DNA of 48,845 nt, from contig JAJEPU010000025.1 in NCBI GenBank assembly GCA_020686985.1, positions 1 to 48,845 on the forward strand. The letters run 5' to 3'. The position numbers were made by a program, and so were the translations under genes. The stretch is from Brotaphodocola catenula. Its GTDB lineage: Bacteria > Bacillota > Clostridia > Lachnospirales > Lachnospiraceae. Below are positions 1 through 48,845 of the stretch, one piece after another (the first letter of the stretch is position 1; each line of letters opens with the position of its first letter). The notes beneath the pieces were generated by a model. That model ran no database searches. It was not told where the DNA came from and saw only the letters and a program-made list of their open reading frames with translations.

Positions 1-26
1 CCGGGCTTTTCGAAGCTCGGCGTTTT
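1..26 (+). terminator. Hairpin terminator with TTCG loop
   Basis: An 8-bp stem (one G-T pair) closes a TTCG tetraloop and is followed by CGTTTT. It faces rightward, so it would end a transcript entering from the left of the window. It may belong to the flanking chromosome or mark the very edge of the element. Confidence 0.6.
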
Positions 27-39
27 GTGGTTGGTACAG

Positions 40-78
40 AAAAGGAGCTACCGCACGTTAGTGCGACAGCCCCTTTTC
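40..78 (-). terminator. Terminator of the serine recombinase gene
   Basis: A long inverted repeat with a GTTA loop lies 12 bases beyond the recombinase stop codon and has T-rich flanks on both strands. It would end the leftward recombinase transcript and could also stop rightward readthrough into the element. Confidence 0.7.
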
Positions 79-89
79 TTATGTTGAAG

Positions 90-2033
90 TCAAATCATTC
101 CAAAATGTTTCAATGCCTCCGTAATGGCTCTTTCCTTATCTGGTGGACATTGTGGCTGCCTGACATCCTCGGATTTCGGTTTATTGTAGTTATCGCGCTC
201 AATAATGCCATGTTTCTGCTTTACCTGAGCAATATAAAGACTACTGACTTTCAGGCCGTTTTGTTCCAGAACATAATCCTTGATTTGCCCATAGGTTGCC
301 AATCCTCTTTTATCCTGCACCATTTCTTCCACATCTACATCAATGTTGATATGTGTCACAGGATTTCTCAGAACTAAGAGGCATACCGTCTCAACGGTAT
401 TCCCTTTGTCCCACAAAAGCTCCGTAACTTCCCCGCCATCCTTGAACACCGGAAAATTCAGACCAATCCGCTTTAGCGGATATTCAGACTCGTCATTCCT
501 GTAAATTTCAATTTCCTTAATCAAGGCTGTGACCACATTTCTCTTTTCTTCGTCATTTATTATATTATAAACGCAGTCGAAATTCACCATGATTTTGTAA
601 ATATTCTCAAGAGTAATTGCCTGCTGCTTAATTGCATCTCGCCGAAGTCTGGCATCTTCGATTTTTTCCTCCAGCTCAACAATGACATCATATAGGGAAT
701 CTAACCGCAAGGTCATATCATGGAGCTTTCGTTCCCGATATTTTGCATCAGCAGGGAGACTGTCAATTTCCCGTTCCAATCTTGTTTTATTCAGATCAAC
801 TTCCTTCAGCTTTGCCTGATAGCCCTCCAGTTCTTTATCCACTGCTTTCGTGTCAATCTGAACGCCAATCCGTTTTTTAATGGCTTGGGCATATTCCTCA
901 TTCCTTACGATCTCACGAATTGCCTCAATGACCATCGGTTCAATATCGGTCTTTTTCAGCATCGCCTTATATTCACAATGCTTACCCCGGACCATCCTAT
1001 TCCGACTACATACATAATAGTAAATTTCTTTGTAAGTGCCATCTTTATTTGTCCATGCGTGTTTATTCGTATACATGGGACTTCCACAAACCGGGCATTT
1101 CAGCAGACCGGATAACAAATGAACTCGATCCCGCCCAATTTTTGACGGTTGCTTTACTCCGGTTCTAAGACGCTTGGCATGAGCCTTTTCCCATACCTCC
1201 TCACTAACGATTCCTTTATGCTGTCCCTCTGTCAGAATGTAATCGTCATTTCTTTTCATCTGGTAATCGTTTTTTGTGCCTTTGACTTTTTCCTTCGTTC
1301 TCCGTCCATAAGCAATTTTACCGCAATAAACCGGGTTATCCAATATCAGTTTAATAAAATGTCCTGTCCAATCCTCTAATGTGCCATTCTGCCTCGGAAT
1401 TTTCCGTATACCTTGTAAGTTCAACTGATTCGCAATACCACCCAAACCGATTTCCGATGAAGTATATAATTCAAAAATCTTCCGTATTGCCACAGCCTCT
1501 GTTTCTTCAATCATCAGCTTGTTATCTTCCAGTGTATATCCGTAGGGAGCAAAGCCACCATTCCATCCACCCTGCCGTGCCTTTTCGCGCCGCCCGTTCA
1601 TCGTCTGCTCGATAATATTCTCACGCTCAATCTCAGCCACAGCAGATAGTACAGAAATCAAAAGTTTTCCGCTTGTCTGAGAGGAATCAATCCCTTCTTC
1701 TATGCAAATCAGATTTACACCATAAGATTGAACCAACTCCAAAGAGTTAAGTATATCTGCTGCATTACGACCAAACCGTGACAGCTTATACACTAAAATA
1801 TAGTCAATGTCCAAGCCATCCTCAATATCTCTGAGCATTTTTTGAAAAGCAGGCCGTCCCTCAATGGATTTACCGGATTTACCGGCATCTTCATAAGTAT
1901 CAACAACGATCATTTCCTCACGATCCGCAAATCGTGTCAGCATATTTTTTTGACCTTCCAGGCTGTATCCGTCCACTTGCATCTCTGTGCTGACCCTCGG
2001 ATACAAAACACAGCGTTTTCCATATCGGTTCAT
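90..2033 (-). CDS. Large serine recombinase (integrase/excisionase of the ICE)
   Basis: A 647-residue large serine recombinase of the TnpX/TndX type, expected to cut and rejoin the ICE ends during integration and excision. The N-terminal resolvase domain (about 1-150) has the RVST motif with the likely nucleophile Ser15. A recombinase domain follows (about 155-290), then a zinc ribbon with Cys313, Cys316, Cys342 and Cys353, and a coiled coil at about 397-470. These are the normal parts and length of the family, so the gene looks intact. The ATG is preceded by GGAGG at 8 bases; the first two bases of that site can pair in a small hairpin. It is the leftmost gene, as expected for a recombinase next to its attachment site, and lies 55 bases after a 53-residue gene that is probably in the same transcript. 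Confidence 0.93.
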   Translation of the reverse strand: MNRYGKRCVLYPRVSTEMQVDGYSLEGQKNMLTRFADREEMIVVDTYEDAGKSGKSIEGRPAFQKMLRDIEDGLDIDYILVYKLSRFGRNAADILNSLELVQSYGVNLICIEEGIDSSQTSGKLLISVLSAVAEIERENIIEQTMNGRREKARQGGWNGGFAPYGYTLEDNKLMIEETEAVAIRKIFELYTSSEIGLGGIANQLNLQGIRKIPRQNGTLEDWTGHFIKLILDNPVYCGKIAYGRRTKEKVKGTKNDYQMKRNDDYILTEGQHKGIVSEEVWEKAHAKRLRTGVKQPSKIGRDRVHLLSGLLKCPVCGSPMYTNKHAWTNKDGTYKEIYYYVCSRNRMVRGKHCEYKAMLKKTDIEPMVIEAIREIVRNEEYAQAIKKRIGVQIDTKAVDKELEGYQAKLKEVDLNKTRLEREIDSLPADAKYRERKLHDMTLRLDSLYDVIVELEEKIEDARLRRDAIKQQAITLENIYKIMVNFDCVYNIINDEEKRNVVTALIKEIEIYRNDESEYPLKRIGLNFPVFKDGGEVTELLWDKGNTVETVCLLVLRNPVTHINIDVDVEEMVQDKRGLATYGQIKDYVLEQNGLKVSSLYIAQVKQKHGIIERDNYNKPKSEDVRQPQCPPDKERAITEALKHFGMI

Positions 2034-2041
2034 AATTCATA

Positions 2042-2061
2042 CCTCCAAAATTTACTTTTGG
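2042..2061 (-). promoter_or_regulatory. Hairpin touching the recombinase ribosome binding site
   Basis: On the minus strand a 6-bp stem (CCAAAA/TTTTGG with a 5-base loop) ends inside the GGAGG site, so two of its five bases can be paired. This could lower translation of the recombinase. The stem is AT-rich and weak, and the role is inferred. Confidence 0.3.
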
Positions 2062-2088
2062 AAAATATCCTATGTAAAGCTGCGATTC

Positions 2089-2250
2089 TCACGCAGCTCC
2101 GTCAACCTCGCCCAGCACTCTCATACCATATTTCTCGATGATATGTGCCAGCGAAGTGATAAACGCTTCAAATTTTTGTTCCGCCAGACGTTCTTCTGAC
2201 CGGATTTCATCTGAAGGAATCAATGCGCTTTTATTCTGGATATTCTCCAT
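2089..2250 (-). CDS. Small conserved-looking protein upstream of the recombinase (53 aa)
   Basis: A 53-residue open frame starts at an ATG with a near-perfect GGAGGTGA site and ends 55 bases before the recombinase start. The protein is soluble, acidic in the middle and probably helical, with no motif I can name. Position directly before the recombinase suggests co-transcription and perhaps a role in excision or its control, but this is only positional inference. It could be a small directionality factor. Confidence 0.6.
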   Translation of the reverse strand: MENIQNKSALIPSDEIRSEERLAEQKFEAFITSLAHIIEKYGMRVLGEVDGAA

Positions 2251-2279
2251 TCAGAATCACCTCCGCAATTCCTAACGAA

Positions 2280-2308
2280 ATTATAACTCTACTTGCACGG
2301 CCTGAAAA
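2280..2308 (-). promoter_or_regulatory. Candidate promoter for the 53-aa gene and recombinase
   Basis: Minus-strand TATAAT lies 17 bases from a poor -35 (TTTTCA), about 30 bases upstream of the 53-residue gene. The weak -35 suggests low or activated expression, perhaps helped by the nearby sigma-like protein. Confidence 0.35.
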
Positions 2309-2329
2309 TGATACGGCCTTTCGGCACTT

Positions 2330-2680
2330 TTATGTAATCCCCAGACTGCACAAGAGCGTCTTGTTTATGTTTTCCATGTCATCCTTGTTTAGATGACCAA
2401 TATAGTTTTTTAACCTCGACTTGTCGATTGTTCTGATCTGTTCCAGCATAACAACAGATGGTTTCACCAAACCGCATCTGTCATTTAAGTGGTAATGCGT
2501 GGGGAACTTTCTGCTTTTTTTGCTTACACTGGTAATTGCTGCAATAATAATCGTAGGACTGAAACAATTTCCCACATTATTTTGAAGAATGAGTACGGGA
2601 CGAGAGCCACTTTGTTCAGAGCCGATACCAGGGCTTAAATCAGCCGAATATATGTCACCTCGATGGAATTTTTCAAACAT
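2330..2680 (-). CDS. mazF: MazF/PemK-family endoribonuclease toxin, no adjacent antitoxin
   Basis: A 116-residue protein matching the full MazF fold: the N-terminal RGDIY strand, SGSRPVLILQN, a conserved S-P-T run, and the LEQIRTIDKSRL segment near the C-terminus. MazF enzymes cut mRNA at short sites. A GTG one codon upstream of the chosen ATG is also possible; GGAGG lies 8 bases from the ATG. No MazE-like antitoxin gene is seen on either side. The upstream neighbour is a doubtful 84-residue frame and the downstream one is the 53-residue gene. It may therefore be orphan, paired with an antitoxin elsewhere, or act as a regulator of ICE maintenance. Confidence 0.85.
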   Translation of the reverse strand: MFEKFHRGDIYSADLSPGIGSEQSGSRPVLILQNNVGNCFSPTIIIAAITSVSKKSRKFPTHYHLNDRCGLVKPSVVMLEQIRTIDKSRLKNYIGHLNKDDMENINKTLLCSLGIT

Positions 2681-2714
2681 CACTCTCGCCTCCTTAATAT
2701 CTTAATACTTAAAC

Positions 2715-2762
2715 AGCCGCACCAGTCTGAAAGAAATCTTCGGATAAAAACCTGGTGCGGCT
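2715..2762 (-). repeat. Strong inverted repeat upstream of mazF
   Basis: Arms of 11 bases (AGCCGCACCAG and its complement) are separated by 26 bases, and a short T run follows on the minus strand. It could terminate an upstream leftward transcript or act as a leader structure for the toxin gene. Confidence 0.5.
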
Positions 2763-2787
2763 ACTGTTATTCTGTTCGGATTACTCG

Positions 2788-3042
2788 TCATATTTGCCAC
2801 GCCCCCTGACGATGGGAACACAACAGGTCTCCGCTGGCGCGGCTGTCATAACTCCGCAGCATCGTTCGTATCGTGTGCCACAGGGTTCCCCCCAAGTCTT
2901 TGGCGGGCCGTGAGGAAGTATCTTTAAGCCCCCATGCAGTCATCGCGCCGGATCTGCCACAATCCGTTTTATGAAATCGTAGATCGCTCCGAAGCAGTTC
3001 TTTCATCACCTCCCTGACTGCTCCATCTTCGCGGCGTTTCAC
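2788..3042 (-). CDS. Doubtful small open frame (up to 84 aa)
   Basis: An open frame from a GTG, or from a later ATG that sits only two bases after a GGAGGTG site. The peptide is rich in Arg and Ser, has three Cys and shows no domain I recognise. The spacing of the ribosome binding site is poor for the ATG. I list it because the frame is open between the sigma-like gene and mazF on the same strand. It may equally be untranslated RNA. Confidence 0.28.
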   Translation of the reverse strand: MKRREDGAVREVMKELLRSDLRFHKTDCGRSGAMTAWGLKDTSSRPAKDLGGTLWHTIRTMLRSYDSRASGDLLCSHRQGAWQI

Positions 3043-3165
3043 ATTCGCTCGTACATGAGTTATGTACCTGTTGTGCTGTCTATTCAGTTTTCAAAGATCT
3101 TGAGGTCACGAGGATAGCGTGTCCTTCTAATAACCGTGAGGCTTTGAGCCTTTCTTTCAGGGGCG

Positions 3166-3591
3166 TTACAGACGATTTTTAAGGAAAGTCTCCATGTTCC
3201 GAAGGCCGCGCTGGATAGATTCGCTGACCGATGCAACGCTGACTCCTTCGCTCTTGGCAATCGCTGATTCTGTCAGTCCTAGGAAGTAGTAAGCATAGAT
3301 GCGCTTGGCCTGCTTGTCCGGCAGAGCGGCAATCGCAGCGTGAAGCTGCTCCATCGTCACTTTGCGCTCATACAGCTCACAAGGGGTCATGGAAACGAAA
3401 AGGGCATCATACTCAATTCCGTCTCCGCGATCCAGAGAATAATGCGCCTTGTGGTAATATGTACGGCGGCGGTATGCGGCCTCCAGGCGGTCATGCTCTT
3501 TCATAACAGCGGCTACTTCATCAGGAACCTCAATAATGTAATCGGTCTTATAAAAATCGGGATACTGCTCCCGCAGATTGATCTTGGTCAT
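3166..3591 (-). CDS. Sigma-70 region 4-like ICE regulator
   Basis: A 141-residue protein whose C-terminal third (about 95-141) reads as a sigma region 4 helix-turn-helix: a PDKQAKRIYAYYFLGLTESA run, then SVASVSESIQRGL. The N-terminal part resembles the small sigma-like proteins carried by Tn916/Tn1549-type ICEs. I chose the ATG preceded by GGAGGAAATT; a longer frame adding ten residues lacks such a site. It is separated from the divergent XRE regulator by about 490 bases that hold operator-like repeats. It probably switches on recombination or transfer genes. Confidence 0.8.
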   Translation of the reverse strand: MTKINLREQYPDFYKTDYIIEVPDEVAAVMKEHDRLEAAYRRRTYYHKAHYSLDRGDGIEYDALFVSMTPCELYERKVTMEQLHAAIAALPDKQAKRIYAYYFLGLTESAIAKSEGVSVASVSESIQRGLRNMETFLKNRL

Positions 3592-3699
3592 AATTTCCTC
3601 CATTTCAGTTGTTAGGGACAAAGGGCAACCGAAATGGCTATGGCGGAGAGCGACACCGTGGATGTTCGGGAAAATTCCCGTAAAATCGACAAAGAAAAA

Positions 3700-3728
3700 C
3701 GTCAGACGGCCTTAATAGCTGTCTGACG
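3700..3728 (-). terminator. Hairpin with T run upstream of the sigma-like gene
   Basis: An 11-base stem with one mismatch (CGTCAGACAGC on the minus strand) is followed there by TTTTTCTTT. It lies 109 bases upstream of the sigma-like start. It would stop leftward readthrough, or act as an attenuator if the gene's promoter lies further right. Confidence 0.65.
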
Positions 3729-3771
3729 CATTTTGTATGATATGTTGTACGATTGTGCGGATTATTTACGC

Positions 3772-3798
3772 TTGATTGCGCGTGTCCGTGTGTATAAT
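3772..3798 (+). promoter_or_regulatory. Candidate rightward promoter
   Basis: TTGATT and TATAAT are separated by only 15 bases, so it is a suboptimal but recognisable sigma-70 promoter. It would start RNA near 3805, well before the XRE gene and just before the inverted repeats that follow. Confidence 0.4.
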
Positions 3799-3804
3799 TT
3801 CTCT

Positions 3805-3972
3805 TTGGTAGGTCATTGATTTTTTTAGGTAATCACCTACCTGAAAACCATAATTCTGCTGAAATAAATAACCGCCCATCGTAGACTCCTCAAACGGCAG
3901 TCACGGACGGTAATGGAAATATGCCCTGCCGTGAAAGGCCGTTTTTTTTATTGGCCTCCCGTCAGGGCTTTT
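3805..3972 (+). ncRNA. Candidate structured small RNA or long leader
   Basis: Between the promoter-like site and the XRE gene there is no open frame of note. The sequence has a 5' repeat GGTAGGT/ACCTACC enclosing the palindrome AGGTAATCACCT, then CGGCAG/CTGCCG, then GCCCTG/CAGGGC with a run of eight T. Several of these structures are mutually exclusive, as in attenuators. It could be a short RNA of 140-165 bases or the leader of the regulator. I do not recognise a known RNA family. Confidence 0.35.
3923..3972 (+). terminator. Terminator-like hairpin before the XRE regulator
   Basis: GCCCTG pairs with CAGGGC, with an inner GGCC/GGCC pair, and TTTT follows. Eight T lie in its loop, where they could serve an alternative hairpin based on CGGCAG/CTGCCG. 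The rest of the gap, 3973-4081, holds the XRE ribosome binding site and nothing else clear. Confidence 0.5.
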
Positions 3973-4081
3973 ATGTATATTTTATCTTTCAAAAGTGCAT
4001 GATAAACACATATCAATACGCGTGATTGGGTGATGGTAACTTCCTCTTACGCACGATAGAATGTAATAGAGGTGAGCAATC

Positions 4082-4450
4082 ATGCCGGAAGATGTATTTG
4101 TATATTTGGGACAGTGCCTCAGAGATGCAAGAGAAGAATGTGGACTGACCCAACAGGAGCTTGCGGATCAAACCGGCAGAGGGCTTCGTCATCTCCAGGA
4201 CATTGAAAAGGGCAGGAAAAATCCGTCTTACGATGTACTGGCATCCTTTATCAAGCGATTAGGCATTTCTGCTAATGAGCTGTTTTATCCTGACGCTTCG
4301 GAACAGGAAAAGCAAGTACAGCATTTCATGGGAAAGTTTCTGGCCTGTACCGAGGATGAGCGGCAGATTATCTTGAAAACACTGGATTGTATGGCGGAGC
4401 AGTTTATCAGCCGACGTTACAAATCCTCCGATCCGCAAAATTATGAATAA
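4082..4450 (+). CDS. XRE-family helix-turn-helix regulator
   Basis: A 122-residue protein with an N-terminal Cro/CI helix-turn-helix (about 8-65; key run GLTQQELADQTG followed by LRHLQDIEKGRKNP) and a short helical C-terminal part. GAGGTG lies before the ATG. It is the only rightward gene in this module and faces away from the sigma-like gene, the usual arrangement of an ICE repressor and the gene it controls. The inverted repeats in the gap between them are plausible operators. Confidence 0.88.
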   Translation: MPEDVFVYLGQCLRDAREECGLTQQELADQTGRGLRHLQDIEKGRKNPSYDVLASFIKRLGISANELFYPDASEQEKQVQHFMGKFLACTEDERQIILKTLDCMAEQFISRRYKSSDPQNYE

Positions 4451-4487
4451 AACCAGCAGGGCAAAATGCAATTTGTTTCTGCTGGTT
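4451..4487. terminator. Bidirectional terminator between XRE and AraC genes
   Basis: A perfect 9-bp stem AACCAGCAG/CTGCTGGTT begins directly after the XRE stop codon, with T-rich tracts on both strands. It serves both convergent genes. Confidence 0.85.
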
Positions 4488-4529
4488 TTATTTTGCCTCC
4501 GGCAGTAGACGTAAATTTTCCTAGCCCAA

Positions 4530-5567
4530 TCAATCGCCACTATTTTGTTTCCGGTATTCAGCCGGTGCAATCTTCATGACATCTCGAAATGCTGTTGCAA
4601 ATTTACTCTGATTCTCATATCCAACCTGGCTGGCAATTTCTGCTATGGTTGCCTGTGTCTGGCGAAGCAGAGCAGCGGCCTGTTTCATGCGGTACACTTT
4701 CATATAGGTTCCAATGGGCTGTCCATAAACTCCCTTGAACGTATCCTTTAAGGTTGCCGTATTGATAAGATACTCTTTGGAAAGTTCCTCAATCGTTGGC
4801 CGTTCCTGCAAGTTGGAGATAAGCCGCTTGTGAATGTCCCGTACAATCTCCACCTGGGGAGAAGTATATAACTCTCGCTGCTTTTCTTTATTTACATCCA
4901 CCATACACAAGAATAAGAGAAGCTCCTGCACCTTCAGCATGAAGTATGGCTTTTGCAGGCGATCCGGTACGGAATACAGTTCAGAAAAGATATGCTCAAT
5001 CTCATCCTTGGCCCGCATGACAAAGCATGCGCCATCGGCACAAAATTTGTTTTTGAAATCTGCAATACCAATACCGCTCTCGGCGAGGATTCCAGGCGGA
5101 TTTTGAGAAACCAGCTCCAGATCAAGCACTACTGAGATTCCGCGATAATGTCTCAAAGGAAAGGCCATTTCAGAAGCACAGTTATCCATTGTATGAATGG
5201 AAAGATCCCCTTCTCCGAGGTACAGGCAGGAACCGCTTTGCAATACGCTCCCTTCACGCCCTTCCCGGCAATGATTGATCTCCAGCACATTCTTATCAAT
5301 GGTTCCGTCCCAATAACAACTCGTTGCTTCAAAATCATTGTAAATAAGCTGGATACCGGGATAAACCTGATAGACTGTCATAAGCCCCAGGCCATCCTCA
5401 CAGTCCATTTTATAGACGGTGCAATATCCGTCATTATCTTTTGGAATAATCGCAGATAACCCCGTAGCATTGGTGATAGGGTTTTTGTTCATAGTATTCA
5501 TTCCGTTATCTCGTATTTGTTCTGCCAGGATTCTCCTGGCGTCTTTTATTATATAGTTTTTTCTCAT
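4530..5567 (-). CDS. AraC-family transcriptional regulator (PchR-like)
   Basis: A 345-residue regulator with a 240-residue N-terminal sensing region and a C-terminal double helix-turn-helix (about 245-345, ending in the typical YENQSKFATAFRDVMKIAPAEYR pattern, shown here by its key residues E, F, F and P-EYR). The overall form resembles iron-responsive PchR-type activators. I start it at the ATG preceded by GGAGCGG; an ATG about 22 residues later is possible. It has its own promoter, TTGCAC-17-TATAAT, just after the terminator of the feo operon. A motif near its own start recurs at the MATE-feo operon and at the HMA/zinc ATPase promoter, so it probably controls itself and those two units. Confidence 0.88.
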   Translation of the reverse strand: MRKNYIIKDARRILAEQIRDNGMNTMNKNPITNATGLSAIIPKDNDGYCTVYKMDCEDGLGLMTVYQVYPGIQLIYNDFEATSCYWDGTIDKNVLEINHCREGREGSVLQSGSCLYLGEGDLSIHTMDNCASEMAFPLRHYRGISVVLDLELVSQNPPGILAESGIGIADFKNKFCADGACFVMRAKDEIEHIFSELYSVPDRLQKPYFMLKVQELLLFLCMVDVNKEKQRELYTSPQVEIVRDIHKRLISNLQERPTIEELSKEYLINTATLKDTFKGVYGQPIGTYMKVYRMKQAAALLRQTQATIAEIASQVGYENQSKFATAFRDVMKIAPAEYRKQNSGD

Positions 5568-5573
5568 TTTATA

Positions 5574-5610
5574 CCGCTCCAATCGGCAGGATGTGCAATC
5601 CAATCAGAAA
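5574..5610 (+). promoter_or_regulatory. Shared operator copy 1 (at the araC gene)
   Basis: CCAATCGGCAGG-N5-CAATCCAA, preceded by CCGCTC and followed by TCAGAAA. It lies just downstream of the araC promoter, where bound protein would block transcription, which suggests autorepression. A degenerate CGGCAGG copy in opposite orientation sits within the promoter spacer. Confidence 0.65.
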
Positions 5611-5619
5611 GCAAATTCT

Positions 5620-5648
5620 ATTATAGTGCAGCCCTGCCGAATGTGCAA
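5620..5648 (-). promoter_or_regulatory. araC promoter
   Basis: On the minus strand, TTGCAC and TATAAT are separated by exactly 17 bases, about 55 bases upstream of the araC start. Confidence 0.65.
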
Positions 5649-5660
5649 ATATACGAAAAA

Positions 5661-5691
5661 GCCGATGCCCTCCAAAACGGAAAACATCGGC
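5661..5691 (-). terminator. Terminator of the MATE-feo operon
   Basis: GCCGATG/CATCGGC stem followed on the minus strand by TTTTTCG, 14 bases after the Cys-rich gene. It separates the feo operon from araC. Confidence 0.8.
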
Positions 5692-5704
5692 TATATGCGG
5701 GATT

Positions 5705-5848
5705 TTATTTGCTGCAATATTCCTTTCCTACACAACCGGAACAACTGCCGCTACAACAAGAACCATTTTTGCGGTTCTTATGGATTTTTCGCACAGCCCA
5801 TATTGCATAGAAAACAATCCCGATAAGGATTATACCAGTAACAAGCAT
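5705..5848 (-). CDS. FeoB-associated Cys-rich membrane mini-protein (47 aa)
   Basis: A 47-residue protein: one membrane segment (about 3-19), a basic stretch, then a Cys-rich tail with CCSGSCSGC and a further Cys near the end. This matches the small FeoB-associated Cys-rich membrane proteins of Firmicutes, thought to help FeoB by binding iron or another partner at the membrane. AAGGAG lies 7 bases before the ATG. It is the last gene of the leftward MATE-feo operon. It is short enough to be missed by gene finders. Confidence 0.85.
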   Translation of the reverse strand: MLVTGIILIGIVFYAIWAVRKIHKNRKNGSCCSGSCSGCVGKEYCSK

Positions 5849-5883
5849 CTAAAACTCCTTTCTGACTGGAAACTCACAACTTA

Positions 5884-5985
5884 TTAGCTTTGGGTCTCCG
5901 ATCCTCTTTTCAAAATCCAAAGTCCAAATGTGACCACTGATAAAATGGCCGCTGAACGAAGCACTTTTCCAAACGTCATATTCAT
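5884..5985 (-). CDS. Small single-span membrane protein after feoB (31-33 aa)
   Basis: A 33-residue frame (31 if the second ATG is used, which has better spacing to GAGG) begins three bases after the feoB stop. It has one hydrophobic helix flanked by Lys/Arg. I know no named family. Its place between feoB and the Cys-rich mini-protein suggests a FeoB accessory subunit, perhaps in the role that FeoC plays elsewhere, but this is inferred from position only. Confidence 0.5.
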   Translation of the reverse strand: MNMTFGKVLRSAAILSVVTFGLWILKRGSETQS

Positions 5986-5988
5986 ACC

Positions 5989-8028
5989 TCACAGCAAAAG
6001 TCCAACACGATAAACCACAAAAGTAACAGCCCAGGCCACAACCAACTGGAACAGGGCCGAGAACAGCATCCACCTTGTACTGCCGGATTCCTTGCGAATT
6101 GTAGCTAGGGCCGCTGCACAGGGAACGTAAAGCAGGCAGAAAATCATCAGGCAAAACGCATTGAGCTGTCCAAAACCGGCTGCACCCAGGATGCCGACCA
6201 ATGTATCCATTCCCGCGCCGGAGTTGATATTGGGAATCCCAAACAGAACGGCACAACTGGACACCACAACCTCTTTTGCAGAGATGCCAGCAATCAGAGC
6301 AACCGCTATCTGCCAGAATCCCAGTCCAATCGGTGCAAAGATCGGTACAAGCCAATGGCCCAGGATAGACCCGAAGCTGTCTGCCATTTCCGTAGTATAG
6401 CCATGCGGCCCAAAGTTCAGGATCACCCACATGAGGATAGATGCTACAAAGATGGTAGTACCTGCTTTGGTAAGGTAGTCCTTTACCTTTTCCCATACAT
6501 AGATTGCCACAGTTCTGGCGCTGGGGGCCTTATATTCCGGCAGCTCAATCAGCAGATAATTTTCCGATTTTCTCCGGTCAATCAAATGGATGATCGCCGC
6601 TACCAGGATAGCGACCACCAGGCCGATCAGGTACATGGAATAGGCCACGAGCATGGCGCGTTCCTGAAAGAACATCTCGGCAAACAAGATGTAGATTGGC
6701 AGACGGGCGCTGCAACTCATAAAGGGCGTAATCAACATGACCTTAAAACGGTCACGCCGGTTTTCCAAAGACCGTGAAGCCATGATTGCCGGAACAGTGC
6801 AGCCAAATCCCAAAATCATGGGGATAAATGCCCGTCCGGAAAGTCCCAGCTTGCTCATAATCCCTTCCATGACATACGCAACACGGGCCATATATCCGCT
6901 GTCCTCCAGAAAAGCCAATGCCAGAAACAGAATGAAAATGTTCGGCAGGAAAGTCAGGATACCGCCCACACCGGCGATGATGCCGTCTACCAGCAGGGAG
7001 CGCAGCACTTCATTGACCCCGACAGCAATCAGTCCATCGCTTATCAATGCCGACAGGCTTTCAATTCCTAATTCTAGGAATCCTTTCAGCCAATCGCCAA
7101 TGGTAAAGGTCAGGAAGAACACCGCCGCCATGACAACGAGGAAAATCGGGATGCTCCAAAACTTATGCGTCAATACACGGTCTGCCTTTTCCGTCAAAGC
7201 GTCTTGACGATCCTTATTGACCAGAACCTCCCTGATGATTTCCTCGATAAAATCATACTTCTCATTGATAATGTCGGATTCATAGTTCCGGTCGATCACA
7301 TCCGGCATATTGACCGGATAACGTGCAGAGATTTCCTTATCCTGCTCCAGCAGCTTAATGGCGTGCCAGCGGTAATTGGACAGGTTCGGATATTTCCGCT
7401 TCAGCTCTGCCATGATAAGATCAATCTTGTCCTCAATAGCATCACTGTAAACCATTGCGTATTCTGAATGGTGGTCGTGCCGGTGTTTTGGAGTATATTT
7501 ATGATGATGAATCAGACACTCCGGATCTTTACAGTCTTTATGGTGCGCGGCTGCATGAAGTAGCACATCCAGTCCTGTCCGTTTTCTGGCTGAAACTGGA
7601 ATGACCGGGATGCCCAGCATTTCCGGCAGTCTGTGTGTGTCAATCTCCATGCCGCGCTTTTCCACAATGTCCATCATGTTCAGCGCCAGCACAACCGGCT
7701 TGCCCAGCTCCAAAAGCTGCAAAGTTAAGTATAGGTTTCGCTCCAGAGCGGAAGCGTCCGCAACATCAATAATCACATCGACTTCATCGCTTAGTATAAA
7801 CTGTCTGGATACCTGTTCTTCCATTGTGTAGGAGGTCAGGCTGTAAGTGCCAGGAAGATCGACCAGTCGAATATTCAGATCATGGTCTTTAATGGCACCC
7901 TCTACTTTCTCAACGGTTACACCTGGCCAGTTTGCCACTTTCAGATTTGCACCGGTGTAAGCATTGAAAAGTGTTGTCTTTCCGCAGTTCGGATTTCCGA
8001 TGAAGCCGATAGTCAAATTTTCTCTCAT
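5989..8028 (-). CDS. feoB: Ferrous iron transporter FeoB
   Basis: A 679-residue FeoB, the GTPase-linked membrane protein that imports Fe(II). The N-terminal G domain has G1 GNPNCGKT (11-18), the switch region NWPGVTVEK, G3 DLPG (57-60), G4 NMMD (117-120) and G5 SAR (146-148). The membrane region carries the conserved FeoB Gate motifs (GCTVPA; KEVVVSSCAVLFG). A His-rich insert at about 162-188 holds about eleven His and two Cys between the G domain and the helical region, which could bind metal. It is slightly short for the family but complete. It starts 6 bases after feoA, so translation is probably coupled. Confidence 0.97.
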   Translation of the reverse strand: MRENLTIGFIGNPNCGKTTLFNAYTGANLKVANWPGVTVEKVEGAIKDHDLNIRLVDLPGTYSLTSYTMEEQVSRQFILSDEVDVIIDVADASALERNLYLTLQLLELGKPVVLALNMMDIVEKRGMEIDTHRLPEMLGIPVIPVSARKRTGLDVLLHAAAHHKDCKDPECLIHHHKYTPKHRHDHHSEYAMVYSDAIEDKIDLIMAELKRKYPNLSNYRWHAIKLLEQDKEISARYPVNMPDVIDRNYESDIINEKYDFIEEIIREVLVNKDRQDALTEKADRVLTHKFWSIPIFLVVMAAVFFLTFTIGDWLKGFLELGIESLSALISDGLIAVGVNEVLRSLLVDGIIAGVGGILTFLPNIFILFLALAFLEDSGYMARVAYVMEGIMSKLGLSGRAFIPMILGFGCTVPAIMASRSLENRRDRFKVMLITPFMSCSARLPIYILFAEMFFQERAMLVAYSMYLIGLVVAILVAAIIHLIDRRKSENYLLIELPEYKAPSARTVAIYVWEKVKDYLTKAGTTIFVASILMWVILNFGPHGYTTEMADSFGSILGHWLVPIFAPIGLGFWQIAVALIAGISAKEVVVSSCAVLFGIPNINSGAGMDTLVGILGAAGFGQLNAFCLMIFCLLYVPCAAALATIRKESGSTRWMLFSALFQLVVAWAVTFVVYRVGLLL

Positions 8029-8034
8029 CGGAAT

Positions 8035-8250
8035 TTACCCCACTAAAATATTCTTTGTGATATTGCGCCCAAGTGCAAAGCGTGTTCCCCTGACTTTCAC
8101 AATCAGGACACCCCGACTTTTGCTGTTCAGAACAGCGATAGAGGTTCCACGGGTCATCCCAAGGGCCTCCAAACGCTTTTCTATATTGACAGGCAGATCA
8201 ATATCCTCAACTTTATATTCATTTCCTATTTTTCCATCGCAAAGATACAT
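8035..8250 (-). CDS. feoA: FeoA, SH3-like partner of FeoB
   Basis: A 71-residue SH3-like protein with the family pattern: EKRLEALGMTRGTSIAVLN, then a Gly-Val turn and a final RFALGRNITKNILV strand. FeoA is thought to bind FeoB and support iron uptake. It lies between the MATE gene (13-base gap) and feoB (6-base gap) in one operon. Length is normal. Confidence 0.95.
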   Translation of the reverse strand: MYLCDGKIGNEYKVEDIDLPVNIEKRLEALGMTRGTSIAVLNSKSRGVLIVKVRGTRFALGRNITKNILVG

Positions 8251-8263
8251 GAACGCTCCCTCC

Positions 8264-9637
8264 TCACCGATTTACGGAAGAAGTCTCCGGCAGCTTGCCA
8301 AACTCATAAAGCATCATAGAAACGGTAATAACCACCAGAATTGCATCTGTCAGAGCAATCGCCAGCCATACGCCACGAATACCCATGCCGCCGATCATCG
8401 GAAGAACCACGCAGAGAGGAATAAACAGAATGATCTGGCGGAACAGCACCAGCCAAGTTGCCTTTTTCGCCTTGCCCAAAGACTGGAACAGGGTTACGGC
8501 AATCATAAAGCTGCCTTGCAGGACATAAGTGCTGAACATGATGCGGAAGTTGGTTGCACCCGATGCCGCGATACCCGGCGTTGTCAGGAACATGGATAAA
8601 ATCTTCTCTGGAAACAGCTCGGCAGGAATATAGAACACCAGCGACAGCAGCGTTGCAGCAGTAATAAAAACCCTGGTCAGCGTCTTTACCCGGTCATAGT
8701 CCTTTGCACCATAGTTTGTACCGGCGGCAGGCTGGAATCCCTGACTGATCCCCCACAGAGGAACGAAAGAGAAATTCCAGAAGCGGAGCGCCGCACCTAA
8801 AAGAAGCTGTGAAGTTTCCCCGCCATAGTTCGATGCCACACGATAGATCACTGTCTGCTGTACCAGGGTCAGAATCTGCATCAACAGAGCAGATACCCCG
8901 ACAGAAAGAACCTGGGGAAGCAGTTCTCCGTCAATGCGGATGCGCCCAATCTTCACATGAGGACTTTTTTTCTTGAAATACCACAGCGTAATTGCAGCTT
9001 GGACAAACTGGGAGAAAATCGTTGCATAAGCAGCCGCCTCAATGCCCATACCGTAGGGATTCAGGATACTGATAAAAATAGGGTCAAGAATGATATTCAA
9101 AATAGCGCCGCTGGCAATAATGGTCATTGCCCTTTTGAGCTGGCCTTCTCCACGGATGACCATGTTGGCGCTCTGGAAGAAGTTTACGAACAGAGAACCG
9201 GCGAATACGATCCGCAGATATTTCTCAGCGTAATTCAGAATGTTATCGCTGGCTCCGGTCAGGGACAGAAGCTGGCGGGTGAAAACCATACCCACAACAG
9301 TGTAGATGACGGACAACAGAAGAACCATCGCAACCAAGTTGCCCATGATCTTCTTAATTGTGTTCTCGTCCTTCTTACCGATAGCGCGGGACAGTACCGA
9401 TGCAGAACCCACGCCCAGCATTGCCGCTGAACCGGCATTGATAAGGGTTAAAGGATAGGATACCGATATGGCTCCCATCTGCACGTCACCAACCATCTGC
9501 CCGACAAAGATGGAATCCATCATGTTATAAAGCCCAACGACCACCATGCCAAGAACCGCAGGGATGCTAAGTTCAATCATCAGCGGCCAGGGATTTTTTG
9601 TTAAGAGCTTTGTTCTTGTGTCAAGTGCCTGTTTCAT
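8264..9637 (-). CDS. MATE-family multidrug/metabolite efflux transporter
   Basis: A 457-residue integral membrane protein with about twelve predicted segments in two homologous halves and the MATE entry signature near the N-terminus (PAVLGMVVVGLYNMMDSIFVGQ, key residues N, D, F-G). Such pumps use Na+ or H+ to export cations or metabolites. An in-frame GTG one codon earlier could also start it; GGAGG is 9 bases from the ATG. It leads the MATE-feoA-feoB operon. Being first in an iron operon with a shared operator suggests an iron-linked task such as exporting a toxic or iron-binding compound, though the substrate cannot be read from sequence. Confidence 0.93.
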   Translation of the reverse strand: MKQALDTRTKLLTKNPWPLMIELSIPAVLGMVVVGLYNMMDSIFVGQMVGDVQMGAISVSYPLTLINAGSAAMLGVGSASVLSRAIGKKDENTIKKIMGNLVAMVLLLSVIYTVVGMVFTRQLLSLTGASDNILNYAEKYLRIVFAGSLFVNFFQSANMVIRGEGQLKRAMTIIASGAILNIILDPIFISILNPYGMGIEAAAYATIFSQFVQAAITLWYFKKKSPHVKIGRIRIDGELLPQVLSVGVSALLMQILTLVQQTVIYRVASNYGGETSQLLLGAALRFWNFSFVPLWGISQGFQPAAGTNYGAKDYDRVKTLTRVFITAATLLSLVFYIPAELFPEKILSMFLTTPGIAASGATNFRIMFSTYVLQGSFMIAVTLFQSLGKAKKATWLVLFRQIILFIPLCVVLPMIGGMGIRGVWLAIALTDAILVVITVSMMLYEFGKLPETSSVNR

Positions 9638-9671
9638 CACTCTATTCCTCCTGGTCTATTTTAATTACAAG

Positions 9672-9708
9672 GTATCCAGCAAAACGCGCCAGTGACGCGC
9701 CTCGCTGG
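9672..9708 (-). promoter_or_regulatory. Leader hairpin of the MATE-feo operon
   Basis: Outer arms ATCCAGC/GCTGGAT enclose GCGC repeats in the 5' leader, about 35 bases before the MATE start. No T run follows, so it is probably a stability or regulatory structure rather than a terminator. The remaining gap 9638-9844 holds the shared operator and a hairpin, no gene. Confidence 0.4.
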
Positions 9709-9762
9709 ATTAACCATATCTAACTAACCACTTAAAGTATATAAAAACCGGGCTTCTTTGTA

Positions 9763-9798
9763 CGCTCCCAACCGCAGGATTTACAATCCAATCTGAAA
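9763..9798 (-). promoter_or_regulatory. Shared operator copy 2 and MATE-feo promoter region
   Basis: Matches copy 1 at 30 of 36 ungapped positions, including GCAGGAT and CAATCCAATC. On the minus strand it lies upstream of a TATACT -10 (about 9737-9742) with a poor -35, the usual layout for an activator-dependent promoter. Confidence 0.65.
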
Positions 9799-9806
9799 CG
9801 AATTTA

Positions 9807-9839
9807 GGAGCGGAAAGGACATAAGGCCCTTCCCGCTCC
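9807..9839 (-). terminator. Hairpin after csoR
   Basis: GGAGCGG-AAGG arms face each other across an 8-9 base loop, 5 bases after the csoR stop. The T run is weak (TAAATT), so termination may be partial, with readthrough into the MATE-feo promoter region. Confidence 0.5.
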
Positions 9840-9844
9840 CGTTG

Positions 9845-10108
9845 TTACTGTATCATTTTTTCCAGTAATTTCAGGGCTTCTTCCAGTTTTGGATTTACAG
9901 CGTCCGTTTGCAGGGCATCCCGGACGCAGCTTCGTATATGGGCTTGCAAAATCTGCTGATTGGCGCTTTTTAATAACGCCTGCGTAGCAAGAAGCTGATT
10001 GGAAATATCCACGCAATAGCGATTTTCCTCAACCATTTGCAGGATACCGTCTAACTGTCCTCTGGCGATTTTTAGCTTGTGAACAATATCGCCTTTCTTG
10101 GCCTTCAT
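9845..10108 (-). CDS. csoR: CsoR copper-sensing repressor
   Basis: An 87-residue all-helical CsoR/RcnR-family protein. Cys32, His57 and Cys61 have the same spacing (25 and 4) as the Cu(I) ligands of known CsoR proteins, which separates it from nickel (RcnR) and formaldehyde (FrmR) relatives. CsoR leaves its operator when it binds Cu(I). It begins 10 bases after copA, so the two genes form one operon, and a CsoR-like box lies upstream of copA. Autoregulation of the copA-csoR transcript is likely. Confidence 0.92.
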   Translation of the reverse strand: MKAKKGDIVHKLKIARGQLDGILQMVEENRYCVDISNQLLATQALLKSANQQILQAHIRSCVRDALQTDAVNPKLEEALKLLEKMIQ

Positions 10109-10118
10109 AAACGGCCCG

Positions 10119-12698
10119 TTACTGGATACTGACGAGCTGATAGCCAGCGTCCTCGATAGCAGCTTTCAGCACAGCATCCGGCACATCCTGGTCAAGCTGC
10201 ACCTGGGCCGACTTACTCTCCAGGGAAACATCCACATCCTTGATGCCCTGGATGTCCCGCAGCGCCTTATCAACGTGTTTTACACACATTCCGCAAACCA
10301 TTCCCTCGATTTTCAATACTTTTTCCATGTGAATTGCTCCTTTTCGTTCTTGTTTAATCGTTGTTTGTTCATACATAGGGACTGAATCCCGTTCTGTATT
10401 GGCCTGATGCTTCGCCTTGAACCACCGCAGACGCAGGGCATTGGACACCACGAATACCGAACTGAAACTCATAGCAAAAGCGCCGATCATGGGGTTCAGC
10501 TTCCATGCAAAGGGAAGATAGAATACGCCTGCCGCCACCGGAATCCCGATGATGTTGTAGATAAACGCCCAGAACAGATTTTGCTTGATGTTGCGGATAA
10601 CCGCCTTACTAAGCTGGATTGCCGTGGACACATCCAGCAGATCGCTTTTCATCAAAACAATGTCCGCTGACTCAATCGCCACATCCGTTCCGGCCCCGAT
10701 AGCGATACCAACATCCGCTCTGGCAAGGGCCGGAGCATCGTTGATACCGTCACCGACCATCGCCACCTTCTTACCGACGCTCTGCAAACGACGGATTTCC
10801 TTCTCCTTGTCCTGGGGGAATACCTCTGCCACAACACGATCCACGCCGACCTGACGCCGAATCGCTTCTGCGGTCTTTGCGTTGTCGCCGGTCAGCATGA
10901 CCACCTCAATGCCCATGCCGGTCAATTCCGCTATGGCCTGCTTGCTGGTGGGCTTAACTACATCCGCCACGGCAATGACACCAATAAGCTGACCGCCACG
11001 GGCAAAGAACAGAGGTGTTTTCCCGTCAACCGCCATTTCCTCGCCCAACTGAAGGAGTGCGCCGCCATTGATGCCATTTGCCGCCATCAGTCGGCGGTTT
11101 CCGGCAAGGCACGTTTCGTTTCCGATCTGACCCACAAGGCCCTGACCGGGAATCTGCTTGAAATCATCCACCGGGAGGAAGGAAAGTTGTGCTTTTTCGG
11201 CCTCTGCCACAATCGCGTCCGCCAGCGGATGCTCGGACAGCTTTTCCAGCGAAGCAGCGATTTGCAGCATCTCCTTTTGTGGAACACCCTCTTTGCAGAG
11301 CATATTTGTCACCACGGGCGTACCCTGGGTAATCGTGCCGGTCTTATCCAGCACAACCGTATCAATGTTATGGGCCGTTTCCAGGGCCTCCGCCGATTTA
11401 ATCAGGATACCGTTGCTTGCGCCCTTGCCGGTTCCGACCATAATGGCCGTAGGCGTTGCAAGGCCCAGCGCACAGGGACAGGAAATGACCAGGACAGAAA
11501 TGCCGATAGATAGGGCAAATTCAAAGCCATATCCCAACAGCAGCCAGACAATGACTGCAATCAGCGCGATGCTGATAACCACCGGAACAAACACGCCGCT
11601 GACCTTATCAGCCAGTTTCGCAATAGGGGCCTTGGAGCTGGTCGCTTCATCCACCAGACGGACGATCTGTGCCAGCGTGGTATCATCGCCCACCTTGGTG
11701 GCCTGCATCTTGAAATAGCCGGACTTACTTGTGGTCGCGCCGATCACTTTGTCCCCGATATGCTTCTCCACGGGGATGCTCTCGCCGGTCAGGGCAGATT
11801 CATCAACGGAGGAAAAGCCCTCGATGACAATACCATCCACCGGCACAGACTCACCGGCCTTGACAATCAGGGTTTCGCCCAACTGCACTTCTTCCACAGG
11901 CACCTGAAGCTCTTTTCCATCCCGCTCCACGGTAGCTGTTTTGGGAGCCAGATTCATCAGCTTTGTAATTGCATCCGAAGTCTTACCCTTTGCGCGGGCC
12001 TCCAGGGTTTTGCCCAAGGTGATAAGGGTCAGAATCATGCCTGCGGATTCAAAATACAAATCCATCATAAAGCTGTGAACCGTAGCCATATCCCCATGAC
12101 CGAATCCGATGCCGATTTTGTAAATGGCGTAAATGCCATAAACGATTGCGGCGCTGGAGCCTATCGCAATCAGCGAATCCATGTTAGGCGAGCCGTGGAA
12201 CAGGGTCTTGAAGCCCATCCGGTAATATTTGAAGTTGATGAACACCACCGGGATCAGCAGCAGGAATTGGGTAAATGCAAAGCTGATTGCATTTTCCATC
12301 CCCAGCAAGGAGCTGGGGAGCGGCCACCCCATCATGTGACCCATAGAAATATAAAACAGTGGGATCGTAAAAAGGGCAGAAAGCAGCAGCCGCTGTTTCA
12401 TCTGCTTGTATTCTACCTGCGCCGTACTGACCTCCGGTTTTGCTGCCGGTGTGGTCGTGCGGCTCTTGTTTTGTGCGGAGGCTTTGGGAATCGCGCCATA
12501 ACCGGCCTTTTCAACGGCCTGGACGATTCCCGCCGTATCCAAAACGGATTCATCATAAGAAGCAACCATGCTGTTTTTTAACAGGTTGACGGACACTTCT
12601 TTGATGCCAGGTAGCTTTGCCACGCTCTTTTCCACTCTGGTAGAGCAGGCCGAGCAAGTCATACCCGTAATGTCAAATTGCTCCTTTTGCAAAATCAT
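10119..12698 (-). CDS. copA: Copper-exporting P1B ATPase CopA with fused C-terminal CopZ-like domain
   Basis: An 859-residue Cu(I) pump. Order: N-terminal HMA domain with GMTCSAC (Cys15, Cys18), membrane segments, ISCPCALG near 405, DKTGT near 449, [12 protein letters not shown], and the copper-type YN and MSFSS signatures in the last helices. A linker (about 765-790) leads to a second HMA domain with GMVCGMC at the C-terminus, which is unusual for CopA. That domain looks like a CopZ chaperone, and its first Met has its own GGAG site, so a free 69-residue CopZ is probably also made. I set the start at the first ATG after the upstream leader; a longer open frame upstream lacks homology. CsoR is encoded next. 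Confidence 0.95.
10326..10344 (-). promoter_or_regulatory. Internal ribosome binding site and start for a CopZ-like chaperone
   Basis: Inside copA, AAAGGAG lies 8 bases before an in-frame ATG that begins [15 protein letters not shown]. Initiation here would give a 69-residue copper chaperone (10119-10328). The site is as strong as those of true starts nearby, which suggests an ancestral copA-copZ pair joined by loss of a stop codon. Confidence 0.65.
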
Positions 12699-12727
12699 CC
12701 CTTCTTTCTTATAAAGATTTGTGCGAG

Positions 12728-12755
12728 TACCCCTCCCCCGTAGGGAACTAAATAC
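12728..12755 (-). promoter_or_regulatory. CsoR-type operator upstream of copA
   Basis: The minus strand contains CCCTACGGGGGAGGGGTA, 30 bases before the copA start. The CCCTACGGGGG core resembles the operator of the Bacillus subtilis copZA operon as I recall it. Together with csoR in the operon this is a likely copper-controlled site. Confidence 0.6.
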
Positions 12756-12766
12756 CGTTATGAAAA

Positions 12767-12805
12767 GGGGCGTTTGGCATCTTGGGGGAAAGATGCTAAA
12801 GCCCC
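12767..12805 (-). terminator. Leader terminator or attenuator before copA
   Basis: Inner stem GCATCTT/AAGATGC and outer stem GGGGC/GCCCC are followed on the minus strand by TTTTCA. Because it lies upstream of copA on the same strand, it either blocks readthrough or regulates a transcript starting from a TATAAT near 12845-12850. Confidence 0.55.
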
Positions 12806-12873
12806 GAACATAAAGTTTACGCACAAGGTCTTTGACCGTTTTTCATTATACTTATCCTGCTTCTCCTTTGTCT

Positions 12874-12895
12874 GCTCCAAAGTGGAGCTTTTTTT
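12874..12895 (+). terminator. Rightward terminator in the copA-HMA gap
   Basis: GCTCCA-AAG-TGGAGC followed by seven T. No rightward gene precedes it, so it implies an unseen short rightward RNA or insulates the HMA promoter. The whole gap 12699-13089 holds only regulatory sites: CsoR box, two hairpins, shared operator and HMA promoter. Confidence 0.6.
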
Positions 12896-12928
12896 ATCCA
12901 AAGAGAAATGAGGTTTTTTGCTGGAAAT

Positions 12929-12953
12929 CCAATCGGCAGGTTCTCCAATCCAA
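12929..12953 (+). promoter_or_regulatory. Shared operator copy 3 (at the HMA/zinc ATPase promoter)
   Basis: CCAATCGGCAGG-N5-CAATCCAA, identical to copy 1 at all 20 fixed positions. It ends 24 bases before the -35 hexamer of the HMA promoter, a normal place for an AraC-type activator. A second CCGCTCC also lies between it and the promoter. Confidence 0.65.
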
Positions 12954-12977
12954 AGGGCAGAACCGCTCCCAAATCCA

Positions 12978-13006
12978 TTGACTTTGAGGGTTTTCGTGAA
13001 TATACT
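12978..13006 (+). promoter_or_regulatory. Promoter of the HMA and zinc/cadmium ATPase genes
   Basis: TTGACT-17-TATACT, a near-consensus sigma-70 promoter, about 80 bases upstream of the HMA start. Confidence 0.8.
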
Positions 13007-13089
13007 GGCAGCATGAACGATTAAACAATCTTTTAATTGTTCAGCCATATCAAGCCAACCAAATACCAAAATGAAAGGGGGCTTTCTCA

Positions 13090-13308
13090 ATGAAAAAGAC
13101 CATTAAACTGCTTGACCTGGACTGCGGCCATTGTGCTGACAAAATCCAGAACGCCGTGAAGAAGATTGATGGTGTGACCAGCGTATCCGTCAACTTCCTG
13201 GGTCAGAAGATGGTTCTGGAAGCGCCGGACGATCAGTTTGACGCTGTTCTGGCCGAAGCAAAGACGCTGATTAAGCAGATCGAGCCGGACGTGACTGTTA
13301 AGGCGTAA
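13090..13308 (+). CDS. Small heavy-metal-associated (HMA) protein
   Basis: A 72-residue HMA (ferredoxin-like) protein with the metal-binding motif DCGHC (Cys12, Cys15). The Asp before the motif and the lack of GMTCxxC fit HMA domains of zinc/cadmium ATPases rather than copper chaperones. The ATPase gene that follows lacks such an N-terminal domain, so this looks like that domain carried as a separate protein, handing metal to the pump or buffering it. A terminator-like hairpin between the genes would make the small protein more abundant than the pump. Confidence 0.88.
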   Translation: MKKTIKLLDLDCGHCADKIQNAVKKIDGVTSVSVNFLGQKMVLEAPDDQFDAVLAEAKTLIKQIEPDVTVKA

Positions 13309-13320
13309 TGAAAAGCTGGA

Positions 13321-13351
13321 CACCGGCTGCCACAAGGTAGCCGGTGTTTTT
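13321..13351 (+). terminator. Partial terminator between HMA and ATPase genes
   Basis: CACCGGCT/AGCCGGTG stem followed by five T. Since the ATPase gene lacks a clear own promoter in the short gap after it, this probably reduces rather than ends transcription. Confidence 0.7.
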
Positions 13352-13409
13352 CATCAATAGACAGAAAAAGCGTGACACGCTTTATGCTGCAACGAAAGGA
13401 GAATACACT

Positions 13410-15290
13410 ATGACACGAAAACAAAGGCACTTGCTCACACGCATTATCGTGGCGGCGGTGCTGTTTCTTGCAGGCAGCTTGCTCCATCTCCCTGAATTGG
13501 CGGAGATGGCGGTCTTTCTCGTCTGCTATGTGGTTGTCGGCTGGGATATTGTCTGGAAGGCAATCACGAACATCCTGCATGGACAGGTGTTTGACGAAAA
13601 TTTCCTGATGACGATTGCCACCATCGGCGCACTCATTTTGGGCGAACATTCCGAGGGTGTCGCCGTTATGCTGTTTTACCAGGTGGGCGAATGGTTCCAG
13701 TCCTATGCGGTGTCCAAGTCCAGAAAATCTATCGCAAGCCTGATGGACATTCGCCCGGACTATGCTAACATCGAAAGGGACGGAAAACTGGTTCAGGTTG
13801 ACCCGGACGAGGTTCAGATCGGAGAAACCATTGTTGTGAAACCGGGAGAGCGCATCCCGCTGGACGGTACGATTCTCAAAGGCTTCTCCACCCTGGACAC
13901 TTCGGCCCTGACCGGAGAATCCATGCCCCGCGAGGTGGAGCCGGGAATGGAGGTCATCAGCGGCTGTATCAACCAGACCGGCATCCTGAACATTCAGACC
14001 ACAAAAGAATTTGGGGAATCCACCGTAGCCAAAATCCTTGACCTTGTGGAAAACGCAAGCGATAAGAAGGGCCGTATTGAGAATTTCATCACACGCTTTG
14101 CCAGGTATTATACCCCGGTAGTGGTATTTGCTGCTCTGGCGCTGGCAATCCTGCCGCCGCTGATTACCCAGCAGCCATTCAGCACCTGGATTTACCGGGC
14201 CTTGACCTTCCTGGTGATTTCCTGCCCCTGTGCGCTGGTCATCTCCATTCCGCTTAGTTTCTTCGGAGGCATCGGCGGCGCGTCCAAGATCGGCGTTCTG
14301 GTAAAGGGCAGCAACTATCTGGAGGCCCTGGCAAATACCGAGGTCGTGGTCTTTGATAAGACCGGCACACTGACAAAAGGCTCCTTTGCGGTCAGCGAGA
14401 TCCACCCTGTCGGCATGAAGGAAGCGCAGCTTTTGGAGCTGGCCGCATACGCTGAGGACTACTCCAACCACCCGATTTCTCTTTCTATTAAAAACGCCTA
14501 TGGACAGAAAATCGACAACAGCCGAGTTTCCGATGTCCAGGAAATTGCCGGTCACGGCGTGCAGGCCGTGATTGACGGGAAAACGATTCTGGCCGGAAGC
14601 ACCAAGCTGATGGAGAAAGCGCATATTAAGTACACGCCATCCTCAGCTGTCGGCACCGTGGTCTATCTGGCCTGTGACGGGAAATACGCTGGATGTATCA
14701 TCATTGAGGACGAGATCAAGGCCGATGCTCCAGCCGCAATCAAGCTGCTGAAATCTGCCGGTATCCGCAAAACGGTCATGCTGACCGGCGATGCAGATGC
14801 CGTTGGAAAGAAAGTCGCAGGGCAGCTTCATCTGGATCAGGTTTATACTGAACTGCTGCCCGCTGATAAGGTTGACCGCGTGGAAAGCCTGCTGAAGCAG
14901 AAAAGCGAAAAAGGTATGTTGGCCTTTGTTGGGGATGGTATCAATGACGCTCCCGTACTGGCGCGGGCCGATGTCGGTATTGCTATGGGCGGCTTGGGTT
15001 CCGATGCGGCCATTGAAGCTGCTGACGTGGTTCTTATGACGGATGAACCGTCCAAGATTGCCGCTGTTATGAAGATCGCCCGTAAGACGATCCGCATCGC
15101 AAATCAGAATATTGTGTTTGCCCTGGGCGTGAAATTCCTGGTTCTGATTTTAGGTGCGCTAGGCTATGCAAATATGTGGGCGGCGGTGTTCGCGGATGTA
15201 GGCGTTTCCATTATTGCGATTCTCAATGCCATCCGCGCCATGCGGGTCAAGCTGCCGGATATGCCAGCGGGCAGCACAAATCAGGGTTAA
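13410..15290 (+). CDS. Zinc/cadmium-type heavy-metal P1B ATPase
   Basis: A 626-residue pump with ISCPCALVIS near 271, DKTGT near 316, SNHPIS, TGDAD and GDGINDAP near 507. CPC followed by ALVIS and the absence of the copper YN/MxxSS pair fit ZntA/CadA-type Zn/Cd/Pb export. The protein starts almost directly with the first membrane segments: the N-terminal HMA domain seen in most relatives is missing and is encoded by the separate gene just upstream. I start it at the ATG with AAAGGAG 8 bases before; an in-frame ATG 22 codons earlier lacks such a site. Two ArsR-type metal sensors lie downstream. Confidence 0.94.
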   Translation: MTRKQRHLLTRIIVAAVLFLAGSLLHLPELAEMAVFLVCYVVVGWDIVWKAITNILHGQVFDENFLMTIATIGALILGEHSEGVAVMLFYQVGEWFQSYAVSKSRKSIASLMDIRPDYANIERDGKLVQVDPDEVQIGETIVVKPGERIPLDGTILKGFSTLDTSALTGESMPREVEPGMEVISGCINQTGILNIQTTKEFGESTVAKILDLVENASDKKGRIENFITRFARYYTPVVVFAALALAILPPLITQQPFSTWIYRALTFLVISCPCALVISIPLSFFGGIGGASKIGVLVKGSNYLEALANTEVVVFDKTGTLTKGSFAVSEIHPVGMKEAQLLELAAYAEDYSNHPISLSIKNAYGQKIDNSRVSDVQEIAGHGVQAVIDGKTILAGSTKLMEKAHIKYTPSSAVGTVVYLACDGKYAGCIIIEDEIKADAPAAIKLLKSAGIRKTVMLTGDADAVGKKVAGQLHLDQVYTELLPADKVDRVESLLKQKSEKGMLAFVGDGINDAPVLARADVGIAMGGLGSDAAIEAADVVLMTDEPSKIAAVMKIARKTIRIANQNIVFALGVKFLVLILGALGYANMWAAVFADVGVSIIAILNAIRAMRVKLPDMPAGSTNQG

Positions 15291-15298
15291 GCGCAATA

Positions 15299-15336
15299 GA
15301 AATGCGCCGCAACTTTCACACGCTGCGGCGCATTTC
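15299..15336. terminator. Terminator between the ATPase gene and the first ArsR gene
   Basis: A perfect 13-bp GC-rich stem (GAAATGCGCCGCA and complement) followed by CTTATT on the plus strand. It separates two convergent genes and is likely to act both ways. Confidence 0.85.
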
Positions 15337-15337
15337 C

Positions 15338-15703
15338 TTATTGTTCAGTCGGGCATGATACTTCAAACAACGCATCTATGGCATGATGCAGGAGCTTTGC
15401 CTGCGGCGTGTCCGACAGCGAATAATAGACTTCTTTTCCGTCCCTGCGGCTTGAAATGATCCCGCTCTTTTTTAATATCCGCAGATGATGTGACACAGCA
15501 GGGGCGCTCATATCCACAGCCGCCGCGAGATTGCATACACATTCTTCACAATGGCACAGCAGCCACAGAATCCGCAGCCGGGTCGGATCGCCAAGCTGCT
15601 GAAATAAAAATGATATATCCTTAAACCCTTCCGCAGATGGCATCTTATTTAAGACTTTTTCAATATTCTGTCCGTGGTTATGGGGTAGATTGTAATGCGG
15701 CAT
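15338..15703 (-). CDS. ArsR/SmtB-family metal-sensing repressor, CadC-like
   Basis: A 121-residue winged-helix repressor. The recognition segment SAPAVSHHLRILKKSG is typical of the family. A CHCEECVCN cluster (Cys50, 52, 55, 57) matches the ELCVCD-type Cys site of CadC/CmtR-like sensors, so soft metals such as Cd or Pb are likely ligands. His106 and His107 near the C-terminus could form the second site. I start it at the ATG with AGGAG; upstream in-frame codons overlap the divergent gene and its promoter. A clear promoter, TTGACA-17-TATCAT, precedes it. It probably represses the ATPase or its own promoter. Confidence 0.88.
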   Translation of the reverse strand: MPHYNLPHNHGQNIEKVLNKMPSAEGFKDISFLFQQLGDPTRLRILWLLCHCEECVCNLAAAVDMSAPAVSHHLRILKKSGIISSRRDGKEVYYSLSDTPQAKLLHHAIDALFEVSCPTEQ

Positions 15704-15727
15704 AAAAATCAGCTCCTTCCTGTGACT

Positions 15728-15756
15728 ATGATACTGACATAATTCTTGTCTGTCAA
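15728..15756 (-). promoter_or_regulatory. Promoter of the CadC-like gene, with inverted repeat
   Basis: TTGACA-17-TATCAT on the minus strand. The repeat TGACA...TGTCA overlaps it and also lies near the start of the rightward ArsR gene, so one site could control both divergent genes. Confidence 0.75.
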
Positions 15757-15786
15757 ACAGCTTCATTATAGATTGGAGAAAAATAC

Positions 15787-16104
15787 ATGAACGAAACAGA
15801 GAAAAAAACTTTTTCCGCTCCAAGCCCTGGCGAATTGGAACAATTAACCGAGCTTCACAAAGCGATGGGCGATTACACACGGATGCGGATACTTTGGTAT
15901 CTGATGCAGAAAGATTCTTGCGTCAGCGAACTGGCACAAAAGATGGAGGTCACAGAATCGGCCATATCCCACCAGCTTCGTGCGCTTTGGATTGTCCGGT
16001 TAGTGCAATCACGCAAGGCCGGGAAAAACGTGATTTATTCCTTGCAGGACGAACATATCCGGTGGATTCTTGAAGAAACCTACGCTCATATTTCAGAAAG
16101 ATAA
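15787..16104 (+). CDS. ArsR/SmtB-family regulator, zinc-sensing type
   Basis: A 105-residue winged-helix protein, divergent from the CadC-like gene. The pair of Cys used for soft metals is reduced to one (Cys45), but the last helix has Asp88, His90, His101 and Glu104, the spacing of the SmtB/CzrA alpha-5 zinc site. Zinc sensing is therefore the best guess. TTGGAGAAAA lies before the ATG. Having two sensors of different metal type beside a Zn/Cd pump suggests separate responses to zinc and to toxic metals. Confidence 0.87.
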   Translation: MNETEKKTFSAPSPGELEQLTELHKAMGDYTRMRILWYLMQKDSCVSELAQKMEVTESAISHQLRALWIVRLVQSRKAGKNVIYSLQDEHIRWILEETYAHISER

Positions 16105-16107
16105 AAA

Positions 16108-16139
16108 CGCAGCCCCTGTGCTGTTTTGCAGGGGCTGCG
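16108..16139. terminator. Terminator between the zinc-type ArsR and nitroreductase genes
   Basis: Perfect 11-bp stem CGCAGCCCCTG/CAGGGGCTGCG. TTTTTATC follows it on the minus strand, so it mainly ends the nitroreductase transcript. Confidence 0.85.
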
Positions 16140-16150
16140 CGGGTATTCAA

Positions 16151-16669
16151 TTACAGCGTTTCGTAGGAAACCAGCTGGCTCATCGGGATGCGCTGCTTAT
16201 TGAAGCGATTGGGGTCGCCGGTTCCTTCATCGGAATAGCCGACAACCAGAATGTTGACCGGCTCCAGGTTGGCCGGGAGGTCAAATTCCTTGCGCAGAAC
16301 ATCGGGCTTGAAGTAGCATACCCACACCGTTCCAAGGCCCAGCTCTGTGGCCTGGAGCATCATGTGGTCGGTCAGGATGGAGGCGTCAATGTCACCGGTC
16401 TGCTTCTGATCGAAAGGCCGTACCCACGCCTTATCGTGATCGGCGCAAACAATAATAGCCAGGGGCGCACCGTAGATATTGGCCGCTTTACTGATCTTCG
16501 CAAGACCTTCCTCGCTCTGAACGGCAATCAGGCGAATCGGCTGAAGGTTGGCAGCGGTCGGGGCCACATGAGCAGCCTCCAGAATCTGCTCCAGCTTCTC
16601 AGGTTCTACCTTCGTTTCCTTGTAATCGCGTACCGACATACGCTGCTTTGCAATCGTGATAAAATCCAT
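16151..16669 (-). CDS. Nitroreductase-family FMN enzyme
   Basis: A 172-residue nitroreductase-like flavoenzyme. The N-terminal RMSVRDYK run and the following PTAANLQP match FMN-binding parts, and GLGTVWVCYF the C-terminal FMN contact. Such enzymes reduce nitro compounds, quinones or other electrophiles with NAD(P)H. AAAGGA lies before the ATG. It is divergent from an HxlR regulator with a perfect dyad operator between them, so it is probably induced by reactive electrophiles or redox stress. Substrate is unknown. Confidence 0.9.
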   Translation of the reverse strand: MDFITIAKQRMSVRDYKETKVEPEKLEQILEAAHVAPTAANLQPIRLIAVQSEEGLAKISKAANIYGAPLAIIVCADHDKAWVRPFDQKQTGDIDASILTDHMMLQATELGLGTVWVCYFKPDVLRKEFDLPANLEPVNILVVGYSDEGTGDPNRFNKQRIPMSQLVSYETL

Positions 16670-16758
16670 AATATATAGTCCTTTCAGTATTTTTATTTTG
16701 AGCATATCAAATCAACCATTGACCTAATTGTAGCACTAGAACACAAAACCGCAAGAAT

Positions 16759-16796
16759 GCACTTTTTCGGAAGATACTTCCCAAAAAGATAGCACC
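16759..16796. promoter_or_regulatory. HxlR-type operator copy 1
   Basis: Arms CTTTTT-C-GGAAG and CTTCC-C-AAAAAG around ATA form a near-perfect dyad in the gap between the nitroreductase and HxlR genes, flanked by GCA and AGCACC. A close copy lies upstream of the radical SAM gene. Confidence 0.75.
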
Positions 16797-16819
16797 TTGC
16801 GGGAAAGGAGAGCCATTTT

Positions 16820-17176
16820 ATGAAATGTGAAAAAAATCAATTCAACTGCCCAGTTGAGGCAACCCTGTCTTTGATCGGCGGCAAGTATAAGCCGTTGATC
16901 CTCTGGCATCTGATTGACCATCCATTACACTATATGGAGTTACAGCGGCTGATTTCAAACGCCACGCCGAAGATGCTTTCGCAGCAGCTTCACGATCTGG
17001 AAAACAACGGCATGATTCATCGTGAAGTGATTCCAGAAAAGCCGCCCAAGACGGTATATTCTCTTACCCCATTTGGACAGAGTATTGTTCCTATTCTGGA
17101 TGCAATGTGCCAGTGGGGAAACAACTATCTGGACGGCCTGGATGTTCAGCCGCCATGCTGTCAAAGTCGCAAATAA
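16820..17176 (+). CDS. HxlR-family winged-helix regulator
   Basis: A 118-residue HxlR protein: CPVEATLSLIGGKYKPLILWHL at the start, a recognition helix in SNATPKMLSQQLHDLE, and a wing with the VYSLTPFG pattern. Cys3 and Cys10 near the N-terminus resemble the redox-sensing Cys of YodB/HypR-type members, which control reductases under electrophile or disulphide stress. It is divergent from the nitroreductase gene. The shared operator upstream of the radical SAM gene suggests a three-gene regulon. Confidence 0.92.
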   Translation: MKCEKNQFNCPVEATLSLIGGKYKPLILWHLIDHPLHYMELQRLISNATPKMLSQQLHDLENNGMIHREVIPEKPPKTVYSLTPFGQSIVPILDAMCQWGNNYLDGLDVQPPCCQSRK

Positions 17177-17179
17177 AAG

Positions 17180-17215
17180 GCTGGGCATAGCTGACGAAAA
17201 ACGGCTATGCCCAGC
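17180..17215. terminator. Bidirectional terminator between HxlR and radical SAM genes
   Basis: Perfect 12-bp stem GCTGGGCATAGC/GCTATGCCCAGC with T-rich tracts on both strands, between convergent genes. Confidence 0.88.
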
Positions 17216-17229
17216 TTATATTTTCTGCT

Positions 17230-18255
17230 CTAAATTTGTGACTGCCGGACGTAATTGCACAGCGCGGCAAAGTCAACATGGGGATTCTTACTTAAAATCT
17301 GTTGCAGGCTTTCCCCGGCCTTTTGATGCAGCTTCGGCTTTTTCAGATCGTCCAAGCGGAAGAAGATATTGAGCCGCCTGCCGACAGTAAACAAAAGCCT
17401 TTCATCCGGTGGCAGGGTCAGAAAGCGGTCAATCGTAGAGAGCATTTCCTGTTTCTCTGTTCGCAGATTTCCCCTGACCTCCAGAAGCAGATTGACGATG
17501 TGTTCATTCACATAGTAACTGTCCATCTCATGTAGCTGCTGCAAGAATAACTTTTGCTCTATAACGATTTCTTCCTCCGATTGCAGAGTAAACGAGCCAT
17601 CCCTGACAAACTCGCCCAGCTTGGACTCTAGCTTAATACCCGTGGCGTGGACACGGATAAAATCAGGCTGGATGATGTTCAACGCCTTTGCTGTTTGAGC
17701 AGCATTTTCTTCAGACAGCTCCTTGCCGCCGATCCCCAGCAATATGAACTCCGACAAGATCATATCCGCATCTTTTGCCATGCAGCCGCTTCGTACAACG
17801 GTATCCGCATCAAAACCTTTGTTGATAAGTTTCAGTATCCGATCCGAGCCGGTTTCCATTCCGCTGTAAAGATGGTTCAGGCCCGCTTGCCGGAGCGCCT
17901 TTAGCTCTGCCGGATTTTTCCGAGTGATACTATCAGCGCGGGCATAAGAAGTGATGTACTGCATATCGGGAAAGTTTTGATTGATCGCATCCAAAATGCG
18001 GAGTAGATAATCCGTTTTCAGCACCAGGGCATCCCCGTCCTGCAAGAAGCAGGAAGTAATCTTTTTCCCCCGGTTGAGCTGGGCCTGCCGCCTAATATCT
18101 TCTATGGTTTCATCAATGGGCCGCATGGAAAAGCGCATGGATTTATAAAGCCCGCAGAAATAACACTTATTCCAATGGCATCCCCTTGTGACCCGGATCA
18201 GCAGGCTATTACTTTCAGAAGGTGGGCGAATAGGCCCGATTTCTATATCTTTCAT
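17230..18255 (-). CDS. Radical SAM protein
   Basis: A 341-residue radical SAM protein. The [4Fe-4S] cluster motif is C-x4-C-x2-C (Cys26, Cys31, Cys34) instead of the common C-x3-C-x2-C. It is followed by parts of an Elp3/HemN-like barrel such as FLQDGDAL and LYSGMETGSD. No B12-binding domain is present. Substrate and product cannot be told. A copy of the HxlR operator lies 64 bases upstream, so it is probably co-regulated with the nitroreductase. Confidence 0.88.
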   Translation of the reverse strand: MKDIEIGPIRPPSESNSLLIRVTRGCHWNKCYFCGLYKSMRFSMRPIDETIEDIRRQAQLNRGKKITSCFLQDGDALVLKTDYLLRILDAINQNFPDMQYITSYARADSITRKNPAELKALRQAGLNHLYSGMETGSDRILKLINKGFDADTVVRSGCMAKDADMILSEFILLGIGGKELSEENAAQTAKALNIIQPDFIRVHATGIKLESKLGEFVRDGSFTLQSEEEIVIEQKLFLQQLHEMDSYYVNEHIVNLLLEVRGNLRTEKQEMLSTIDRFLTLPPDERLLFTVGRRLNIFFRLDDLKKPKLHQKAGESLQQILSKNPHVDFAALCNYVRQSQI

Positions 18256-18318
18256 GGTGGTTATCCTTTCAGTGTATTCACGTTAAGGGTAGCATTTCAC
18301 GGCGGGCTTAACAAGAAC

Positions 18319-18356
18319 GCACTTTTAGGGTAGACACTTCCCGTAAGGATAGCACC
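18319..18356. promoter_or_regulatory. HxlR-type operator copy 2, upstream of the radical SAM gene
   Basis: Shares GCACTTTT, ACTTCCC, AAGGATAGCACC-like blocks with copy 1 in the same order and spacing (about 30 of 38 positions), although the inner dyad is less perfect. Confidence 0.65.
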
Positions 18357-18531
18357 CAAACAAAACTGGCAAGCAATGCCTGTGTTAATACACACAGGCC
18401 CGCAGGGAAGAAAATCCCTTTGTGATTTTCCTCTCTGCTTGCTTGTTGAGGGCAGCGCCCCCAAGCCCCTTTGAACACAGAATTTCATTCTGTGGCTGCG
18501 CGTTCTGCGAACGCTTTTGACCAGGACCAGC
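18357..18531. other. Non-coding stretch with hairpins beyond the relaxase gene
   Basis: No credible gene. It holds CACAGAAT/ATTCTGTG, GCGTT/GAACGC, a GGAAGAAAATC/GATTTTC pair and a GC-rich block with GGGGGCGC. Some of these would end the relaxase transcript. It is one of two places where a transfer origin could lie, without direct evidence. Confidence 0.4.
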
Positions 18532-19947
18532 TTACCGCTGGCCGTGGTCTTTTTCTTTTTCAACATCCTGTTCTACCTCCATTTTCAGCACTCGATCTAC
18601 ATTTGCCTTTGCCGTTAAAAGCTCCCGCATTTCCTCACGGGAACGCCGGTACTCGGCATAGGTCTTTTTCTTTTCTTCCAGCAATTTCGCGTACTCCGTC
18701 TGCAACTCTTTGACCTTGGGAAGCTTCTTAACGCCCATCTCATCAAAGGCATTCTTAGCAGCCTGGTGGAGCAGAATTTCTTCCTCATGTTCTTCCCGGA
18801 ATTTCTTAGAGTAACCCGCCTTGCGGTATGCCACATAGACCTCACGGGTCTTGGCATAATTTACGATGTGAGTACGCAGAACAGCGATCTCTGCCATGCG
18901 CTTTTCAGCCGCTTTGATCTGCGCCGAAAGTTCATTGTGATGTGCCGTGGCAGCCGTAGCCTTTTCTTCCAAAACCGCATACTCCAGCAGATTATGCTCT
19001 GACAGGTAATTCATGGTCTGCGCCATTTGCTTCAGATTGAAAACTTTGGCCCATCGAGCATAGCCAGCACCCTTTCCGGCCTGCAATTTTGCCTGAATGT
19101 CCACCAGCAGATTGACCTTGGGCGGCTCCGGCTGCACGGCGGAATTTTTACGGGGCGTATGCCGTTTTTCACCGGCCAGCACCGCACGGATTTCTGCTTC
19201 ACTGTACCCGGCCCCCAGCTTGTCATCCATGCGGGCTACATTCTTCCAGCCGGGAGCTTTGAGCCGGATTGCTTTCCCGCGCCGAGATACTTCGCAGCCC
19301 ATTTCTGTAAGCAGTTTCAACAGCGCATCAAAGTCCGCCGGTTTCTGCTCCAGCGCTCGGTCAATCATCACCCGTAGCTGTTCCCGATGGGAGGGATTGG
19401 CCTGTTCGCCCAGCCACTTGTTGTAGCTTTTTCCGTGGGGTTTCGGGTCCTCCACAATGGACAATCCGTTCTCGATACAGATGGTATCGCTCAAGCGTCG
19501 GACGGCTCTGGTGCTGCCCCAAAAGTTGCGGAACTTTCGGTCACAATCTGCATTGACCGCCGACCAGATGATGTGATTATGAACGTGCGATTTGTCTATG
19601 TGGGTGCAGACCACAAAGGCGTGATTGCCCTTGGTGAACCGCTTGGCAAATTCCACGCCCAGGCGGTTGGCTTCCTCCGGTGTGATTTCACCGGGTTTGA
19701 ATGACTGGCGCACATGGTAAGCGATCACATCGTCCGCCCCGCGCACCCGCCCGGTGGCGGAGATATACTGCCGCTTCGCCAGAAGGAACTCTGCATCGGC
19801 GGTCCGGCTGTCACAGCCATAGCCGGTAATTAGTTTTCCGTTGTCGGTCTTTTGCGGATTTGCCACATAATCAATGATGTCGCTGATTGCTCGGCTCTCA
19901 GTGCGCCCCTTGCCGATATGCAGGGGCATGATGCGTGTGGTTGCCAT
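18532..19947 (-). CDS. Relaxase (MobP/VirD2-type mobilisation nuclease)
   Basis: A 471-residue relaxase that would nick the transfer origin and lead the strand into the recipient. The metal-binding motif is His116, Asp118, His121, His123 and His125 (HIDKSHVHNH). A likely nucleophile is Tyr27 in IIDYVANPQKT. The N-terminal 230 residues form the nuclease domain. The C-terminal half is charged and largely coiled coil (about 300-460). AAAGGAGG lies before the ATG. MobC is encoded about 2.4 kb upstream on the same strand, with the AbiE genes between them, an insertion relative to the usual adjacent pair. Confidence 0.95.
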   Translation of the reverse strand: MATTRIMPLHIGKGRTESRAISDIIDYVANPQKTDNGKLITGYGCDSRTADAEFLLAKRQYISATGRVRGADDVIAYHVRQSFKPGEITPEEANRLGVEFAKRFTKGNHAFVVCTHIDKSHVHNHIIWSAVNADCDRKFRNFWGSTRAVRRLSDTICIENGLSIVEDPKPHGKSYNKWLGEQANPSHREQLRVMIDRALEQKPADFDALLKLLTEMGCEVSRRGKAIRLKAPGWKNVARMDDKLGAGYSEAEIRAVLAGEKRHTPRKNSAVQPEPPKVNLLVDIQAKLQAGKGAGYARWAKVFNLKQMAQTMNYLSEHNLLEYAVLEEKATAATAHHNELSAQIKAAEKRMAEIAVLRTHIVNYAKTREVYVAYRKAGYSKKFREEHEEEILLHQAAKNAFDEMGVKKLPKVKELQTEYAKLLEEKKKTYAEYRRSREEMRELLTAKANVDRVLKMEVEQDVEKEKDHGQR

Positions 19948-19975
19948 AGAAGGGCCTCCTTTCTAAAAAAGAAAC

Positions 19976-19994
19976 GGCCTGCATGGTGCAGACC
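19976..19994 (-). terminator. Terminator of the AbiE operon
   Basis: GG-CTGCA/TGCAG-CC stem followed on the minus strand by GTTTCTTTTTT, between the zinc-ribbon gene and the relaxase start. Confidence 0.7.
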
Positions 19995-20001
19995 GCTTTT
20001 G

Positions 20002-20310
20002 CTATTCTATAAAATCGTCCTCGATGTCCTCTAACCGCTTCGGAGGAAACCTCATCTCGTATTGTTCTTTTGCCAGTGCACGAACTTCCGGGCGCTTATC
20101 TTTCATTCGGTTTTTCAGCCAGGAAATCTGCTCCTTTGATAACCGCCAAGGGAGATTCAGTAAGCGGTTTACCGTCATTTGCTCCGCTTGTTTCTCCGGC
20201 GATAAAGAAGCACAGGATTTACAGATGTGCGCCGCATGACCTTTGCCGGAAAATTTTTCGTTAGCCTTATATTCTCCGCAGACTTTACAATAATGTCCAT
20301 GCTTCTTCAT
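20002..20310 (-). CDS. Small zinc-ribbon-like protein coupled to AbiEii (102 aa)
   Basis: A 102-residue protein with two CxxC pairs (YCKVCG near 8-11 and ICKSC near 30-33) that can form a zinc ribbon, then a charged helical tail. It is not a standard part of AbiE systems. Its ATG overlaps the abiEii stop (ATGA), so translation is coupled and the three genes are one operon. It could modulate the toxin, bind tRNA or DNA, or be an ICE protein caught in the operon. No function is known to me. Confidence 0.75.
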   Translation of the reverse strand: MKKHGHYCKVCGEYKANEKFSGKGHAAHICKSCASLSPEKQAEQMTVNRLLNLPWRLSKEQISWLKNRMKDKRPEVRALAKEQYEMRFPPKRLEDIEDDFIE

Positions 20311-21161
20311 AGGCTCGATTCCTTTTCACTGAGCGCATATAAACTGCGAACCGCCCCCATGATGATGTTCCACTCCAGATCTGCCGCATAGGAAAATTTT
20401 TTACGGTACGATTCCCAAAGTTTCTGCATCACCGGACTATTTTCCACTTCTTCAAAAACTTCGGCAGCTTCTGCAAGATGTTGTTCTGTCCCGCGTTTGT
20501 GGGCAGTGGCCCGCAGCGCATCATGGAGCGTCTGCCGGTTCAATGTGTTCCCGTGGAGCTGATCCAGAATATAAATGTCATAGAAATCTCTCATGCGGGT
20601 GTTGGTGGTGGTTCTGGTGATGATTGTTTCCAGCTTTTCAGCCAGAACGGTTTCCAGATTGTATGCCCAAATGTCAATGGAGCGATCTTCCAGCATCAGC
20701 TTGAAAGAGTAGCGTACCTCCCTGGGGGTAATGGCATCCCCTGTGGAAATGTCAATCTTCAAAGGCGTCACCACACCGTCAAAGGTTGTAGTCATGCTGA
20801 CCCGAATCCCAGGATACTCCGCTTCATCCATAATCTCTGAAATGCTTTTCAGCTGAAATTTGACGCCATCATCAATCGGCACACTCACAATAGCAGAAAT
20901 CAGGTTCTCGATCTCCTCTACATTAACATTGGCTCCTTTTACAGTAGCGTCCAAGTCCATCGTGGAACGGGCATCCAGTCCAACCATTGCCGCTACCAGC
21001 ATCCCGCCTTTCAGAATAAATTTATCACGATATTCAGAAAGGGAAATACGCTCCAGAAAACGCTCCATCATATAGTTTCGCATTAAAAGCTGTGCATCCG
21101 CAGATTTTTCTCTGGAAAGATTGCGAATCAAATCTTTTAGCTGCCTTGCTGTCTTTATCAT
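20307..21161 (-). CDS. abiEii: AbiEii/AbiGii-type nucleotidyltransferase toxin
   Basis: A 284-residue toxin of the type IV AbiE system. Nucleotidyltransferase motifs are visible: Gly52-Gly53, Ser66 with Asp69 and Asp71 (S-T-M-D-L-D), Lys135-x-Asp137 and the AEKLETII helix. Members of this family act on tRNA 3' ends and stop growth, which can abort phage infection or stabilise mobile DNA. It overlaps the antitoxin gene by four bases. Confidence 0.92.
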   Translation of the reverse strand: MIKTARQLKDLIRNLSREKSADAQLLMRNYMMERFLERISLSEYRDKFILKGGMLVAAMVGLDARSTMDLDATVKGANVNVEEIENLISAIVSVPIDDGVKFQLKSISEIMDEAEYPGIRVSMTTTFDGVVTPLKIDISTGDAITPREVRYSFKLMLEDRSIDIWAYNLETVLAEKLETIITRTTTNTRMRDFYDIYILDQLHGNTLNRQTLHDALRATAHKRGTEQHLAEAAEVFEEVENSPVMQKLWESYRKKFSYAADLEWNIIMGAVRSLYALSEKESSL

Positions 21162-21766
21162 AAAAGCACCTCCAAATACTGCCGTAAAATTTTTTCAACC
21201 CGGAACATACCGGCATACCGCATCAAAGTCCGCAGATCCTTGTCCTTTCTTCTGGCATACATCTTCAGCGCACCTTGAAAAGTCTGTATTTCCATGCTGC
21301 TTCGGCTTCGGAGCAGATCGCAGATGGTGCGCTCCATATCATAGACAGGAACCGTATGCCCAAAAGGTGTTTGGCCAGTTGTCAGCCCTACCTCATATAG
21401 TTCTGGTTTGATGGTGTAAACAGAAAGGCCCTCTGCCTTTAAGCGAGTGGTGCTGTACCCTCTGCGCACCGTGATAGCGTATGGAGATGGTTCCCGGTCT
21501 GTCAAGTCATGGAAAAATAGCGCTGATTCATGGGAAAATACTGCCTGACCACATCGCAGATGTAACAGAAACATCGCATCAATCCAGGTGTCCTCGGAGA
21601 CATAAATTCCGTGAGCAACCTGCTGAAGATTTTTCTCTTTGACATATTCATAAAAAATGGGTTTTACAATTCCGCTGGCGATTACCTGTGCGGTTTGCAG
21701 CATCCCATCATGCTCGGTCAGAAGTCTGTCTAATTGCTCAAACCGTTCTGATTTGGTCACATCCAT
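21158..21766 (-). CDS. abiEi: AbiEi antitoxin/autorepressor
   Basis: A 202-residue protein with an N-terminal winged helix (about 1-60) and an AbiEi-type C-terminal domain, pattern SHESALFFHDLTDREP followed by the VYDMERTICDLLR helix. AbiEi antagonises AbiEii and represses its own promoter by binding inverted repeats. The chosen ATG has AAAGGAAG before it. A promoter with inverted repeats around its -10 lies just upstream. Confidence 0.9.
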   Translation of the reverse strand: MDVTKSERFEQLDRLLTEHDGMLQTAQVIASGIVKPIFYEYVKEKNLQQVAHGIYVSEDTWIDAMFLLHLRCGQAVFSHESALFFHDLTDREPSPYAITVRRGYSTTRLKAEGLSVYTIKPELYEVGLTTGQTPFGHTVPVYDMERTICDLLRSRSSMEIQTFQGALKMYARRKDKDLRTLMRYAGMFRVEKILRQYLEVLL

Positions 21767-21777
21767 CACTTCCTTTC

Positions 21778-21814
21778 GTGCTACTATTATACACGGATGT
21801 AGCACAGAAGTAAA
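21778..21814 (-). promoter_or_regulatory. abiE promoter and operator
   Basis: TTTACT-17-TATAAT on the minus strand. GTGCTAC and GTAGCAC arms (21778-21784 and 21799-21805) enclose the -10, so a bound protein would block RNA polymerase. The arrangement fits AbiEi autoregulation. Confidence 0.7.
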
Positions 21815-21861
21815 TATAGCAATTTAACAGACACTGTCTGGCATTTTTGTGACCGCGCATT

Positions 21862-22173
21862 TTATCCATAAACCAAATCCTGAATGGCAAACTTCAAGTC
21901 CTGCACCTTGCCCAGCAGCCAGATGGCAGCCATCGGCAGACCATAGGGACTAATAAGGAATGCCATCACCAGCAGGATAATGCCGTTTTGCAGGGAACAG
22001 GTCAGCAGAACCGCCACACCCAGCAGGGCGATCACCATGCTGATAAGCCCCAGCACCAGACCGGAGACATAGACGATCCCCACACAAATCCAAACGAACA
22101 GGGTCAGCGCCAGAATCACCGGAACCATCACGATCTTCAACAGCAGTTTCAACAAAAATACCAATGCCCTCAT
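21862..22173 (-). CDS. CD1845-like integral membrane protein of the ICE
   Basis: A 103-residue hydrophobic protein with three or more membrane segments and few charged residues except at the ends. It resembles the CD1845-type small membrane proteins carried near mob genes in Clostridial ICEs. GGGAGGAGG lies before the ATG. It could be part of, or protect from, the transfer channel. The role is unknown. Confidence 0.78.
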   Translation of the reverse strand: MRALVFLLKLLLKIVMVPVILALTLFVWICVGIVYVSGLVLGLISMVIALLGVAVLLTCSLQNGIILLVMAFLISPYGLPMAAIWLLGKVQDLKFAIQDLVYG

Positions 22174-22328
22174 TGTTATGCCTCCTCCCAAAATCACAGT
22201 TCCTGTTCCTGATTCCATTATCCCTGTCTCACAGCCAAAAGGCAAGGATACAGACAAAAAGAAAAAGCGGAGGAAGGTGCGGCGAAGAAACGCCGTTCCT
22301 CCCTCCGCAGATGGGGTATTTGTCCCGG
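22174..22328 (-). other. Gap between CD1845-like gene and mobC; possible oriT region
   Basis: No gene. Apart from the hairpin listed separately, it has a purine-rich stretch and CAAATACCCC. Its position beside mobC makes it a candidate transfer origin, by position only. Confidence 0.25.
22267..22308 (-). terminator. Terminator-like hairpin after mobC
   Basis: A long GC-rich stem (GCGGAGG-AGG-CGGCG arms around a TTTCTT loop) followed on the minus strand by TTTTTCTTTTTG. It fits a terminator, but such structures also occur at transfer origins. Confidence 0.7.
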
Positions 22329-22673
22329 TTACGAAAGTTTGGAGAGTTGTGTCAGTATCTCTTTAACTCCGTCCCATAACTGTTCCTGCCGCTGGGATAT
22401 ATCCTCCAAATCGACATCATAAATCCGCCCGGTCTCATGCACCTTGCGGGTCAGCTGATTTAAGTTGTTGCTGCTCCTGCGCAGCAGGGATACCAGTTCT
22501 TTCAGTTCCGGCAAATCCAGCTGCACCACATAGCCGTCCACAGCCATTTTCCGCAGATAGGCGCTCAGGTTTTTTGTCCCAAACTGTGCCATTTTCTGCT
22601 GAATCAACTCCATTTCATCAGCGGATACCCAAAACAGAACCGGCACATCCCGCTTGCGCTTGGGGCTGCTCAT
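22329..22673 (-). CDS. mobC: MobC-family relaxosome accessory protein
   Basis: A 114-residue protein with a ribbon-helix-helix-like N-terminus and the MobC signature LLRRSSNNLNQLTRKV near 63-78. MobC helps open the transfer origin for the relaxase. Its ATG overlaps the DUF3848/3849 stop codon. The terminator-like hairpin follows. Confidence 0.88.
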   Translation of the reverse strand: MSSPKRKRDVPVLFWVSADEMELIQQKMAQFGTKNLSAYLRKMAVDGYVVQLDLPELKELVSLLRRSSNNLNQLTRKVHETGRIYDVDLEDISQRQEQLWDGVKEILTQLSKLS

Positions 22674-23476
22674 CGCTCCGGCTCCTGTTTCTTCGGGGCG
22701 GCAGGCTTATGGGCAGGCGGTTCCTGTTTGAGCTTTTGCAGGACAGAACTTTTCTGCTGTTCTTGAGCGACTTTTCGGAACTGTCTGGTGAACAGGTCGG
22801 TCAAACCGGGATTGACCTGATCTACCACCAGATAGGCACAGTGGCGGGAAGCGCCGCTGTCCTCCAGCATAGGAATGGTTTTTGCCCATGCTTTATTGTC
22901 CTGAGAGATACGCCCGTCATAGTTCTTGCGTTGGATGGTGTTGGCAAGAATAAACTGTACCCGTTCCGTCCCGAACTTTTCCAGCACATCTTTGACCGCC
23001 GCCTCCGTATCCAGCCGATTCTCTGCATAGTGGGCGCTGATGGTCTGCTCAATGGCTTCTTTGCAGGCGCTGTTCGCCTGATATGAGAGGTTGTACTGTG
23101 CTATTTCCCCATGCTCGGACGCATAGGCAGCAGAATGTGGATAGACCGGTGTTGTTCGCAGTTCCTTTTTAGCTCTGCACACATCGTCGGCACGGTTCTC
23201 AATGCTGTCCCGGATCACATCCATGTGACCGGTCTCCAGCTTTTCAAAGTAGCGGTACACATCCGCCAGAGGCGAAGAAGATTCCAAAAGTGCCTGGGCC
23301 TGGGCGTCGGTCAGCTCCAGCTCCTCCATTGCCATCACAATATCCTCACGGACAGTATATTCATAGGTGTGGTGCAGGATTTCTTCCGGGGGCTGGCTTT
23401 TCAGCCAGTCCCTATATTTTTCCTGCTCAGTGGCCATCTTTTCATAAAGGGCTGTATTCAGATTATTGGTATTCAT
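22670..23476 (-). CDS. DUF3848/DUF3849-type ICE protein
   Basis: A 268-residue protein with an N-terminal helical domain (about 1-100, DUF3848-like: YEYTVREDIVMAME) and a DUF3849-like domain (about 120-230: VYPHSAAYASEHGE and the YAENRLD helix), then a Pro/Lys-rich tail. Both are typical of Tn1549-type ICEs and of unknown function. GGAGGTG lies inside the end of the upstream helicase gene, so translation is coupled. It precedes mobC with an ATGA overlap. Confidence 0.82.
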   Translation of the reverse strand: MNTNNLNTALYEKMATEQEKYRDWLKSQPPEEILHHTYEYTVREDIVMAMEELELTDAQAQALLESSSPLADVYRYFEKLETGHMDVIRDSIENRADDVCRAKKELRTTPVYPHSAAYASEHGEIAQYNLSYQANSACKEAIEQTISAHYAENRLDTEAAVKDVLEKFGTERVQFILANTIQRKNYDGRISQDNKAWAKTIPMLEDSGASRHCAYLVVDQVNPGLTDLFTRQFRKVAQEQQKSSVLQKLKQEPPAHKPAAPKKQEPER

Positions 23477-23477
23477 G

Positions 23478-24965
23478 TTATCGCACCTCCTCATGCTGTT
23501 TTGGTTTCTTGTCTGTACTGCGGGGCGTCGCCGGACGTTTCAGATGATCCAGCACCGAAGGCCGTGCGCTTTTGGCAACAACAGCCTCGGCGTGTGCCTG
23601 TCCCTTTCCGTCGATGTTCAGCAAAGTATCCAGCTCCACCAGACGGGCATTTTTGCTTCGCAGTTCTTCTTCATAAAGGAATGGCTTTCCGACTTCCTCC
23701 TTTGCGGCAGCCTGCTGCTGATAGAGGTTATCCAGCTGGGCCTTTGCCGCCTCCAGACGCTGGGGCATCTGAGCGAGGGCATTGTCGATACGGGTAAGAT
23801 TTCCGCGAGGGTCTGTACCAAGGGTTGCCCGGTGGGTCATCTGTCCTTTCAGCAGGAGCGTATACTCCTGTTTCCAAGCGGAAAATTCCACGGATATGGC
23901 ATATCCCCGGTAGCTGCCGATCTGCACCGGATCGGAGGTTTTGACCTCCTTGCAGGCATCCAAAAGGGCTGCGCCGGCGTTCTCCTTATCGGTCAGCAGA
24001 TCGCCACGGATTTCCATACCAGCAAAACCGTCCTCCGGGTGCGGGTGCGCTGCCAAAACCTCCAGATCGGATTCAAAGCCCTTGATAAAGCCTTTGTGCT
24101 TTTCAATCTCCTCCGGGAAGTATTTGAGCAGCTGGTCCTCCAGACGATATTGCTTGCTCTGGTGGTCGGCTTTCATCAGCTTCAGGCGGGATACCTCCAC
24201 ATCCAAATCCATGCGCTCTTTGATACGTGGGTCTCCGGCACACAAAGCCTTGATCTCTGCAAAACTGAGGGCGGTTTCATCCACATCATCGCAGGAGCGT
24301 ACCGGCGATTTAGAAGTCATGATCTGACTAATGAATTTTTGCTTATTCTCCACCGTCTGCCAGAGGTATGCGTCAAAGGTTCCTTCGGTCACATAGCGGT
24401 ACACATGGACAAGAGGATTCTGGTTACCCTGGCGCTCGATACGGCCCTTGCGCTGGGCAAGGTCTCCCGGTCTCCACGGACAGTCCAGGTCATGAAGTGC
24501 CACCAGACGGTCCTGCACATTGGTGCCTGCGCCCATCTTGGCGGTGCTGCCCAAAAGGACACGCACCTGACCGGTACGGACTTTAGAGAACAACTCCTTT
24601 TTCCGCACTTCGGTGTTGGCTTCATGGATAAAAGCGATCTGGTCGGCAGGCATCCCCTGAGCAATGAGTTTCTGACGAATATCGTCATATACCGTAAAGG
24701 CCGGTTCCTGCTTCGGCAGAGGCACGGCACCTTCCAGTGCGTGAAGCAGTGGATTATCCAGCGTTTTCGCCGCCTTGCTTGCAGTAGCTTTTGCCTGCGG
24801 TGTAGAAATGTCGCAGAACACCAGCTGGGTCAGCTTGTCAGCTTCGCCATCCCGCCAGATCTGCATGATGTTGTCCACGCACTGATTGACCTTTGTGCCA
24901 GGTTCATCCGGCAGCATCTGGTTGACGATCCTCTGGTCCAGTCCCAGCTTGCGGCCATCCGAGGT
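23478..24965 (-). CDS. Methylase-helicase, exon 2 (C-terminal helicase domain)
   Basis: The 3' exon of the giant gene. It begins T-S-D-G-R-K-L-G-L at the splice junction and encodes 495 residues. They include the helicase C-terminal motifs LLGSTAKMGAGTNVQDRLVALH and QRKGRIERQGN (key residues G-G-T-N and R-GR--RQGN), then a coiled-coil tail. Without splicing of the intron this part has no start and would not be made. With splicing it joins exon 1 in frame to give a protein of about 2,929 residues. Confidence 0.88.
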   Translation of the reverse strand, partial: TSDGRKLGLDQRIVNQMLPDEPGTKVNQCVDNIMQIWRDGEADKLTQLVFCDISTPQAKATASKAAKTLDNPLLHALEGAVPLPKQEPAFTVYDDIRQKLIAQGMPADQIAFIHEANTEVRKKELFSKVRTGQVRVLLGSTAKMGAGTNVQDRLVALHDLDCPWRPGDLAQRKGRIERQGNQNPLVHVYRYVTEGTFDAYLWQTVENKQKFISQIMTSKSPVRSCDDVDETALSFAEIKALCAGDPRIKERMDLDVEVSRLKLMKADHQSKQYRLEDQLLKYFPEEIEKHKGFIKGFESDLEVLAAHPHPEDGFAGMEIRGDLLTDKENAGAALLDACKEVKTSDPVQIGSYRGYAISVEFSAWKQEYTLLLKGQMTHRATLGTDPRGNLTRIDNALAQMPQRLEAAKAQLDNLYQQQAAAKEEVGKPFLYEEELRSKNARLVELDTLLNIDGKGQAHAEAVVAKSARPSVLDHLKRPATPRSTDKKPKQHEEVR

Positions 24966-25020
24966 GTCGGGTAGGATACCGGCGAGGTAGCAATAGCTCC
25001 TTTTCCGTTATCCCCCCTCA

Positions 25021-25054
25021 GAACCGGACGTGATACTTTCGCATCATCCGGCTC
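25021..25054 (-). ncRNA. Group II intron domain V
   Basis: A 34-base hairpin with the usual two stems, bulge and GAAA tetraloop, the catalytic heart of group II introns. It lies 54 bases before the 3' splice site, as expected. Confidence 0.93.
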
Positions 25055-25069
25055 CCCAGTAATTCCATT

Positions 25070-26848
25070 TCAAGAACTTTTGGTTATATTACCATTGTGG
25101 ATTGCTACATGGCATTCCCGACATACCACAAGCGTTTTTCTTTTTCTGGCAGACATTATCTGTACCCATTTAGGTACTTCTGCCTGTCCTTTCTTCTTTA
25201 AATCTGCAAGTTTTCTTATATGGTGTACCTCTATATTTTCAGTATTTCCACATAATTCACACTTCTCTGCCAACAGTCTTTTAACTAATTCTGTTCGCCC
25301 ACCATATACCTTGTATGGTATATCCTCTATAACAGCTTTTCGTTTATGCACAAGAGAGATTCCTCCCCATGTCGCAACTAATGGCTTTTTATTAGGACGT
25401 TCTACTACAACTTGCAGACACGGAACTGTTTTTCCACTTGTACTTGTTGTAGTTGTTTTATACTTAGCCTTTTGCTTATTGATAGATGACCTGTGTTTAC
25501 ACGCAAGAGTTTTCAATAATGAAGTTTCCATATACCAGTACAACTTCGAGAACCAAGACAAATTTTGTGCGAGAATATAATACTGCACCAGTCCTCTGTA
25601 CTCTTGTTGATATGTCTGTACAATAGAAAAATCATCATCTTGCAGAAGATTATTCCTGTGAGTTGCTTTTCCACGTTTCATATATTTCTTGCATTTTTCT
25701 TCAATCACTTTTGCAGGGACTAATAGTGCGATTGCTCCATTTGTTCCTCTGCGCCCCTTTGGGTCAATATAGTCATTGACCCTTTGTGCTTTGATTTCAT
25801 ATCCAAGAAACTTTGCCGCCTGACTGCCTGCATTTGTTATTAGAGTCTTTTCTTCTGACATTATCAGATTTAATTTCTCTTTTAGAAATCTTCCTATTTC
25901 TGCTTTTATTTCTTCTGCATCTGCTTTAGAGCCAGTGAATCCAAGTAGAAAATCATCCGCATATCTCACATAGCGTAATCTGCGATAATTCTCATCTTGC
26001 GTATTAACAGAAGGTATTTTTCTGCGTTCAACCACAAGCTGATGGGCTGTCTTTGCATCTCCCTCCTTTCTGAGTTTTTGGATTTCAGCGGTCAACTTGT
26101 TGTATTCTGGATTAGATTTCTGCCTTTTCCCTTTTGTGTATTTGGGGATTAAGACTTCTTCAATCCAATTATCAAATTCGTTGAGATAAATATTAGCCAG
26201 TATCGGACTGATAACTCCGCCCTGAGGCACACCGCTGATTGTCTGATTGAATTTCCATTCTTCCAAGTATCCAGCTTCTAACATATTCGATATCAGACGG
26301 ATAAATCTTCCATCATGGATATTTCTTGCAAGTATTTCCAGTAAAATTTTATGGTCGATTGTATCAAAGTATTGAGAAATATCTCCTTCAATAAACCAGC
26401 GAGTTCCTTTCCATACCTGTATTTCTTGTAGTGCTGTATGACACCCTCTGTTTGGACGAAAACCATGGGAATGTTCGCTAAACTGTGGTTCATAATACGC
26501 TTCTAAAATCTGGCGCATTACTTCCTGTAACACTTTATCTCCCCATACGGGAATCCCCAGCGGACGTTTTTTACCATTTTTCTTTTTGATATATTCCCGT
26601 CTTGCTGGTTTCCATTGATATTTCTCCTCACGGAGTATTTCAATCATTCTGTCTATTTTCTGAATGGACATTCCATCTACCGTTTCATCTGTAACACCCT
26701 TTGTCATTGCTCCGTTATTCGGGTATAACTTAGCGTAGGCATTCAGATACAATTCACGGTTAAATAAGAGCTTGTAAACTCTTTCAATAGGTTTCTTTTG
26801 TTTCCCACGTTCTTGAATGACCGTTAAAACAGTTTTGGCTGTACGCAT
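25070..26848 (-). CDS. ltrA: Group II intron reverse transcriptase/maturase
   Basis: A 592-residue intron protein that helps the RNA splice and lets it move into DNA by target-primed reverse transcription. The reverse transcriptase has RYADDFLLGF (Asp-Asp catalytic pair) and SGVPQGGVISP. Maturase domain X follows, and an HNH endonuclease at the C-terminus (CELCGN, VHHIRKL, CRECHVAIH). All parts are present, so the intron may still be mobile. A GTG three codons earlier is an alternative start. Confidence 0.95.
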   Translation of the reverse strand: MRTAKTVLTVIQERGKQKKPIERVYKLLFNRELYLNAYAKLYPNNGAMTKGVTDETVDGMSIQKIDRMIEILREEKYQWKPARREYIKKKNGKKRPLGIPVWGDKVLQEVMRQILEAYYEPQFSEHSHGFRPNRGCHTALQEIQVWKGTRWFIEGDISQYFDTIDHKILLEILARNIHDGRFIRLISNMLEAGYLEEWKFNQTISGVPQGGVISPILANIYLNEFDNWIEEVLIPKYTKGKRQKSNPEYNKLTAEIQKLRKEGDAKTAHQLVVERRKIPSVNTQDENYRRLRYVRYADDFLLGFTGSKADAEEIKAEIGRFLKEKLNLIMSEEKTLITNAGSQAAKFLGYEIKAQRVNDYIDPKGRRGTNGAIALLVPAKVIEEKCKKYMKRGKATHRNNLLQDDDFSIVQTYQQEYRGLVQYYILAQNLSWFSKLYWYMETSLLKTLACKHRSSINKQKAKYKTTTTSTSGKTVPCLQVVVERPNKKPLVATWGGISLVHKRKAVIEDIPYKVYGGRTELVKRLLAEKCELCGNTENIEVHHIRKLADLKKKGQAEVPKWVQIMSARKRKTLVVCRECHVAIHNGNITKSS

Positions 26849-27359
26849 CTCACGCACCTACTCCTTTCTAACTAATCGAAATTACCTGTCACCCTTCGCC
26901 ATGTACAAGGCTTTCCCTTGCTCGGACTACTATGGTGACTCCGTTACCATGGGGGTCTCCCCCTTTAGGCAATCCTGCCATTCGTCAAAAGTGTACGTAT
27001 CGAGCGTCCCTTAGGTTCCTCGTTCGTTCCTTTATTCGCACTCACTGTGCGCTCTTTTACTGCAAAAAGTTACCCGATGCCAAACCACATCATCAGGCAT
27101 ACAGTAACATCGGTATCAATCGCTTTCCGAAGGGCGATGCTGTGCACCAAGTCGGAACTAAGGTTCAGGCAGTATAGCTTTAACCATAGGACACGGAACT
27201 TGCGGAGCGTCGAAGTATTGCGATTAACTTCTTATCCGCTTTACCAACATGCGATTGTCCCCTTTGAGTTTCCTCGCCAGGTAGGTTGGTTGTTCCCATT
27301 ATTCACTTTTAATAATGTCCCCCTGCGGGGGAGATACACTTTTGCGCTTAGCAGCGCAC

Positions 27360-30300
27360 GATTTTGAGCATATTATCCACCGACGGGTCCACACTGCCTC
27401 TGTGTACTTCGGAAGCGCGCTCAGAGAGTGCCTTCACCATTTCCTGCTGATGTTCGGTAGGCTGCGCCACGATGTTGTGGTATTCCACCTCCGGGGTGGG
27501 CAGGTTCAGTTGGTCGGCGGTCTTGATGTCCGCCACTTCTTTGAACAGGTTCATCAGCTCTGGCAGATTAAAGAACTTGCTGAATCTCGTTCTTGCCCGG
27601 TAGCCGGTGCCTTCCGGTGCCAGCTCCAATGCTGTGACGGTCTCCCCAAATCTGGAAGCCCAGCAGTCGAAGTGGGTCATGTTCAGTTCTTGCAGGCGTT
27701 CATACTGAAGGTAACGCTGCATGGTGTAAAGCTCGGTCATGGAGTTGCTGACCGGGGTGCCGGTGGCAAAAATCACGCCACGGTTTCCGGTGATCTCATC
27801 CATATAGCGGCACTTGGCAAACATATCGGAGGATTTCTGCGCGTCCGATGTGGAAAGACCAGCCACATTCCGCATTTTTGTGTATAGAAACAGGTTTTTA
27901 TAGTTGTGGGCCTCGTCCACAAACAAACGGTCCACACCCAGCTGCTCGAAGGTTACCACATCGTCTTTTCGCCCCTCGGCTTGCAGCTTTTCCAGTCTGG
28001 CTTCCAGAGACTTTCTGGTACGCTCCAGCTGTTTGACGGTAAAACGCTCGCCGCCACTGGCCTGTACCTCTGCAATCCCCTCAGTGATCTCGTCGATCTG
28101 TTCATAGAGAAGCCGTTCCTGACGCTCCCGGCTGATGGGGATACGCTCAAACTGGCTGTGTCCCATGATGATGGCATCATAATCACCCGTCGCAATACGT
28201 GCGCAGAACTTCTTTCGGTTATGGGTCTCAAAGTCCTTTTTGGTGGTGACTAAGATATTGGCGGAAGGATAGAGACGCAGAAACTCCGACGCCCACTGCT
28301 CTGTCAGATGGTTTGGAACCACAAAGAGAGATTTCTGGCACAGTCCCAGGCGTTTGGCTTCCATCGAAGCAGCTACCATTTCAAAAGTTTTGCCTGCGCC
28401 TACTTCATGTGCCAACAGGGTATTTCCTCCATACAGCACATGGGCAATGGCGCTTTTCTGGTGTTCCCGCAGGGTAATGGCCGGGTTCATGCCTCCAAAA
28501 GTGATGTGGCTGCCATCATATTCACGGGGACGGGTAGAGTTCATTTCCTCGTTGTACTGGCTCACCAAAGTCTGGCGGCGCTCCGGGTCTCTCCAGATCC
28601 AGTCCCTAAAGGCTTCCCGGATCGCCTGCTGTTTTTGAGCCGCCAGGGTGGTCTCCTTGGCATTCAGCACGCGGCGCTCTTTTCCGTCTGCGTCCTCTAT
28701 GGTGTCATAGATGCGGACATCCCGCAGGTTTAAGGAATCCTCCAGAATCTTGTAGGCGTTGGCGCGGCTGGTCCCATAGGTGGTATAAGCTGCCACATCG
28801 TTGTAGGATACAGAAGATTTTCCCTTGATCTGCCATTCAGCGGTAAAGGACGAATAGTTGACCCCTATACTGCGCTGGAGATAAAACGGGGTATTAAAGG
28901 TCTCATACATAAACTGCTGGATATATTCCTTGTCAATCCATGTAGCGCCCAGACGCACCTCGATCTCCGACGCATCCAAGTCTTTGGGCTGCGCGGCAGT
29001 AAGAGCTTCCACATTGACTGCATAAACCGGGTCCTGCTGTGCCGCCCGCTGCGCCTGACGCAGTTTTCGGCGTACATTGCCAGAGAGGTATTCATCAGCA
29101 GTCACATAATGGGGCGTTCCGTCCTGCTCCAACTGTCCCGGTACACGGAAGATTACGCCTTGCAGCTCTCCGGCCAGTTCTTCTTTTGTTTTTCCGGTAA
29201 GCTGGCTCATATAGTCCATATCCACGCAGGCTTTTTCCGAGATGGACACCGCCAGTGCTTCACTTGCCGTATCCACCACAGCCACCGCCTGATGGGGCTT
29301 GATGGTCCGCTTGGTGAACATATCTGCCTTACGTTCCAGTTTCCCGTCCTCGTCGATGACTTCCAGCGCACAGAGCAGGTAATAGGAAGAATCGTCTGCA
29401 TAGGCCAGACGGTTTGCACGGTCATTGATGAGACCGTATTTGGAAGAAAAGCTGTCATAGAGGCTGTTCAGTTTCGCCTGCTTCTCCCGAATGGTGCTGT
29501 CCGGAACCGCTGCATCCATCTGAAGGTCGATCAGTTCCTGCACACAATCACGCAGTTCCACAAGACCTTTTACACGGACTTCGGCGGTGGCGTTGAGGTC
29601 AGGGCGCACCATACGGCTGTTTTCCCGGTAGTACACCTGCCCGTCTACAATGGCATAGGAATAGTTCTTCACATTGGGGTCGGCAGGAATGGAGGTGTCA
29701 ATAGCTTCGCCTTCGCCCAGCTCCGGCAGCTCTGCCTCCTGATAAGTGCCATGAATGTACTTCCCAGCATCATGCAGCTGGTCGGAAAGCTTCAGTCCCT
29801 CGATGGGGTTCACGGTGTAGTCCATACCATGAGCAGTGCTTACCGGCTCCTGTCTGCCCAGCACCATTTCCGGGTGGTCGATAAAATACCGGTTGATGGC
29901 AAATCCGTCCTCCGTCTGTCCGGTTTGAGTCCATTCCGGCACAATGTCCAGCGGGCGGTCCCGCTTTTGGAGGAAGATGATGTCCGATACCACCTCGGCA
30001 CCGGCATTCTTTTTGAACGCTTCATTAGGCAGACGGATAGCTCCCAGCAGCTCGGCACGCTGGGCAAGATAGCGGCGCACGGTGGAATCCTTGGCGTCCA
30101 TAGTATAGCGGGAGGTTACAAAAGCCACCACGCCGCCGGGACGCACCTGGTCCAGTGCTTTGGCGAAAAAGTAGTTGTGAATACTGAAATTCAGCTTGTT
30201 GTAGGCTTTGTCATTGACCTGATACTGACCGAAAGGTACATTGCCGATGGCAAGGTCAAAGAAGTCACGCCTATCGGTGGTCTCAAAGCCGCCTACTGTG

Positions 30301-33300
30301 ATGTCCGCCTTGGGATAGAGCTGCTTTGCGATGCGCCCGGAAACAGGGTCCAGCTCCACGCCGTACAGACGGCTGTTTCGCATTTTCTCCGGCAGCATAC
30401 CAAAGAAATTGCCCACACCCATAGACGGCTCCAGAATATTTCCGGTCTCAAATCCCATACGGTTCACCGCTTCATAGATAGCCTGAATGACCGTAGGGCT
30501 GGTGTAATGGGCGTTGAGGGTAGAGCTTCTGGCGGCGGCATATTCCTCCGGGGTCAGCAGTTCTTTTAGCTGGGCATACTCTAAAGCCCATGCCGGTTTC
30601 TCCGGGTCAAACGCATCAGAGAGACCGCCCCAGCCCACATATCGAGAAAGAACCTCCTGCTGTTCGGGGCTTGCCTGCTGTCCGGCAGCTTCCAGCTCTT
30701 TCAGCAAACGAATCGCATTGACATTTGCCTGGAACTTGGCTTTCGGACCGCCCTCACCCAAATGCTCATCTGTAATGCGGAAGTTTTTTGCATTGCGGCG
30801 CAGGTTAGCCTTGTATTCCTCATAAGATGCTTCCTCGGCAGCTTTGACATTGGGAAAGGTCTGCCACTGGCCATTGACCTGAATGGAAACCGGGTGTTCA
30901 TCCAACACTTCCTCAAAGGTTTTCTCCGGCTCAGTCACAGGGGCTGGCGGCTCCGGCTCCTCGATATGCAGTCGTTCCACCACCACATCATAAGGCAGAT
31001 TGTTCTTATCGCCCGGATAGACGGCCATGGTCTCGGAATGGAAGGTCGGGGATTCGGTAGCCGGTTGGGGCTGTTCCTGTCCAAAACCGTCCTGCTGACG
31101 GGCATACATCCCGCGCAGCAAAGGCGCAACCTCATCCCAGCGGAAATACAGCATAGCCAGACGCTTTTCCTCTGCATCCATGACTTCCAGTTCTATGCCC
31201 TGTGCCGTGGTACGGTAATCGGCAATATCGTCGGTCTCCAGATTCCGTGTCTCAATCTCACCGGAATAGGCCCTGCTCAGCCAGTAGGCGATCTCGCTGT
31301 TGCTCCTGCCGGATTGCAGCAGTGTGGAAATCTGCTTTTTATCCGCTTCATCCATCAGTCCATGAGCCAATACATCCCGCAAGTCCTGATCTGCCTTGTC
31401 CGGGTCAGTAGGAAGAAACTCGGTATAGTAAGCATTGCGGCGGTCTGCCCGAAGCAGCTGCTCGAACTGTTCTTTGCGCTCTGCCCGGTAGATGGGATAT
31501 ACCATCCCGGTGGGCAGAAGCTGTACGGTGTCCTCCCGCAGCTCGGTGATCTGATAGGCGTCATCCTCGATATACACGGTATCGCCCACGGCATAGACCG
31601 GGGCGGCTGGGTCATAGGAGGTTCTTTGCGGAATTGGGCGGCGAACTGCGTCATATTCCTCATCGGAAATGGAAACTTCGGAAGTCTGCTCTGTCTCGGC
31701 ATCTGCAATCTGCTCTGCATCTGACCTCACCTGTTGGATAAACGGATCATTGTCCAGTTTTTCCGGGTCTGCCACCTGGCCGTTGACAATCCCTCTTTCC
31801 TCCAGAGCTTCCCGGATGGCGATTGGGTCGATGTTGTCAAAACGATCCTGTTCTTCTTCGGTATAAAACCGTTCCTCCTGAATGAGCTGGGCAAGCCTGC
31901 GCTGTACCTTCGGCCAGGGCAGCTGCGTTTCCTCCGGGCTGCCGGCACGGACAACGAACAGGCTGTTGCTGTTACTGCCGCCGTATTCCTGAGCCAGCCA
32001 TGCGGCGGTATCTTTTTCTCTTGCATGGTCTTTCATATAGCGGACAACAGCGTGTTTACTCTCGATATTGCCGTTCCATGCACAAAGGACAGTATCAATA
32101 TCTTCCTGAGAAAGAGGGCGCAGAAGCTCATGGAGCTTTGGATAGGTCTCGTCGATCACTTCCCGGTGCAGACGCTGACGGAACTCCGGCACATCCGAAT
32201 AGAGTCGGATCAGCTCCATATCCTTAGAACCAAGAACCGCACGGCGCACAGCGGCATTGCCCTCGATGACAGCATTTTCACGGTCAGAATGCCCGCAGGC
32301 ATTGCGGTATGCGGCATCCTCGGAAATAGCGGCAGTCACCACAGGCTTATACTGCTCAAACTGCTCCCGAAGGATAGGCTTTGGCGTTTCTTTCTCCACC
32401 TCCGGCTGCTGTGTTTGAATGGCATCTTCTTCGGCCAGTTCCTTTTCAGACTGGATTTTGTCATACTGCGCCTGTTCCTGTTCGGTAAGATAGCGGTCTT
32501 TCTGGACAAGTGAGGTAATGCGCTTGGCAACCTTTTCCCAGTTCAAGTGAACATCCGGGCAGTCCTGCTTTTTATAGTGCAGTCCTTTCCCATCGTGATC
32601 TTCGCCGCTGTGTGTTGCACCGGACAAGGCATGAGAGCGTCCGCCAATGCCATACTCGTCTTTGAGGAATCTCACTTTCTCCTTATCCGTATGGTTTGCC
32701 ATGAAAAACGCATAGATACGGCCTTTTCCACCGGCGAAACTGCTTCCGCCGGTCATGGCGGCGTCGATCTCATCCTCGGTAATAAAGTGCTGGACGGTTG
32801 GCACTTGGGAAAGCTCTGAAGAAAAGGTCCTGCGGGGCAGGTCAAGGTCCTTCAGGTTCTCCCAGATCTCCCTCGGTCTATGATAGTGAAAACGCAACAG
32901 GTCACGGTCCTGCTGATAGGCAGTCCAGAAGGCAGCGTATTCTTCCTTGAGGGTCTTGCGAAACTCCGGGCTGTTCAGCTGCTCGGCAAGCCATTCTGTT
33001 TCTGTCGGAAACCCATTGCGCTGGATACTCGACAGGCAGGACAAATATCCGGCTTCTCTGGCTTCCTCGCTGAAATCGTGGTACAGATACCAGAGCTTTT
33101 CTGAAAGGAGGGAGCGTTCATAGCTTGCCGCTTCCGCAAGCTCCACATTGGAGGCAAACTGGCCGCTCTCCAAAAGCTCCCCGATACGCTCTGCGGCGCT
33201 CTCCCAGGAAATGACCTGGGCAGACCTGTCATAACGGACAGACTTCCCGTGGGAAAGATGGATACCATCCTCGGCATACCATGCGCTCACACTGCCAAGG

Positions 33301-34661
33301 CCATTGCCGCCGTGGTACAGCGTTTTCAGTATCTCGGCAATCTCAGCGGTGGTTTTCTGCTTTTCAAAGGCTGCAACCACACGCTCCCTTTGACGGTCTG
33401 TATTGCCGCCCAAACGCAGCACATGGTCGATGTCATTTTGGGCAAAAGAAAAAGCAGAGGATGTATGCGCTACATGCTCTGCTTCATCTATGGATTGGAT
33501 CTGTTCCGCTTCGGAGAGGAACAGGTTTAGAGTCAGCTGTTGATAAGCTCCGCCATCAGGATTTCCTCGGCCTGAGCTTTGCAGGTGTTCATCAGCCCCA
33601 CCCACTTCATGGGATCGCTGGCTTTCAGTTCCTCGGTGGCTCCCGCTTCCTTCGCCAGCTGGGGCATCATCTGCTCCAGTCTGCTCTGGGCGGTCTCGTC
33701 GATCTCCAGAAGGTGCGGGTACAGCTTCTCGCTCAGCAACATCTGGTTGTAGAGGATGGGACGATGTTCCTTCAGGTAGGTTTTCCTCATCCTGCCGTAC
33801 TTGCCCAGGGGTTTCTCCGGCTGCTGGCTCAACTTCAGGTCGGGAATCAGATAGTCTCCGTTCTGGATATAGGTCATGGGATTGTTCATCTTGTTTGCTC
33901 CTTTCTTGGTTGGCTTCGCGCTCTGCATTTCGGACGGTAACGCCGATCTGCCTCAGCACCTGCTGGTTGATCTGGCTGACCGCTGTTCCCAGCGCCCCGA
34001 TGGTGGACGGGGTATTGAAATCAAAGATTGCCATGAAATCTTCGTGGTCGAAGTAGCGTTCCGGCTCCAGTCCACAGCGGGACATCAAAGCGTAAGTGAT
34101 GCTGACGGTGGCGGCTGCCTTGAACTGCACTCCGATGTTATACTCATCATATTCCTCCAAAAAGGAACCGTCAACGATATAGAAGAAGTCCTGCTGATGC
34201 TCCGTCCAATATTCCTCGGCCAGTTTTCCAGCTACCTCCGTGAGCTGTCCGGCAAGATCATCACCGGAAACATCATAGGTGCGCTCCAGCATGGCCTGCA
34301 CGGAATCCAGATGGCGCTCCTCCAGCTGCCACAGCCAGGGAGTGCGGGAATGTTCACGGGTTCCGGTGTCGGAAATATCAAAAACATAGCGCAGGCGGGG
34401 TCTGTCCCCGGAATCGTCCACCAGAGCGATTCCCTTGGAGCCGCGCCTTACATACCGGCCCATCTTTTCATTCCACAAATCGTACTCTGCACAGGCGGTA
34501 GCGTCCGGGCGCTGGGCGTAGATCATCAGCTGCTCATGGAACGGGTACTTGTAAAGTCGGGCTGCCGTAGTAAGGAACCCTGCCCATTCCTGCCAGCTTC
34601 CAGTGAGTTGCGTTGCCACTTTCTCCGCCATCTGTGCATATAGTTCAGCTTTGGTTGGCAT
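27360..34661 (-). CDS. Giant DNA methylase-helicase of the ICE, exon 1
   Basis: Exon 1 encodes 2,434 residues; with exon 2 the protein has about 2,929. Order: an ArdC-like N-terminal domain (YPFHEQLMIYAQRPDAT near 38-54), a disordered Glu/Arg/Ser/Pro-rich linker (about 258-376, which overlaps tnpV), unknown repeats, an N6-adenine-methylase-like domain with EPSMGVGNF near 1414 and NVPFG near 1477, and an SNF2/DEAH helicase with HEVGAGKT near 2084, VDEAHN near 2252 and ATGTPVSNS. Such proteins are a mark of this ICE family and may protect or unwind transferred DNA. GGAGG lies before the ATG. A group II intron splits it between helicase motifs. Confidence 0.92.
33533..33889 (-). CDS. tnpV: TnpV, nested in another frame of the methylase-helicase gene
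   Basis: A 118-residue protein matching the transposon-encoded TnpV family (start MNNPMTYIQNGDYLIPDL, then KYGRMRKTYLKEH and a C-terminal helix LMNTCKAQAEEILM). It has its own AAAGGAG site 8 bases before the ATG. It lies fully within exon 1 of the giant gene, same strand, other frame. There the giant protein reads as a low-complexity linker, as expected for a stretch not selected for structure. TnpV function is not established; it is linked to recombination modules in Tn4451-type elements. Confidence 0.83.
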   Translation of the reverse strand: MNNPMTYIQNGDYLIPDLKLSQQPEKPLGKYGRMRKTYLKEHRPILYNQMLLSEKLYPHLLEIDETAQSRLEQMMPQLAKEAGATEELKASDPMKWVGLMNTCKAQAEEILMAELINS

Positions 34662-34738
34662 AGTGTTCTGTCCTCCTTTCGGTTTTGGGGTAAAAGGTGG
34701 GGTAGCATATTGCCACCCCATCCCTGCGACTATGGTGT

Positions 34739-34954
34739 TTACTGGTCAAAATCCGGGTACAACTCCAGCTCGGCAAACTCGGCATCACTCATGGCCTGGA
34801 GCTTGCCCAGTGCGCTGTCTGTCAACTCCCGCAGCTCGGTTTCCTCCGGCGAAAGCTCGCCGCGCATCTCACGCAGACTGTCAATCAGCCCGGTGCGGCT
34901 GCCGGTATTGTAAATGCACATCAGGTTCATTTCCTCAAAAGTAAAGTTTCCCAT
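34739..34954 (-). CDS. TTRAP, putative transposon-transfer assisting protein
   Basis: A 71-residue acidic protein with the family pattern TFEEMNLMCIYNTGSRTGLI and the LYPDFD end. It is a constant small gene of Tn1549-type ICEs, of unknown mechanism. GGGAGA lies before the ATG, which overlaps the end of the upstream primase-ArdC gene. The giant gene follows after 77 bases. Confidence 0.88.
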   Translation of the reverse strand: MGNFTFEEMNLMCIYNTGSRTGLIDSLREMRGELSPEETELRELTDSALGKLQAMSDAEFAELELYPDFDQ

Positions 34955-34955
34955 A

Positions 34956-37900
34956 TCAAATCTCCCTTTCCGCACTCTTTTTGGGCGCTGTCTTTTTGTG
35001 TTCTGCCTTGGGCTGGCTTTTCAGCTGCTCCATGACGGACTTTTTCTTTTCCCGTTCCTCCCGATGGGCAGCGGCAGCCAGATCCATCAGGGAAATGGGC
35101 TGACCGCTGCGGGCCTGCTGTTCCAGCTCTGCCACCGTAGGCTCTTTTGCGCCATTGTTGATGATACCGTCGATCATGCCGTAATCGTCCTCCACGGCCA
35201 TCTCCGCATTTTTCAGCGGATTTTCCGGCAGGAATCCGGGGATCTGGGTAAAACCAACACTGTCACAGTAATGACAGGATACCTTACCATCCTGCTTGAT
35301 CGCAACGATGTCACTGACACTCATAGAAGGACTGTGAAAATCCGCCGGTTTTTGCAGATTAAACTGCTCATATAGTTTTTCCAGCTGCTCCGGTACCGTG
35401 CCAGACTCCCTCAGCGGAGCAGTGTAAATGAGATCATAATTGCTGCGGTCTATGGAAATGTCATGGAACTTTAACCAATCCAGATTCATAAAGCGCACAT
35501 TCTGCGGATCGTCACGGCTCACCTGATAGATGGCAAAGCAATCTCTGTTCTGGGATAGAAATGCCTGTTCGCGTTCCTGCTGATGTTCCTGACGCTCCAT
35601 GACCTTTTCGTGGAACTGAGGGCTTTTCTCCCATTCCTCACGGTCCACGCCAAAAAGACCGCCATGATCCATGATTTCCTGCGGGTCAAACACCATGCTC
35701 TCCGTATTGTCCTCATGCAGCACATAGACGGTCAAACCGGCGGCATCCAGTTCCAGCGCCCGTTCTCTGGTAACAGGGAGCATCCCATCATAGGAGTAGC
35801 CGTATTCCTGCATATCTGGTGTGGAGACCTGCTCATCCGGCATGGGGTATTCATCCAGTGCCTGCTCCTGTGCTTCCGGCAGCTGGGAAGAAGCAGCCAT
35901 CTGACTGGCCTCTGCCTGCATCTGCTGGTAGGCAGCTTCCTGCAAGGTCTCAATCATGGACAACGGTACGTATTTTACCGAGTCTCTGCCCAAATCATTG
36001 TCATCACAAATCTGGAGAACTGCCTTCATGCGGGAAATCTCCGGCATATCCAGCTGACCACCATCCAGCTCTTTCATGGACGCGGCATCGTAAAGGGTAT
36101 AGTCCCAGCCGCTGTCACAGGACTGGATATGAAGATAGGTGGCATCGTCAACCAGAAACAAAGCCTCCTGCTGGTTGGCATCCGCCCCCAGCACTTCCAT
36201 TTCCGGCATGGCCGCAGCCAGTTCCTTTACCGCTTTTTGCACCAACGGATTATCACGGTAATAGTCGATTGCCTGGATGGTGTCCAGGTCAATGGTCTGG
36301 CCGGTCAAAATCGGAAAAGGTCCTTCATAGTCGCTTCCGTCTTTCAGCTCAAAACCAATGCCCTTGATCCCGTTCATTCGTTCTGCCGGAATCTCCTGAT
36401 AAATGCGGATTGCTTCCTCCAAAGACAGGTTATCGTGGTATTCTCCGAGGTTTGGAAACTCCATGCACTCTGCTACATAGTAGGTCAGATTGCCGGTTGG
36501 CTGCTCTATCGGGGCGGTTTCCGGCTCTGCCTTTGCATGGGGATCAATCCCACGCTCTTTGCATATTTCCTTATAGTGGCGCTCAATGTCAGAGATCAAA
36601 GTGCCGGAGGTCTTATTGATGGTCTCCAAACTGGCTCTCAGCTCTTTCAGTTCCTTGCCCTGACTCCAGCTTGCAATATAGCCGAAGCTGTTTTCTCCGG
36701 TCTCAATGCCAAAATATTTGCAGACCGCATAGGAGATGCTTTCAGCCTCCACTTCCTCCGTGTGGCGGTCTTTCCTCTGTTCTTGCAAAAACTGGGTGAG
36801 GGTAGAAAAGCCGCCAACAAAATTCAGCCCTTCTTCCTCGGTCAGCATCAGGCGTCCATCTTCCGCCAGCTCCAGCGGCTCTGTCAGCAGAACGGAACCT
36901 GCATGGTTTACAACTACTTGTTCTTCTACACAGACCGGCTCTCCGGGGTCGTAGTCAGAACCGCGCAGGTCATAGCAATAAACGCCCTCCGGCAGATTAT
37001 CACGGACAATCCGCCCATTGGAGAACAGACCGGGTTTATCAAACAGCTCGATCTCCTGATATTGCTCGTCATTGGCAATCTGAATCTTTTTCTGATTGTG
37101 GAGCTTGCTGTGGGCAATCTCGTGCACTGTGGCCGAAACCGTCTGCACCTCACTCATGCCCTGACGAATGGCGATTTTCTGATGATCGGCAGAAAAATAG
37201 CCGTCCGTATCGGCGGCCATTGCTTCAATGGTGATCGGCACCGGTGCGCTGCGGCGCAGGGCCTCCATGAATGCCTCATAATTTGGCACATTGCCGGAAA
37301 GGGAGGAAGCAAGCTCAGGCAAAGGTTTCCCGTCGGTCTGGCTCACATCAAAGACCTTGACCGGACGAAACATGGGGATTTCGATTTCTTTTTCCTCTGT
37401 GACGATCTTTCCGTCTTTATCCAGAATCGGAGCCTTGGTATCCGGGTCCAGCTTCTGCTCCTCGATTTTCTTCTTATACGGTGTGGGGGCGATGATGGTA
37501 ATGCCATGCTCGCCCTTTTTTACATGACGCTCAAACTGGTCTTTCCACTTATTGTATCCGGCTACCAATGTAGCGTCCGGCTTCTGCATATAGATGAGCA
37601 TGGTGTTGTTTACCGAATAGCGGTGGAAGCGGGACATGACGGACAGATAGCGCATATACTTTTCGCTCTCAAACAGTTCCTTGATGCCCTGCTCGATGCC
37701 ATCTGTGATTTCCCTTAGCCGCTCTCGGTTGGTGGGTTTGTTCTCAGCCATGATTTTCAATCTCCTTTCCAATTGTGTGATTTCTGCTGTGTGTTCTGCA
37801 ATCCATGCCTTTTGTTCTTCTTCACTTTCATAAAGAAAAAGGTCCAGCAGGTACTCTACATAGGTTTCCTTCTGGATCGCTTCCACAAAACGGGGGTGCA

Positions 37901-38324
37901 GTTCTTCCTCCGGTGTCCGGGGAGAATGGTCGATCTCCCATTTTTTCAGCAGATGGTGGTAATCGGACAGTACGCGATAACACCGCTGCCGGTCCTCCCG
38001 AAACTTTTGTGCCTCGGTTTTCTGCCGGACATACCTCCTGCGGGGAGGGGCCTGACTGTCGTAGATCAGGCCAAAGTCCTGTGCCAGTTTCTCCGCCGCT
38101 TCTTTTGGGGAGAGATTAAAGAGCTTTGCGGTAAAGTCGATCACATCCCCATCTGCACCGCAGCCAAAGCAGTGGAACCGCTGGTCTACCTTCATGCTGG
38201 GGTTCTTATCATCGTGAAAGGGACAGCAGGCCATACCATTTCGTTTGACCTCGATCCCATAAAACGCTGCCACTTCTCTGGTGCTGACTGACAGCTTGAC
38301 TGCTTCAAATACATTCTCTGCCAT
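34956..38324 (-). CDS. Fused CHC2 zinc-finger and ArdC-like antirestriction/metalloprotease protein
   Basis: A 1,122-residue frame joining two proteins that are usually separate. Residues 1-190 have a CHC2 primase-type zinc finger (CCPFHDDKNPS and FHCFGCGADGD). From 192 an ArdC-like protein follows: ssDNA-binding domain (FHRYSVNNTMLIYMQKPDAT), a zinc-metalloprotease motif HEIAH, then YodL/DUF4316-like regions and a basic tail. A strong GGAG site and ATG lie exactly at residue 192. ArdC proteins shield incoming DNA from restriction. Either the fused form, the separate 931-residue form, or both may be made. Confidence 0.88.
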   Translation of the reverse strand: MAENVFEAVKLSVSTREVAAFYGIEVKRNGMACCPFHDDKNPSMKVDQRFHCFGCGADGDVIDFTAKLFNLSPKEAAEKLAQDFGLIYDSQAPPRRRYVRQKTEAQKFREDRQRCYRVLSDYHHLLKKWEIDHSPRTPEEELHPRFVEAIQKETYVEYLLDLFLYESEEEQKAWIAEHTAEITQLERRLKIMAENKPTNRERLREITDGIEQGIKELFESEKYMRYLSVMSRFHRYSVNNTMLIYMQKPDATLVAGYNKWKDQFERHVKKGEHGITIIAPTPYKKKIEEQKLDPDTKAPILDKDGKIVTEEKEIEIPMFRPVKVFDVSQTDGKPLPELASSLSGNVPNYEAFMEALRRSAPVPITIEAMAADTDGYFSADHQKIAIRQGMSEVQTVSATVHEIAHSKLHNQKKIQIANDEQYQEIELFDKPGLFSNGRIVRDNLPEGVYCYDLRGSDYDPGEPVCVEEQVVVNHAGSVLLTEPLELAEDGRLMLTEEEGLNFVGGFSTLTQFLQEQRKDRHTEEVEAESISYAVCKYFGIETGENSFGYIASWSQGKELKELRASLETINKTSGTLISDIERHYKEICKERGIDPHAKAEPETAPIEQPTGNLTYYVAECMEFPNLGEYHDNLSLEEAIRIYQEIPAERMNGIKGIGFELKDGSDYEGPFPILTGQTIDLDTIQAIDYYRDNPLVQKAVKELAAAMPEMEVLGADANQQEALFLVDDATYLHIQSCDSGWDYTLYDAASMKELDGGQLDMPEISRMKAVLQICDDNDLGRDSVKYVPLSMIETLQEAAYQQMQAEASQMAASSQLPEAQEQALDEYPMPDEQVSTPDMQEYGYSYDGMLPVTRERALELDAAGLTVYVLHEDNTESMVFDPQEIMDHGGLFGVDREEWEKSPQFHEKVMERQEHQQEREQAFLSQNRDCFAIYQVSRDDPQNVRFMNLDWLKFHDISIDRSNYDLIYTAPLRESGTVPEQLEKLYEQFNLQKPADFHSPSMSVSDIVAIKQDGKVSCHYCDSVGFTQIPGFLPENPLKNAEMAVEDDYGMIDGIINNGAKEPTVAELEQQARSGQPISLMDLAAAAHREEREKKKSVMEQLKSQPKAEHKKTAPKKSAEREI
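37749..37768 (-). promoter_or_regulatory. Internal ribosome binding site and start for the ArdC-like protein
   Basis: AAAGGAG followed after 10 bases by an in-frame ATG reading MAENKPTNRERLREITDG, which looks like the normal start of the ArdC-like protein. Initiation here gives 931 residues (34956-37751). Confidence 0.65.
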
Positions 38325-38330
38325 GTGCCT

Positions 38331-38609
38331 TTAACCGCTGGGCTTTCTCACAGGAGGCTGGTATCCGGCAGCTTTCGCACGCTCACTGGCAGCTTTGCGG
38401 CGTTCTGCGCTATATGGCTCCCGGACTGATACACACCGCTTGGGGACGGTAAAGTTATGGGCGTCCTTTCGAGTGATCTGGTCGGGGTGCTTTTTTGCCA
38501 GCAAATCCAGCTTCTCCATCAGACGGGGATCATGGGTATAGATCTCAGCCATTGGTTCTGCCTGATTATAGAGAAGAATGGTTTCCCGTTCCACTAAAGA
38601 GAGCTTCAT
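38331..38609 (-). CDS. Small basic ICE protein of unknown function (92 aa)
   Basis: A 92-residue protein with a helical first half (LSLVERETILLYNQAEP) and a basic, Arg/Lys-rich second half that could bind nucleic acid. I recognise it as a regular neighbour of topB in such ICEs but not as a named family. Its ATG overlaps the topB stop codon, and the CHC2 gene starts six bases after its end. Confidence 0.75.
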   Translation of the reverse strand: MKLSLVERETILLYNQAEPMAEIYTHDPRLMEKLDLLAKKHPDQITRKDAHNFTVPKRCVSVREPYSAERRKAASERAKAAGYQPPVRKPSG

Positions 38610-40714
38610 CGGCTGCCTCCTTTCCGCTGATCAAATTCCAGCTTAAAGTTGGCGTACTGTCCATCGTCCTCCAAAACCACAGCGGCATCGTAGGTCTTTC
38701 CGGTTTTCTCCGAATATAGGCCCGTCACACGGACACGGCCATCGTTAAGCAGTGCAGACACCACAGCCTTGGTCGGCTGTTTTTTCTTGGCAGCCCACCA
38801 TTTGTTATTTTTCCAGATTGCAAATTTGCAAGAATCATTCTGACAGAAGAAGCCTTTTTGCAGTTCTGCAACTTCACCGCCGCAGCGAGGGCATTTGCCC
38901 ACCACCTCACGGGGCGGAGTGAACAGGTACTCAGTTCCCTTGATGACCTGATAAGTTCCTACCAGATCTTTCAGCATGGTGCTGATCCCGTCCAAAAACT
39001 CCTCCGGGGCAAGCTGCCCGCGCTCGATCTCTCCCAGTCGGTACTCCCACTCGGCAGTCAGAAGCGGCGATTGCAGTTGTTCCGGCAGAACGGTGATCAG
39101 GGAAACTGCATCGTGGGAAGGGAGAAGCTGCACCGTTTTCCTGCTCTTTTTTCGTTCCAGAAAACCGGCAGATACCAGCTTTTCCAAAATACCGGCACGG
39201 GTGGCCGGTGTCCCCAGACCTTTTCGCTCGGCATCCTCCGGCATATCCTCTTTTCCGGCAGTCTCCATCGCGGACAACAGGGTGTCCTCCGTAAAGTGCT
39301 GGGGCGGACTGCTTTTGCCTTCTTTGACGATTGCCGCAGAAACCGAAAGGGTCTGTCCTTCAGTCAGCTCCGGCAGGGCTTTCTCTGCACCCTCTTTTTT
39401 CGGCTCTGCATCCTTCGTTTTGGCACGGTAAGCGTCCTCCAGTGCTTTCCATCCGGGGTGCTTCACCGTTTTTCCTTTGGCGGTAAATTCCCCACCGGCA
39501 CACGCTGCAATCACAACGGTTTCCGAATAGATATGGGGCTGGGCTACGGCGCACATCAGACGCAGAGCCACCAGCTCCAGCACCGCTTTTTCTCCCGCAG
39601 GAAGGGCAGAAAGGTCTGCGTCCTTGAGATTTCTGGTAGGGATTACTGCGTGGTGGTCGGTTACTTTCTTATCGTTGATTACCGTCTGCGGATCACAGGT
39701 AATGGCGATTCCTTTGCGAAACGGCATAGCATTGGCAACCAGATTCACCAGCACCGGCAGGCTGTCTGCCATATCGCCAGTCAGATAGCGGCTGTCAGTA
39801 CGGGGATAGGTGCAGAGCTTCTTTTCATACAGGCTTTGCAGATAGTCCAGGGTCTGCTGGGCTGTAAATCCAAGCAGGCGGTTGGCATCTCTTTGCAGAG
39901 TAGTCAGGTCATAGAGGGCAGGCGGCTTTTCGGACTTTTCCTTGCATTCCACCTTTTTGATTGTGACATTTACACCCTGACAGGCTTCTTTCAGCTGCTC
40001 AGCAGCAGCCTTATCCGCCATGCGCTCCCCGGATACGGTAAGACCGGGCAGCTCCAGCGCCACGGTATAAAAGGGAATCGGCTTAAAGGTGTCGATCTCA
40101 GCTTCTCGCTGAACAATAAGCGCCAGCGTCGGGGACATCACGCGCCCGATGTTGAGGGTTCGGTGATACAGCACGGAAAAAAGCCTTGTCGCATTGATCC
40201 CCACCAGCCAGTCGGCCTTGGCACGGCAGAGGGCAGCATCCCGAAGTCCGTCATAGTCCGCACCGGGGCGCAGGTTTGCAAAGCCTTCCCTTATGGCGGA
40301 GTCTTCCATCGAAGAAATCCAGAGCCTTTTCATCGGCTTCTTGCAACCTGCCAGCTCATAGACGCTACGGAAGATCATCTCGCCCTCGCGTCCGGCATCA
40401 CAGGCATTTACCACTTCCGTCACATCCGGGGCATTCATCAGCTTTTTGAGAATATCAAACTGCTTTTTCTTATCTTTTCCTACCACCATCTGCCAATGTT
40501 CCGGCAGGATAGGCAGATCATCATATCGCCACTTGGCATACTTGGGATCATAACTGTCTGCATCCGCAAGACCGGCCAGATGGCCCACGCACCAGCTGAC
40601 ACGCCAGCCGTTTCCCTCCAGATAGCCGTCCTTACGAGCAGTCGCGCCGATCACGGCGGCCAGACTTTGTGCAACCGATGGTTTTTCAGCGATTACAAGC
40701 TTATATCTCATCAT
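38606..40714 (-). CDS. topB: DNA topoisomerase III (TopB-type)
   Basis: A 702-residue type IA topoisomerase. The Toprim domain has NACDAGREGE (105-112), the catalytic Tyr303 lies in TYPRTDSRYL, and a C-terminal zinc ribbon (CPRCGG and CQNDSC, about 615-640) is followed by a TopoIII-type tail. ICE-borne TopB enzymes help separate or relax DNA during transfer. The gene overlaps its upstream neighbour by 14 bases, so translation is coupled. Length is normal and it looks intact. Confidence 0.95.
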   Translation of the reverse strand: MMRYKLVIAEKPSVAQSLAAVIGATARKDGYLEGNGWRVSWCVGHLAGLADADSYDPKYAKWRYDDLPILPEHWQMVVGKDKKKQFDILKKLMNAPDVTEVVNACDAGREGEMIFRSVYELAGCKKPMKRLWISSMEDSAIREGFANLRPGADYDGLRDAALCRAKADWLVGINATRLFSVLYHRTLNIGRVMSPTLALIVQREAEIDTFKPIPFYTVALELPGLTVSGERMADKAAAEQLKEACQGVNVTIKKVECKEKSEKPPALYDLTTLQRDANRLLGFTAQQTLDYLQSLYEKKLCTYPRTDSRYLTGDMADSLPVLVNLVANAMPFRKGIAITCDPQTVINDKKVTDHHAVIPTRNLKDADLSALPAGEKAVLELVALRLMCAVAQPHIYSETVVIAACAGGEFTAKGKTVKHPGWKALEDAYRAKTKDAEPKKEGAEKALPELTEGQTLSVSAAIVKEGKSSPPQHFTEDTLLSAMETAGKEDMPEDAERKGLGTPATRAGILEKLVSAGFLERKKSRKTVQLLPSHDAVSLITVLPEQLQSPLLTAEWEYRLGEIERGQLAPEEFLDGISTMLKDLVGTYQVIKGTEYLFTPPREVVGKCPRCGGEVAELQKGFFCQNDSCKFAIWKNNKWWAAKKKQPTKAVVSALLNDGRVRVTGLYSEKTGKTYDAAVVLEDDGQYANFKLEFDQRKGGSR

Positions 40715-41384
40715 CTTCAGCCTCCCATTCTTCCCGCACAGGCGTGTGCAGTTTTTTCTCTATGCTGTTTTCCTCATCCAGTAGCAGGTTATAACCAAAC
40801 CGGTAGTCATAGCGGTACAGTTTCCCCAGCAGGTCATTGATGATGATGCGGCAAGCCAAAATGACACGGGTTTTATCCACCTGCATCAGCTGGTAGCGTT
40901 GATAATTGCTGTAATATTCTTCGTGACGGCGGGTATTGCAGGCGGCATCTTCAAGTAAACTATCTACTGCATCCTGGCAACCATCTTCTTTTTCCCCTTC
41001 CATGCAGTTCAGAAGTTCCATCATCAAAGGAAAGCTCTGTTCATCCATAGGAGCTTCTGCTGCAAGAAAACCGATCAAAGCGGATAAGAGCAGACGAGCC
41101 GCCGTCTGTTCTTGTTCCGTCAGCACGGCCATTGTTTTCTCCGCATTTGGCAGGATCTTTTCTTCCACAAAATCTGCCGCATCGTCGGAACAAAGCTGAC
41201 GGATAGAATCTATGGACAATGAAACTGTCATGGTATCTAAGGAGAAATCAAAGGGGTCATCTTGCTTTGGCTTTCTCCAAAGTTTGTTTAACATGGTAGA
41301 AAGAATGTCGCCGCCAAAATACACAGCAATTACCAGCAGGTCAAAAACAGCAATCAGCTTGATAAATATAATCAGAACACTCAT
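40701..41384 (-). CDS. ICE membrane-anchored protein of unknown function (227 aa)
   Basis: A 227-residue protein with one N-terminal membrane segment (about 4-26) and an acidic, helical cytoplasmic part with no motif I can name. It overlaps topB downstream and the Cys-rich gene upstream (ATGA), so it belongs to the transfer operon. It may anchor a transfer factor. Confidence 0.78.
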   Translation of the reverse strand: MSVLIIFIKLIAVFDLLVIAVYFGGDILSTMLNKLWRKPKQDDPFDFSLDTMTVSLSIDSIRQLCSDDAADFVEEKILPNAEKTMAVLTEQEQTAARLLLSALIGFLAAEAPMDEQSFPLMMELLNCMEGEKEDGCQDAVDSLLEDAACNTRRHEEYYSNYQRYQLMQVDKTRVILACRIIINDLLGKLYRYDYRFGYNLLLDEENSIEKKLHTPVREEWEAEDDEI

Positions 41385-41575
41385 TTTTTTCGTTTCCTTT
41401 CTTTGAGCCAGCGTTCCATCTCACGATGGCAGATACCTACGCAGGGGCTTCCATAACTCCCGCAACCATAGCAGGGGTGGTTGTGGGGTAAAGAAGGAGG
41501 ACGGGAAGTTTCCCTCCCGCCCTCCGGCCTGCGTGTCATCATGCGTTCATAGGGACTGTCTGTGAATCGGGTCAT
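41381..41575 (-). CDS. Small Cys-rich ICE protein (64 aa)
   Basis: A 64-residue protein with five Cys in HPCYGCGSYGSPCVGICH, able to bind zinc or a cluster, and a basic C-terminus. It recurs in this ICE family but its role is unknown. Both ends overlap their neighbours by four bases. Confidence 0.75.
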   Translation of the reverse strand: MTRFTDSPYERMMTRRPEGGRETSRPPSLPHNHPCYGCGSYGSPCVGICHREMERWLKERKRKK

Positions 41576-42336
41576 TTCACGCTGTCCTCGTCATCTTCTT
41601 CTGTGCTGCCCCCGTCAGCGTCCGGTTCATCCGACTCCTCATCCTCGGTTTCCCATTCCTCGGAATCTTCCTCGCCGTAATCATAATCGTCCAGACTGTC
41701 ATTGCCCTTGGTCTTAGGCTTATTCTTAATGAGCTTCAAGTAGGCAAATACGCCACCGCCTCCCAGCAGGGCCAGCAAAAGGACTATCGCAGCCGGGTTC
41801 AGTCCGGCAGGCTTCTCTTTTTCCGGTTCCGATGTTTCTACCGGAGGTTCCGATGCTTTGCCCGTACATTTACTCTTATCAGTTACGCAGACCGGGCAGG
41901 CCGTATTGACTGCCCCTGCTTCACATTTTGTTGAACAGCTGCATACCGCAGGCATCTCCTCTTTGGGTTTTCCATCTTCCATCAGCGCCGCAAGGTCTGC
42001 ATCGTCCACCTGATTCAGAAAGTGAACAGCAGTCTCCTTGTCCTCATTCGCCCTATCAATCAAGATGTAAAAGTAATTTCCAGCTTTGGTCGTAACCGTA
42101 ATAAGCTGCTTATTGCCTCCAAAATCATCCACCAGAGCGGCATTGCCATCTGGTGTAAGTGCCGGTGCCGGTTCTGTTTCTTCCACAATCACATTGCTGT
42201 CATTGGTAGAATCCTCTGCCGGTGCCGCCGGAGCCTGTTCTGACCCCTGTGCAAAAGCAGGGATCGTAAAGCCAAATGCCACAACCATTGTCAGGCAAAG
42301 GGCGGAAAGTGTTCGGAGCAATCGTTTATTCCTCAT
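41572..42336 (-). CDS. DUF4366-type exported membrane protein
   Basis: A 254-residue protein: signal peptide (about 1-30, ending AFA), an external domain with a Cys cluster (CSCSTKC, CPVC), a membrane segment near 182-203, and a very acidic tail of about 50 residues inside the cell. This is the DUF4366 form of Tn1549-type ICEs and a likely part of the transfer channel or surface complex. I use the ATG with GGAGGAAAA before it; a longer frame upstream would spoil the signal peptide. Confidence 0.88.
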   Translation of the reverse strand: MRNKRLLRTLSALCLTMVVAFGFTIPAFAQGSEQAPAAPAEDSTNDSNVIVEETEPAPALTPDGNAALVDDFGGNKQLITVTTKAGNYFYILIDRANEDKETAVHFLNQVDDADLAALMEDGKPKEEMPAVCSCSTKCEAGAVNTACPVCVTDKSKCTGKASEPPVETSEPEKEKPAGLNPAAIVLLLALLGGGGVFAYLKLIKNKPKTKGNDSLDDYDYGEEDSEEWETEDEESDEPDADGGSTEEDDEDSVK

Positions 42337-42577
42337 AGCTGTTTTCCTCCTGTTCGTTGTTGTCATCAGCCAAACTGCCGGGAACTGTGCCACCGGACAG
42401 CATGGTGCTCAACTGGGTCGGGGTCATACGCAGGGCGCGCACCATCTGGACAATCTCCAGATTTTCTGCCTCGGTTTTCTGTGCTTCCAGCGCCTTGAGC
42501 TTTTCCTGATACTCTGCGATCTTCTCGCGGACCTTTGTAATCTCCTGGTCAATGCGCTCAATTTTGTTCTTTGCCAT
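42326..42577 (-). CDS. DUF4315-family coiled-coil protein
   Basis: An 83-residue protein with a coiled coil (about 3-40), a short helical domain (RALRMTPTQLSTML) and an acidic tail, the DUF4315 pattern. It overlaps the DUF4366 start by 11 bases and always sits between the CHAP protein and DUF4366 in these ICEs. Function is unknown; a scaffold role is possible. Confidence 0.87.
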   Translation of the reverse strand: MAKNKIERIDQEITKVREKIAEYQEKLKALEAQKTEAENLEIVQMVRALRMTPTQLSTMLSGGTVPGSLADDNNEQEENSYEE

Positions 42578-42605
42578 CGTCTATCACTCCTTCTAAAAAT
42601 CTCTG

Positions 42606-44342
42606 TTACCAGTTCATCAGGCCGTAGCCCTTAATGCTTTGATAACTCAGGTCATAACTTTTGATCTTGCAGGCATCGCCGGAATTTCCCTCCACGGTAT
42701 AAACACGGCTGCCATCCGTACCGATCACGATACCCACATGGTCTGCTGTCCCATCCAAATCCCAATCAAAGAAAATTGCATCTCCGGGAGCCAGATTGTT
42801 ATAGCCTCTTGCACCCCACTGTCCATGAGACTGGAACCACGGAACACCTTGCCACTCACATCCTGCAAAGCGCGGTTCACTTTTTCCTGCCTGGTTATAG
42901 CACCAGGATACGAAGCAGGCGCACCATTCCACACGGGAGTCAAAGCCGTACCAGCTCCAGTAGGGATAACCGCCCACATTGCCCACCTGACGCTTGGCCA
43001 GTTCCACCAGCTGAGGATTGCCGGGGCGGGTACCGTTAATGAACTGCACACCGGACAGATCTTCCGAACCGCTGGTATCAGGGGAGCCGCCGCCAAACAA
43101 CAGCGGCTTATTGCCCATGGTCTGCCGGTAAACCTGATACATTTTCATCTGCTCCGGGGTCAGAAGTTCCGACGCCACAGCGGAAATGGGCTTGCTGGCG
43201 AGTTTCACATTCAAAATGTAATACTCATAGGGAACTTCTTCTGAGGTGGTCTCGCCGGTCTCCGGGTCGGTTGAGGTCTCCGTGCGGTAGCGAATCTCCA
43301 CTTCCTCAGTAAGCGTCAGCTGATACTGTGCTGCAAACACACGCGCCAGCTCTGCCTGAGCGCTCTGCCGGGTGTAGCCTTGCAAGACGGCAGAGAGAAA
43401 TGCTGCCAGCTCATGAGGGTCATGGCCGATCATAGCAAGGTCATAGCGATACTCGTCATACCCTGGGTGACTGCTTTCAATGTTGTCGATTTCCTCCTGC
43501 AACTGGGCTTCTCTGGCTGCATAATCTGCCTCCACCGCCAGCATTTCCGGGTCATCCGACGGATAGGTGGTGCCGGAGAGAACGGAACCGATGCTCTGCG
43601 CCATCATGGAGCAGGAGGACATGGTATTCATCAGCATACAGGTAATGAGGAACAAAACCCCTGCCATCAGGAAACCCTTCTTGTGGCGCATGACGAATGC
43701 CCCTGCCTGCTGTACCTTTTCTTTTACCGTCCTTGCGGCTTTTCCGGTTTTGGATGCAGCCTGGGCGGTATTTCCGGCAGTCTGACCGGCGTGTTTGGCG
43801 GCGGCATACTGCTTTTTGATGGCCTGCTTTTGCTGCCAGCGGGAAAGAGGGTTGCTGGCAAACTGGGGATTTTCCTGCAAAGATTTCTGGTACAGAACAT
43901 TTACATTTGCCTTTTCCAGTTGACGCTCTGCCTGGGCTGCTTTGCGGTACGGCTTCAGCTTGTGGCTGCGATAGCCCTCCCGCACCAGATAAGCGCCGGT
44001 CTCCACCGCTTCCTCGGACTTATGGGCGCTTTCCACGCCCACATTGTCCTGCTCTGTTTCCCGGATCTCTTTGTGGAGCTTGCCTGCGACCAGATGGACG
44101 GGAGCTTCCCTGACTCCTTGAGAAACTTTGGAAGGTGGCTTTTTCTTGTCCTCAAAGGTCAGCTTCGAGGTCTTTTTTCCGGTATCCGGGTCAATGACCG
44201 TCTGCCTGACCTTTTTCTTTGGGATATTGGCCTGCGCCTTATCTGCTCTGGCCGCAGCTTTCTCCGCTTTACGGATCGGCTTTTCCAGTGCAGGGTCAGA
44301 CCGTTCCTCATCAGTAAAGCGCAGGCGCGGCTCCTTATTCAA
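42606..44342 (-). CDS. CD1108-family membrane protein with CHAP peptidoglycan hydrolase domain
   Basis: A 578-residue protein: basic cytoplasmic N-terminus, one membrane segment (about 223-245), an external middle region, and a C-terminal CHAP domain (about 445-578) with the catalytic Cys in VEWCACFVSW near 473 and His in DHVGIV near 532. It would open the cell wall for the transfer channel, as VirB1-like enzymes do. It overlaps the upstream 127-residue gene by eight bases. Confidence 0.92.
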   Translation of the reverse strand: MNKEPRLRFTDEERSDPALEKPIRKAEKAAARADKAQANIPKKKVRQTVIDPDTGKKTSKLTFEDKKKPPSKVSQGVREAPVHLVAGKLHKEIRETEQDNVGVESAHKSEEAVETGAYLVREGYRSHKLKPYRKAAQAERQLEKANVNVLYQKSLQENPQFASNPLSRWQQKQAIKKQYAAAKHAGQTAGNTAQAASKTGKAARTVKEKVQQAGAFVMRHKKGFLMAGVLFLITCMLMNTMSSCSMMAQSIGSVLSGTTYPSDDPEMLAVEADYAAREAQLQEEIDNIESSHPGYDEYRYDLAMIGHDPHELAAFLSAVLQGYTRQSAQAELARVFAAQYQLTLTEEVEIRYRTETSTDPETGETTSEEVPYEYYILNVKLASKPISAVASELLTPEQMKMYQVYRQTMGNKPLLFGGGSPDTSGSEDLSGVQFINGTRPGNPQLVELAKRQVGNVGGYPYWSWYGFDSRVEWCACFVSWCYNQAGKSEPRFAGCEWQGVPWFQSHGQWGARGYNNLAPGDAIFFDWDLDGTADHVGIVIGTDGSRVYTVEGNSGDACKIKSYDLSYQSIKGYGLMNW

Positions 44343-44718
44343 ACCATTCTCCCAGCATGAGGGAGGACATCATGTAGTGCAGCTCTGCATAAATGGCCAT
44401 TCCCACAGGATCGTTGAACATACAACCGGACAGGTAGGCGTAAAACTGTGCCACCACATCGGACAGGATTTTCGCTTCGGTTCCTTCCAGAACCAGACCA
44501 CCCATACCTTCCTTGGCACGGATGGTGCTCCAGACCTCTGCCAGACGGAGCAGCCCCACCTGACCGGTCTCATTCAGTTCGGCTGCCTGATCTGCCGCCG
44601 TGCGGCACTCACTTACCGCATCGGCCATGACCGTAAGCAGCTGGCTGCGCTGGGCATTTACCGCCCTGTCAAAAAACATCAGCGGGTTTTTATTCAAAAT
44701 GTTGGGGTTCATAATCAT
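44335..44718 (-). CDS. Small helical ICE protein (127 aa)
   Basis: A 127-residue mostly helical, slightly acidic protein between virB4 and the CHAP gene, with overlaps at both ends. I do not recognise a domain. It is likely a channel accessory. A second ATG two codons later (44712) has longer spacing to GGAGG and is a possible start. Confidence 0.78.
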   Translation of the reverse strand: MIMNPNILNKNPLMFFDRAVNAQRSQLLTVMADAVSECRTAADQAAELNETGQVGLLRLAEVWSTIRAKEGMGGLVLEGTEAKILSDVVAQFYAYLSGCMFNDPVGMAIYAELHYMMSSLMLGEWFE

Positions 44719-47180
44719 TCATCCTCCTTTTTCAATTCTTGAGGTTTGGTGGTCATAATGCGGTAAAGTTCGGTGTTCTTCGGGAAGTGGTCTACAAACG
44801 GCAGGATCGTGGAGCCATAGAACAGCAGGCCCTCACCCTCACCGGAGTGGGTCACATAGCTAAGCTGGTGCGTGGAAATGCCCAGCTGCTTGGCGAGAAT
44901 CTGGCGGTCTCCGCCTGCCTGGTTGAGCATATACACGAAGTCGGAGTTTTCAAAGATGTTCTCTACCTCGCGGCTGCTCAAAAGGTCTTTGACATTCTGG
45001 GTAATACCTGTCGGAATACCGCCCCATTTACGGAATCGCTTCCAGATTTCCACCGTATAGGCAGCGGTCTGTTCCTCCTTCAAAAGCAAGTGCATCTCGT
45101 CGATGTAGTAACGGGTAGACTTGTGGGCAGCGCGGTTAATGGTAACGCGGTTCCACACCTGATCCTGTACCACCAGCATACCGATTTTTTTAAGCTGCTT
45201 GCCCAGTTCCTTGATGTCATAGCAGACAATGCGGTTGTTGATGTCCACATTGCTCTGGTGGTTGAACACATTGAGGGAGCCGGTTACATAGATTTCAAGA
45301 GCCGTAGCGATATACTGGGCTTCCTTTTCCTCCTGTTCCCGAAGCAGGTTATACAGATCCTCCAGTATGGGCATATTCTCCGGGCGCGGGTCATTGAGAT
45401 AGGTCTGATAGACCAGACGCACACAGCGGTCGATGATGGTTTTCTGCACCGGCTGCAAGCCCTCCTTACCGCCCACAATCAGCTCACATAAGCTGAGGAT
45501 AAAATCAGACTTGAGGGACAGCGGGCTTTCATCATCCGAGTAGTCCAGGTTCAGGTCCATCGGATTGATGTAGTTGGTGGAGGTAGGCGAGATCTTGATG
45601 ACCTGCCCATGCAGACGTTCAACAAGAGGTGCGTACTCCGCTTCCGGGTCACAGATAATGACATCATCACTGGTAAGCAAAAAGCAGTTGGCAATTTCTC
45701 GTTTTGCGCTGAAGGACTTACCGGAACCCGGCGTACCCAAAATCAGGCCGTTGGAGTTTTTCAGCAACTTTCTGTCTACCATGATGAGGTTGTTGGACAG
45801 AGCATTGATGCCGTAGTACAGAGCCTCTTTGCCGTTCTGGAATAATTCCTGTGTGGTGAACGGTACAAAGATAGCCGTAGAACTGGTGGTCAGTCCTCGC
45901 TGGATCTCGATCTGATTGAGTCCCAGGGGCAGACAGCTCATCAGCCCTTCTTCCTGCTGGAAGTCCAGCCTGGTCAGCTGACAGTTATACTTCTGGGCAA
46001 TGGAGCCTGCCTGGAAAATGTTGTTGCCAAGCTGACGGGGATTGTCCGCTGTGTTCAGCACCAGAAAGGTCAAAAGGAACATTCTCTCGTTGCGGCTCTG
46101 CAAATCCTGCAAGAGTTTTTTCGCTTCACTGCCGTAGGTGGCAAGGTCAGAGGGAATGATGTCCATGTCATATCCAGCGCGGACTGCTTTTTTCTGTTCC
46201 TCAATCTTACTGCGGTCAAGGTCGGTAATCTTGCGCTTTACCGTTTTGATGGCTTTCACCTGATCCACCGACTGAATGTGCATACTCACAATGAGCGAGC
46301 TTTCCATATCCAGAAAATCAGCCAGCAGACGGTCATTCAGCTCTGGGGCTAAAATCTGCAAAAAAGAAACAGTCCCGTATTTCTTGCCCATACGGAACTG
46401 CTTGCCGGTGCGGAACTCAAAGGAGCTTGGTGCAATAAAATCCTTTGTGGACAGACCGGAAGGGGCCAGCCAGTCCCATTCAAACTGAAACGGGAGCTGT
46501 TCATCCATGTGGAATACCGCATGAAGCTGAGAAAGCCTTTCTTTACCGTCCAGCGTTCTGGCAGCTACACCAAGACGCTTGAAGTTATTAAGTATATCGG
46601 TCTCAATACGCTCCAGACGGGGCTTGGCGGCTTTGATGCTGTCTGCGTCGATACCAAAGGTCAGGTATTTGGTCTTGATGAGACCGTTGTTGCCTCTGGC
46701 CAGCTGATTTTGCAGCATTGTGGTGTATTCCTCGCGGATACTGTCAAAGGCATCCCTCTGGGGTGGGATGGAAATGGAGTTAGCAAAGGTCTCCTCCGAT
46801 GCCGCAAGGTTCAAAAAAGACAGCTGGAAATGAATTGAGCTGTCAAAATAATTGAGGAAATCACACCAACCCTCAAAGATTGCCGTCTTATCTTCGTTTT
46901 GGGAGAGCTGATAGTTGATGTCCTGAAACTGGATGGTCTTTGTGTAGTGGCTGTCCGATATGCGGCAGATCCCGTCCGGCCACATCCGTTCATAAGGGAT
47001 ACTGTCCTGCGCAGATTTTCCTTTTTTGTCCGTGCGGTTGGCGCGGGCAATAGCCGCTTCGATCTGCTTCTTATCGGAGCGGGACAGCTTTTTCTTTGTC
47101 TTTACCGGCTGCACAGTTTTTTCCTCGTTTTTCCCGAACATCCGATGCAGCCATTTTTTTATTGCGGTGAACAATGTCAT
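44715..47180 (-). CDS. virB4: VirB4/TraE-type conjugation ATPase
   Basis: An 821-residue ATPase that powers the transfer channel at the membrane. Walker A is GTPGSGKS near 482, Walker B YYIDEMHLLL near 695, with a basic N-terminal segment and a ThrRS-like TraE N-domain between. GGAGG lies before the ATG. Its start lies within the prgI gene (110-base overlap), and its stop overlaps the following gene. Confidence 0.95.
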   Translation of the reverse strand: MTLFTAIKKWLHRMFGKNEEKTVQPVKTKKKLSRSDKKQIEAAIARANRTDKKGKSAQDSIPYERMWPDGICRISDSHYTKTIQFQDINYQLSQNEDKTAIFEGWCDFLNYFDSSIHFQLSFLNLAASEETFANSISIPPQRDAFDSIREEYTTMLQNQLARGNNGLIKTKYLTFGIDADSIKAAKPRLERIETDILNNFKRLGVAARTLDGKERLSQLHAVFHMDEQLPFQFEWDWLAPSGLSTKDFIAPSSFEFRTGKQFRMGKKYGTVSFLQILAPELNDRLLADFLDMESSLIVSMHIQSVDQVKAIKTVKRKITDLDRSKIEEQKKAVRAGYDMDIIPSDLATYGSEAKKLLQDLQSRNERMFLLTFLVLNTADNPRQLGNNIFQAGSIAQKYNCQLTRLDFQQEEGLMSCLPLGLNQIEIQRGLTTSSTAIFVPFTTQELFQNGKEALYYGINALSNNLIMVDRKLLKNSNGLILGTPGSGKSFSAKREIANCFLLTSDDVIICDPEAEYAPLVERLHGQVIKISPTSTNYINPMDLNLDYSDDESPLSLKSDFILSLCELIVGGKEGLQPVQKTIIDRCVRLVYQTYLNDPRPENMPILEDLYNLLREQEEKEAQYIATALEIYVTGSLNVFNHQSNVDINNRIVCYDIKELGKQLKKIGMLVVQDQVWNRVTINRAAHKSTRYYIDEMHLLLKEEQTAAYTVEIWKRFRKWGGIPTGITQNVKDLLSSREVENIFENSDFVYMLNQAGGDRQILAKQLGISTHQLSYVTHSGEGEGLLFYGSTILPFVDHFPKNTELYRIMTTKPQELKKEDE

Positions 47181-47526
47181 ACACCTCCTTATCGAGCATT
47201 TCCTGCCGCCTTAATACGGCATAAAAGTTGTTGGTCTGGTAGGGACGCTGCTTGGGACGGATCACAGCTACTTTGAGAATGTTGCCCACGATCTTTTCAA
47301 GGGGCTGTCCATGCTTTTCGTACATAGCCAGCATAAAGAAGGGCAGCATAACCAGCATCATACACATAGCCGCTACACTGTTTCCGGTAGGTTTTCTGAG
47401 CAAAAAGAAAAGCGGTACGCCAATAAGCGCTCCGCCCGTGAAACAGATAAGCTGCCGCTTGGTCAGATTGAACATGACCTTTGTTTTGACTTTTGTTAAG
47501 TCCTTGGGTACGGGTACATAAGCCAA
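47071..47526 (-). CDS. prgI: PrgI-family membrane protein of the transfer channel
   Basis: A 151-residue protein that starts with AYVPVPKDLTKVKTKV after a TTG; no ATG or GTG fits, and GGAGG lies 7 bases before the TTG. Two membrane segments (about 27-65) and the cytoplasmic part GQPLEKIVGNIL match PrgI, the VirB3-like channel component. The last 36 residues are encoded in the overlap with virB4 in another frame. The rare TTG may keep its level low. Confidence 0.88.
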   Translation of the reverse strand: MAYVPVPKDLTKVKTKVMFNLTKRQLICFTGGALIGVPLFFLLRKPTGNSVAAMCMMLVMLPFFMLAMYEKHGQPLEKIVGNILKVAVIRPKQRPYQTNNFYAVLRRQEMLDKEVYDIVHRNKKMAASDVREKRGKNCAAGKDKEKAVPLR

Positions 47527-47546
47527 TGTGAAAACCTCCTTCCGTT

Positions 47547-48416
47547 TTAGTGCGCCTGAAAGACTGATTTGGCGAGACTGCCGGTTTTGAACAGCGTAAA
47601 ACATAGCAGTACGGTGTAGCCCACGCAGCTCCAGATTGCCATGATGATGTCATCTTCCAGAGCGATGTTCTGCACCAGCACAGCATAAATTGCCACGCAG
47701 ACGATAATGAGAAACGCCTGAAAGCCCAGTGCCAGCAGGGATCGGAGGTAATTCTGTCCCATACCGCCCCATTCTTTGCCCATCATTGCAGCCATTGGAA
47801 CGGGAGCCACCGAAGTCACAAGGTAGATTTCGATCATACGGCCATAAATAACGATAAAGATACAGATATATAACGCCCACATAGTAATGCCAATAAAGAG
47901 GGATTGGAACCACAGTCCGAACAGCGGTCCCAGATCCATTTCCATCAGCCTCGGTTCCAGATCGGTCATAACTGAGGAAATGTCAATGGACGCATCCGAA
48001 TTGATAATCCCTGCCGCCTGCGCCACTACGCTCTGCGCCATATCAAAGACGCCCATCACGATATTCCATGTGTTTGTGACAATGAGGATGGCGGCAGCTG
48101 ATTTGAACACCCACTTGAAAATCATCCAGGTATCCACATCATGCAGGTTGTTCTTGTCTGCAATCATCTGGATCAGGTCTACGGTCATCACGATAGCCAG
48201 AATCACACCTGCAATCGGCACCATGATGGAGTTGGACAGATTCTCAATCATGCTGAAAATACTGCCATTCCATCCCTGTGGGGTCTGGCCTACCTGTACG
48301 GATATATCCGCGACCTGCTGATTTACACTGTCAAACATCCCCGAAAGGTTGCTCATAATACCGCCCACCAGCATTTCTTTCAGCCAATTTGTCAGGGCTT
48401 CAAGTAAGAAATCCAT
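47547..48416 (-). CDS. VirB6/TrbL-like polytopic channel protein
   Basis: A 289-residue membrane protein with five to six segments, the VirB6/TrbL (CD1112-type) channel component of these ICEs. GGAGGTTG lies before the ATG. It precedes prgI by 20 bases in the same operon. The Maff2 gene that normally lies just before it is truncated here. The gap 48417-48485 holds a GC-rich hairpin and the ribosome binding site. Confidence 0.9.
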   Translation of the reverse strand: MDFLLEALTNWLKEMLVGGIMSNLSGMFDSVNQQVADISVQVGQTPQGWNGSIFSMIENLSNSIMVPIAGVILAIVMTVDLIQMIADKNNLHDVDTWMIFKWVFKSAAAILIVTNTWNIVMGVFDMAQSVVAQAAGIINSDASIDISSVMTDLEPRLMEMDLGPLFGLWFQSLFIGITMWALYICIFIVIYGRMIEIYLVTSVAPVPMAAMMGKEWGGMGQNYLRSLLALGFQAFLIIVCVAIYAVLVQNIALEDDIIMAIWSCVGYTVLLCFTLFKTGSLAKSVFQAH

Positions 48417-48485
48417 ACGGTGTCAACCTCCTTTCCGCCGCCCCCGCAAAGCTGCGGGAGCGGCAAGGATTTCATACGGAGACGC

Positions 48486-48580
48486 TTAGACCGAGAAAAG
48501 CCCGGAGAGCAGAGGTACAAGGACCATGCCGACCACGGCTACACCAGCACCGGCCATGAGCTGCTTCATGCCCTGGCTCT
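48486..48580 (-). pseudogene. Maff2-family membrane protein, 3' fragment cut by an insertion
   Basis: The last 31 codons read K-S-Q-G-M-K-Q-L-M-A-G-A-G-V and on to LLSGLFSV, the conserved C-terminal half of Maff2, a small membrane protein of the transfer channel. Upstream of the K codon the similarity stops and unrelated DNA begins. The 5' part must lie on the far side of the inserted element. Transfer may be impaired unless the element excises. Confidence 0.8.
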
Positions 48581-48630
48581 TTATTGATGTGCGATAAAGA
48601 AGTAATAGAAGTGTAAAAAATTTTGCCGTT

Positions 48631-48663
48631 CCTATCCGGCACTTAGCTCTTGTGTCGGATAGG
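48631..48663 (-). terminator. Inverted repeat after the second recombinase gene
   Basis: A 12-bp stem with one mismatch (CCTATCCG-CAC arms), and AAAATTTTTT nine bases further on the minus strand. Probably the recombinase terminator; an end-recognition role is possible. Confidence 0.55.
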
Positions 48664-48671
48664 TCGGGCGG

Positions 48672-48845
48672 TTATTCGGGCAAGTCCACCTTGCCAACAA
48701 AAGAATAATAAATCTCAATGTCCTGTCTGCGGGTCTTGTTCTCGTCATAGCTGCACTCATGCACAACGATTTTCTCTACAAACTCCCGCAGCAGAGTAGG
48801 GGTAAGTTCTTCAAAGCTGGTATGCCGCCGGACAACATTCATAAA
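48672..48845 (-). CDS. Large serine recombinase, C-terminal 57 residues (partial)
   Basis: The open frame runs off the window edge. The visible end has the common C-terminal pattern of Clostridial serine recombinases: FEELTPTLLREFVEKIVVHE, then RRQDIEIYYSFVGKVDLP. It differs from the C-terminus of the recombinase at the left edge, so it belongs to another element. Confidence 0.82.
   Translation of the reverse strand, partial: FMNVVRRHTSFEELTPTLLREFVEKIVVHECSYDENKTRRQDIEIYYSFVGKVDLPE

Follow-up and report, generated by a model that had tools for sequence, protein, structure and literature searches.

Activators of the AraC/XylS family, e.g., MarA/SoxS/Rob, RhaS and XylS, possess a DNA-binding domain with two helix-turn-helix (HTH) motifs and recognize tandem half-sites about 21 bp apart. 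Their class II sites abut the -35 box, upstream sites occur in the other orientation, and self-control is part of the family pattern. Efflux operons of the zntA/cadA type are regulated by ArsR/SmtB proteins, including CadC, CzrA and SmtB; ArsR and CsoR bind inverted repeats. Bacterial metal sensing is usually described in terms of one metal and one sensor. The AraC-type regulator YbtA of the Yersinia high-pathogenicity island acts on yersiniabactin genes; its copper-linked response requires Cu(II)-yersiniabactin, and cysteines of its ligand domain matter (PMC8725597).

In the DNA analyzed here (the window: 48,845 nt of Brotaphodocola catenula, contig JAJEPU010000025.1, assembly GCA_020686985.1), an AraC-type regulator (4530-5567) is proposed to join araC, MATE-feoA-feoB, copA-csoR and HMA-zntA through four predicted operators, with a probability of roughly three in four (0.77). 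The protein would bind direct repeats spaced by 21 bp at four places, to form one metal regulon. Conserved predicted operators would tie a single AraC to the export of zinc/cadmium and of copper and to the import of ferrous iron, and with conjugative-element genes present on the contig, a recipient would acquire a ready-wired response to several metals at once.

With the AraC/XylS activators the window protein shares the two-HTH domain, the half-site spacing of ~21 bp and, as predicted, both site layouts and self-control, but it seems to employ the two layouts at genes for copper, zinc/cadmium and iron alike, with an ArsR site in addition. It resembles YbtA in being an AraC-type regulator on a genomic island with a copper link (PMC8725597), whereas its predicted targets are metal pumps, feoAB and a MATE transporter, and no siderophore genes occur among the 19 window proteins scanned. 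The Zn/Cd-type P-type ATPase, HMA protein, ArsR gene and palindrome below the -10 recall the ArsR/SmtB-regulated operons; in contrast to these, the window promoter has an AraC-type direct repeat upstream as well, and some genomes encode ArsR joined to the AraC DNA-binding domain. Similarly, csoR adjoins copA (Pfam) as in the CsoR-copA copper efflux operon, but a predicted AraC class II site also precedes the copA -10. An AraC/XylS regulon is of a known kind; for a family member with this target set, for this regulon and for the ArsR::AraC fusion, no description was found in the open-access literature searched, mainly at the level of abstracts. The features, with the evidence in parentheses, are as follows.

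4530..5567, minus: gene of the AraC/XylS-family regulator (araC), 345 aa from ATG 5567 (Pfam HTH_18 and HTH_AraC)
ATG 5501, minus: alternative araC start, giving 323 aa
5548..5553, minus: predicted araC P2 -10 box TATAAT, 25 nt below the operator edge, without a -35
5579..5620, plus: predicted operator 1 (araC), 21-bp direct repeat, CCAATCGGCAGGATGTGCAAT then CCAATCAGAAAG... (motif match; comparison of close loci)
5620..5648, minus: predicted araC P1, TTGCAC-N17-TATAAT, start region under the operator (promoter scan and comparison)
5660..5692, minus: terminator-like hairpin closing the MATE-feo unit (hairpin scan)
5705..5848, minus: FeoB-associated Cys-rich protein (Pfam PF12669)
5989..8028, minus: feoB (Pfam FeoB_N, Gate, FeoB_C)
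8035..8250, minus: feoA (Pfam FeoA)
8264..9640, minus: MATE transporter, leading the MATE-feoA-feoB unit (Pfam MatE)
9736..9741, minus: predicted MATE promoter -10 TATACT, 25 nt below the operator edge, without a -35
9767..9808, plus: predicted operator 2 (MATE-feo), CCCAACCGCAGGATTTACAAT then CCAATCTGAAAC... (motif match; comparison of close loci)
9806..9840, minus: terminator-like hairpin closing the copA-csoR unit (hairpin scan)
9845..10108, minus: CsoR-type metal-sensitive repressor, csoR (Pfam Trns_repr_metal)
10119..12698, minus: copA-like P-type ATPase with HMA domains (Pfam); start codon set at 12698 by choice, longest ORF from 12824
12845..12850, minus: predicted copA promoter -10 TATAAT, 26 nt below operator 4
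12877..12918, plus: predicted operator 4 (copA, weak), CCAAAGTGGAGC... then CCAAAGAGAAAT... (matrix score; operator plus -10 pattern)
12929..12970, plus: predicted operator 3 (HMA-zntA, upstream position), CCAATCGGCAGGTTCTCCAAT then CCAAAGGGCAGA... (motif match; comparison of loci)
12978..13006, plus: predicted HMA-zntA promoter TTGACT-N17-TATACT, -35 located 28 bp past the start of half-site 2
13014..13043, plus: inverted repeat TGAACGATTAAA-N6-TTTAATTGTTCA, probable ArsR/SmtB-type operator (11/12 arm positions pair)
13090..13308, plus: HMA metallochaperone-like protein, 72 aa (Pfam HMA)
13344..15290, plus: ZntA/CadA-like P-type ATPase, zinc/cadmium the probable substrate by family resemblance (Pfam E1-E2_ATPase, Hydrolase); longest ORF, true start probably later
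15338..15880, minus: ArsR-family repressor, longest ORF (Pfam HTH_5)

Direct repeats of period 21

The sequence-only reading had described three copies of a motif. The pattern CCAATCGGCAGG-N5-CAATCCAA (<=3 mismatches) occurred three times in the 48.8-kb window, at 5579-5603, 9767-9791 and 12929-12953 (0, 3 and 0 mismatches), versus a mean of 0.01 matches in 100 dinucleotide shuffles of the window. A longer form of the motif (<=3 mismatches) had no match in the 3.32-Mb whole genome beyond the three copies. The reported agreement of copies 1 and 2 at 30 of 36 positions was reproduced. Each copy forms a 42-bp direct repeat of period 21, which would correspond to the classic operator layout of the AraC family. 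Upstream of distant AraC genes, 21 was likewise the commonest spacing of WTGG pairs (11, versus <=4 for any other spacing).

A reading in which the copies are repeats of the mobile element, duplicated recently and without regulatory function, is very improbable. At the 20 fixed positions, copies 1 and 3 do agree throughout, as had been claimed (0 mismatches each), but over 42 bp the copies match each other at only 22-30 positions, the placement relative to the HMA promoter persists alongside AraC proteins that are only ~40-50% identical, and all 27 matches of the operator plus -10 pattern described below have these same genes next to them.

Operator 4 was recognized by its matrix score of 16.3 (the best scores of five simple shuffles ranged from -1.3 to 6.8); the next-best window score, 12.0, lies inside csoR and is chance-like. 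Together with operator 3 it gives half-site starts at 12877, 12898, 12929 and 12950, in steps of 21, 31 and 21. It overlaps a terminator-like hairpin, of which the window scan yielded 12 sites (8.0 in shuffles). The 21-bp period, operator 4 and araC P2 had been missed in the earlier reading, and the palindrome at HMA-zntA is a further change to its model.

The AraC protein and the distribution of the motif

The C-terminal two-HTH domain of AraC was evident in Pfam (HTH_18, E=1.8e-18; HTH_AraC, E=8e-9). Chains of AraC, MarA and SoxS matched by both sequence and structure, and Rob by sequence. An AlphaFold2 model (5 sequences; mean pLDDT 71.9) comprised a possibly cupin-like N-terminus and a two-HTH C-terminus. 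In this moderate-confidence model, the beta-rich N-terminus weakly matched 1xja, the AraC dimerisation domain, as well as oxalate decarboxylase, and may bind a ligand. Only the AraC-type fold was retrieved in the structure search, with large whole-chain rmsd values.

Comparison of genomes with and without the AraC gene, the check proposed earlier, left the reading standing: the motif was present in 9 of 11 family genomes with an AraC orthologue and in 3 of 386 without (nominal p=2e-14), and one of these three carries a relic MATE promoter. Across 15 close loci, araC, MATE, copA and HMA-zntA are preceded by the site, and their promoter boxes keep a fixed distance from it. An operator plus -10 pattern, designed on these close loci, had 27 matches in 763 kb (0.4 in resampled sequence), and the next gene was always AraC, MATE, CopA or HMA. 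Among 31 distant loci the same pattern occurred in only one, L097; class II use would be a feature of the window's clade, perhaps of L097 too.

Some other DNA-binding protein (a host factor, ArsR or CsoR) might own the sites, the AraC gene being a bystander. This seems quite unlikely. ArsR and CsoR genes do lie in the same cluster, and locus L166 still has a site-like repeat although its AraC homologue lies elsewhere in the genome. On the other side, the motif follows the AraC gene from genome to genome, the 21-bp direct repeats are AraC-like with the ArsR-like inverted repeat present separately, and none of the three scored AraC-free HMA promoters has the repeat at the usual offset of 28.

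Gene neighbours shuffle a great deal between relatives. In the sister clade, the AraC relatives (10 proteins) adjoin ABC-exporter-type, FeoAB, CbiQ or Opp-type ABC genes. L011, with a broken frame, L079, which is nearly a copy of L078, and the partial L082 were not included in the AraC tree; there, label Z reflects a 6-kb limit, and most of the window's clade is labelled o, with zntA farther off. A search of plasmids with the region returned 4 records at <=6% coverage. In L129, an AraC-bearing genome, the motif match falls inside an ATPase-like gene; motif matches without explanation were noted in L122, L124, L131 and L135. No clear site was seen in L083, whose AraC is 55% identical; possible degenerate sites before its copA and feoA were noted by eye only and are not claimed.

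Promoters of araC, MATE-feo and copA

The promoter scan of the window gave 12 matches versus 9.2 in shuffles, i.e., no excess, so that promoter calls rest on conservation. Operator 1 keeps its position before araC in 14 of the 15 close loci; in the exception, L012, AraC directly follows MATE and has no site of its own. The minus-strand promoter that had been placed just upstream of copy 1 was borne out as P1, which is conserved in 13 of 14 loci, with a distance of 41 or 30-31 bp between its -10 and the edge of the operator. In addition, all 14 site-bearing loci carry the P2 TATAAT exactly 25 nt past the site, which is the spacing of the MATE promoter. P2 sits within the N-terminal extension of AraC, which is probably translated, and part of its conservation could be coding; it nevertheless persists in L080, in which that stretch showed no ATG. 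Operator 1 would block the upstream P1, while the downstream P2 has activation geometry, and binding of AraC would close the former promoter and open the latter. Since P2 shares the MATE promoter spacing, plain autorepression of araC, as originally suggested, was retained for P1 only.

The MATE promoter has a TATACT box with no recognizable -35, in line with the poor -35 reported for copy 2. Its distance of 25 nt from the site was found in 11 of the 12 MATE loci with upstream sequence (10 aligned rows plus L011); the exception, L080, has no MATE site of its own. The corresponding copA distance is 26 nt in 7 of 9 close loci, no copA site being found in L010 and L082, and copA is a predicted fourth target, its own site having activation spacing. 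Site 4 precedes MATE in L011 and L012, and in L075 a single operator lies between divergent HMA and MATE genes. At araC P2, MATE and copA alike, the site ends at the -35 region of a -10-only promoter, as expected of a class II activation layout. From the sites, spacings, conservation and co-occurrence observed, we infer both AraC binding and its activating polarity.

Alternatively, AraC might act mainly as a repressor that blocks araC P1 and keeps the remaining promoters silent until it is released by a ligand. The start region of the well-conserved P1 does lie under operator 1, and the near-consensus HMA promoter would need little help. Such a role is nevertheless unlikely: at MATE and copA, a conserved -10 without a clear -35 is abutted by the site at a fixed distance, which fits activation, and the HMA site lies upstream of the -35, with a separate palindrome below the -10, the usual place of a repressor.

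It is about equally improbable that only the HMA-zntA and araC sites work and that the MATE and copA copies are remnants of rearrangement. The copA site is weak, the MATE site has its three mismatches, neighbours are shuffled, and L009 retains a site 680 bp away from copA in addition to a weaker one close to the gene. However, the MATE and copA rows preserve the spacing to the -10 exactly, with drift in the intervening sequence, and in L010 no site 4 reaches the threshold, copA there being at a distance of 1.6 kb.

Activation by AraC of the four units is the preferred reading. The shared-operator mobile regulon suggested earlier, of araC, MATE-feo and HMA-zntA on a contig with conjugative genes, was supported for these units, but had omitted copA. 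Its iron-centred character did not survive: FeoAB was not found beside MATE in several site-keeping relatives (tblastn 1e-6, analyzed stretches), whereas HMA-zntA remains linked to AraC down to ~40% AraC identity.

The HMA-zntA promoter and ArsR::AraC fusions

The near-consensus promoter beside copy 3 was confirmed (TTGACT-N17-TATACT). Relative to its gene, operator 3 has the opposite orientation to the sites at araC, MATE and copA; it lies upstream of a complete promoter and would occupy a class I-like position. Site and promoter are found at the same distance in all 11 close loci with HMA, and a strict HMA pattern in 7 of 15 distant loci with HMA; the HMA pattern had 21 matches, versus 0 in resampled sequence. 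A 48-column matrix of the window group passed the cut in only 1 of 17 distant loci, and spacing-based tests were therefore used. A consensus for the half-site, read visually from the distant loci, was rejected as circular, the loci being the same.

With the matrix trained on the window group only, offset 28 was best in 14 of 18 distant AraC-linked HMA promoters, or 13 of 17 without L136, a locus itself found by its site and grouped as AraC-linked although its AraC is on another contig. These 18 came from 35 AraC-linked loci, L083 being counted once; its second HMA and L097 (no recognized promoter), loci without an HMA-ZntA pair and L085 (strand filter) were dropped. The controls were few, 7 AraC-free loci leaving 4 with an HMA region and 3 with a promoter. 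The recurrence of the site at the same offset before distant HMA-zntA suggests an old link to the pump, with feo as a late addition: HMA-zntA would be the oldest target seen, MATE would have been recruited later, and feo and copA would join or leave.

The spacing rules make AraC-type zinc-pump promoters findable by pattern alone. In 391 genomes of the class, a pattern-only search gave 5 matches, 3 of them HMA-zntA promoters; two of these lie outside the window's genome, where they account for 2 of the 4 matches.

At the window's HMA-zntA promoter, an ArsR gene is accompanied by a putative ArsR-type palindrome just below the -10, separate from the AraC repeat; similar inverted repeats were seen by eye in other inspected regions. 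The likely logic would be that metal lifts ArsR repression and AraC adds activation. A broader proposal, which we hold tentatively and at somewhat less than even odds, is that HMA-zntA promoters in many members of the class are of this kind. The AraC repeat 28 bp above the -35 and the ArsR palindrome below the -10 would bracket RNA polymerase, and full pump expression would need release of ArsR by metal and activation by AraC together. ArsR::AraC fusions beside such promoters would be one-chain forms able to hold both operators simultaneously, and the mobile element of the window would have carried the AraC half over to MATE, copper export and the import of ferrous iron, the outcome being one transferable multi-metal regulon.

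The fusions, in which ArsR is joined to an AraC DNA-binding domain of the same type, offer a direct handle on repressor and activator at one promoter. The window ArsR is 47% identical to the ArsR half of a fusion. Of 6 genomes in the family of G502, 1 carried a fusion gene, and the draw of 391 class genomes contained six intact fusions in three families plus two with an in-frame stop. Of 8 known fusion loci, 6 were given and 5 scored, and offset 28 was found at 3 of these 5 HMA promoters (2 of 4 without L140, which was found by its site).

Predicted operators and promoters of the cluster

The Pfam assignments in the cluster (AraC, FeoB-associated protein, FeoB, FeoA, MATE, CsoR, a CopA-like ATPase, HMA, a second P-type ATPase and ArsR) agree with the gene names of the sequence-only reading. 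The same contig encodes a large serine recombinase, a MobA-type relaxase, a TraG-type ATPase, TrbL and a topoisomerase, so that a conjugative element would be a fair reading of this gene content. A group II intron reverse transcriptase/maturase (25070-26857) lies amid the conjugative genes.

The three motif copies reported previously (5574-5610, 9763-9798 and 12929-12953) were confirmed, as was the identity of copies 1 and 2 at 30 of 36 positions. The core pattern (≤3 mismatches) has three matches in the window, versus 0.01 expected from 100 dinucleotide shuffles, and a longer form (≤3 mismatches) matched the same three sites only, across the 3.32 Mb genome. The usual AraC-family operator consists of tandem half-sites ~21 bp apart; every copy is a direct repeat of period 21, counted from the first CC. 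Among WTGG pairs upstream of 31 distant AraC genes, spacing 21 was also the commonest (n=11; other spacings from 10 to 40, at most 4 each).

Operators and -10 boxes in the window
5579-5620, operator 1 (before araC): half-sites CCAATCGGCAGG and CCAATCAGAAAG, 9/12 matching at spacing 21
9767-9808, operator 2 (before MATE-feo): CCCAACCGCAGG and CCAATCTGAAAC, 6/12 at spacing 21 (spacing 20 also 6)
12929-12970, operator 3 (before HMA-zntA): CCAATCGGCAGG and CCAAAGGGCAGA, 9/12 at spacing 21 (spacing 16 also 9)
12877-12918, operator 4 (before copA): weaker site
5548-5553, araC downstream promoter (P2) -10: TATAAT, without clear -35
9736-9741, MATE -10: TATACT, without clear -35
12845-12850, copA -10: TATAAT

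Read in the direction of their genes, copies 1 and 2 terminate in GG-AGCG, and the -10 box stands exactly 25 nt beyond. Among 15 close loci (the window, L009-L012 and L073-L082), the araC site occurs in 14, always with the 25-nt spacing; in L012 no araC site of its own was found, and AraC lies directly behind MATE. The MATE site with this spacing is present in 11 of the 12 close loci having upstream sequence (L011 included) and absent from L080.

The upstream araC promoter, P1 (TTTGCAC-like, N17, TATAAT; conserved in 13/14 loci), was the one recognized earlier, while P2, downstream of the site, had been missed. Between the P1 -10 and the edge of the operator there are either 41 or 30-31 bp, two distances about one helical turn apart, which places operator 1 across the P1 start region and just above P2. 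The proposed self-repression is therefore incomplete: the site would close P1, but P2 has the activation-type spacing. P2 overlaps a putative, probably translated N-terminal extension of AraC (ATG at 5567), so part of its conservation could be due to coding; L080 keeps TATAAT at this position though no ATG was found there. The 22-residue extension (5501-5567), probably present, would be readable only from P1 transcripts, and two forms of AraC are thus possible.

Operator 4 was detected with a site matrix built from close loci (score 16.3; maxima in five simple shuffles, -1.3 to 6.8). One further window match (12.0) falls within csoR and is probably due to chance. The copA -10 is 26 nt from operator 4. 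Of nine close loci that have copA together with its upstream sequence, seven show a site at the identical 26-nt spacing, which is missing in L010 and L082. The half-sites of operators 4 and 3 start at 12877, 12898, 12929 and 12950, near one helix face. L011 and L012 yielded no copA, and there the equivalent site stands directly before MATE. A terminator-like hairpin with seven T (12874-12888, + strand) lies within operator 4; visual inspection showed similar stems in several relatives but none in L078.

Distribution of the operator among relatives

The earlier reading had proposed comparing motif frequency with and without the AraC gene, and the motif follows the gene. Among 397 family genomes, it (≤3 mismatches) was found in 9/11 with an AraC orthologue (≥77% identity) versus 3/386 without (nominal Fisher p = 2e-14, the genomes not being independent). 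In the two orthologue-bearing genomes missed, diverged sites were recovered by matrix (L078, L079). One match without an orthologue (G231; L138 around 2945) is a relic, in which an intact-looking operator and MATE promoter with 25-nt spacing precede a 122-residue MATE match. The other two (L122, L124) are not accounted for by the regulon. One additional match was located inside an ATPase-like gene (G136, L129), and another between HMA and copA on a different contig (G126, L128).

The operator plus -10 pattern, designed on close loci, gave 27 matches in 763 kb versus 0.4 expected in resampled sequence, and the next gene was always AraC, CopA, MATE or HMA. Since only L097 of 31 distant loci carries it, the class II layout is supported within the window's clade but barely outside it. 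In G136, a second cluster copy (L083) carries copA-csoR, feoAB, MATE, an AraC gene (55% identical), ArsR, three HMA genes and zntA, all on one strand; no clear operators were seen there despite the full gene set.

The HMA-zntA promoter, ArsR and the fusion proteins

Operator 3 is oriented opposite to the others relative to its gene, and the start of half-site 2 lies 28 bp above TTGAC-N17/18-TATACT in all 11 close loci with HMA. Directly under the -10 lies TGAACGATTAAA-N6-TTTAATTGTTCA, a palindrome like ArsR/SmtB sites; similar palindromes were seen by eye in other HMA regions inspected. In L075, a single operator lies between divergent HMA and MATE promoters, with both distances kept.

The HMA composite pattern gave 21 matches (one L088 site counted twice) and none in resampled sequence. 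HMA or ZntA follows every match but one; the exception is in L012, a locus in which HMA was not detected. The composite is present in 7 of 15 distant loci with HMA. In L085, a second composite (at 9592, araC orientation) lies 170 bp before a ZntA match, HMA and ZntA being there on opposite strands. Among 391 class genomes, five matches included the window and two further HMA-zntA promoters (G598, with its ArsR-AraC pair on a different contig, and G502); the remaining two (L131, L135) are not accounted for by the regulon.

Distant clusters are often ordered ArsR-AraC, divergent from HMA-zntA. The pattern search also revealed a 240-residue fusion protein, and the 391-genome class draw contained six intact fusions and two with an internal stop.

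Fusions of an ArsR domain to an AraC DNA-binding domain of the present type
L134:709-1431 (same gene in L140): ArsR domain, then AraC DNA-binding domain
L141-L145: intact fusions
L146-L147: fusions with internal stop

HMA or ZntA adjoins the fusion in seven of eight loci (the eighth, L145, is short), and the ArsR half of the fusion shares 47% identity with the window ArsR. Together these observations give a strong hint that ArsR and AraC act at one promoter.

A matrix trained solely on HMA sites of the window group was scored at up to 78 offsets per promoter. The best offset was exactly 28 in 14 of 18 distant AraC-linked HMA promoters (27 in one more), or 13/17 without L136, itself found by its site. 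The corresponding counts were 3/5 for fusion-linked promoters (2/4 without L140, also found by its site), 1/4 for promoters with ArsR but with AraC encoded at another place in the genome, and 0/3 in a small control group lacking an AraC homologue (1e-40).

Proposed regulation and order of targets

Binding of AraC at these sites and its activation polarity are predicted. Bound AraC would close P1 and open P2 of its own gene, activate MATE-feo and copA via class II sites, and aid HMA-zntA from upstream, where ArsR would hold the promoter until metal arrives. The main point of the sequence-only reading, one AraC operator for araC, MATE-feo and the Zn/Cd pump, appears sound, with copA and ArsR omitted from it.

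The AraC N-terminus appears cupin-like in the predicted structure (mean pLDDT 71.9, moderate confidence, 5 sequences). His99-Cys100 and Cys176 are invariant across five aligned AraC proteins; they do not prove zinc sensing, since one of the five, L013, keeps them with no zinc pump on its stretch. The AraC protein YbtA is reported to be needed for a copper-yersiniabactin response and to depend on two ligand-domain cysteines (PMC8725597). It sets a precedent for AraC proteins with a link to metals but is no evidence that the present one has such a link.

The emphasis on iron was overstated: FeoAB adjoins MATE at four loci (the window, L009, L076 and L081), but the fetched stretches of eight relative loci (L010, L011, L012, L073, L075, L078-L080) yielded no FeoAB beside MATE. 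A tree of 43 AraC proteins places the window in a group of 29, split from 14 others (branch support 90/79, below the strong mark). By our own tally of the fetched stretches, HMA, ZntA or ArsR accompanies 24/29 of the window's group versus 1/14 of the others. Neighbours in the other group and L090 (10 proteins scanned) include ABC-exporter-type, FeoAB, CbiQ, Opp-type and unrelated genes. These neighbour counts and the patchy FeoAB indicate that, of the targets that can be detected, the Zn/Cd pump is the oldest, and that iron import joined late.
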